From the NCBI GenBank assembly GCA_025965935.1, contig JAOPVZ010000072.1, positions 1-41,536 of the forward strand: a stretch of 41,536 nt of DNA. Reading direction: 5' to 3'. Shown here one piece after another: positions 1-41,536 of this stretch; positions within the stretch are counted from its first letter, which is position 1, and the number at the start of each line of letters is the position of its first letter. The notes below the pieces were generated by a model that worked only from the letters and a program-made list of their open reading frames with translations, was not told where the DNA came from and made no database searches. A program made the position numbers and the translations under genes. This stretch comes from Frankiales bacterium. Lineage in GTDB: Bacteria; Actinomycetota; Actinomycetes; Mycobacteriales; SCTD01.

Positions 1-556
1 CGTCGCCCAGCGCGGCGCTGTACTCGGCCGGCTTCCAGACGACGGCGTTGCCGCAGAGCAGCGCCGGCACGAGGTACCAGGACGGCACGGCGACCGGGAA
101 GTTGCCCGCGGTGATGATGCCGGCGACGCCGACGGGGACCCGGAACGTGAACAGCTGCTTGTCGCGCATCTCGGACGGCACGGTCTGCCCGTAGAGCCGG
201 CGGCCCTCACCGAGGAAGAAGTCGCAGGTGTCGATGATCTCCTGCACCTCTCCCAGCGCCTCGGCGCGTGGCTTGCCGACCTCGCGGGTCACGAGGGCGG
301 CCAGCGGCTCCTTGTTGGCCTCGACCAGCCGGCCCACCTGGGCGATGACCCGACCCCGGACGGGGGCCGGCGTCTCGGCCCACGCGCGCTGGGCAGCCCG
401 GGCGACCCGGAAGGCCTCCACGACCTGCTCCACCGAGGCGAGCGAGACCTCGGCGACCACGTCGTCGAGGCGTGCCGGGTTGGTCGAGGTCAGCGTGCCG
501 GCGGCACCCGCGACCGGGGCACCTCCGACGAACGAGGAGATCACGGTGCTGGTCAT
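1..556 (-). CDS. Aldehyde dehydrogenase (probable L-piperidine-6-carboxylate / aminoadipate-semialdehyde dehydrogenase), C-terminus outside the window
   Basis: Minus-strand translation MTSTVISSFVGGAPVAGAAGTLTSTNPARLDDVV...VGVAGIITAGNFPVAVPSWYLVPALLCGNAVVWKPAE is ALDH family; ATGA overlap with the upstream lysine aminotransferase gene. Confidence 0.88.
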   Translation of the reverse strand, partial: MTSTVISSFVGGAPVAGAAGTLTSTNPARLDDVVAEVSLASVEQVVEAFRVARAAQRAWAETPAPVRGRVIAQVGRLVEANKEPLAALVTREVGKPRAEALGEVQEIIDTCDFFLGEGRRLYGQTVPSEMRDKQLFTFRVPVGVAGIITAGNFPVAVPSWYLVPALLCGNAVVWKPAEYSAALGD

Positions 557-1881
557 GCGGAGGGGAGCCTTTCGAGGACGCGGTGGAGGGCGGCGACACC
601 GGCGGCGAGGTCGTCCTCGCTGACTGTGAGTGCAGGGCGGAACCGGATGCTTCGCGTGCCGCAGCCGAGCAGGAGGACGCGTTCGTCCTCTCGCAGTGAC
701 GCCAGCACGGCGTCGCGGATCTCCTTGCTGGGCAAGGAGAACGCGCACATCAGACCACGTCCGCGCACCTCGGTCACCATCTCGAAGCGCTCGGTCAGGC
801 CACGGAGCAGTGTCATGAGCTGGGCACCGGCGACCGTCGCTCGATCGATGAGGTGCTGGGCCTCGACGACCTCGAGTACCCGGCGCGCCCGGACCATGTC
901 GACCAGCGAGCCGCCCCAGGTGGAGTTGATGCGGCTCGAGACGCGGAAGACGTTGTCCGGCACCTCGTCGACGCGGCCGCCGGCCATGATCCCGCACACC
1001 TGCGTCTTCTTGCCGAACGCCACGACGTCCGGTTGCACACCCAGCTGCTGGTAGGCCCAGGCGGTGCCGGTGAGGCCGCACCCGGTCTGCACCTCGTCCA
1101 GGACGAACAGCGTGTCGAACTCGCGGCACAGCGCCTGCATCGCCTGGAGGAAATGCGGCCGGAAGTGGTGGTCACCGCCCTCGCCCTGGATCGGCTCCAT
1201 GACGAAGCAGGCGATGTCGTGCGGGTGCGCCTCGAAGGCGGCCCGCGCGGCGGCCAGCGCGTCGGTCTCGCGCGCCACGACGTCGACCCCGTCGGACAGG
1301 TACGGCGCGGAGATCCGCGGCCAGTCGAACTTGGGGAACCGGTCGACCTTGACGGGGTCGGTGTTGGTCAGCGAGAGCGTGTAACCGCTGCGGCCGTGGA
1401 AGGCCTCGCGCAGGTGCAGCACCCGCGTCCCCAGCTCAGGTGACCGGCCGTGCGCCTCGTTCCAGCGGCTCTTCCAGTCGAAGGCCACCTTCAACGCGTT
1501 CTCCACGGCGAGTGCCCCGCCCTCGACGAAGAACAGGTGCGGCAGGGCCGGGTCGCCGAGCACCCGGGCGAAGGTGTCGACGAACCGCGCCATGGCGACG
1601 GTGTAGATGTCGGAGTTCGAGGGCTTGTTGCGCGCCGCCTCGAGCAGGTCGGCGGTGAAGACCGGGTCGTCGACGAGGTCGGGGTGGTTCATGCCGAGCG
1701 CGCTGGAGGCGAAGAAGGTGAACAGGTCGAGGTAGGCCGACCCGTCGCGGGCATCCACCAGCCGCGAGCCGCGGGACGCGGCCAGGTCGAGGACCAGGTC
1801 GAAGCCGTCCACGAGCAGGTGCTGCCCGAGCAACGCGTGCACGTCGGCGGCAGCCGGCGGGGCCGAGGCGATCGTCGTCAT
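553..1881 (-). CDS. lat: L-lysine 6-transaminase (class III aminotransferase)
   Basis: MTTIASAPPAAADVHALLGQHLLVDGFDLVLDL...FVMEPIQGEGGDHHFRP...LFVLDEVQTGCGLTGT...AFGKKTQVCGI; lysine-aminotransferase-like with PLP lysine motif. Confidence 0.9.
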   Translation of the reverse strand: MTTIASAPPAAADVHALLGQHLLVDGFDLVLDLAASRGSRLVDARDGSAYLDLFTFFASSALGMNHPDLVDDPVFTADLLEAARNKPSNSDIYTVAMARFVDTFARVLGDPALPHLFFVEGGALAVENALKVAFDWKSRWNEAHGRSPELGTRVLHLREAFHGRSGYTLSLTNTDPVKVDRFPKFDWPRISAPYLSDGVDVVARETDALAAARAAFEAHPHDIACFVMEPIQGEGGDHHFRPHFLQAMQALCREFDTLFVLDEVQTGCGLTGTAWAYQQLGVQPDVVAFGKKTQVCGIMAGGRVDEVPDNVFRVSSRINSTWGGSLVDMVRARRVLEVVEAQHLIDRATVAGAQLMTLLRGLTERFEMVTEVRGRGLMCAFSLPSKEIRDAVLASLREDERVLLLGCGTRSIRFRPALTVSEDDLAAGVAALHRVLERLPSA

Positions 1882-1958
1882 AGACCGCAGCCTAGGCGGA
1901 GATCCTCCTGCCTGCGAGGGCTCGGCCGGGCGATTCTCCACCGGCTAGCGTCGCGGAC

Positions 1959-3533
1959 GTGCCGACCACGCTGTACCGCCGGGGCCGGGTGCGCAGCCCC
2001 GCGGACCCGTTCGCCACCGCGCTGATGACCGACGGCCCCGAGATCGTGTGGGTCGGCCAAGAGGGTGCGGCGGCCGCCCTCAGCCCCGATCGCACCGTCG
2101 ACCTGGAGGACGCCTGGCTCGCACCGGCGTTCGTCGACGCCCACGTCCACGCGACCAGCACCGGGCTGGCGCTGACCGGCCTGGACCTCACCGGCACCAC
2201 CTCCCTGGCCCAGGCCCTGCGACTGCTGGCGGACCACTGCCGCCGCGTTCGCGGGGGAGTCGTGCTCGGGACCGGCTGGGACGAGACGCGGTGGCCGGAG
2301 CGCCGACCGCCGACGGCGGCAGAGCTCGACCGCGCGTCCTTCGGCGGTGTCGTGTACCTCAGCCGCACCGACGTCCACTCGGCAGTTGCCAGCAGCGCGC
2401 TGCTGGCAACGTGTCCCGAGGCCCGCGCCTTGCCGGGCTGGGCGGGGGACGGGCTGGTCCGGCAGCAGGCGCACCACCTGGTACGGCGATCGGCACAGGA
2501 GTCCGTCACGCCGACGCAGCGCCGGGCCGCCCAGCGTGCCGCGCTCGACCGGGCCGCCGCGCTCGGGATCGCCTGCGTCCACGAGTGCGGCGGACCGGAC
2601 ATCAGCGGCGAGGACGACTTCACCGCGCTGCTGGCCCTCGAGCACACCGTCGAGCGGATCGGCTACTGGGGCGAGCTGGGCGCCGTGGACAAGGCGCGCG
2701 CACTCGGTGCCGTCGGACCCGGCGGCGACCTGTTCGTCGACGGGGCGCTCGGCAGCCGCACGGCTTGCCTGCACGAGGACTACCTCGACGGCGAGGGACG
2801 CGGCCACGCCTACCTCGACGCGGACCAGGTGCGCGACCACGTGGTCGCCTGCACCCGGGCCGCGCTCCAGGCCGGCTTCCACGCGATCGGCGACGAGGCC
2901 CTCGACCGGGTCGTCCGCGGGCTCCGGGCAGCAGCGGACGTCGTCGGCCCGGCCGAGGTGCGGGCCGCCCGCCACCGCGTCGAGCACGCCGAGATGCTCT
3001 CCGCCGACCAGCTGGCGGTCCTGGCCGACCTCGGTGTCGTAGCCAGCGTGCAGCCCGTCTTCGACGCTCGCTGGGGCGGCCCGGACGGCATGTACGCCCA
3101 ACGGCTGGGGTGGGAGCGGGCGCGGGCGATGAACCCGTTCGCAGCGATGGCCGCCGCAGGAGTGGCGCTGGCGCTCGGCTCGGACAGCCCGGTCACGTCC
3201 CTCGACCCGTGGGGGACGGTGCGGGCAGCCGTCCGGCACCGCACACCCGGCTCCGGGCTGTCGGCTCGGGCGGCCTTCAGCGCCCACACCCGGGGGGGCT
3301 GGCGCGCCGCGCGCCGCGACGCCGAGGGCGAGCTGGTTCCCGGTTCGCCGGCCACCTTCGCCGTCTGGGAGGTGCCGCACGAGCTGGTGGTCCAGGCGCC
3401 TGCGGACGCGGTCGCAGGCTGGTCCACCGACGCGCGCTCCGGCGTCTCCGGCCTGCCGGACCTCGACGCGCCCGACCCGGTCTGCCGGCTGACGGTCGTC
3501 GCCGGTCGCGAGGCCACGACCAGCGGCGGATGA
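1959..3533 (+). CDS. Amidohydrolase family protein (YtcJ-like, amidohydrolase 3)
   Basis: APAFVDAHVHATSTGL, FHAIGDEALDRV, RHRVEHAEM, LALGSDSPVTSLDPWGTVRAAV motifs. Confidence 0.85.
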   Translation: MPTTLYRRGRVRSPADPFATALMTDGPEIVWVGQEGAAAALSPDRTVDLEDAWLAPAFVDAHVHATSTGLALTGLDLTGTTSLAQALRLLADHCRRVRGGVVLGTGWDETRWPERRPPTAAELDRASFGGVVYLSRTDVHSAVASSALLATCPEARALPGWAGDGLVRQQAHHLVRRSAQESVTPTQRRAAQRAALDRAAALGIACVHECGGPDISGEDDFTALLALEHTVERIGYWGELGAVDKARALGAVGPGGDLFVDGALGSRTACLHEDYLDGEGRGHAYLDADQVRDHVVACTRAALQAGFHAIGDEALDRVVRGLRAAADVVGPAEVRAARHRVEHAEMLSADQLAVLADLGVVASVQPVFDARWGGPDGMYAQRLGWERARAMNPFAAMAAAGVALALGSDSPVTSLDPWGTVRAAVRHRTPGSGLSARAAFSAHTRGGWRAARRDAEGELVPGSPATFAVWEVPHELVVQAPADAVAGWSTDARSGVSGLPDLDAPDPVCRLTVVAGREATTSGG

Positions 3534-3577
3534 CCGGCCGACAAGGGGGTCGTCTAGGGCCGAATGGAGCAATCGGA

Positions 3578-3594
3578 GGTCACGTCACGTGACC
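3578..3594. promoter_or_regulatory. Perfect inverted repeat GGTCACGT-C-ACGTGACC (candidate operator)
   Basis: Read directly; intergenic upstream of lnt. Confidence 0.5.
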
Positions 3595-3622
3595 GGATGG
3601 TCGCGTTCGGCAGGACGCGCCG

Positions 3623-3643
3623 CAAGGTGTTGACAACACCTTG
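3623..3643. promoter_or_regulatory. Perfect palindrome CAAGGTGTT-GAC-AACACCTTG overlapping a TTGACA -35 hexamer (candidate operator/promoter)
   Basis: 9-bp perfect arms; TTGACA at 3630-3635, possible -10 near 3653-3660. Confidence 0.55.
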
Positions 3644-3976
3644 GGACCCGTCGGTATCTTCGCCCCGCTAGTCAGGGGCAACCCGCTCACGCCCGGTCGT
3701 CCTGAGGCTCCAGCTGCGGACCCGCAAGCCCGGATGTCCAGCCGTAGCAGGGGATTCGGGGCTCCGGAGGTCTCTGGGGGACGGTGGCGGGTCCAGGGGG
3801 GTTTCACCAGCACCGCGAACGACCCGGGCACAGGCTCGGTGGGCCAGTAGACAACAGCACGAAGGCGCGCTCCACGCGTCGGCGGGTTGGTCCGAAGGCC
3901 CACCGAGCCTTCGCTCGTTCGGGCGCCCCCAGCCGGCCTCAGGTCTCGCGCCGCGCGTCTCACTAGTGTCTGAGCA

Positions 3977-5422
3977 GTGAAGGCCCGCCTCGTCGTCCCC
4001 ACGGTCTTCGCGGCCGTGTCGGGGCTCCTGCTCAACCTGGCCTTCCCGCCCCACGACCTGTGGTGGTTGGCTCCAGTGGCCGTGGGTCTGCTGACCAACA
4101 CCCTGCGCGGCCGGACCCTGAGGCAGGGCGCGCTGCTCGGCTGGGTGCACGGCCTGGTGTTCTTCGGCGTGATGCTCGTCTGGACGGGCACGATCGCCGG
4201 CTCGCTGGCCTGGTTCGCGCTGACCCTGCTCGAGTCGCTGTTCACGCTGCTGCTGGGCATCGCTCTCACCGCAGTCCTGCGACTTCCGGCGTGGCCGCTG
4301 TGGGCCGCGACCGTGTGGGTCGGGGAAGAGGCGCTGCGCGACCGGCTGCCGTTCGGCGGGTTCCCGTGGGGGCGACTGGCGTTCAGCCAGGGCCACACCC
4401 CGCTCACGCCGCTGGCATCCTGGGGAGGTGCTCCGCTGGTGACCCTCGGGGTGGCAGCGCTGGGAGCGCTCCTGGTTCGCAGCCCGGGTCGGGCAGTGCT
4501 GCTCGGGCCGGCCCTGGTGGTGCTGGCGGTCGCTACCCCGGTCCCCACGGGTGGACAGCCGCTCTCGGTGGGCGTCGTCCAGGGCAACGTGCCGCGGGTC
4601 GGACTGGAGCGCGACGACCAGGTCTCGCAGGTCCTCGCCAACCACGTGCAGGCGACCCACCAGCTCGCCGCCGACGTCCGGGCTGGTCGGATGCCCGCCC
4701 CGCAGGTCGTCATCTGGCCGGAGAACGCCAGCGACGTTGACCCGTACACCGACGTGCAGGCCAGGGCCGACATCCAGGCCGCGGTCGATGACGTGGGCGT
4801 GCCGGTGCTGGTCGGTGCCGTGACCGACGGCCCCGGGCGGTTCGTGAGCAACCGCGGCATCGTGTGGAACCCCGTCACGGGCGCCGGGGCGTCGTACGTG
4901 AAGCGGCACCCGGTCCCCTTCGGGGAGTACATCCCGTACCGGTCCTTGATCCGCAAGGTGACCAGCAAGGTCGATCTCGTGCCGAACGACTTCGCACGCG
5001 GAACCCGGCCGGGCGTGCTGCAGCTGGGTCCGGTGCGGCTGGCCGACGTCATCTGCTTCGAGGTGGCCTACGACGGGGTGGTGCGTGACGCCGTGCGCGG
5101 AGGCGGCAGGCTGTTGGTCGTGCAGACCAACAACGCGACCTTCGGTCGCAGCGGCGAGACCTCCCAGCAGCTCGCCATGAGCCGCCTCCGGGCCGTGGAG
5201 CTGGGCCGCTCGGTCATCGTCGCGGCGACCAGCGGGGAGTCCGCCGTGATCGCTCCCGACGGAACGCTGCTCCACCACAGCAAGCTGTTCACACGCGACA
5301 TCACCGTGCAGCGGGTCCCGCTCCGGTCAGGTACCACCGTCGCTTCGCGCCTCGGCGCGTGGCCCGAGCTCGTCCTGGCACTGGTGGCCCTGGGCGCGGT
5401 GGTCACCGGGGTACGGCGATGA
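3977..5422 (+). CDS. lnt: Apolipoprotein N-acyltransferase
   Basis: Multi-TM N-terminus then nitrilase domain: VVIWPENASDVDPY, YVKRHPVPFGEYIPYRSLIRK, ADVICFEVAYDGVVRD, TNNATFGRSGETSQQLAMSRLRAVELGRSVIVAATSGESAVI. Confidence 0.95.
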   Translation: MKARLVVPTVFAAVSGLLLNLAFPPHDLWWLAPVAVGLLTNTLRGRTLRQGALLGWVHGLVFFGVMLVWTGTIAGSLAWFALTLLESLFTLLLGIALTAVLRLPAWPLWAATVWVGEEALRDRLPFGGFPWGRLAFSQGHTPLTPLASWGGAPLVTLGVAALGALLVRSPGRAVLLGPALVVLAVATPVPTGGQPLSVGVVQGNVPRVGLERDDQVSQVLANHVQATHQLAADVRAGRMPAPQVVIWPENASDVDPYTDVQARADIQAAVDDVGVPVLVGAVTDGPGRFVSNRGIVWNPVTGAGASYVKRHPVPFGEYIPYRSLIRKVTSKVDLVPNDFARGTRPGVLQLGPVRLADVICFEVAYDGVVRDAVRGGGRLLVVQTNNATFGRSGETSQQLAMSRLRAVELGRSVIVAATSGESAVIAPDGTLLHHSKLFTRDITVQRVPLRSGTTVASRLGAWPELVLALVALGAVVTGVRR

Positions 5423-6174
5423 GCGTCGGATCCGTCTTGGTGATCGTCCCCACGTACAACGAGATCGAGAACCTCGAGCTCATCGCCGGCCGGCTGCACG
5501 CCGCCGTTCCGGCCGCGAACCTGCTCGTCGTCGACGACAACAGCCCGGACGGCACCGGCCGGCTCGCCGACGAGCTGGCGGTCGCGCACGACTGGGTGCA
5601 CGTGCTGCACCGCACCGACAAGCAAGGGCTCGGGGCTGCCTACGTCGCCGGCTTCGGCTGGGCGCGGGAGCACGACTACGACGTGGTCGTCGAGATGGAC
5701 GCCGACGGGTCGCATGCCCCTGAGCAGCTGCCGCGGCTGCTGGCCGCACTCGAGAACGCGGACCTGGTCCTGGGCAGCCGGTGGGTCGATGGCGGTGAGG
5801 TCGTCAACTGGCCGAGGTCGCGTGAGCTCCTCAGCCGCGGCGGCAACCTCTGGACGCGACTGGCGCTCGGGCTGCCCCTGAAGGACGCTACCGGCGGGTA
5901 CCGGGCCTACCGCCGCACGGTGCTCGACGAGGTGCTGTCCCATGACGTCGCCAGCCAGGGCTACTGCTTCCAGGTCGACCTCGCCTGGCAGATCTGGCAG
6001 GGCGGTCACCGGGTCGTCGAGGTCCCGATCACCTTCGTCGAGCGGGAGCGTGGCGAGTCGAAGATGAGCCGCGCCATCGTCGTCGAGGCGCTGTGGCGCG
6101 TCACGATGTGGGGGATCACCAGCCGCCGCTCCCGCAAGCGGCTGCCCGCGCAGCAGCCGAGGCAGGTGAGCTGA
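5419..6174 (+). CDS. ppm1: Polyprenol monophosphomannose synthase (GT2)
   Basis: MSVGSVLVIVPTYNEIENLELIAGRL...LLVVDDNSPDGTGRLADEL...VVEMDADGSHAPEQLPRLL...GSRWVDGGEVVNWPRSRELLSRGGN; ATG overlaps the lnt stop. Confidence 0.93.
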   Translation: MSVGSVLVIVPTYNEIENLELIAGRLHAAVPAANLLVVDDNSPDGTGRLADELAVAHDWVHVLHRTDKQGLGAAYVAGFGWAREHDYDVVVEMDADGSHAPEQLPRLLAALENADLVLGSRWVDGGEVVNWPRSRELLSRGGNLWTRLALGLPLKDATGGYRAYRRTVLDEVLSHDVASQGYCFQVDLAWQIWQGGHRVVEVPITFVERERGESKMSRAIVVEALWRVTMWGITSRRSRKRLPAQQPRQVS

Positions 6175-6627
6175 GTGCCGTTGCTGCTCCTGCTGCTGTT
6201 CGTCGTCGTCCCGATCGTCGAGATCTACGTCATCGTGCAGGTCGGCGAGGCGATCGGCGTGCTCCCGACCATCGCGCTGCTCGTGGCGGACGCGGTGCTC
6301 GGCACCTGGCTGTTCCGCCGGGAGGGACGCCGGGCGTGGCAGGCGCTTCAGCAGGCGATCGGCGAGCGTCGGGTCCCGACGAAGGAGGTCACCGACGGCG
6401 CGCTGGTCGTCATCGGCGGGGCACTGATGCTGGCGCCCGGGTTCGTCACGGACGCGGTCGGACTGCTCTGCGTGCTGCCACCGAGCCGCGCGGTGCTGCG
6501 GCGGATCCTGTCAGGGTGGATCGGACGCCGGCTGCTTGGGTCGTCGCCGCCGGGTCGCCGTCGCCCGCGCCGTCCGGGAGACGGTGACGACGGTGACGTG
6601 GTCGAGGGAGAGATCGTCGACGAGTAG
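6175..6627 (+). CDS. fxsA: FxsA family membrane protein
   Basis: PLLLLLLFVVVPIVEIYVIVQVGEAIGVLPTIALLVADAVLGTWLFRREG...APGFVTDAVGLLCVLPPSR. Confidence 0.88.
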   Translation: MPLLLLLLFVVVPIVEIYVIVQVGEAIGVLPTIALLVADAVLGTWLFRREGRRAWQALQQAIGERRVPTKEVTDGALVVIGGALMLAPGFVTDAVGLLCVLPPSRAVLRRILSGWIGRRLLGSSPPGRRRPRRPGDGDDGDVVEGEIVDE

Positions 6628-6659
6628 CTGACGGGGTCAGCCCCAGGTCGGCGCGAGCG

Positions 6660-7061
6660 TCAGGCGCTCTTGCGGCGCGTCTTGCCCCGCTCTGCGGCCT
6701 GCTGGGCCTTGAGCTGCGCCTTCACGGCGCCTTGCTGCTGGTGCAGCGCCTCGAGCCGCTCGGCCAGGACCTCTTCCAGCTCGGCGATGGTGCGCCGCTC
6801 CAGGAGCATGTCCCAGTGGGTCCGGGCAGGCTTCACGGCCTTCGCCTCGGGCTGCTCGACGTCACGGCGCAGCGCCTCCGCACCGCAGACGCGGCACTCC
6901 CAGGTCGGCGGGATGTCGGCCTCAGCGGCGAACGGCACGGTCGTCTGGTGGCCGGACGCGCAGTCGTACGCGGTCAGCGCACGCGGCGCGAACTCGGTGT
7001 GGCGGTCGCTCTCGTAGCTCACCGAGCCGAGGCGACTGCCTCGCAGCACACGGTCACTCAT
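6660..7061 (-). CDS. rbpA: RNA polymerase-binding protein RbpA
   Basis: MSDRVLRGSRLGSVSYESDRHTEFAPRALTAYDCASGHQTTVPFAAEADIPPTWECRVCGAEA...KPARTHWDMLLERRTIAELEEVLAERLE. Confidence 0.96.
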   Translation of the reverse strand: MSDRVLRGSRLGSVSYESDRHTEFAPRALTAYDCASGHQTTVPFAAEADIPPTWECRVCGAEALRRDVEQPEAKAVKPARTHWDMLLERRTIAELEEVLAERLEALHQQQGAVKAQLKAQQAAERGKTRRKSA

Positions 7062-7124
7062 GAGGGCCTCCGAAACCACAGAACGTTCTTCGGCACATGA
7101 GTGCCAAGAGTCTTCACCGTCCCT

Positions 7125-7150
7125 AACGGACGGACACGAAGAAGGATTCC
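7125..7150 (-). promoter_or_regulatory. Sigma-R/SigH-type promoter GGAAT-N18-GTT upstream of rbpA
   Basis: Minus strand reads GGAAT CCTTCTTCGTGTCCGTCC GTT; the spacer is exactly 18 nt and lies ~64 nt upstream of the rbpA start. Confidence 0.8.
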
Positions 7151-7303
7151 CCCGCGGACGCCGAACCACTCGTGGCGCCTCCCGGCGTGCCGCCTTGACA
7201 GGCGGGCCGCGAAGCAGGGCGGAAAGCTCAGGTTACCGGGGGGCCGTGCCGACCTCATAGGCAACGCACACCCCTTCCAGCACGGCTGTCACAGGAGGAA
7301 CAC

Positions 7304-8302
7304 GTGTCACAGGCGAGCGCCAGGCGCCCGCACGTCGGAGTCCGGGCGCTGCTCGTCCTGCTCAGCTGCCTGGGTCTCGCGGGTACGAGCCTGGCTGCCG
7401 CGCACGGGGGAGCGGCCGCACCCGACCCCGCGGCAGCGGTCGTCGCGGCCGCGAGGACGCACCTCGGCGACACCTACACCTGGGGCGCCACGGGCCCCGA
7501 CACCTTCGACTGCTCCGGGCTGACCGACACGGTGTGGACGCAGGCTGGCGGGATCCGCCGGATGCCGCGAACCTCGGCACAGCAGCAGGCCTGGGCGGTG
7601 CCGATCCCGGCCGAGCAGGCCCTGACCGGCGACCTGGTGTTCTTCGGCGACCCGGTGACCCACGTCGGTCTCGTGACCGGACGGGTGCACGGCGCCCTCC
7701 AGATGGTCGACGCCTCGGCCTCGCGCAAGGGCGTCGTCGAGCGCGCGGTCTGGTTCACCGGCACCGTGCGCTTCGGCCGGGTCCCGCGCACCGGGATGCC
7801 CGCCGTCCGCCCCTGGACGCCACCCGCCCTTCCGGTCCCGCCGGCTGCCAAGCCTGCCCCGACGCCTGCGCCGACGCCCGCCCCCACGGCCCTTCCGCTG
7901 GTCTCACCGCGCGAGCCCGCCCTGCGCGGGAAGCAGCCGCTCGCGGGGCTGCCGAGCCGGCCGGCGCCCAGCACCGCCACCATGCAGCGCTTCGTCGCTC
8001 TGGCCCGCCAGCAGGTCGGCGTCACGACCTGGACCGACACCGCGCTCGTGACCGCCCTGTGGCAGCGCGCCGGGGGAGCCGGCTCGCCCGACAGCCGGCC
8101 CGCGATCCACAACCGCACCCACCGGGTGCTGGTTCGCAACGCCGAGGTGGGCGACCTGGTCGTCTACGCCGCCCCGGACGACCACGTGGGCATCTACGTC
8201 GGCGCCGGCTGGATGATCGACGCCTCACGGTCCCTGGGACATGTGGTCCTTCGTCCCGTCTGGGCCGGTTCCGGCGTACAGATCGTGCGTTGGAACAAGT
8301 GA
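7304..8302 (+). CDS. Secreted NlpC/P60 family protein with a second degenerate NlpC/P60-like domain
   Basis: Signal-like N-terminus; TYTWGATGPDTFDCSGLTDTVWTQAGG...LTGDLVFFGDPVTHVGLVTG; second copy ARQQVGVTTWTDTALVTALWQRAGG...VGDLVVYAAPDDHVGIYVGAGWMIDA. Confidence 0.88.
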   Translation: MSQASARRPHVGVRALLVLLSCLGLAGTSLAAAHGGAAAPDPAAAVVAAARTHLGDTYTWGATGPDTFDCSGLTDTVWTQAGGIRRMPRTSAQQQAWAVPIPAEQALTGDLVFFGDPVTHVGLVTGRVHGALQMVDASASRKGVVERAVWFTGTVRFGRVPRTGMPAVRPWTPPALPVPPAAKPAPTPAPTPAPTALPLVSPREPALRGKQPLAGLPSRPAPSTATMQRFVALARQQVGVTTWTDTALVTALWQRAGGAGSPDSRPAIHNRTHRVLVRNAEVGDLVVYAAPDDHVGIYVGAGWMIDASRSLGHVVLRPVWAGSGVQIVRWNK

Positions 8303-8405
8303 TCTACGGGATTCGCCCCACTCTGACAACAGGCTGACGCTAGAGTCCTCCGACCGTCGGCACGCCGTCATCGGCACGCCGCCACCCGGTACCGAGGAGT
8401 CCCAC

Positions 8406-10460
8406 GTGACCCGTGGTCGTCTGCTGTCCGCCCTGATCGGGACGTCGTCCCTGGTCGTGGCCGTGCTGATCGGCAGCCCGGGCGCCTCTGCAGCCGCCGC
8501 GCAGTCGTCGCTGACGGTGCCCGCGACGCCGGGCAAGACGTCGGTCGGCTGGTCCGGCACCGCGCCGTTCAACAACAACCAGGACGGCCTGGTCTACGGC
8601 CAGCTCGGCCTGGACGACCCGAAGAACTCCTGCTCCACGAGCAACCACACGCTCAACGACCAGCACACCGTGCGGGTCAGCTTCCCGCCCGGTCTCAGCA
8701 AGGGCTACGACACGCTCGTCCGGTTCAGCATCAAGTGGGCCGACACCGTCGGGGACAACGCCACCAACGACATGGCCCTCTACGTCTACGGACCCGACGG
8801 CAAGCTCGTGGCAGCCAGCGACGGCAGCCAGGCCGAGGAGGGCATCAACGTCACCGACCGCGTCGGCGGCGTCTACACGGTCCTCGTCTGCTCCTTCCAG
8901 AACCCGCCGGCGGGTACGCCGTACACGGGCTCGGCCACCGCCTACACGGTGGTGCCGGCGCACTTCCCGAGCGCCAAGGGGGTCGTCGCCCCGACCTACC
9001 GGCAGTACCAGGCTCCACCGGGCAAGTCCGACAACGCGGGTGAGCCCAGCATCGGCGCGAACTGGAAGAGCGGCAACACCCTGTTCACCTCGAACACCGA
9101 CGAGTACGTCGTGAAGTTCGATGACAAGCTGGGCACCTCGAGCTGGACGCTCGTCAACGACGACATCACCGATCCGTCGAACAAGATCAGCCTCGACCCG
9201 ATCGGCTTCACCGACCACGAGACCGGCCGCACCATCGTCAGCCAGCTGTACCTCGCGTGCAGCGCCTCGGCCTACACCGACGACGACTTCGACACGACCG
9301 CCGTCCCGGCCCAGGGCTGCGGGTCGGGCATCAACGGGTTCGACCACCAGACCTTCGGCGGCGGCAAGTTCCCGGAGGGCAAGGGGCCGCTGCTGTCGTA
9401 CCCGCACGCCGTCTACTACTGCGCGCAAGGTCAGGGGCTTGTTCTCGGCGGCGCTACCTGCGCCCGCAGCGACGACGGCGGCCTCACCTTCAACCCGCCG
9501 GTCGCGACCTGGACGACTGAGTGCTCGGGCATCCACGGCCACGTGCAGGTCAGCCCGAAGGACGGCACTGTCTACCTGCCGAACGCCAAGTGCGGCGACA
9601 AGCAGGGCATAGCGGTCTCGCGCGACGGCGGTGACACCTGGGTCGTGCGCACCATCCCGGACAGCATTGCGGGGGAGAGCGACCCCTACGTCGGGATCGG
9701 CACCGACGGCACGCTGTACGTCAGCTACAGCGACGGCACGGGCCACGCCCGCGTCGCCGTCTCCCGCGACCACGGAACCACCTGGGCGAAGAGCGTTGAT
9801 GTGGGGACGCCGCTCGGCGTGCGCAACAGCGAGTTCGCCATGGTGGTGGCCGGCGACGGCAACCGCGCCACCGTCGCGTTCCTCGGCACCACGACGCCCG
9901 GCTCCACGCAAGCAGCGTCCTTCGGCAAGAACCAGGCCGGCGACACCTTCATCGGCGCCGCCTGGCACCTCTACATGTCGACCACCTACGACCGCGGCGC
10001 CACCTGGACGACGGTTGATGCCACCCCGCACGACCCGGTCCAACGCGGCTGCATCTGGAACTCCGGCGGCAGCAACCCGTGCCGCAACCTGCTCGACTTC
10101 GATGCGGTGACCATCGACAAGGCCGGCCGGGTCATGGTCGGGTACGCCGACGGCTGCGTCGGCCCGACGATCGACCCCAAGAACAACTGCGTCCTGAGCA
10201 CGGACGTGTCCGCCAACAAGCTCGTCAACCACGGCGCGATCCTGCGTCAGCTCACCGGCAAGACGCTGTTCTCGGCCTACGACGGGACCGTGGGCAGGGT
10301 CACGGTTCCTGGCACCGGCACGCCCGGTGGCGGCACCAAGACGGGCACCGGCAACGGCGGCAACGGGCTCGCCGCGACCGGAGGTGCGCCACTGCTCGCC
10401 GCGGCCGGGACGCTCCTGCTCGGCGGCGCCGCGCTGTGGCTTCGGCGGCGCCGCGCCTGA
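8406..10460 (+). CDS. Secreted, sortase-anchored Asp-box/BNR-repeat (sialidase-fold) protein
   Basis: Signal peptide from GTG at 8406; Asp-box-like SDDGGLTF, SRDGGDTW, SRDHGTTW, YDRGATW; C-terminal LAATGG-hydrophobic-RRRR sorting signal. Confidence 0.8.
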   Translation: MTRGRLLSALIGTSSLVVAVLIGSPGASAAAAQSSLTVPATPGKTSVGWSGTAPFNNNQDGLVYGQLGLDDPKNSCSTSNHTLNDQHTVRVSFPPGLSKGYDTLVRFSIKWADTVGDNATNDMALYVYGPDGKLVAASDGSQAEEGINVTDRVGGVYTVLVCSFQNPPAGTPYTGSATAYTVVPAHFPSAKGVVAPTYRQYQAPPGKSDNAGEPSIGANWKSGNTLFTSNTDEYVVKFDDKLGTSSWTLVNDDITDPSNKISLDPIGFTDHETGRTIVSQLYLACSASAYTDDDFDTTAVPAQGCGSGINGFDHQTFGGGKFPEGKGPLLSYPHAVYYCAQGQGLVLGGATCARSDDGGLTFNPPVATWTTECSGIHGHVQVSPKDGTVYLPNAKCGDKQGIAVSRDGGDTWVVRTIPDSIAGESDPYVGIGTDGTLYVSYSDGTGHARVAVSRDHGTTWAKSVDVGTPLGVRNSEFAMVVAGDGNRATVAFLGTTTPGSTQAASFGKNQAGDTFIGAAWHLYMSTTYDRGATWTTVDATPHDPVQRGCIWNSGGSNPCRNLLDFDAVTIDKAGRVMVGYADGCVGPTIDPKNNCVLSTDVSANKLVNHGAILRQLTGKTLFSAYDGTVGRVTVPGTGTPGGGTKTGTGNGGNGLAATGGAPLLAAAGTLLLGGAALWLRRRRA

Positions 10461-10533
10461 TTGGCAGCAATCGCGCGTCAGTCAGCGTTCCTGCCGCCTG
10501 CGGCGGGGGAGCCGGGCTGCTCTGCTGTCCGCC

Positions 10534-11094
10534 ATGACGACGTCCACCCCCGACATCACCCCTGGCATCACTCCTGACACCAAGGACTGGACCTGGGTCT
10601 TGGAGCGGCCCTGCCCGGACTGCGGCTTCGACGCCGGCAGCCTCGAGCGCGCCGACGTGGCACCACGGCTGCGCCAGGCGGCCGCCGACCTGGCCGCGGC
10701 GCTGACGCTGCCGGATGCCACCGTGCGCCCTCAGCCCAGCACCTGGTCCACGCTGGAGTACGCCTGCCACGTCCGGGACGTGTTCCGGATCTTCCTGGTG
10801 CGCCTTGAGCTCATGCTTGCGCAGGACGACCCGCTGTTCGGCAACTGGGACCAGGACGAGACGGCCGTTGCCGAGCGGTACGGCGAGCAGCAGCCGTCCG
10901 TCGTCAGCCGCGAGCTCAACGAGGCGGTCGAGGTGCTCGCCGGCCGGTTCCAGGAGCTGCCAGCAGACGTCTGGCAGCGGCCCGGCCGGCGCAGCGACGG
11001 CGCGGCCTTCACCGTGACGACGTTCAGCCAGTACCTCGTGCACGACCCGGTGCACCACGTCTGGGACGTCCAGCACGGCGCCGCCGCCCCATGA
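10534..11094 (+). CDS. DinB-like family protein
   Basis: WTWVLERPCPDCGFDAGSLERADVAPRLRQAAADLAAAL...WSTLEYACHVRDVFRIFLVRLELML...YLVHDPVHHVWDV. Confidence 0.8.
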   Translation: MTTSTPDITPGITPDTKDWTWVLERPCPDCGFDAGSLERADVAPRLRQAAADLAAALTLPDATVRPQPSTWSTLEYACHVRDVFRIFLVRLELMLAQDDPLFGNWDQDETAVAERYGEQQPSVVSRELNEAVEVLAGRFQELPADVWQRPGRRSDGAAFTVTTFSQYLVHDPVHHVWDVQHGAAAP

Positions 11095-11185
11095 TCGACG
11101 GAGACTCACCTCGTACCTGAGGTGCCTGGCAGCGCGCCAACTCTCCGTGGATCACGGCAGCAAAGATGGCTTCCCAGCTGCGCGC

Positions 11186-11656
11186 TCAGCCCGCGACGCG
11201 GAGCTCGAGCAGCTGCTGCGTGTGCCGCGGCACGTGGTCCGCTGCCAGGCCTCCGATCAGGCTCTCCAACGTCAGCGGCTGGTCCACAGCGACCGCCTCG
11301 TTCGAGACCAGGAGCGAGGGCACGAGCACCTGCGCGGCAGCGTCGGTGAGCCGATCGCCGACATCGCAGAGGACTTCGGTCGTCCGCCGGACGCTGTCGA
11401 TCAGCGCGGCACGGTCGGCGTGCTCCGCGACGATCCGCGCCAGGTTCCAGCGGTCGAGCGAGACCCGATTGTCGAACGTCGGCCGGGAGCCGGCCACCAC
11501 GCCGAGCGCGACGGCGGTGATCCCGGCATCGATGCTGAGCAGGTGTGCCAGCAGCTGGTCCGCGTTCCAGCCACCGTCGGCCGCCTCGCCGAGCTCAGGG
11601 GAGGCAGCGGCGTCGAGCAGCTGGTCGTAGGCGGCTTGCAGTGCTGTGGTGTCCAT
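11186..11656 (-). CDS. Maleylpyruvate isomerase-like / DinB-fold protein
   Basis: MDTTALQAAYDQLLDAAASPELGEAADGGWNADQLLAHLLSIDAGITAVALGV; WxxDQLLAH motif. Confidence 0.6.
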   Translation of the reverse strand: MDTTALQAAYDQLLDAAASPELGEAADGGWNADQLLAHLLSIDAGITAVALGVVAGSRPTFDNRVSLDRWNLARIVAEHADRAALIDSVRRTTEVLCDVGDRLTDAAAQVLVPSLLVSNEAVAVDQPLTLESLIGGLAADHVPRHTQQLLELRVAG

Positions 11657-11664
11657 GACGCGTG

Positions 11665-12003
11665 TCACTCCGGCTTTGCGCGCTGGATGGCTTCCGCGAT
11701 CCGCTTGATGCGCCGCAAGCGCGCGTCCCAGGCGGATCCCACTGAGGCGAGCTGGGCGACCGCGCGCGCAAGCTGTGCCTGGTCGACCTCGTAGCGGATC
11801 TCGCGGCCGGACGGTGTCGGATGCACGAGACCCACCCGGTCGAGGACGGCGAGATGCTTCGCGACGGCTTGCCGCGTCACCGGAAGGTGCTCGCTGAGCG
11901 CGGTCGCGGTGGGGCCCCCGCCGGCCAGCAGGAGATCGAGCACTCGTCGGCGGGTCGGGTCGCCGATCGCCGACCAGAGCTCGTCGTCGACGGCCGCGGT
12001 CAT
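11665..12003 (-). CDS. ArsR-family winged-helix transcriptional regulator
   Basis: MTAAVDDELWSAIGDPTRRRVLDLLLAGGGPTATALSEHLPVTRQAVAKHLAVLDRVGLV; start overlaps the SRPBCC stop. Confidence 0.9.
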   Translation of the reverse strand: MTAAVDDELWSAIGDPTRRRVLDLLLAGGGPTATALSEHLPVTRQAVAKHLAVLDRVGLVHPTPSGREIRYEVDQAQLARAVAQLASVGSAWDARLRRIKRIAEAIQRAKPE

Positions 12004-12467
12004 GGCGCGGTGACCAACTTCGTGAGGTACGTGCGCAGGCCGCCGGCGAAGTGGGTGTCCCAACCGACGACGTGCTCGTTGTACTGCTGCTCGAGGACGG
12101 CCGCCTCCCAGCCCCGCTCGCGGAACCCGGTCTCCGTCAGCCGCACCGTCGTCCCTTCGCCCGTCGGGACGAGCGTCATGGTCACCAGCAGCGAGTTGCC
12201 CGAGGTCGGCTGCGCATCGTCGGCATACACCCACCGGAAGGAGAAGAGCCGCGGCCGTTCCGCCTCGACGACCGTGAGCCGAGCGACATGAGCGTCTTCG
12301 CGGCACGGGTCACCCCACACCAGCTCACCCGTCGCGCCGGCCACTGGCGCCAGATCCGCCTCCGCGTTCCACCACTCGCGGATGTGCGCGGGGGTGCTGA
12401 TCACCTCGAACACCACCTCCGGCGAGGCGTCGATGTGGAACTCGCGCTCGATGATCCCGTACTCCAT
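12000..12467 (-). CDS. SRPBCC / AHSA1-like domain protein
   Basis: IEREFHIDASPEVVFEVISTPAHIREWWNAEADLAPVAGATGELVWG...VTMTLVPTGEGTTVRLTETGF. Confidence 0.9.
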   Translation of the reverse strand: MEYGIIEREFHIDASPEVVFEVISTPAHIREWWNAEADLAPVAGATGELVWGDPCREDAHVARLTVVEAERPRLFSFRWVYADDAQPTSGNSLLVTMTLVPTGEGTTVRLTETGFRERGWEAAVLEQQYNEHVVGWDTHFAGGLRTYLTKLVTAP

Positions 12468-12479
12468 GGTGGTACCTTC

Positions 12480-12496
12480 CGCAACGTTGGGTTGCG
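12480..12496. promoter_or_regulatory. Inverted repeat CGCAAC-GTTGG-GTTGCG, candidate ArsR operator
   Basis: Perfect 6-bp arms, 13 nt upstream of the SRPBCC-arsR start codon; degenerate second copy CGCAACTGATGGTTACG near 12524-12540. Confidence 0.55.
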
Positions 12497-12542
12497 AGTC
12501 AGGCTAGCCGTCGACTCCGGCATGCGCAACTGATGGTTACGG

Positions 12543-12707
12543 ATGGCCGCGCCGTCCAGGCGGTCGTTGGGACGGCAGTTCGGCTGGTTGTGGGCGGCAT
12601 ACGCGGTCAGCGCGTACGGGTCCGGGCTGGGACTCGGGGCACTTCCGCTGATCGCAGTGCTGGCGGTGCTCGTACCTGACGCCGATAATCGACATTATGT
12701 CAGATAG
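12543..12707 (+). pseudogene. Truncated MFS transporter N-terminal fragment (54 aa)
   Basis: ATG at 12543 translates to MAAPSRRSLGRQFGWLWAAYAVSAYGSGLGLGALPLIAVLAVLVPDADNRHYVR*; typical MFS N-terminus/TM1, then a stop; missing from the supplied ORF track because of its length. Confidence 0.7.
12678..12705. other. dif: dif-like XerC/XerD recombination site
   Basis: GACGCCGATAA-TCGACA-TTATGTCAGAT: 11-6-11 architecture, conserved ATAA...TTATGT core as in E. coli dif (GGTGCGCATAA TGTATA TTATGTTAAAT). Confidence 0.82.
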
Positions 12708-12786
12708 GCGCTCGGGACGGCTCCCCCGGGAACACCGGTCGAGAAGAGCGGTTGTCACGAGAAGCACCCCCTCCCAAGGAGCCGAC

Positions 12787-13161
12787 GTGACAGAGCGCAA
12801 GGTCCTGCAGCCCTCCGATGAGCACCCGATCACCGTCCGGCGCACCGGAGGGCGGGTCGTCATCCGCCGCGGCGACGCCGTCGTGGTCGACACCCGCGAC
12901 GCGCTGACCCTGCAGGAGGCCAGCTACCCGGCCGTGCAGTACGTGCCGCGCAAGGACGTCGAGCTGAGCCTCCTCGAGCGCAGCCAGCACACCACGTACT
13001 GCCCGTTCAAGGGTGACGCCGCCTACTTCAGCCTGCCGGACGTCCCGAACGCGGTCTGGAGCTACGAGGCGCCGTACCCGGCGGTCGCCGAGATCCAGGA
13101 CCACCTGGCGTTCTACCCGCAGCACGTCGACGTCGAGGTCCTCGAGGTCGACGCGGCCTGA
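12787..13161 (+). CDS. DUF427 domain-containing protein
   Basis: TERKVLQPSDEHPITVRRTGGRVVIRRGDAVVVDTRDALTLQEASYPAVQYVPRKDVELSLLERSQHTTYCPFKGDAAYFSL...NAVWSYEAPYPAVAEIQDHLAFYPQHVDVEV. Confidence 0.9.
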   Translation: MTERKVLQPSDEHPITVRRTGGRVVIRRGDAVVVDTRDALTLQEASYPAVQYVPRKDVELSLLERSQHTTYCPFKGDAAYFSLPDVPNAVWSYEAPYPAVAEIQDHLAFYPQHVDVEVLEVDAA

Positions 13162-13215
13162 GCGCTGGCGCGCCCCTGACTGCACCACGGGCCCGCGAGG
13201 TGTGAGGATGCTCTG

Positions 13216-13251
13216 ACATCCGGGGAGACATCCCGGGAGACATCCGGCGAC
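13216..13251. repeat. Three tandem 12-bp repeats ACATCCGGGGAG / ACATCCCGGGAG / ACATCCGGCGAC
   Basis: Read directly between DUF427 and the VWA gene. Confidence 0.8.
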
Positions 13252-13279
13252 ACCCACGACGACGCAGGCGAGGGATCCA

Positions 13280-15070
13280 GTGGCGCAGGGCACAAGACGA
13301 GCTCCGCTGTTCGTCGCGGGTCTCGTCGGCCTGGCCCTGATCGTCGGCGTCAAGCTGCTGACCGGAGGTGGCAGCAGCAAGGACTCCGGGCCCGCGCCAC
13401 TGACCCAGGGCTGCACGACGGTGCACCTGACGGCGTCGTCGGAGAAGGCCGCGCTGCTGACCCAGATCGCGAAGAACTGGAACGGCACCAAGGTCGACGG
13501 TCAGTGCGCCCAGGTGGCGGTCGTCAGCAAGGCCAGCGGCGGCGCCGCGGATGCGCTGGCCCGGGGCTGGGACGAGGCCGTCGACGGCCCGCGGCCCGAC
13601 GTCTGGTCCCCCGCCTCCTCCTCCTGGACGCAGCTGCTCCGGCAGAAGACGACCGCCGTCGACAAGCCCGACCTGATCGCGAGCGGCCAGCTCCCCTCGG
13701 TCGCCAACACCCCGCTCGTCATCGCGATGCCGAAGCCGATGGCAGTGGCGCTGGGCTGGCCGCGCAAGGCGCTGGGCTGGGGCGACGTCTACCGGCTCGC
13801 GCAGGACCCGAAGGGCTGGGCCAGCATCGGTCAGCCCTACGGCGCGTTCACCCTCGGCAAGACCAACCCCAACTTCTCGACCTCGGGCCTGCACGCCACC
13901 GTCGGCACCTACGTGGCGGCGACGGGCACCTCGAGCGACCTGACACTCGACAACCTCAAGGACCCGAAGGTGCAGGCGTACGCCCGCGCCGTCGAGGGCG
14001 CCGTCGTGCACTACGGCGACACCACCTTGACCTTCCTGTCGAACCTGCAGCAGGCCGACGACCGCGGGCAGGGCCTCGGCTACATCAGCGCCGTTGCCGT
14101 CGAGGAGAAGTCGGTCTGGGACTACAACCAGGGCAACCCGACAGGTGACCCCACCACGCTGGGCCGCCACCCCAAGCCGCGCATCCCGCTGGTGGCGATC
14201 TATCCCAAGGAAGGAACCCTCCTCAGCGACTCCCCCTACGCCGTACTGCAGGCTGACTGGGTGAGCGACAAGGTGCGCAAGGCGGCGCAGGCGTTCCTCA
14301 GCGAGCTGCGCGGCAGCGGCGCGCAGAAGCGGTTCGCGGCGGCGGCCTTCCGCAGCAGCAACAACCGGCCAGGAGAGCTCATCACGCAGGACAACGGGCT
14401 GCTGCCCAGTCAGCCGACCCTGGTCCTGACTCCCCCGGCGCCCAACGTCCTCGCGCGGGTCGAGGCCCTGTGGAACCAGCAGCGCAAGCCGGCCCGGGTG
14501 CTGCTGGTCATCGACACCTCCGGGTCCATGGGCGACGACGCGGGCAACGGCAGCAGCAAGCTGGACACCGCCAAGACCGCCGCGCTGCACGCACTCGACC
14601 AGTTCGGCCCCAACGACGACGTGTCGCTGTGGTCGTTCTCGTCGCGCGCCGCCGGCGACCCGGCGCCTTACCGCAAGCTGGTGCCGTTCGAGCGGATCGG
14701 TGCCAACAAGGCGCGGCTCCGCTCGGCGATCTCCGCCCTCTCCCCCAAGGGTGGGACCGCGCTCTACACGAGCGCCGGCGGCGCCTACGACGCCATGGCA
14801 AGCAGCGTCTCGGGCGACGCCATCAGCGCCGTCGTGTTCCTGACCGACGGCAAGAACGAGGACGACAACCACGACCTCGCCGGGCTGTTGCGCAAGCTCT
14901 CCCCCGAGGACACCTCGCGGTCCGTCCGGTTCTTCCCGATCGGGTACGGCCGCGATGCCGACCTCCCCACCCTGACCAAGATCGCGGAGTCGGCCCGTGG
15001 TGCGGCGTACAACGCCTCCGATCCCGCCTCGATCGACAAGGTCTTCACATCGGTCCTCTCGAACTTCTGA
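13280..15070 (+). CDS. Extracellular solute-binding plus von Willebrand factor A domain protein
   Basis: N-terminal TM/signal, periplasmic-binding-like region, C-terminal MIDAS: VLLVIDTSGSMGDDAGNGSSKLDTAKTAALHALDQF...SAVVFLTDGKNEDDNHD. Confidence 0.85.
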   Translation: MAQGTRRAPLFVAGLVGLALIVGVKLLTGGGSSKDSGPAPLTQGCTTVHLTASSEKAALLTQIAKNWNGTKVDGQCAQVAVVSKASGGAADALARGWDEAVDGPRPDVWSPASSSWTQLLRQKTTAVDKPDLIASGQLPSVANTPLVIAMPKPMAVALGWPRKALGWGDVYRLAQDPKGWASIGQPYGAFTLGKTNPNFSTSGLHATVGTYVAATGTSSDLTLDNLKDPKVQAYARAVEGAVVHYGDTTLTFLSNLQQADDRGQGLGYISAVAVEEKSVWDYNQGNPTGDPTTLGRHPKPRIPLVAIYPKEGTLLSDSPYAVLQADWVSDKVRKAAQAFLSELRGSGAQKRFAAAAFRSSNNRPGELITQDNGLLPSQPTLVLTPPAPNVLARVEALWNQQRKPARVLLVIDTSGSMGDDAGNGSSKLDTAKTAALHALDQFGPNDDVSLWSFSSRAAGDPAPYRKLVPFERIGANKARLRSAISALSPKGGTALYTSAGGAYDAMASSVSGDAISAVVFLTDGKNEDDNHDLAGLLRKLSPEDTSRSVRFFPIGYGRDADLPTLTKIAESARGAAYNASDPASIDKVFTSVLSNF

Positions 15071-15074
15071 TGCG

Positions 15075-15848
15075 ATGAGCAGGCTGCGCGACGAGCTCCG
15101 CGACCCGTGGGGGGCGCTCCTGGCCGGCATCGCCGGCGGCGTGTCCTGGGCCGCTGCTGGCGTGATCGCCGCGGGGGTACCTCCCGTCGCGCTCGGCATC
15201 GGGATCGGTGCAGCCGTGTACGGCGTGAAGGTGGCCGTCGGCGCGTTGACCGGCGGCGACCGCCCGCCGGAGCAGCCCGCGCCGGCGCGGCCGCGGTACG
15301 GGACGCCGGCCTTCGCCTGGCTCAAGCGGGCGGACGCCGCGACCCGCAGCCTGGAGGACATGGCCCGGCAGGCCGGCACCGCTACCGCCACCGATCTCGC
15401 GGTCCGGCACGCCGCCGACGAGGCGCGAAGCATCCTCAACGACATGCAGCGGCTCGGAGGCCAGTCGGCGGCGGTCATGGCAGCGATGGGTCGCGTCGAC
15501 GCGCCCGGTCTCGAGGCCGAGGCCGCCCGACTCCAGGCCGCCGCGTCCGCCTCCCCGGGTGACGCCTCGGCGCAGCAGTCCTACCAGGCCTCGCGGGACC
15601 GGCTCGCGGTCCGTGACCGGCTGCAGCAGGCCGGCCAGGCGCTCGACGGCCGGTTGCAGGCCTCCGCCCTCGGGCTCGAGGGGCTGGTGGCGCGGGTCGC
15701 CGAGCTGTCCGCGACCGCCAACGCCGTCGGCCAGCTCGACCCGACAACCCAGGACCTCGAAGACATCACGACCGAGCTCGACGGGCTGCGCGTCGGGCTG
15801 GCCGACGTCGAGCAGGTGGCGCGCAAGGCCCTCGGCGCCGCCGGCTGA
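15075..15848 (+). CDS. Hypothetical membrane/coiled-coil protein, apparently co-transcribed with the VWA protein
   Basis: MSRLRDELRDPWGALLAGIAGGVSWAAAGVIAAGVPPVALGIGIGAAVYGVKVAVGALTGGD followed by Ala-rich helices; start 5 nt after the VWA stop. Confidence 0.7.
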   Translation: MSRLRDELRDPWGALLAGIAGGVSWAAAGVIAAGVPPVALGIGIGAAVYGVKVAVGALTGGDRPPEQPAPARPRYGTPAFAWLKRADAATRSLEDMARQAGTATATDLAVRHAADEARSILNDMQRLGGQSAAVMAAMGRVDAPGLEAEAARLQAAASASPGDASAQQSYQASRDRLAVRDRLQQAGQALDGRLQASALGLEGLVARVAELSATANAVGQLDPTTQDLEDITTELDGLRVGLADVEQVARKALGAAG

Positions 15849-15885
15849 GCCCGTCGCCGCCCGCGGGTCGCCTAGGTTCTCGGAC

Positions 15886-16362
15886 GTGCGTCCGCTGGCG
15901 GTCTTCGACATCGACGGGGTGCTGGCCGACGTCCGGCACCGCGTCCACCACCTGGAAGGCAGGCGCAAGGACTGGGGCGGCTTCTTCGGCGCCGCACCGC
16001 GAGACGGCGTGCACGAGGAGGGTCGGGCCCTCGCTCTCGAGGCTGCCCACGACTGCGACCTCGCTTACGTGACCGGCCGTCCGGAGTGGTGCCGCGCCGA
16101 CACCGAGGACTGGCTGCAGGCCCACCGGTTGCCGGCAGGGCAGCTCATGATGCGGCGCAGCGGCGACCACCGGCCGGCCGCGCAGGCGAAGCTACGGCTG
16201 CTGGAGGAGCTGGCCGACGGACGGACGGTGGCGGTCGTGGTGGACGACGATCCTGACGTCTGCGACGCCTACGAGGCCGCCGGCTTCGCCGTCCTGCGCG
16301 CCACCTGGGCGCCGCGCTCGGACACCCTCCACCGCGCTCAGGAGGAGGACGGCCGCACCTGA
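15886..16362 (+). CDS. HAD-family hydrolase/phosphatase
   Basis: GTG start; VRPLAVFDIDGVLADVRHRVHHLEG...CDLAYVTGRPEWCRADTEDWLQAH...TVAVVVDDDPDVCDAYEAAGF. Confidence 0.8.
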   Translation: MRPLAVFDIDGVLADVRHRVHHLEGRRKDWGGFFGAAPRDGVHEEGRALALEAAHDCDLAYVTGRPEWCRADTEDWLQAHRLPAGQLMMRRSGDHRPAAQAKLRLLEELADGRTVAVVVDDDPDVCDAYEAAGFAVLRATWAPRSDTLHRAQEEDGRT

Positions 16363-17438
16363 GCCAGCGCCGCGAGAACCGGCTCGGCCTTGGCGTGGGC
16401 CTCCCGCACCTCACTCTCAGGGTCGCTCCCCCAGGTGATGCCGCCACCCGCCCACAGGTGGACCTGCCCGTCCGCCGCCGCGATCGTCCTGATGCTCAGC
16501 CCGAGGTCGACACCGCCAGGCCAGAGGAAGCCCAGCGCCCCCATGCTGACGCCCCGACCCACCGGCTCCAGGTCCGCCAGCAGCCGGCAGGCGGCATGCT
16601 TCGGGGCGCCGGTGACCGAGCCGCCCGGCACCACGGCCCGCAGCACGTCCAGCACGGTCACGCCGTCCGCGAGCCGGCCGGCGACCGTCGAGGACGCGTG
16701 CCACAGCCCGGCCCAGTCGCTCGTCGCGTACAGCTCCTCCACCTCGACCGACCCCGCCCGGGTCACCCGCGCCAGGTCGTTGCGCTCGAGATCGACGATC
16801 ATGACGTGCTCCGCCCGGTCCTTGTCGCTGTGCAGGAGCGCGTCCCGTTCGCGGGCGGTGCCCTTGATCGGCACCGTGCTGATCCGGTCGCCGTCCACGC
16901 GGACGAGCTGCTCGGGCGACGCGCTGGCCACGACCCAGTCCTCACCGCCGAGCCAACCGGCGTACCGGGCTCCCGGCAGTCCTGCGACCGCCGCCGCCAA
17001 GGCCAGCGGGTCGCCGCGGAACGGTGCCTGCCGATGACCGACGACGTTCGCCTGGTAGACGTCGCCCCGGGCGATCGCCCGCCGGACAACCTCGACCGCG
17101 GCTGCGTGCTCGCTGTCGGTCCAGCTGGTGACCCACTCCCCCACGTGGGCGCCGCCGACCGGCGGGGCGTCGGCCGGTCCCCGGTGGTAGGCGACCGCGA
17201 CGACCTCGGGCACCGCGACCGGGCTCGGGCGGCCGCGCGGCACCGCACCCAGCTGCGCGCAGCCCACCGCACCGAGCAGCAGGGCCACCGCGGTGTCCCC
17301 CCGCTGCGTCGCCGGCTCACCGGCGAGCCCGTGCGAGCCGAGGAACCCCTCGAGCTCGGCCGGGTCCTGGCTCTCGAGGCGCTCGAGCTCGATGAGCCCG
17401 GTGCGCCATGCCGCGGGTCGACCGGGGGGCGTGTGCAC
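16338..17438 (-). CDS. pabB: Aminodeoxychorismate synthase component I / chorismate-binding enzyme
   Basis: YQANVVGHRQAPF...STVPIKGTARERD...EHVMIVDLERNDLARVTRAGSVEV...LDVLRAVVPGGSVTGAPKHAACRLLADLEPVGRGVSMGALGF...AGGGITWGSDPESEV. Confidence 0.9.
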   Translation of the reverse strand: MHTPPGRPAAWRTGLIELERLESQDPAELEGFLGSHGLAGEPATQRGDTAVALLLGAVGCAQLGAVPRGRPSPVAVPEVVAVAYHRGPADAPPVGGAHVGEWVTSWTDSEHAAAVEVVRRAIARGDVYQANVVGHRQAPFRGDPLALAAAVAGLPGARYAGWLGGEDWVVASASPEQLVRVDGDRISTVPIKGTARERDALLHSDKDRAEHVMIVDLERNDLARVTRAGSVEVEELYATSDWAGLWHASSTVAGRLADGVTVLDVLRAVVPGGSVTGAPKHAACRLLADLEPVGRGVSMGALGFLWPGGVDLGLSIRTIAAADGQVHLWAGGGITWGSDPESEVREAHAKAEPVLAALAQVRPSSS

Positions 17439-17618
17439 AGCGCGTTACCCGAACTGCCTGACGGTCGTTGCCTTCAGTGGGATCCTGATACAGCCGACAA
17501 CTTCAGCAACGGGGTTGTGACAACGGACACACCAAGTAGGAACGAACACCCCGGCCACGAAGGCAACAACGCGAGAGCGACCCAGCCGGCACCACCGAGA
17601 CGAAGAAGACGAAGCAAG

Positions 17619-17816
17619 ATGAAGTGCCAGCACTACCCCCACTGCCCGCCGGCCGACGCCGCTGACCACGACGCGGCGCGCGTCGTGAGCGCGCACCCCG
17701 AGCAGGGCTGGAACCTCCTGTGCAACGGCGTCGTCGTCTTCGACGACACCGGTGAGCTCCTCCCCGACCGCCAGGTGGTGGCGCCGCACCGGCCGCTGTG
17801 CCGGCGCGTGGCCTGA
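17619..17816 (+). CDS. DUF5999 family small protein
   Basis: MKCQHYPHCPPADAADHDAARVVSAHPEQGWNLLCNGVVVFDDTGELLPDRQVVAPHRPLCRRVA; resembles conserved small actinobacterial proteins. Confidence 0.75.
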   Translation: MKCQHYPHCPPADAADHDAARVVSAHPEQGWNLLCNGVVVFDDTGELLPDRQVVAPHRPLCRRVA

Positions 17817-17872
17817 CCGCTTCGCCCCGTTCCGCCCTGTGAGTCGGGCCGGCCCCGCGGCCGCGCCCGTGC

Positions 17873-20701
<2,829 letters not shown>

Positions 20702-20728
20702 GGGGGGCTCCTGAGGGCATGCTGACGC

Positions 20729-20955
20729 GGACCCTCCCCCTCTGTCATGGAGCCTGAGAGCTTCACCGCCCGCTGCCACTGCCATGACAACGATCGGCTT
20801 GCACCGTCGGCGAGGTCCCTGCCGCCACTGCCATGACAGCGCGGGCCCTGCTTTCCAGAGTCGCCCACCCCGAGCGGTCCGCTGGCCTGAGAGGTTGTCG
20901 GGGAGAGAATGCTCCTTCGGCGCCCGGCGCTGGCTGCGCAGGGACTCTCCCGCAG
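20729..20955 (-). ncRNA. Tandem glycine riboswitch upstream of gcvP
   Basis: Minus strand: GGGAGAGTCCC...CGCCGAAGGAGCA...CCTCTCAGGCC...CGACTCTGGAAAGCAGGG (aptamer 1); CTCGCCGACGGTGCAAGCC...GTGAAGCTCTCAGGCTCCATGACAGAGGGGGAGG (aptamer 2). Confidence 0.92.
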
Positions 20956-21096
20956 GGGTGATCGGCTGTCAGGAGCGTAACAGCGCAGGCAGCGCGCGAC
21001 ACCTGCCAACACGGGCGATCTCGGAGTGGACGTCTCGGTGCACGTCGCAGGGCACGTCTCCACCGTCACACCTGGCCGGCGTGCCCGGCGGTGCTG

Positions 21097-21828
21097 TCAG
21101 GCGCTGGTGCGGCGCTTGCGGCGGCTGGCCAGCTCGTCACCGGGGTGCCCGTGCTCGGCGGCAGCCACCGCGTCCGCCGTGTCGCGGTGCGCCCGCTCAC
21201 CCGGGAGCGAGGCGAGGGTGCCCTCGACGTCGCGGACCTGCCGGCCGACCGCGATCGCGAAGACCGCCTGGCCGCCCTGCAGCAGGTCGACCATCTCGTC
21301 GGTACTGGTGCACTCGTAGACCGTGGTGCCGTCACTGATGAGGGTGACCTGCGCGAGGTCGTCCACACCGCGGTGGCGCAGCGTGCCGATCGCCGTGCGG
21401 ATGTTGGGCAGCGAGACCCCGGCGTCGAGCAGCTTCTTGACGACCTTGAGGACGAGGATGTCGCGGAACGCGTAGAGCCGCTGGGTGCCCGAGCCGGACG
21501 CCTCCCGGACGGTGGGCTCCACCAGACCGGTGCGAGCCCAGTAGTCCAGCTGCCGGTAGGTGATCCCCGCGGCGCTGCACGCCGTCGGTCCCCGGTAGCC
21601 GATGTCCTCGACGTGCCCACCCGGGCGCTCCTCGGCCGGCAGGTCGTCGAACAGGGTTCCCTGGAGAGTCACGGGGTGGCTGCCGCTCGTGGTGTCAGGC
21701 TCGTGCGCGTCCACCAGGTGCTCCGCTCTCGTCGTACCGGCCCGTGCTGCGGGAGTCGTGCTCTCGGGGACGCTAGGAACCCTCGACCTCAGGGTCAACG
21801 ACCTCGGCGGCGCGTCCCAAGCCTCCAC
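21097..21828 (-). CDS. MerR-family transcriptional regulator
   Basis: GYRGPTACSAAGITYRQLDYWARTGLVEPTVREASGSGTQRLYAFRDILVLKVVKKLLDAGVSLPNIRTAIGTL; start site uncertain. Confidence 0.88.
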   Translation of the reverse strand: MEAWDAPPRSLTLRSRVPSVPESTTPAARAGTTRAEHLVDAHEPDTTSGSHPVTLQGTLFDDLPAEERPGGHVEDIGYRGPTACSAAGITYRQLDYWARTGLVEPTVREASGSGTQRLYAFRDILVLKVVKKLLDAGVSLPNIRTAIGTLRHRGVDDLAQVTLISDGTTVYECTSTDEMVDLLQGGQAVFAIAVGRQVRDVEGTLASLPGERAHRDTADAVAAAEHGHPGDELASRRKRRTSA

Positions 21829-21847
21829 CTCAGGTCGAGGGTGAGCT

Positions 21848-22342
21848 TCAGGCGTCCTTCTCGAAGTCCTCAGGAGAGATCGTGTCGAGGAACTCGCGGA
21901 AGCGCTCGACCTCGTCCTCCTGCTCGTCCGGGATGGCGATGCCGGCCTCGGCGAGCACAGCCTCCTCGCCCCGGATGACCGTGCCGGTCCGCATCGCCAG
22001 GGCGATGGCGTCGCTCGGCCGGGCGCTCACCGTCACGCCGCCGTCGAACGCAAGCTCGGCGTAGAAGACCCCGTCCCGCAGATCGCTGATCGTCACCGAC
22101 TGCAGGGGCCGATCGAGAGCCTCGAGCAGGTCCTTCAGGAGGTCGTGCGTCATCGGCCGCTGGGTGATCACGCCCTGCTGCGCGAACGCGATCGCGGTAG
22201 CTTCGACGGCGCCGATCCAGATCGGCAGGTAGCGGTCGCCGCCGGCTTCCTTCAGCAGCACGATCGGCTGCTGGCTGGGGAGCTCGACCCGGACCCCGAC
22301 CACGGTCAACTCGGTCGTGGCAGTGCCGTCGGGCTCGCTCAT
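21848..22342 (-). CDS. Bifunctional nuclease domain-containing protein (DUF151)
   Basis: LTVVGVRVELPSQQPIVLLKEAGGDRYLPIWIGAVEATAIAFAQQGVITQRPMTHDLLKDLLEAL...VSARPSDAIALAMRTG. Confidence 0.93.
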   Translation of the reverse strand: MSEPDGTATTELTVVGVRVELPSQQPIVLLKEAGGDRYLPIWIGAVEATAIAFAQQGVITQRPMTHDLLKDLLEALDRPLQSVTISDLRDGVFYAELAFDGGVTVSARPSDAIALAMRTGTVIRGEEAVLAEAGIAIPDEQEDEVERFREFLDTISPEDFEKDA

Positions 22343-22400
22343 GCCCTGACCTTACTCCGCGTGCCGAGGATCGTCAGCGGCCACAGCGGGTCATGGCCGA

Positions 22401-22460
22401 CGGGTGGGATCAGCGGTGGGATCAGCGGTGGGTCAGGGGTGGGTCAGGGGTGGATCAGCG
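22401..22460. repeat. Short tandem repeats GTGGGATCAGCG x2 then GTGGGTCAGGG x2
   Basis: Read directly; overlaps the ftsR stop codon. Confidence 0.8.
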
Positions 22461-23207
22461 ACGCAGGCCGGGTGCGAGGCCGGCCTTGACGAGGGTCGCG
22501 TGCAGCTTCACCGACAGCGCCGCCAGCTCGCGCGCGACCTCGTCTGCCCGAGCCCGGGCCTCCGGGTTGCGCTGCCGGACGAGCGGAGTCACGACCTGCT
22601 CGACGAGGCCGATCTCGCGCTCCGCTGCGGACTTGAACGGCCGCAGGTGCCGAGCCTCGATCCCGAAGCGGGCCATCTCGGCCACCGTCTTGGCGACCAC
22701 CAGCGCGTCACCGTCGTAGTGGCTGCTGCCCGAGCGCGGGCTCACCAGCCCGAACTGCTCGAGCTGCTCGAGCTGCGCCGCCTCGAGACCGGCGGCGTCC
22801 AGCAGCTCGCGACGCGAGAGCCGCACCTCGCTGGCGTCAGGGCGGAACGCCTCCGGACCCGGCATCCCCTCGGCGGCGACCAGCGCCCGGGGCACCTTGG
22901 GGCCGGTGCTGCCTGTCGACGGCGGCTCGAGGCCGCGGTCGATCGCGTCGAGGTGCTCCTTGATCACCCGGAGCGGCAGGTAGTGGTCCCGCTGGGCGGA
23001 CAGCACGTACCGGAGCCGGCTCACGTCCTCCCGGGAGAACTTGCGATAACCGGAGGAGGTCCGCTCCGGCTTGATGAGCCCCTCGTCCTCGAGGAACCGG
23101 ATCTTGGAGATCGTCACGTCGGGGTACTCCGGGCGGAGCTGGCCCAGGACCTCGCCGATGCTCATGAACGCCCGGGAGGGCATGCCCGCAGTGTGGGGAA
23201 CGGCCAC
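22455..23207 (-). CDS. ftsR: MerR-family cell-division regulator FtsR
   Basis: FMSIGEVLGQLRPEYPDVTISKIRFLEDEGLIKPERTSSGYRKFSREDVSRLRYVLSAQRDHYLPLRVIKEHLD. Confidence 0.9.
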   Translation of the reverse strand: MAVPHTAGMPSRAFMSIGEVLGQLRPEYPDVTISKIRFLEDEGLIKPERTSSGYRKFSREDVSRLRYVLSAQRDHYLPLRVIKEHLDAIDRGLEPPSTGSTGPKVPRALVAAEGMPGPEAFRPDASEVRLSRRELLDAAGLEAAQLEQLEQFGLVSPRSGSSHYDGDALVVAKTVAEMARFGIEARHLRPFKSAAEREIGLVEQVVTPLVRQRNPEARARADEVARELAALSVKLHATLVKAGLAPGLRR

Positions 23208-23208
23208 C

Positions 23209-23757
23209 TCAGTGCCTCTCCTCGCTCGGCCGTGCGCCGGTGAGGAACACCAGCCGGTACTTGCCGATCTGGACCTCGTCGCCGCCGGCCAGCGTCGCGG
23301 TCTCGATCCGCTCTCGGTTGAGGTAGGTGCCGTTGAGGCTCCCGACGTCGCGCACGACGAACCCGCCGCCGTCGCGGACGAACTCGGCGTGCCGCCGCGA
23401 CACGGTGATGTCGTCGAGGAAGATGTCGCTGTCCGGATGCCGCCCCGCGGTCGTCACGTCGGCGTCGAGCAGGAACCGGGATCCGGCATTGGGCCCGCGC
23501 TTGACGACGAGCAGTGCCGAGCCCGGTGGCAGGGCCTCCGCGACGCCGGACTCGTGCTCGTCGGTGGTCTCGACCTCCGCTGCGGCCCCGTCGAGCGCGC
23601 CCTCAAGAGCGGACAGGGAGATCGTCGACGTGGTCTCCACGCCGCCTTCCTGCCCGGAACCCTGAGCTCCCTGGCCGGGTCGGCCGGTCGGAGCCCCGCA
23701 GCGCGCGCAGAAGCGGCTGTCGTCGGGGTTCTGCTGGCCGCACTGGGTGCAGAACAC
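23209..23757 (-). CDS. garA: Zinc-ribbon plus FHA domain protein (GarA/OdhI-like)
   Basis: MFCTQCGQQNPDDSRFCARCGAP...VETTSTISL...LLVVKRGPNAGSRFLLDADVTTAGRHPDSDIFLDDITVSRRHAEF...VRDVGSLNGTYLNRERIE; ETTST phospho-site motif. Confidence 0.9.
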   Translation of the reverse strand: MFCTQCGQQNPDDSRFCARCGAPTGRPGQGAQGSGQEGGVETTSTISLSALEGALDGAAAEVETTDEHESGVAEALPPGSALLVVKRGPNAGSRFLLDADVTTAGRHPDSDIFLDDITVSRRHAEFVRDGGGFVVRDVGSLNGTYLNRERIETATLAGGDEVQIGKYRLVFLTGARPSEERH

Positions 23758-23978
23758 GGTGTCGCCGCCTCCTCAGGTGCCGAGCGCAGGTGCAAGCGCG
23801 CGCCCACGAGGGCGTCTGCTTGCTGGTGCTCCCAGCCGGCCTGTCGAACCGCGGAGCGGTCGCACCGAGCCCTGGCGGGCGCAACCGGGAAACTAGTGGC
23901 GGCCGTGCTCAGGGTCAACCGGCGGTCGACAGTGGGCAGAACCGCACCCTCGACCCGAGGTCGAGTCGGTCTGGCGCC

Positions 23979-24395
23979 TCACTGGCCGGTGAGGGCCTCG
24001 TACGCCGCCGCGTCCAGCAGCTCCGGCGCGGCCAGGGCAGCGTCGACACCACCGGCCGGGGCGATCTCCACCATCCAGCCCTCACCGTACGGGTCGCTGT
24101 TCACCAGCTCCGGGTTGGCGTCGAGGGCGTCGTTGCGCGAGGTGATGCTCCCGGCCAGGGGCGCGTAGACGTCCGAGACGCTCTTCGTCGACTCGACCTC
24201 ACCCATGCTCTGACCGGCGCTCACCTCGGTGCCGATCGTCGGGAGCGTCACGAAGACGATGTCGCCCAGGGCCTCCTGGGCGTAGTCGGTGATCCCGATG
24301 CGGAGGTGGTCCCCGACCGCCTTCACCCACTCGTGCTCAGCGGTGTACTTCACGTCGGCGGGGTTCAACACGGCCTCTTCCGGTCGGGCGGTCAC
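23979..24395 (-). CDS. gcvH: Glycine cleavage system H protein
   Basis: VKYTAEHEWVKAVGDHLRIGITDYAQEALGDIVFVTLPTIGTEVSAGQSMGEVESTKSVSDVYAPLAG. Confidence 0.96.
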   Translation of the reverse strand: MTARPEEAVLNPADVKYTAEHEWVKAVGDHLRIGITDYAQEALGDIVFVTLPTIGTEVSAGQSMGEVESTKSVSDVYAPLAGSITSRNDALDANPELVNSDPYGEGWMVEIAPAGGVDAALAAPELLDAAAYEALTGQ

Positions 24396-24419
24396 GTTCG
24401 GGGGGTCACGTTCGTGGGG

Positions 24420-25151
24420 TCAAGAATCGGGCCGAGCGTAACGAGGCGCCGAGAGCGCTCGCAAGGCGCCCACCCGCAGCCGGTCCGAGCGGGTCACCTG
24501 CGTCGTACCGCCCTGCTGCTGGACCGCGTCCTCGACGCCGCCGGGGATCGCCATCGCGCCGGCGAGGGTCCCCGGGTCGCCGAGGGCCGTGAACCGGAAC
24601 GGCGCGACCAGGTGGTTCCCGTCGACGACGATGCCGGTGCTGGTGTCCTCCAGCGAGGTCTGGGCCACGACTCGTACAGCGAGGATCCCCCCTGCGTCCG
24701 AGGTGCCCTCGAGCTCGACAGCCTCCGCACCCGCGTTGCGCAGCTCCTCCAGGACGTCGAGCAGCACGGAGGCGCTGACCTCGTCCTTCGGATCCGTGAT
24801 GCGGACCTGCACGCCCGGACCGGTGGCCGGGACGGTCCCGGCGAGGATGCCGAGCTGCTGGGTCCGTCGACGGGCCTCCGCGAGCGCCGCCTCGGTCGCG
24901 CCGGTGCCCGTCGTGAGTCGCTCCTTGGTGGTCGTGAGCGTGGTGACCTCCTGGCGCAGCCGGTCGCTGCGGTTGGACAGCTCGTCGAGGATCTGGACGA
25001 GGTCCTCTTGGCGGGCGTTCGCGAGCACGCCCACCTTCTGCGTCGACCGCACCTGCACGACCAAGGCGAACCCGAGCAGGCCGAGCAGCAGGCCGACGAG
25101 GACGTCCACCCGGCGGGCCCGGGGGCGCAGCACTCCGCGCAGTCGAGCCAC
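24420..25151 (-). CDS. DUF881 family protein
   Basis: VARLRGVLRPRARRVDVLVGLLLGLLGFALVVQVRSTQ...GPGVQVRITDPKDEVSASVLLDVLEELRNAGAEAVEL. Confidence 0.88.
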   Translation of the reverse strand: MARLRGVLRPRARRVDVLVGLLLGLLGFALVVQVRSTQKVGVLANARQEDLVQILDELSNRSDRLRQEVTTLTTTKERLTTGTGATEAALAEARRRTQQLGILAGTVPATGPGVQVRITDPKDEVSASVLLDVLEELRNAGAEAVELEGTSDAGGILAVRVVAQTSLEDTSTGIVVDGNHLVAPFRFTALGDPGTLAGAMAIPGGVEDAVQQQGGTTQVTRSDRLRVGALRALSAPRYARPDS

Positions 25152-25152
25152 G

Positions 25153-25485
25153 TCAGGCCCGGAAGACGTGCCGCCGGATGGCGGCCGCGTTGGTGAAGAT
25201 CCGGATGCCCAGGACGACGACCACGCCGGTCGACAGCTGCCCGCCGACCCCGAGCTGGTCGCCGAGGAAGACGACGAGACCGGCGACCAGGACGTTGCTG
25301 ACGAACGAGACCACGAACACCCGGTCGTCGAAGATGCCGTCGAGCTGTGCCCGCACTGCCCCGAACACGGCATCCAGCGCCGCCACGACGGCGATCGGCA
25401 GGTAGGGCTGCAGCGCGTCAGGCACCGTCGGGTGCATCAGGACGCCCAGGACGACGCCGAACGCGAGGGCCAGGGCGGGGATCAC
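25153..25485 (-). CDS. sbp: Small basic family protein (DUF1290, Sbp)
   Basis: MIPALALAFGVVLGVLMHPTVPDALQPYLPIAVVAALDAVFGAVRAQLDGIFDDRVFVVSFVSNVLVAGLVVFLGDQLGVGGQL. Confidence 0.93.
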   Translation of the reverse strand: MIPALALAFGVVLGVLMHPTVPDALQPYLPIAVVAALDAVFGAVRAQLDGIFDDRVFVVSFVSNVLVAGLVVFLGDQLGVGGQLSTGVVVVLGIRIFTNAAAIRRHVFRA

Positions 25486-26381
25486 GGGCTGCCTCCTGTG
25501 GTGGTGTTCGCGTCACGGGCGGCGTGCAGCTCGGGCGGGGCGGCCGCCGGCAGGCTCAGGTCCGCGTTCCGCCGCACGCTGAAGCCCAGGCCGTAGAGGG
25601 ACGTGTACGTGGTGAACCTCCGGGCGGTCGCGCTGTCTGCGAACGCTGGCTCCATCGCGTCCACGTCGCCCACGGCCGACAGCCGGTACGGCGGTGAGAG
25701 CGGCCGGAAGTCCACCAGGACCGACTCGCCCGCGGACCGGATCGCCGTCAGCGTCGTCAAGCGCTGCCCGTTGATGCTGATCGCCTCGGCCCCTGCCGCC
25801 CACAGGGCGTTCGCCACGTCCTGCAAGTCCCGGTCATAGATCCGGTCGTCGCCGAGCTGACCGCCGCGGCCGTTGCCGACGCCGCTGTTGGCGTTCTGGG
25901 CGTCGTTGAGGGTGACCACCAGGCCGGGGCCCTTGACCCCGGTCTGCCCGGTCGCGAGCTCCAGCGCGGCGACGCGGGCGGCCAACGCCCGTCCGCTGGC
26001 ATCGTCGCCCAGGCCCTTGTCGCGTGCCTGGGCCACCTGAGCGCGCAGGGCATCGGCCTGCGCCGCGAGCTGGTCGGTCTCCTTCGTCTGGCGCTGCACG
26101 TCGGCCACCAGGGAGCGCCGGACTGCACCGGCCGCGTCCGCGCTGCGCCGCACCTGGGCGGCGGCGACCCCGGTCAGGACGCCGAGCAGCGTCAGCAGGG
26201 TCACGGCACGCAGCAGCGGCGTCCGCCGCCCGCTGCCGTTCGGGCGCTCCGGCCGAGTCAGGCGCTCCGACCTGCGGCGTGCTGCGTCCGCGTACGCGGG
26301 GTCCAGCGCCGCCTCCGTCATGTCGACAAGGAGGCTCATCGACCCATCGACACGCCTGGGCGTGGCTGCGGGGTCCGGCAT
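25482..26381 (-). CDS. DUF881 family protein
   Basis: GPGLVVTLNDAQNANSGVGNGRGGQLGDDRIYDRDLQDVANALWAAGAEAISINGQRLTTLTAIRSAGESVLVDF. Confidence 0.9.
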   Translation of the reverse strand: MPDPAATPRRVDGSMSLLVDMTEAALDPAYADAARRRSERLTRPERPNGSGRRTPLLRAVTLLTLLGVLTGVAAAQVRRSADAAGAVRRSLVADVQRQTKETDQLAAQADALRAQVAQARDKGLGDDASGRALAARVAALELATGQTGVKGPGLVVTLNDAQNANSGVGNGRGGQLGDDRIYDRDLQDVANALWAAGAEAISINGQRLTTLTAIRSAGESVLVDFRPLSPPYRLSAVGDVDAMEPAFADSATARRFTTYTSLYGLGFSVRRNADLSLPAAAPPELHAARDANTTTGGSP

Positions 26382-26449
26382 GTCCCCATCCTGCCCCACA
26401 CCTGCGCTCGGTGGTGGCAGCCCAACCGGTACGTCGTGGCGGCTGCCGC

Positions 26450-28960
26450 TCAGGCGTCGGACGGGACTGCGCCCTCGACGACCGCGGCCCATCCGGTCAG
26501 CAGCGCTCCCGCAGTGACGGCATCGCGCCCCTCCGCCCAGAGGTGGGTCAGCGCCTGTGTGGGGTCCGGAAGCACGAGCGCCCAGCTGCCGTCGGGCTCG
26601 ACGACCCGGACGCCGTCCGTCGTGTCGAGCTCACGGTCGCCGGCGGCCTCGACGACGCGGCGCATGACGGTGCCCTTCGCCGCCCACGGCGTGGCCACGG
26701 AGCGGCGGACGACGTGGGCGTGCGGGATGCGCTGGTCGATCTGCGACAGCGACAGTTGGGTGCGGGCCACCAGCCCGACCAGCGCGGCGAAGGCGGCGAT
26801 CCCGTCGACGGCGGTGCTGAAGTCGGGGAAGATGAACCCGCCACCGCCGTCCGCCGCGAAGACCACCCCCGGCTCGCCGGCGCAACCGGACAGGTCCCCG
26901 GGCGACGTCGACGTCCACTGGATCTCGGCGCCGTGGAAGCGGGCCACCTCCTCGGCGACCCGCGTGGTCGTGACCGGCAGGGCCATTGCTGCTCCGTGAC
27001 CCCGCTCGGCCGCGATCAGGTCGAGCAGCACCAGAAGTGCCCGGTCGTCGTGGACCAGCTGGCCGCGGTCGTCGACGAGGGACAGTCGCTCCCCCACGTG
27101 GTCGAACCGCACGCCGAACGCCGCTCTCGAGCTCGACACCAGGTCGCCCAGGCGGTGCACCGCCTGCAGGTGGACGGCGAGCGTCTCGGTGGTCGTGATG
27201 TCGTCCAGGCGGTTGTTCACCGTGAGCACGTCCACGCCGAGGCGTCCCAGCAGGTTCGGCAGCACCAGCGCGGCCGCGCCGCCCGCGGCGTCCACCACGA
27301 CCTTCAGCCCCGCTTCGGCCACCCCGCGGGTGTCGATGGCGGCCAGCAGGTCCTGCGAGTAGGAGTCGAGCAGCCGTGAGGGGAAGCTCAGCTCGGCGAT
27401 CTCGCCGGGGAACGCCCGCCGGAACTCCTGCCGGCTGAAGGTGCGCTCGATCCGGCGCTGCTGCGCCTGGGAGAGGTCGGCACCGCGGTCGTCGGTGAAC
27501 AGGATGTCGATCGACTGCGGGTCCCCAGGGGACGTCCGCAGGGTCACGCCGCCGCTTGCAGCGCTGCGCCCGGTCTCGTACCGCGCGACCGGGAGCGGGA
27601 CGACCTCGAGGTCCACGACATCGATCGCCGAGGCGGTGAGCGCGGCGATGACCGCCCGCTTGAACGCGCGGGCGGCTCGGGAGGCGTCCCTGCTGGTGGT
27701 GACGACGCTGCCCTTCTTGAGCGTCGTAGCGAACGCGGAGGCCAGCCGGACGACGTACTCGGGTGTGATCTCGACGTTCACCAGGCCGCACACGCCGCGC
27801 GGTCCGAACAGCGAGCTCGAGCCGCGCGACTCCCAGATCACGCTGGTGTTGACGACGGCGCCGGCCTCGATGGTCTTGAACGGGTAGACCTTGACGCTGT
27901 CGTGGATGAGCGCCTCCTCCTCCACGACGCACTCGTCGCCGATCACGGCGCCCTCGTCGATGCGGGCGCCCCGCATCACATCCGTGCTCTTGCCGATGAC
28001 GCAGCCGCGCAGGTTCGCGTGCGGGCCGATGAAGGCGTTGTCGTGCACCACGGCCCGGTGCAGGAAGGCCCCGCTCTTCACGATCACGTTGTCCCCGAGC
28101 ACGGTGAACTCGCGCAGCTCGGCGCCGCCCTCGACCTGGGCGTAGTCGCCGATGAACACCGGCCCCTTGATGATCGCGTCCGGATCCACCTCGGCGCCCT
28201 CACCCACCCACACGCCGGGAGACACCTCGAACGCAGCCATCTCGACGTCGACTTGACGGTTGAGCACATCTGCCTGCGCTCGTAGGTAGCTCTCGTGCGT
28301 TCCGATGTCTTCCCAGTACCCGTCGGCCACGTAGCCGTACACCGGCGCGCCGGCCTCGAGCAGCGCTGGGAACACGTCACCCGACCAGTCCACGGTCTCC
28401 CCGGCAGCGACGAAGTCGAAGATCTCGGGCTCCATCACGTAGATGCCGGTGTTGACGGTGTCGCTGAACACCTGCCCCCAGGTGGGCTTCTCGAGGAAGC
28501 GCTCGACCCGGTCCTCCTCGTCGGAGATGACGATGCCGAACTCCAACGGGTTCGGGACCCGCTTGAGGCAGACCGTCACGAGCGCGCCACGCTGGCGGTG
28601 TGCCGCGACGAGCTCGCCGAGGTCGATGTCGGTCAGGGCGTCGCCGGAGATGACGACGAAGGCGTCGTCGTGCAGCGCGTCCTCGGCGTTCTTCACCGAG
28701 CCGGCGGTGCCGAGCGGAGTTTCCTCGGTCGCGTACGACAGGTGCATCCCGAGCTCGTCCCCGTCGCCGAAGTACGTGCGCACCAGCGACGCGAGGAACT
28801 GGACGGTGACGACCGTCTCGTCGAAGCCGTGCCGCCGCAGCAGCCGCAGCACGTGCTCCATGATCGGCCGGTTGACCACCGGTAGCAGCGGCTTGGGCTG
28901 GTTGGCCGTCATCGGCCGCAGTCGAGTGCCCTCGCCTCCTGCCATCACGACCGCGCGCAT
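26450..28960 (-). CDS. Mannose-1-phosphate guanylyltransferase-like nucleotidyltransferase fused to a degenerate phosphomannomutase-like domain
   Basis: MRAVVMAGGEGTRLRPMTANQPKPLLPVVNRPIMEHVL; left-handed-beta-helix hexapeptides; C-terminal PMM-like GGVTLRTSPGDP...GVVFAADGGGGFIFPD. Confidence 0.92.
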   Translation of the reverse strand: MRAVVMAGGEGTRLRPMTANQPKPLLPVVNRPIMEHVLRLLRRHGFDETVVTVQFLASLVRTYFGDGDELGMHLSYATEETPLGTAGSVKNAEDALHDDAFVVISGDALTDIDLGELVAAHRQRGALVTVCLKRVPNPLEFGIVISDEEDRVERFLEKPTWGQVFSDTVNTGIYVMEPEIFDFVAAGETVDWSGDVFPALLEAGAPVYGYVADGYWEDIGTHESYLRAQADVLNRQVDVEMAAFEVSPGVWVGEGAEVDPDAIIKGPVFIGDYAQVEGGAELREFTVLGDNVIVKSGAFLHRAVVHDNAFIGPHANLRGCVIGKSTDVMRGARIDEGAVIGDECVVEEEALIHDSVKVYPFKTIEAGAVVNTSVIWESRGSSSLFGPRGVCGLVNVEITPEYVVRLASAFATTLKKGSVVTTSRDASRAARAFKRAVIAALTASAIDVVDLEVVPLPVARYETGRSAASGGVTLRTSPGDPQSIDILFTDDRGADLSQAQQRRIERTFSRQEFRRAFPGEIAELSFPSRLLDSYSQDLLAAIDTRGVAEAGLKVVVDAAGGAAALVLPNLLGRLGVDVLTVNNRLDDITTTETLAVHLQAVHRLGDLVSSSRAAFGVRFDHVGERLSLVDDRGQLVHDDRALLVLLDLIAAERGHGAAMALPVTTTRVAEEVARFHGAEIQWTSTSPGDLSGCAGEPGVVFAADGGGGFIFPDFSTAVDGIAAFAALVGLVARTQLSLSQIDQRIPHAHVVRRSVATPWAAKGTVMRRVVEAAGDRELDTTDGVRVVEPDGSWALVLPDPTQALTHLWAEGRDAVTAGALLTGWAAVVEGAVPSDA

Positions 28961-28969
28961 CCCTGGCTC

Positions 28970-29566
28970 CTAGACGCGCAAGCCCACATCGCGGTCCGCC
29001 AGGACGAGCTGGCGGACCTGGACCACGTAGAGGACCCCGGCCCACACGTACAGCACGCTCCCCCACGCCGCGAACGCCCAACCCAGTGGCCGGAACACGG
29101 TGGCGACCCAGTCCGATCGGCCGGGCAGCGCCGCCAGCAGCATCGGGAAGGCGTAGAGCAGGTTGAACGTCGCTGCCTTGCCGAGGAAGTGCACCGGCAG
29201 CGGCCCGTAGCCGTGCCGTTTGAGCAGCGGCAACGTTGGCAGCAGCGCCAGGTCACGCCCCACGAGCACCGCGGCCCACCACAGCGGGAGGCCGTCCCGG
29301 GCGACCAGCGCCACCAGCGTGGACACGATGTAGAGCCGGTCTGCGGCCGGATCGAGCAGCTGCCCGAGCCGGCTGAACTGGTGGAACCGCCGCGCGATCT
29401 TGCCGTCGAGGTAATCGCTGATGCCGGCCGCCATCAGGAGCAGGATCGCCCAGCCGTCCTCGTGCGGCCCCAGGACCAGGTAGAGGAACACCGGTACACC
29501 GGCCAGCCGCAGTGCCGACAGGGCATTCGGCACCGTCCAGATCCGGTCCGGCGCCGCTGTGGTCAC
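28970..29566 (-). CDS. CDP-alcohol phosphatidyltransferase family protein
   Basis: WTVPNALSALRLAGVPVFLYLVLG...ISDYLDGKIARRFHQFSRLGQLLDPAADRL (DG...AR...G...D...D motif). Confidence 0.93.
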   Translation of the reverse strand: MTTAAPDRIWTVPNALSALRLAGVPVFLYLVLGPHEDGWAILLLMAAGISDYLDGKIARRFHQFSRLGQLLDPAADRLYIVSTLVALVARDGLPLWWAAVLVGRDLALLPTLPLLKRHGYGPLPVHFLGKAATFNLLYAFPMLLAALPGRSDWVATVFRPLGWAFAAWGSVLYVWAGVLYVVQVRQLVLADRDVGLRV

Positions 29567-29575
29567 GCCGCGACC

Positions 29576-29998
29576 CTACGACCTCGGTGGACCACCGGCG
29601 AGGCTGAGCCCACCAACCCGATAGGCCTCATAAGCCCGGACTGTCACTGTTCTCTGCTGAGCGACCAGCGAGAACGGCAGCAGGTAGACCTGCAGGTCAC
29701 CGTCAACGACCGCCAGTACGTCGAGGGAATCCGCGGGATAGACGGCGCGCCGCTTGCCTGCCGCGCCGCCGACGTACTCGCTCCGAGTGATCCAGCAGAC
29801 CCAAGCACCCGCCTGCTGACTGGTGCAGGTCTTGACCTGCACTCGCAGCGCCGTGCCATCACCCGAGTCCACCAGGAGGTCGTACGGCGCCGGCTCGAGC
29901 GGCCACGAGACGTGGTGGCCTGACACGGCGTACACCGCAGCCACAAGATGCGCCCCCGCCCGTCTCACGTGCTGACGGGCCACGACCAGAGATTTCAT
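29576..29998 (-). CDS. PD-(D/E)XK endonuclease-like protein (group I intron-associated type)
   Basis: PLEPAPYDLLVDSGDGTALRVQVKTCTS: D-x(n)-QxK nuclease motif; small protein directly beside tRNA-Pro. Confidence 0.55.
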   Translation of the reverse strand: MKSLVVARQHVRRAGAHLVAAVYAVSGHHVSWPLEPAPYDLLVDSGDGTALRVQVKTCTSQQAGAWVCWITRSEYVGGAAGKRRAVYPADSLDVLAVVDGDLQVYLLPFSLVAQQRTVTVRAYEAYRVGGLSLAGGPPRS

Positions 29999-30067
29999 GG
30001 CTCAGGTGTACGACCGACCTGCGACATCGGAGTGCCTAATGACCACCAACTGCGTGAAATCCACAGT

Positions 30068-30140
30068 CGGGCTGACAGGATTTGAACCTGCGACCCCTAG
30101 ACCCCCAGTCTAGTGCGCTACCAAGCTGCGCCACAGCCCG
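30068..30140 (-). tRNA. tRNA-Pro (anticodon GGG)
   Basis: CGGGCTGTGGCGCAGCTTGGTAGCGCACTAGACTGGGGGTCTAGGGGTCGCAGGTTCAAATCCTGTCAGCCCG folds as a cloverleaf; no encoded CCA. Confidence 0.96.
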
Positions 30141-30180
30141 CGTCCCCGCAGGGAGCCCGCGAACACTAGCAGTCCAGCCG

Positions 30181-31521
30181 CTAGCCCTTCTTCTGCTTCT
30201 CGCGCACCTTCACGGCCACCTCGATGGGCGTACCGGCGAAGCCGAAGTCCTCGCGGAGCCGCCGCTCGATGAAGCGGCGGTAGCCGGCCTCGAGGAAGCC
30301 GCTTGTGAAGAGCACGAAGCGGGGTGGGCGAACGGCGGCCTGCGTGGCGAACAGCACCTTCGGCTGCTTGCCACCGCGCACGGGGGGCGGGGTCTGGGCG
30401 ACCAGGTCGGCGATCCAGGCGTTCAGCTTCGCGGTCGGGATGCGGGTCTCCCAGCCCTCCAGTGCCTGGTGCAGGTGCTTCGCGATCTTGTCCGTCGAGC
30501 GACCGGTCAGCGCGGACACGTTGAGCTGGGGGGCCCACTGCACCCGGGCCAGCTCGCGGTCGATCTCCTTGGCGATGGCGAAGCGCCGGTCCTCGTCGAC
30601 CAGGTCCCACTTGTTGAAGGCGATGACCAGCGCCCGGCCGGCGTCCACGACCATGCTGATCACGCGCTGGTCCTGCTCGCTGATCGGCTCGCTGGCGTCG
30701 AGCAGCACGATGGCGACCTCGGCGGCATCCAGGGCGCTCTGCGTGCGCAGGCTCGAGTAGTACTCCGCGCCGGATGCGTGGCTCACGCGCCGACGCAGGC
30801 CCGCAGTATCGACAAACTGCCAAATCTCTCCGCCGACTTCCACAAGGCTGTCGACCGGGTCGCGGGTCGTGCCGGCCACGCTGTCGACCAGGACGCGCGA
30901 CTCGCCGGAGAGCCGGTTCAGCAGGCTCGACTTGCCGACGTTGGGACGCCCCAGCAGTGCGACCCGACGGGGACCCTCCTCCTCGTCGAAGCGCTCTGCC
31001 GGCGACTCGGGAAGCGCGTCCAGGATGGCGTCCAGCAGGTCACCCGAGCCGCGCCCGTGCAGGGCGCTCACCACGCGGGGTTCGCCCAGGCCCAGGCTCC
31101 ACAGGTACGCGGCGTCGGCCTCGCCACGCTCGTCGTCGACCTTGTTCGCGGCCAGGACGACCGGCTTCTTCGCCTTGCGCAGCACCTTGATCACGGCCTC
31201 GTCCGCGTCCGTCGCGCCGACCGTGTTGTCCACCACGAACAGCACGGCGTCGGCGGCTGCGACCGCGACCTCGGCCTGGGCGCTGACCGCCACCTGCAGC
31301 CCCACGGCATCCGGGTCCCAGCCGCCGGTGTCGACGACCGTGAAGCGCCGCCCTCGCCAGACGGCGTCGTACGCCACCCGGTCGCGCGTCACGCCCGGGA
31401 CGTCCTCGACGACCGCCTCGCGCCGCCCGATGATCCGGTTCACCAGCGTCGACTTGCCGACATTCGGGCGGCCGACAACGGCGAGGACGGGCTGGTCGGG
31501 GTTCTGACGGGGGTCGCTCAC
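30181..31521 (-). CDS. der: Ribosome biogenesis GTPase Der
   Basis: Two G domains: [16 protein letters not shown] and [16 protein letters not shown]. Confidence 0.97.
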
Positions 31522-32309
31522 GCGTCCTTCTCCTGTACGGCGGGAAGGCCCGCATCGGTGCGGACCCCCGTGGGAAGGCCGGTGCCGGCCTCAGGTCTGG
31601 CGGCTGTGCTGCTCGCGAAATCGCCCCGCGAGCTGGCCTCGAGGTGGCGAAGCAGGGCCAGGCGGAGCTCCTCGGCGGCCGCCCGGACGGTGCGACGGGC
31701 CCGCGGGTCCCCAGTGGTGGTCAGGGTCACCGGAGGGCCGAAGGCCAGCGTCACCGGCGCCCGCAACCGAGGCCTCTCACCCCTCGGCATCGCCTCAGCG
31801 GTGCCGAGCACAGCGATCGGTACGACGGGGACCTGGCTCTTGAGGGCCAGCCAGCCGAGTCCGTCCGACACCGACTCGAGGACACCGGCGCCGCGGGTGC
31901 CCTCCGGGAACACTCCCATGGCGCCCCCGTCTCCCAGGACGCCCAGTGCCGTGCGCAACGCCGTGCGGTCCGGCCGGCCGCGGTGCACCGGTACCTGGCC
32001 GAGCCAGCCCAGCGCGCGCGCCAGCGGCCCGACGAACAGCTCTGACTTGGCCAGGAAGGTCGCGGAGCGGGGACTGAAGGCCCAGACGAGCGGCCCATCC
32101 AGGAAGCCGGTGTGATTGCCGGCGAGGAGCACCGCACCGCACGTCGGCACGTTCTCCGTGCCGCGCACGGTGAGGCGGAACGCACCTCGGAACAGGAGCC
32201 GGCCACACGGGCGCAGCGCCACGACGAGCCATGGCTTGCGGCGACCGGTGGCGGTCCGCCACACGTCGGCAGGGAGGTCGTGCGCAGCACCGTCAGCAGG
32301 GGCCGTCAT
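31518..32309 (-). CDS. plsC: 1-acyl-sn-glycerol-3-phosphate acyltransferase (PlsC-like)
   Basis: [20 protein letters not shown] (NHxxxxD), GVFPEGTRG. Confidence 0.92.
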
Positions 32310-33070
32310 GGCGACGCCTCCGCAAGTCCGGCCGCGCGGACAAGCTCTACCAGCGCGGCGACTACCTGGTCGATCGACAGCTCTGACGTATCTAGGTGAA
32401 GCGCACCTCCAGACGCACGCAAGGTGTTTGTCTGGTTGTCCCGCCTGTCACGAGCCATGATCGCCGCTTCGATCTCGCTGCGACCCGCCGACTCCCCGGC
32501 CTCTCCGGCGCGCCGGGCAGCGCGGACCTCAGGGCGCGCATCCAGGTAGACCTTCACTGCGGCTCGTGGTGCCACCACCGTCGCGATGTCCCGGCCCTCG
32601 ACCACTGCCCCCTGCAGGCCGATGGCGCCGCGCTGCAGGTCGATGAGGAGAGCGCGCACCGCTGGGTGCGAGCTCACGGCGCTGACGGCTGCGGTGACCG
32701 GAGCGGTGCGAATGGCGGCTGTCACGTCCTCGCCGTCGAGCACCACCCCAGGGGCGGTGGTGCTCGTCCGCAGCTGGATCTCCGCCGCTTGCGCGATGGC
32801 CCGGCAGGACTCCGCGTCTTCGGGGTCGGCCCCAGCGCGCAGCACCGCAAGCGTCACCGCCCGGTAGGTCGCTCCCGTGTCGACGAAGCGCCAGCCGAGC
32901 CGCGCCGCGGTCAGACGTGCGACGGTGCTCTTGCCCGTGCCGGCAGGTCCGTCGAGCGCCACGACCTTCACCAGGTCGTTCGCGGCCGGGACGTCGAGCC
33001 GAGCTCCGGAAGGAGCTGATGACGGCTCGGTCCCGAGCGGGCCTGTGCCCAGCCGATCGGACCTGCTCAC
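32306..33070 (-). CDS. cmk: (d)CMP kinase
   Basis: VVALDGPAGTGKSTVARLTAARLGWRFVDTGATYRAVTLAVL...VVEGRDIATVVAP. Confidence 0.96.
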   Translation of the reverse strand: MSRSDRLGTGPLGTEPSSAPSGARLDVPAANDLVKVVALDGPAGTGKSTVARLTAARLGWRFVDTGATYRAVTLAVLRAGADPEDAESCRAIAQAAEIQLRTSTTAPGVVLDGEDVTAAIRTAPVTAAVSAVSSHPAVRALLIDLQRGAIGLQGAVVEGRDIATVVAPRAAVKVYLDARPEVRAARRAGEAGESAGRSEIEAAIMARDRRDNQTNTLRASGGALHLDTSELSIDQVVAALVELVRAAGLAEASP

Positions 33071-33538
33071 GTCCCTGCTCCCACCGTTCGCCCGCGCCTT
33101 CGCACGGGCAGACCTGCTCGGGCTCGGCTCGTCCCACAGGCAACTCGCTCGGCAGGCGAGGTGCCTGCCGACATCGCACCGGCGACGTCGAGAGCCTAGT
33201 CGGCGCCCAGGCCGTGTTCAGGTCGTCGCTCGCGTGGGACCTAGGTCGGCAGCACCCTTCCAGCGGCCAGCGGAGGGTGAGCCGCGTCGATCTGTCGACA
33301 CGGCACTGCGCCGGTCAGGCCGGCCGTCGGGGCCGGGTTCTGCCGGGCGGGCTGCTTTCGGAGATCCGTCGCGCTTGGCGCCGCACCGTCCCGTGCGCCG
33401 CCGGTGCGGACGAACCGCACAGCCGGCCCGCCGTAAGTCGACTTGTCGTTCTGGGCCTCCGTAAACCGGGTGCATTCGTCGCCAATGCCGCTGGCGGTGT
33501 CGACAAGGCTCTAAGCTGACATAGCGCTCGAGCACGGG

Positions 33539-34672
33539 TCAGTCCGGCTGCTGAACCGACCAACCGAGGGCCTGTAGCTCCTTGGCGAGCGGCTGGACGT
33601 CGTCCAACCGGACGAGCAGCTCGATCACACCCGAGGGCCGACCCGGCACGTGCTCGACGTGCACGTCCTCGACGTTCACTCCCGCGGTGCCTGCGTCTGT
33701 GAGCAGCGCTGCCAGGCGTCCCGGCTCGTCAGACACGGTCACCCTCAGCGGCGCGAACGCATCCGAGCGCACTCCCCGCTTCACAGGGACGAGCGCCCGG
33801 CCGGTGTTGCCGTCGCGCAGCAGGTCCCGGAGCACCGCCACGGCCGTGGCCGCCTCGGACGGACTCGGCGTGCCACCCAGGCTCGACAGCGCGCTCCCCG
33901 CAGCCAGGAGACGCTCACCGAGGGCCGTGACGACTGGCGCGACCTCCCCGGCGTTCAGCTCCAAGATCTGAACCCAGAGATCCGGGTCGCTGGCGGCCAG
34001 CCGGGTGGTGTCGACCAGGCCGGCGCCAGCCAGGCGAAACCGGCTGGCGTCCACCGTCATGCCGCTCGTGCCACCCTGCGCGGCTCCTGCCGAACCAGCC
34101 AGGCCCGCAGCAAGGGCGCTCGAGGCCACCTGCGGGAGGTGGCTGAGAAGCGCGACAGCAGCGTCATGGGCGGCTGAGGAGAGCTCGACGACGTCGGCGC
34201 CACACGCTGCGATGAGACGCCGGACCTCCTCGATCGCCGGCGGGCTGTTGCCGGCTGTCGGACACAGTGCCCACGGTCGCCCGACGAACAGGTCACCGGT
34301 GGCCGCCCGAGGGCCGGAGAGCTCCCGCCCTGCCAGCGGATGGCTTCCAACTACTACCGACGGATTCGAACTCCGCGCCTCAACCTCGTGCTGAACGTGA
34401 GACTGAACTGAAGCAACATGTGTGTAGGTCGCAGCGACGTCAAGTCTTTGAAGTGCGAGTAGGGCCTCGGCTGTCATCCGCGGCGGGACGGCAACGAGCG
34501 CGATCTCCGCCGACTCTGCTTCCTCCCAGGGGCGTCCCGCCCCGCGACGAACTGCCTCCCCCACCACCGATGGGTTCTGGTCGTCCAGCACGACATCCCA
34601 GCCGGCCCCGCGCAGGGCCAGACCCACGCTGGCCCCGATGAGGCCGCACCCCATCACCAAGACGTCCGCCAT
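33539..34672 (-). CDS. tyrA: Prephenate dehydrogenase with C-terminal ACT domain
   Basis: ADVLVMGCGLIGASVGLALRGAGWDVVLDD...GSHPLAGRELSGPRAA...LFVGRPWALCP; ACT-like VNVEDVHVEHVPGRPSGVIELLV. Confidence 0.94.
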   Translation of the reverse strand: MADVLVMGCGLIGASVGLALRGAGWDVVLDDQNPSVVGEAVRRGAGRPWEEAESAEIALVAVPPRMTAEALLALQRLDVAATYTHVASVQSHVQHEVEARSSNPSVVVGSHPLAGRELSGPRAATGDLFVGRPWALCPTAGNSPPAIEEVRRLIAACGADVVELSSAAHDAAVALLSHLPQVASSALAAGLAGSAGAAQGGTSGMTVDASRFRLAGAGLVDTTRLAASDPDLWVQILELNAGEVAPVVTALGERLLAAGSALSSLGGTPSPSEAATAVAVLRDLLRDGNTGRALVPVKRGVRSDAFAPLRVTVSDEPGRLAALLTDAGTAGVNVEDVHVEHVPGRPSGVIELLVRLDDVQPLAKELQALGWSVQQPD

Positions 34673-35034
34673 CAGATCGGCAGGTCCGTACGGAGCTGCG
34701 CAGCTCCCTTGAGGTACACGTGCCGGAGGTCGGCGCGGGGCTTGTCCGTCTCCACGTGCGCGAGCAGCCGGAGCACCCGCGGCATGGCTCCTGGGACATC
34801 GATCTCCCCCGCGCAGAGCAGGGGCACGTCTGTGATGCCCATCTGGCGAGCGGCGTAGGCGGGGAACTCCGACCGTAGGTCGGGCGTCGCCGTGAAGATC
34901 ACCGAAATGAGGTCGTCGGGGACCAAGGCGTTGCGCTCCAGAACGGCCGCCAGGAGCTCGGTGGTCGCCTGGAGGACGTCGTCGCGGGTGTCCGTGGAGA
35001 CCTGGATGGCACCACGAAGCGCACGCACCGACAC
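34672..35034 (-). CDS. aroH: Chorismate mutase (AroH class)
   Basis: VRALRGAIQVSTDTRDDVLQATTELLAAVLERNALVPDDLISVIFTATPDLRSEFPAYAARQMG; overlaps the tyrA start. Confidence 0.96.
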   Translation of the reverse strand: MSVRALRGAIQVSTDTRDDVLQATTELLAAVLERNALVPDDLISVIFTATPDLRSEFPAYAARQMGITDVPLLCAGEIDVPGAMPRVLRLLAHVETDKPRADLRHVYLKGAAQLRTDLPI

Positions 35035-35135
35035 CCTGACTCCTTGCTTGACGAAGTGGTCACCCTATCCATCTGGCGTCATGGCGTGAAAGGTCCGAAC
35101 CGGCGTGTTGTCCAAGCGCTTCGAAGAGACGTACT

Positions 35136-35179
35136 CATAGCGGTTCGTCGTTAGACGGAGAGAATGCTGAACCGCTATG
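35136..35179. repeat. 11-bp perfect inverted repeat CATAGCGGTTC...GAACCGCTATG (22-nt loop)
   Basis: Read directly in the aroH-rluB intergenic region. Confidence 0.85.
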
Positions 35180-35431
35180 TCGATATGGCGATGCCAACCG
35201 GATCCGCCCGTTTGCTCTTGCTCTCGCTATATCGACTTACCGCAGCGAGACCTCGGGGCAATCATCTCCGGTTGCCCAGAGCAAAGCGGCCCCGCGCTTA
35301 CATCGTCCTGTCGACATCTCGATAGATGACTTTGCCCTGAGAACTGCACAGTGTCTTAGTGGTTTCTCTTCACACCGCCGAAGCGCGAAGTCGCGAGGTC
35401 GCCCCACTCTGAAGCAGCGCGGGGCCCTGGA

Positions 35432-35515
35432 CCTAGGCGCCGGACGTCGTCCGCCGGCCCCTAGGCCTAGGCGCCGCACCCGTCCGCCGGCGCCTGGTCC
35501 AGGCGCCGCACCGCG
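35432..35515. repeat. ~34-bp GC-rich tandem repeat, about 2.5 copies (CCTAGGCGCCG...GTCCGCCGGC)
   Basis: Copies begin at 35432, 35466 and 35499; contains three CCTAGG hexamers. Confidence 0.75.
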
Positions 35516-35793
35516 ACGAGGTGCCTTGGCGGCTGGCCCGGTCGACCAACCTCGCGAGGAGGTGTCAGTGGCACCCGGCCACGGGCCGCAGCCCAGATGA
35601 CCGGCCCGGTCTCCACGCCACCGCACGTCCTGGGGAGCCGCTCACCACCGGCACCGGCATGTTCACCTGCAGCTTCGGGAGTCCTCTGATCGACCGGCGG
35701 GACCCACTACGCCGGGCGGGTCGGGGTGACAGCTGCCTATGGGAGCGACCGCGGGCGCGGTAGGTGTCCCCTATCGCGGGCCGATCGGCAGCG

Positions 35794-35849
35794 AGCCGCC
35801 CTTGCAATGGGCGGCTGGCGCGGGCCCGGACACGGGTTCCGGACCCGTG
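35794..35849 (-). terminator. Two consecutive strong hairpins, candidate terminator downstream of rluB
   Basis: AGCCGCCC-TTGCAAT-GGGCGGCT and CACGGGT-TCCGG-ACCCGTG; no U-tract. Confidence 0.45.
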
Positions 35850-35956
35850 CCAACGGTGTCGCGATCTTGCGAGAGAAGCTCTGAGAGCGGAAAACGTCTC
35901 CGCACCGCCGGCGGCGCCGGACCTCGTCAAGGGCCTGCCGCTCGCGCGGGCAGTGA

Positions 35957-36688
35957 CTACATGCCGACGACGGCGTACAGCGAGGCCACCTCGTGAGGCG
36001 TGAGCGCGCGCAGCCGTCCCGCCCGCTGCGACCCCAGCTGCACGGGGCCGATAGCGGTACGCACGAGCGACTGAACGGGGTGCCCTACCTCCGCGAGGAG
36101 GCGACGCACGATGTGCTTGCGCCCCTCGTGGAGCACCACCTCGACCAGGACCTTGTTCGCGGCGCTGTCGATCAGGCGGAAGCTGTCCACCTTCACGGGA
36201 CCGTCCTCGAGCAGGACGCCAGCTCGCAACCGCTTGCCGACGTCGCGCTGGACAGGCCCGATGATCTGCGCGAGGTAGGTCTTGGGAACGTTGAACGACG
36301 GGTGCGACAGGCGGTGCGCGAGCTCGCCGTCGTTGGTCAGCAGCAGCAGCCCCTCGGTGTCCGCGTCGAGGCGTCCCACATGGAACAGGCGCTCCCGCCG
36401 GTCCGCGACAAGGTCGCCCACAGTGGGTCGGCCCTCAGGGTCGGACATCGCCGAGACCATCCCCCTGGGCTTGTTCAGCGCGAGGTAGATCCGGTTGCTG
36501 GCCGTCGTGACCCGCATCCCGTCGACGTGCACGACCACGGTCTCGGGGTCGACGCGACGGCCCTGCTCGCGCACGACCTCACCGTCCACGCTGACACGGC
36601 CGGCAGCGATCAGCTCCTCGCACGCCCGTCGGGAGCCCACTCCAGCTCCCGCAAGGACCTTCTGCAGGCGCACACCATCATCTGTCAT
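35957..36688 (-). CDS. rluB: 23S rRNA pseudouridine synthase (RluB-like)
   Basis: S4 domain RLQKVLAGAGVGSRRACEELIAAGRVSVDGEVV; LNKPRGMVSAMSDPEGRPTV; VGRLDADTEGLLLLTNDGELAHRLSHPS. Confidence 0.95.
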   Translation of the reverse strand: MTDDGVRLQKVLAGAGVGSRRACEELIAAGRVSVDGEVVREQGRRVDPETVVVHVDGMRVTTASNRIYLALNKPRGMVSAMSDPEGRPTVGDLVADRRERLFHVGRLDADTEGLLLLTNDGELAHRLSHPSFNVPKTYLAQIIGPVQRDVGKRLRAGVLLEDGPVKVDSFRLIDSAANKVLVEVVLHEGRKHIVRRLLAEVGHPVQSLVRTAIGPVQLGSQRAGRLRALTPHEVASLYAVVGM

Positions 36689-36697
36689 GTCTCGACC

Positions 36698-37426
36698 TCA
36701 CATCGAGGACGAGTCGGAAGTGACATCATCCAGCTCAGGCAATAGCGGAGCCAAGGAGGGCAGCTCCTCGAGGGACTGGAGCCCCAGCCGCTCAAGCAAG
36801 TAGTTGGTGGTCCGGTACCGGGTCGCTCCGGTCTCCTCGTCCGGGCCGGCCTCTGTCACGAGACCTCGGGCCACGAGCGTTCGGACCACACCGTCCACGT
36901 TCACCCCGCGCACCGCGCTGACCCGCTGCCGGGTGACCGGCTGCCGGTAGGCGATGACAGCCAGAGTCTCCAGCGCGGCCTGGGTCAGCCGCGCCTGCTG
37001 GCCGTCCAGGACGAACCTCTCGACGTACGGAGCGCAGTCGGCACGCGTGTAGAGGCGCCACCCGCCCGCGACCTGGCGCAGCTCGAACCCACGCCCGTCC
37101 TCCGTGTACTCGCGCGCCAGGGCGTCGAGCACCTCCTCGACCTCGCCCGTGGGGCGCTCGACCACCTGAGCCAGCGTGACCGCAGGCACCGGCTCGTCCG
37201 TGACCAGCAGCACCGCCTCCAGCGCAGCGGGCAGCGGTGGCAGGTCCCCTACCGGCAGCGTGCCTGGCACGGGTCCAGAGGCCACCGGGTCGACGAGGGA
37301 CTCCCTCGCTTCCTCGTCCGCGTGCGCTTCGGAGGCGTCCGGGTGGACCTCGTTGCTGCTCAGGTCAGGCGCGTCGCTCGGACGCTCGTCCGCGCCGTTG
37401 TCGTGCAGCTCCTCATCGGCGCTCAC
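36698..37426 (-). CDS. scpB: Segregation and condensation protein B
   Basis: LPAALEAVLLVTDEPVPAVTLAQVVERP...AALETLAVIAYRQPVTRQRVSAVRGVNVDGVVRTLVARGLV. Confidence 0.95.
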   Translation of the reverse strand: MSADEELHDNGADERPSDAPDLSSNEVHPDASEAHADEEARESLVDPVASGPVPGTLPVGDLPPLPAALEAVLLVTDEPVPAVTLAQVVERPTGEVEEVLDALAREYTEDGRGFELRQVAGGWRLYTRADCAPYVERFVLDGQQARLTQAALETLAVIAYRQPVTRQRVSAVRGVNVDGVVRTLVARGLVTEAGPDEETGATRYRTTNYLLERLGLQSLEELPSLAPLLPELDDVTSDSSSM

Positions 37427-38580
37427 GGGGCGTCGTCCTCCTGGTCGTCGGGTACTGGCTCGGCTGGTCCGTCTGAGGCCTCTGTGGAGGCTGGTGCGTC
37501 CTGTCCGTAGGCGGCCGTGGGGGCAGATGGTCGGTCGGGCAGAACGACCACGTCCGGTTCTCGCGTGTCTCGCCGCCCATCTTCCACAGGCGTTCGCACC
37601 CCGGACTCAGTCTCCGGCTCCCGACGGGCGTCAGGCAGCACGACAACAGGATCGTCCCACTCAGCACCGGCGGCGCTGGCGGCGAGGGGCACGTCGTCCT
37701 CGCGAGGCTCCCCGGTGGGCCCCGTCCAGCGGACGTGCAGCTCGGACAGCGCTTCGGCCTGCTCGAACGCGACCAGCCCCTCGCGGTACAGCTCGAGCAG
37801 CCCCAGGAAGCGCGCCACCACCTCGAGCGTGCCTGCGCAGTCGGCCGTCAGGTGCCTGAAGCTGGCGCTCCCCGACCGGCGTAGGCGCTCGTGCAGCAGC
37901 GCCGTCTGCTCCCGCACCGACACCGTGCCGCCGTGGACGTGGTCCACCGCGACGAGCTCCTCCGGCCGAGGTGTGAGGGCCTTCGCTGCCATCGCGGCGA
38001 ACTCGGCCGCACCCAGGCCGAGGAGCACCTCGGGCAGCAGGCCCGCGTAGCGGGGCTCCAGGGTCACCTGGCGGGGATAGCGCCTGGCCTCCGCGGCCAG
38101 CAGACCCCCCAGGTGCGCGGCCGCCTGCTTGTAGGCGCGGTACTGCAGCAACCGGGCGAACAGCAGGTCGCGAGCCTCGAGCAGGGCGAGGTCCTCCTCG
38201 TCCTCGACCTCAGCGCCGGGCAGCAGCCGAGCGGCCTTGAGGTCCAGGAGGGTCGCTGCCACGACCAGGAACTCAGTGGCCTGACCCAGGTCCCAACCGG
38301 CACCGAGCGCACGGATGTGGGCGATGAAGTCGTCGGTGACCTTGGACAGCGCCACCTCGGTGACGTCCAGCTGGTGCTTGCTGATCAGTCCCAGAAGCAG
38401 GTCGAACGGCCCCTCGAACACGTCCAGACGCACCTGGAAGCCCTCGTCTACACCGGTGGAGGCGGGCGCGGCGTTTCGCTCCGCATGCGGCACGCCCCCC
38501 TGCGGGGCGGACAGGGCCGGAGGCGCAGCGGGAGTGCCGGCGGCGCCCGGTTCGAGGGCAGGTCCTTGCTGTTCAGACAC
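37423..38580 (-). CDS. scpA: Segregation and condensation protein A
   Basis: FQVRLDVFEGPFDLLLGLISKHQLDVTEVALSKVTDDFIAHI...ATEFLVVAATLLDLKAARLLPG. Confidence 0.95.
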   Translation of the reverse strand: MSEQQGPALEPGAAGTPAAPPALSAPQGGVPHAERNAAPASTGVDEGFQVRLDVFEGPFDLLLGLISKHQLDVTEVALSKVTDDFIAHIRALGAGWDLGQATEFLVVAATLLDLKAARLLPGAEVEDEEDLALLEARDLLFARLLQYRAYKQAAAHLGGLLAAEARRYPRQVTLEPRYAGLLPEVLLGLGAAEFAAMAAKALTPRPEELVAVDHVHGGTVSVREQTALLHERLRRSGSASFRHLTADCAGTLEVVARFLGLLELYREGLVAFEQAEALSELHVRWTGPTGEPREDDVPLAASAAGAEWDDPVVVLPDARREPETESGVRTPVEDGRRDTREPDVVVLPDRPSAPTAAYGQDAPASTEASDGPAEPVPDDQEDDAP

Positions 38581-39274
38581 CTAGCAAGACTCTCAGCAAC
38601 GGCGCGAGCAGGCTGTCGAGCACCTGCAGGAGCAGCAGCTGACCCCCGAGGGGCAGCACGAGCAGGAGCAGCACGACGACGAGCCCGACGTTCTGGTCCA
38701 CGAGGTAGTGCCGAGCCCTTTGCCACCCCAGTGAGTGCGGACCGAGTGCGAACAGCAGCCGTCCACCGTCCAGCGGGGGCAGCGGAACCAGGCTCAGGAC
38801 GCCGAGGTAGAGCTGCGACGCCCCCGCCAGCAGCAGGCCGAGCCCAAGCCCGTCGTTCCCCATCGGAACCCCGTGCTGCAGCACGTAGCCGGCGCCCGCG
38901 CCACCGAAGTCCTGAGCCAGCACATGGGAGATCCCGGTGCTGCTCGCCGTGCTCCGCCACAGGATGAGCAGCCCGATCCCGAGCACGATGTTGACCAGCG
39001 GGCCCACGAGCGCGACGACCACCGTGCGCCTGCGGTCGCGCCGGGAGAGCTCAATCGGGTGTGCCCAGCCGAGACCGCCGATGAGCGCTCCGACCGTTCC
39101 GAAAGGATCAAGGTGATATCGAGGGTTGGACGAAGTCCGGTGTTCTTGGCTAGGCCGTCGGTCACCCATCGCCGAGGCGACGAGCGACTGCACCCAGGAG
39201 TGGAGTGTGACCCCGACGACGAACGACACGGCAAGAACCAGGAAGCTCGCAGGGCGCCCGAGGGCGTAGAGCAC
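38573..39274 (-). CDS. Site-2-protease-like (M50) membrane protein with degenerate active site
   Basis: VTLHSWVQSLVASAMGD...NPRYHLDPFGTVGAL...LVPLPPLDGGRLLFAL; HExxH position reads HSWVQ. Confidence 0.85.
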   Translation of the reverse strand: MLYALGRPASFLVLAVSFVVGVTLHSWVQSLVASAMGDRRPSQEHRTSSNPRYHLDPFGTVGALIGGLGWAHPIELSRRDRRRTVVVALVGPLVNIVLGIGLLILWRSTASSTGISHVLAQDFGGAGAGYVLQHGVPMGNDGLGLGLLLAGASQLYLGVLSLVPLPPLDGGRLLFALGPHSLGWQRARHYLVDQNVGLVVVLLLLVLPLGGQLLLLQVLDSLLAPLLRVLLGV

Positions 39275-39275
39275 G

Positions 39276-39776
39276 TCAGCGGCCCCGGAGGCGGCGCACC
39301 AGGATGCTGGCGTCGCCCTTTGCCTCGAAGTCGGCCAGCACCACGGCCAGCGCCTCGCGCACCACGCGTCCGCGGTCGACCGGCAGCCCGTGGTCGCCGC
39401 GGAGTGCCAACCGGGCGTGCTCGAGATCCATCAGCTCGTCGGCCGACAGGTAGACGGTGATCTTCTCGTCGTGGCTCTCACGGCCACTGGGGCGGCGGTC
39501 CGCCAGAGCGCGCGGACGACGCCGGCTGGCCGACCGCACAGCGCTCGAGGCCTCATCGAGCCCGTCGTGGTCGTCGGTGCCATCCGCCGGGGCAGCCGGC
39601 GGCGGGACGGGCGACCGCATGGGCGGCGGCAGGGGTGAGGAAGGAGCCGCGGGCTCGGCGTAAGGGGCCACGGTGAGCGCGGCCGGTCGGCTGGGCTCCT
39701 CGGCGGCTGGGCGCGCGGAGTCCCCGGTCGAGCGGAACAGCTCGTCTGCCCCGGGCAGAGCGATGCGACGGCTCAT
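39276..39776 (-). CDS. Ribbon-helix-helix-like accessory protein downstream of parA
   Basis: Disordered Pro-rich N-terminus then KITVYLSADELMDLEHARLALRGDHGLPVDRGRVVREALAVVLADFE. Confidence 0.6.
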   Translation of the reverse strand: MSRRIALPGADELFRSTGDSARPAAEEPSRPAALTVAPYAEPAAPSSPLPPPMRSPVPPPAAPADGTDDHDGLDEASSAVRSASRRRPRALADRRPSGRESHDEKITVYLSADELMDLEHARLALRGDHGLPVDRGRVVREALAVVLADFEAKGDASILVRRLRGR

Positions 39777-40630
39777 CGGGAGAGCACCTCCTTGGCGAGG
39801 TCACGGTAGGCGGTCGCGCCGGTCGAGTTCGACGCGTAGGACGTGATCGGCTCGCCGGCGACGGTCGTCTCCGGAAAGCGCACCGTGCGGTTGATGACGG
39901 TGTGGAACACCCGGTCGCCGAAGGCCTCGACGACCCGTGCGAGCACCTCGCGTCCATGCAGGGTGCGAGCGTCGTACATCGTCGCGAGAATCCCCTCAAG
40001 CTCAAGTTGAGGGTTGAGCCGCTCCCGGATCTTCTCGATGGTCTGGATGAGGAGGGCCACACCGCGGAGGGCGAAGAACTCGCACTCGAGCGGGATGATG
40101 ACCCCCTGGGCGGCCGTCAAGGCGTTGACCGTCAGCAACCCCAGTGACGGCTGGCAGTCGAGGAGGATCACGTCGTAGTCGTCCAGCACGGGCGACAGCG
40201 CACGCACCAGCGTCTGCTCGCGGGCCACCTCGTTGACGAGCTGGACCTCAGCCGCCGAGAGGTCGATGTTGCTCGGCAGCAGGTCCATGCCCGGCACGTT
40301 GGTCTTGAGCATCACGTCGTCGACGGTGACGTCCTGCTCCATGAGCAGGTTGTAGACCGTCCGGTCGAGCTGAAGCGGGTTCACGCCCAGTCCGACGCCC
40401 AGGGCGCCCTGTGGGTCGAGGTCGACGAGCAGCACCCGGCGGCCGAGCTCCGCGAGGGCGGCGCCGAGGTTGATGGTGGAGGTGGTCTTGCCGACCCCAC
40501 CCTTCTGGTTGCACATGGCGAGGACCCGGGCCGGCCCGTGCCGGTCGAGCGTCGGCGGCGTCGGCAGGTACGGCAACGGCCGTCCGGTAGGGCCGGTCAT
40601 GCCAGGCTCGAGGGCGGGCTTTGTCGACAT
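39773..40630 (-). CDS. parA: ParA-family chromosome partitioning ATPase
   Basis: ARVLAMCNQKGGVGKTTSTINLGAALAELGRRVLLVDLDPQGALGVGLG; start at MSTKPALEPG. Confidence 0.95.
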   Translation of the reverse strand: MSTKPALEPGMTGPTGRPLPYLPTPPTLDRHGPARVLAMCNQKGGVGKTTSTINLGAALAELGRRVLLVDLDPQGALGVGLGVNPLQLDRTVYNLLMEQDVTVDDVMLKTNVPGMDLLPSNIDLSAAEVQLVNEVAREQTLVRALSPVLDDYDVILLDCQPSLGLLTVNALTAAQGVIIPLECEFFALRGVALLIQTIEKIRERLNPQLELEGILATMYDARTLHGREVLARVVEAFGDRVFHTVINRTVRFPETTVAGEPITSYASNSTGATAYRDLAKEVLSR

Positions 40631-40768
40631 ACTCACAAGTGGCCGAACCTCTCTGATGATTTCGTGCCGTCCCGACTTCTCGCCTTGACGATGCGGCGGG
40701 ACTCTACGTGGCCGGACGGCCCCATTACAACGTCGTGCACGGAATTGGGGACGACACGCCGCAGACCC

Positions 40769-40819
40769 TGTGGACAACCACCCGACACCCGGGGACACCG
40801 GCCGTGACCCTGTGGACAA
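40769..40819. promoter_or_regulatory. Two DnaA-box-like elements (TTGTCCACA on minus strand) in 14-bp direct repeats, parA-xerD intergenic
   Basis: TGTGGACAA at 40769-40777 and 40811-40819; repeat GACCCTGTGGACAA at 40764-40777 and 40806-40819. Confidence 0.6.
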
Positions 40820-40858
40820 GCCCCGCCAGCGCGATCGGCCGCGGTACGAGACGGTCGG

Positions 40859-41536
40859 TCAGCCCAAGGCTCGCGGATGCGCTCCCGCGTAGACCTCGCG
40901 GAGCTGGTCGACCGTGACCAGCGTGTAGATCTGCGTCGTGGTGACCGAGGCGTGCCCGAGCAGCTCCTGCACGACGCGCACGTCCGCTCCCCCGTCGAGG
41001 AGGTGGGTGGCGAAGGAGTGCCGGAGAGTGTGCGGCGAGACCTTGGCGGTCAGACCGGCGCGCCCGGCTGCGGCGCGCAGGACGGCCCACGCACTCTGGC
41101 GGGACAGCGGCCCGCCACGGGCGTTGAGGAACAGCGCCGGACCGCCTCGACCGGTCGCTGCGAGCGCGGGCCGCCCACGGACGAGGTAGGCGTCGACGGC
41201 ACGCAGCGCGTAGGACCCGACCGGCACGATGCGCTGCTTTCCTCCTTTGCCGGCCAGCCGCACGAGGCCGTCTCCGCGACCGAGGTCGTCCACGGCGAGG
41301 CCCACGACCTCGGAGATCCGGGCGCCGGTCCCGTAGAGCAGCTCCAGCAGAGCGACGTCCCGCGACGACAGGGGCGTGTCGCCGGTGCTCGCTGCGCCCA
41401 GCAGGGCGGACACCTGCGCGACGGAGATCGCCTTGGGCAGGCGTCGTGGCGGCTGCGGCGGCTTCACGTCCGTGGCGGGGTCCACGGCGGTCAGCCCTTC
41501 CCGAACGGCGAACCGGTGGAAGCCACGCACAGCGAC
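40859..41536 (-). CDS. xerD: Tyrosine recombinase XerD, N-terminus beyond the window
   Basis: [22 protein letters not shown]...[11 protein letters not shown]...[57 protein letters not shown]. Confidence 0.95.

Follow-up and report, generated by a model that had tools for sequence, protein, structure and literature searches.

Does the short AT-rich sequence at 12678-12705 act as the dif site of this actinobacterial chromosome, and does it mark the place where replication ends? An earlier note had proposed both, naming the sequence a candidate site for the XerC/XerD recombinases. It lies in a window (the whole stretch of DNA analysed, 41,536 nucleotides) taken from a draft genome of 315 contigs and 3.07 Mb, estimated to be 85% complete. 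The 28-mer GACGCCGATAATCGACATTATGTCAGAT is present exactly at this position on the + strand, so that the suggested 11-6-11 layout, GACGCCGATAA-TCGACA-TTATGTCAGAT, is borne out. It is flanked by two divergent genes: AHSA1/SRPBCC on the - strand (12000-12467), and DUF427 on the + strand, which probably starts with the GTG at 12787. The description of an AT-rich site in GC-rich surroundings is also correct, G+C content being 12/28 (43%) in the 28-mer versus about 70-71% in the neighbourhood. The site and its parts are as follows.

12678..12705, + strand: dif site GACGCCGATAATCGACATTATGTCAGAT, 28 bp; single match in its own draft genome, standing out as a conserved island when 131 loci are aligned, and located opposite dnaA in relatives.
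12678..12688, + strand: XerC-side 11-bp arm GACGCCGATAA; positions 4-11 nearly invariant in the dif alignment, arm putatively assigned by analogy with E. coli dif.
12689..12694, + strand: central 6-bp region TCGACA, presumed place of strand exchange from the layout; much variation among relatives only at positions 13-14.
12695..12705, + strand: XerD-side 11-bp arm TTATGTCAGAT; positions 19-25 nearly invariant, arm putatively assigned from E. coli.

The 28-mer matches the dif consensus of the phylum, including its 11-6-11 arms. E. coli dif has the same layout, with inner bases ATAA/TTATGT. These inner bases are common to both sites, whereas the outer arms and the centre of the sequence studied here follow the actinobacterial consensus. 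Compared with the predicted dif site of Frankia alni, CACGCCGATAATGCACATTATGTCAAGT (Hendrickson and Lawrence 2007, Kono et al. 2011; PMC3025954), 23 of the 28 bases are identical, and the two sites share the 28-bp 11-6-11 organization, the core GCCGATAAT-NN-ACATTATGTCA, the single copy and the location at the terminus. Position 1, positions 26-27 and the two variable bases of the centre account for the five differences, and each of them also varies among relatives. The site is a standard one, new to this genome but of a known kind.

The match is far beyond chance. Allowing up to 3 mismatches, one match to the 28-mer was found in the window, compared to none in 100 shuffles, and one in the 3.07-Mb draft genome, where the reversed pattern used as a control gave none. 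With a weight matrix built from 50 relatives, the window being excluded, the score was 47.1 bits for the site, -8.5 for the runner-up within the window, and 11.9 bits for the highest-scoring of 60 third-order Markov sequences. Several copies of the 28-mer, or a better match elsewhere, had been named at the outset as results that would speak against a dif site; neither was found in the organism's own draft genome (315 contigs, about 85% complete).

We then turn to its conservation among 101 relatives drawn from its genus, family and order. The dif core CGATAATNNACATTATGTC, with at most one mismatch, was detected in 91 of them, almost always exactly once, and the reversed pattern gave no match. 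Of the 10 remaining relatives, 6 have a candidate once 2-3 mismatches are allowed, and no fewer than 4 of these are convincing: those of G018, G020, G056, G064 and G096 are dif-like in look, that of G086 is not. Beyond these genomes, the exact 22-base core was present in more than 100 named actinobacterial records among the matches listed, with Modestobacter, Nocardia, Frankia, Klenkia, Rhodococcus, Terrabacter and Phycicoccus among the carriers (loci from this exact scan share the core by selection). When 131 dif loci were aligned, positions 4-25 were nearly invariant except for the two central bases, and almost no conservation was left in the flanks, so that the site stands out as a 28-bp island. 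Three order-level relatives (G051, G062 and G070) each contain a second dif-like core, at one mismatch, which may stem from a second replicon, an element or chance.

Since the genome under study is a 315-contig draft, distance to the origin was measured in relatives assembled as large or single contigs. In G039 dif is separated from dnaA by 0.477 of the chromosome, in G093 by 0.492, and in six other relatives with large contigs (G040, G026, G041, G034, G097 and G030) by about 0.47-0.53, as judged from match coordinates. Throughout the organism's own family, dif occupies a single gene junction, where lnt-ppm1-fxsA-rbpA faces pabB-gcvP-ftsR-garA across the site. The earlier note had also argued from gene content that the region belongs to the terminus side of the chromosome. 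This argument holds, since in two family members gcvP and der are separated from dif by 5-53 kb, and in 7 of 8 order-level relatives with large contigs (all but G097) they are no further from it than a quarter of the genome, hence in the terminus half. GC skew was computed for G039 and G093, on 20 samples per genome and on the contiguous ±200 kb around dif; the signal was noisy and too weak to place the terminus, as G039 lacked a clear extremum at dif and G093 had only a weak trend.

A sharper signal came from oligonucleotides of skewed orientation. Octamers polarised toward dif were searched in ±200 kb of G039 and G093, which yielded CGGGGGAG (32:0 and 78:4, respectively) together with overlapping octamers. 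Their core, GGGGGAG, was next examined in the window, whose sequence had not contributed to motif discovery. All 18 copies point toward dif and none away from it:

2253, 7406, 8072, 9671, 10505 (span 2253..10511), + strand: left-arm AIMS/KOPS-like GGGGGAG; 5 of 5 copies toward dif, 0 opposite.
12721, 14230, 14430, 14740, 14899, 16426, 17136, 20734, 27089, 29058, 34556, 34804, 40987 (span 12721..40993), - strand: right-arm AIMS/KOPS-like GGGGGAG; 13 of 13 copies toward dif, 0 opposite.

The strand switch is thus bracketed between 10505 and 12721, and GGGGGAG is the most polarised of the 3504 heptamers of the window. At nine loci of the family it ranked first of 7320 heptamers (103:3 toward dif); genome-wide samples of G039, G093 and G040 showed one polarity per arm. 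Gene direction alone is not sufficient to account for this polarity, because the five right-hand copies at 12721-14899, all on the - strand, are located in or just upstream of + strand genes. The E. coli KOPS GGGNAGGG is polarised in G093, and is distributed over both arms of G039 (21 forward, 24 reverse) with no arm preference. AIMS are defined in PMC5993296, where FtsK-orienting sequences form one class of them, and the AIMS octamers described in corynebacteria are G(A/T/C)GGGGGA and (T/C)GGGGGAG (PMC3022926, PMC3219685). GGGGGAG, found here as polarised toward dif without prior input, is the core of these octamers and shows no evident difference from them; it is therefore known biology, seen here in Frankiales-type and other actinobacterial genomes. 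By extension, the FtsK of this organism would read GGGGGAG.

Taken together, the antipodal position of the orthologous sites relative to dnaA, the organism's own GGGGGAG switch in the window and the junction conserved in the family indicate that the site marks the replication terminus, opposite oriC, as had been suggested. The terminus of a fragmented genome from an uncultured actinobacterium can thereby be fixed by sequence alone, and the GGGGGAG switch (403 copies toward and 6 away from dif at 108 other actinobacterial dif loci) places it far more sharply than GC skew does in these GC-rich genomes. The proposal of a chromosomal dif site likewise stands: the 28-mer is single in its own genome, kept in relatives, antipodal to dnaA there, and located at the GGGGGAG switch. 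We estimate at about 97% the probability that this actinobacterium uses the 28-mer as its chromosomal dif site, dimer resolution by FtsK and XerCD being its presumed function.

The left side of the site differs from that of close relatives. When the window was compared by blastn to G004, G005 and G006, homology stopped at 11106 and started again at dif, and in these three genomes dif comes almost directly after a DinB-like gene. Encoded in the segment that intervenes here are a DinB-like protein, paired ArsR and AHSA1 proteins, and an MFS transporter reduced to its first ~42 codons; the MFS homology breaks off about 10 bp or less from dif:

11107..12677, no strand assigned: lineage-specific segment of about 1.57 kb, abutting dif; missing in all six genomes of the genus used for comparison.
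12543..12671, + strand: truncated MFS-transporter N-terminus; the gene is complete in G024 as an open frame of 446 aa, with 86% identity along 37 aa.

Such a segment, abutting the left edge of dif and carrying a truncated gene, is what might be expected if the 28-mer were not native, and were instead the attachment site, or a dif copy, brought by a dif-integrating element (an IMEX-type phage or genomic island). However, the draft genome contains only one dif site, no integrase or phage gene adjoins it, and the same gene junction is present in genus and family, exactly at the AIMS polarity switch. Moreover, the left border of the segment (10900-11400) has no second dif-like sequence, the best score there being -24 versus 47 for dif, and an IMEX-type insertion is therefore not supported. 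This origin is largely refuted, and we regard it as very improbable. A deletion or an illegitimate insertion beside the native dif site is enough to explain the segment. It is improbable that the segment was left behind by an insertion or deletion that was Xer-mediated or dif-targeted, with dif as an entry or breakage point for foreign genes. A linkage of the MFS fragment to AHSA1/ArsR in other genomes was looked for, and none was seen in the four loci read. ArsR-AHSA1 pairs related to that at 11665-12467 were observed within about 5 kb of dif in a Humibacillus and two Pseudonocardiales MAGs (L100, L101 and L108), a proximity that may be due to chance, the pair being common.

A chance or regulatory intergenic palindrome, such as an operator for DUF427 or AHSA1, would fit the partial inverted repeat inside the 28-mer and its position 82 bp upstream of the likely DUF427 start, but hardly any credit is left to it, as the score is far beyond chance and the 28-mer is conserved without its neighbouring genes, being kept between DinB-like and DUF427 genes in G006, DinB-like and vWA genes in G005, and NlpC and vWA genes in G001.

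To return to the native dif site, its predicted partners are encoded in the same genome. The window itself contains one of them at its end:

40859..41530, - strand: xerD, cut by the contig end; PRK00283 at 305 bits (cut-off 279), Phage_integrase domain, adjoining parA/scpA.

Its assignment as XerD is supported by a higher score with TIGR02225 (XerD, 276 bits, the best equivalog) than with TIGR02224 (XerC, 253 bits). A XerC of 312 aa is encoded on contig C112; its score of 304 bits falls short of the strict NCBIfam cut-off (335), but the gene has dprA and whiG-like genes as its neighbours. An FtsK with a gamma domain is encoded on contig C15. The third Phage_integrase gene of the genome, on contig C40, codes for an unrelated 465-aa integrase. 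By analogy with the E. coli system, binding of XerC and XerD, strand exchange and activation by FtsK would all take place at this site, and the arms are assigned on the same basis. FtsK would be guided along each chromosome arm by the polar GGGGGAG-type sequences, so that the terminus would be brought to the septum. Once XerD had been activated by the gamma domain of FtsK, the two recombinases would swap strands at either edge of the central 6 bp, TCGACA, converting a chromosome dimer into two monomers.

Finally, the actinobacterial dif core was also encountered on 9 of the 2.9 million viral contigs of IMG/VR (L286-L294), which could be dif-using phages or host DNA at the edges of proviruses.

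Follow-up and report, generated by a model that had tools for sequence, protein, structure and literature searches.

A foreign operon and the severed start of a transporter gene lie flush against the chromosomal dif site of a Frankiales bacterium

Why should the coding sequence of a transporter end at the site where a bacterial chromosome is resolved? The dif site is where joined chromosomes are separated, and it is also a recognised landing site of specialised elements that imitate it. In a 41,536-nucleotide stretch of a Frankiales genome (hereafter the window; contig 98 of a 3.07-Mb, 315-contig assembly that is 84.8% complete), a short open reading frame starts as an MFS transporter and then runs into dif (Table 1). 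A first-pass annotation had read this arrangement either as the signature of an Xer-mediated deletion or integration, or as a transporter gene that had been broken at the terminus. Comparison with relatives leads to a different picture, in which the transporter start belongs to a 1.5-kb insert that is foreign to the family, is flanked on both sides by native DNA, and has both its ends where dif is positioned.

The site itself is a typical actinobacterial dif, i.e., a 28-bp Xer site with conserved arms of which one copy exists per chromosome, and it is present as a single copy in the window's genome. The chance expectation for this 28-mer in the window is 0, and it closely resembles the published dif of Frankia alni, CACGCCGATAATGCACATTATGTCAAGT (PMC3025954). 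Sites of this type were found in 26 of the 61 genomes searched, with 0 control matches, and are conserved across the order. At the end of the window (positions 39773-41536), ~28 kb from dif, are two genes of the ParA and Phage_integrase families, the latter XerD-like.

As the first-pass annotation held, the 54-aa reading frame begins as a genuine MFS N-terminus. A Pfam search with its product, MAAPSRRSLGRQFGWLWAAYAVSAYGSGLGLGALPLIAVLAVLVPDADNRHYVR, returned no match because the fragment is short, while tblastn searches in other families of the order aligned it to a full-length MFS protein (L034, identified as MFS_1 with an E-value of 3.5e-25) with 77% identity over 43 aa (E-value 4e-16), and to full-length MFS proteins from L035, L036, and L037 with 74, 81, and 63% identity, respectively. 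Another 17 homologs match at 66-89% and read on for 341-435 aa, for a total of ~20 full-length homologs of the fragment, from other families. These include Micromonospora-like MFS_1 transporters (L108-L118) whose first ~40 codons are 83-89% identical in protein to the fragment, yet which are full-length, unlike the fragment in the window: instead of a frame of ~400 aa with 12 membrane segments, the latter spans 54 aa and has its stop inside dif. The possibility of a stand-alone small peptide was rejected, as the 54-aa frame aligns to full-length MFS proteins and displays no conservation on its own. Neither of the two outcomes that the annotation had named as speaking against its reading, namely a conserved stand-alone peptide or homology ending well before dif, was observed. 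The fragment is probably without function.

At the DNA level, homology to MFS genes ends between window positions 12655 and 12672 depending on the homolog, and at 12664-12672 for the best ones, i.e., ~6-14 bp short of the dif 28-mer, and the initial observation is confirmed. If a gap of two codons is allowed, the aligned region could reach into the XerC arm (AVLVPDAD, vs AVLVLDAD in L035), but this extension is not claimed here, since dif alone dictates CGCCGAT and the alignment is therefore ambiguous. The remaining ~375 aa of the transporter, which the annotation had proposed to look for elsewhere, were not found in the 85%-complete genome, where the other matches are paralogs with 27-28% identity. 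Other genomes of the family yielded no ortholog either, the best matches being paralogs at 25-33%. Where the transporter gene and dif can be placed on the same contig in the homolog genomes, the smallest distance between them is 44 kb.

The surroundings of dif reveal what was interrupted. Across the genus, G004 included, and in a large part of the family, dif occupies one conserved slot, in the order apolipoprotein N-acyltransferase-like, mannosyltransferase-like, FxsA-like, RbpA-like, NlpC, (DinB), dif, (DUF427), VWA, etc., where the first gene names were assigned by reading the sequences. In the window, the DinB_2 protein of the left flank is 73% identical to the protein encoded immediately left of dif in the sister species G006 (67% for G004 and 56% for G005), and the DUF427 protein of the right flank is 74% identical to that encoded just right of dif in G006. 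In this sister species, DinB is followed by the hairpin and then by dif ~80 bp past the DinB stop, with no interruption, whereas in the window the matching DinB and hairpin (10534-11160) are separated from dif by a further 1.5 kb. When the sequence preceding dif in G006 is aligned to the window, it matches positions 11100-11165 (score of 28, vs -20 with a standard deviation of 8 for shuffles) and not the window's own pre-dif sequence; the stretch from 11160 to 12677 is therefore an insertion, with a left edge at most ~15 bp from the sister's dif position and a right edge formed by dif. This exact empty site was seen in one sister species (G006). Together with the lack of an ortholog in the family, the uninterrupted DinB-terminator-dif arrangement speaks against the suggestion of a resident transporter broken at the terminus. 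What survives of the initial interpretation is an MFS start cut off at dif, with the arrival of foreign DNA as the cause in place of a resident transporter cut by Xer.

Table 1. Features of the window around dif, with positions counted from its first nucleotide.
Feature	Position	Strand	Remarks
Native DinB_2-family gene	10534-11094	+	Left flank of the insertion; Pfam DinB_2
Native terminator-like hairpin	11095-11160	+	TGATCGACGGAGA ... TCTCCGTGGATCA; aligns to G006 pre-dif sequence
11-bp repeat, first copy	11110-11120	+	CTCGTACCTGA; in native left flank
Left junction of the insertion	about 11160-11168		
Foreign insert	11160-12677		From native terminator to dif; absent from the other genus and family genomes searched; starts at the dif position of G006
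DinB2-like gene of the insert	11186-11656	-	83% identity to L174 in protein
ArsR-type regulator of the insert	11665-12003	-	Pfam HTH_20 and HTH_5; 90% identity to L174
AHSA1/SRPBCC gene of the insert	12000-12467	-	Pfam AHSA1, E-value 5.5e-16; 81% identity to L174
Perfect inverted repeat	12480-12496		CGCAAC-N5-GTTGCG, upstream of AHSA1; read from sequence; also in L174
54-aa ORF	12543-12707	+	Start of an MFS_1 transporter gene (~40 codons), continuing through the dif bases to a stop
11-bp repeat, second copy	12669-12679	+	CTCGTACCTGA; between the MFS fragment and the invariant CGCC of dif
dif	12678-12705	+	28-mer GACGCCGATAATCGACATTATGTCAGAT; Xer site with conserved arms
Native DUF427 gene	12787-13161	+	Right flank of the insertion; Pfam PF04248

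The insert comprises a leftward AHSA1-ArsR-DinB2 operon along with the divergent MFS start, and includes no phage or integrase gene. Its sequence is absent from the six other genomes of the genus and from the other family genomes searched, and none of the 23 other family genomes has its AHSA1 gene. The closest operon was identified in a distantly related Frankiaceae MAG (BP_190, L174), where 1360 bp (window positions 11193-12550) are 85% identical in DNA, compared to 66-73% for housekeeping DNA between the window and L174, and 78-87% within the genus. In a tree of AHSA1 and ArsR, the window and L174 are joined with 100/100 support, while many families are otherwise mixed. Taken together, the high identity of the operon relative to housekeeping DNA and this tree show that horizontal exchange occurred, in one direction or the other. 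The perfect inverted repeat upstream of AHSA1 represents a candidate ArsR operator, judging from its sequence, and expression of the operon may be controlled by the ArsR that it encodes.

The operon of L174 contains the same three genes in the same order as the window and likewise adjoins dif, its DinB2 stop being ~50 bp away. This is the sole dif found in that genome, and the L174 contig is therefore probably not misbinned. Unlike in the window, the L174 operon is found right of dif with no MFS gene beside it, so that the MFS piece of ~115 bp was either already next to the operon in a donor outside the sampled genomes or came in as a second fragment. An MFS gene is not a regular neighbor of this operon: of 80 loci, that of Actinomadura macra (L242) is the only one with a related MFS at a distance of a few kb. 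Cryobacterium and Aeromicrobium encode the same AHSA1-ArsR-DinB2 genes in the same order as the window, and no dif was found at these two operon loci.

The two junctions hold different information. At the left one, no second dif or dif remnant was detected within 5 mismatches (best match p = 0.48), and traces of the XerC and XerD arms were no better than in shuffled sequences (p = 0.80 and 0.79). At the right one, the clear part of the MFS homology ends outside the Xer strand-exchange region, and is followed by an exact direct copy of 11 bp from the native left flank (CTCGTACCTGA), a word with only two copies in the window. A repeat of this kind was obtained in 4 of 5000 shuffles and 55 of 20,000 random pairs; it could be due to chance (about 1e-3), and the second copy is possibly templated filler. 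Such a copy of the recipient's flank is the expected residue of templated end joining in the recipient. Ku (PF02735) was identified in the window's genome (G000) and in nine relatives, and in Escherichia coli the terminus is known to break around dif at division (PMC5638614, PMC5862497).

Based on the lack of a left dif or half-dif, the 11-bp flank copy at the right joint, the presence of Ku, and terminus breakage in E. coli, we favor a scenario, to which we give about an even chance, in which foreign DNA was captured by end joining at a break beside dif, while dif itself was kept through XerCD binding and selection. The chromosome would have broken just left of dif, the terminus being break-prone at division, and incoming DNA carrying the operon and ~40 MFS codons would have been joined in by Ku-type end joining. 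Trimming would have halted at dif because XerCD covers the site, a protection that we infer, and because cells losing dif are selected against. The transporter would then stop at dif because the join lies there, and not because Xer cut the gene. This locus resembles Ku-dependent capture at a double-strand break in that the insert has no end repeats, a broken gene and a possible short copied filler are found at the joint, and Ku is present. It differs in that an insertion exactly at dif is not explained by end joining alone, and the mechanism is drawn from one event. A literature search on end-joining capture of foreign DNA in mycobacteria returned nothing on point. The scenario is also weakened by an exact empty site in a single sister species and by a donor genome outside those sampled. 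Moreover, end joining leaves as a coincidence that the L174 operon is itself dif-adjacent, and that, with respect to the former position of dif, the operon in the window is ordered and oriented as in L174.

This coincidence is what keeps alive a second scenario, possible but clearly less probable, in which Xer integrated a dif-bearing circle (dif-DinB2-ArsR-AHSA1 and the MFS start) at the chromosomal dif, yielding a dif-insert-dif arrangement from which a deletion of ~60-75 bp removed the left dif and fixed the insert. An insert that starts at the G006 dif position and ends at dif would be accounted for, as would the L174 operon beginning ~50 bp right of its genome's only dif in the same order. 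Integrative elements known as IMEX provide a precedent, as they use dif and are stabilized when one site is altered (PMC5357621, PMC9765430), and they likewise place foreign DNA precisely at dif, with a functional site remaining at one of its ends. In contrast to IMEX, however, which are bounded by two dif or dif-like sites, the window's insert is 1.5 kb long, has a truncated gene at its joint, and includes no second dif or dif-like site, no far half-site, and no element genes; insertion at the chromosomal dif, established by comparison with G006, is what the two share. This scenario also requires that the closure point of the imported circle lay within ~10 bp of dif and that a second event followed, while a copy of the recipient's flank at the right joint would be odd for an imported circle. 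With a single dif, no far half-dif, no phage or integrase gene, and transporter homology ending outside the strand-exchange region, the Xer signature as initially annotated was not recovered.

An artefact of metagenome assembly, in which reads from two organisms were joined at a shared dif, was also considered, since the assembly is incomplete and fragmented and dif is a 25-30-bp word common to many relatives. Both sides of the insert are of native type, however, which would require two false joins, the left one away from any dif, and the GC content of the insert (70.1%) is close to that of the window (71.3%), making this explanation improbable. Finally, the presence of AHSA1-ArsR near dif in several families could indicate that the order had this operon next to dif from the start, that the other family members lost it, and that a local rearrangement moved dif across it and cut a resident MFS gene, but this is largely refuted and very improbable, given that losses would be needed in 23 of 24 family genomes, that the operon's identity to L174 exceeds that of housekeeping DNA, which shows recent exchange, and that the family has no MFS ortholog.

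Beyond this locus, many actinobacterial families have AHSA1-ArsR homologs no further than 5 kb from dif, in most cases on its right side and reading toward it (L164, L165, L166, L073, L161, L162, L167, L190, L228, L247, and L253). Distances to dif range from ~70 bp in a Nocardioides MAG (L190) to ~475 bp in G127 and G282, 544 bp in G294, 0.7-1.1 kb in Nocardia (L247 and L253), 1.2 kb in G039, 1.4 kb in G241, and 2 kb in G162. Overall, 16 of 64 scorable loci are at most 5 kb from dif, with at least 8 state changes on the tree, a proportion to be taken as a lead and not as a rate because it partly reflects shared ancestry and because some loci were added for being dif-proximal. One reading, which we consider rather unlikely, is that AHSA1-ArsR (in some cases with DinB or SRPBCC) is an unrecognised dif-linked cassette, with no recombinase of its own, that travels between the dif sites of different actinobacterial families through XerCD or through capture at dif breaks, its 3' end being repeatedly beside dif, and that the window shows it with a broken passenger gene still attached to one side.

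Other dif neighborhoods also deviate from the usual order. In G004, from the same genus, a run of small hydrophobic ORFs replaces the usual neighbors right of dif (L168, 4939-7295), the contig ends inside this run, and the XerD arm of dif reads ATTATGTAAGGT instead of ATTATGTCAGGT as in relatives. One of these ORFs has a signal peptide and is weakly similar to TrbC/VirB2 pilins. This run has the appearance of another element that integrated at dif; we do not call it a filamentous phage because the pilin-like protein has no relative among viral contigs and its TrbC match is sub-threshold. No Zot-bearing filamentous phage was found in the genus. Separately, tyrosine recombinase genes occur 0.2-1.5 kb from dif in several families, including L174 (5234-6695), L038 (G025, +339 from dif), L074 (G031, +565), L163 (G236, +590), and L164 and L165 (G127 and G282, about -1.5 kb), and are followed by a small HTH gene in L174 and G025. 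These possibly correspond to dif-linked elements or to dedicated recombinases.

Overall, foreign genes may have landed at dif repeatedly in these bacteria. In the window, ordinary genes from another lineage and the end of a broken gene lie flush against dif, with neither an element nor a second site. If such events are recurrent, as the dif-proximity of AHSA1-ArsR suggests, the terminus would gain genes without the need for a dif mimic, and break repair beside an XerCD-bound site would represent a testable source of horizontal gene transfer.
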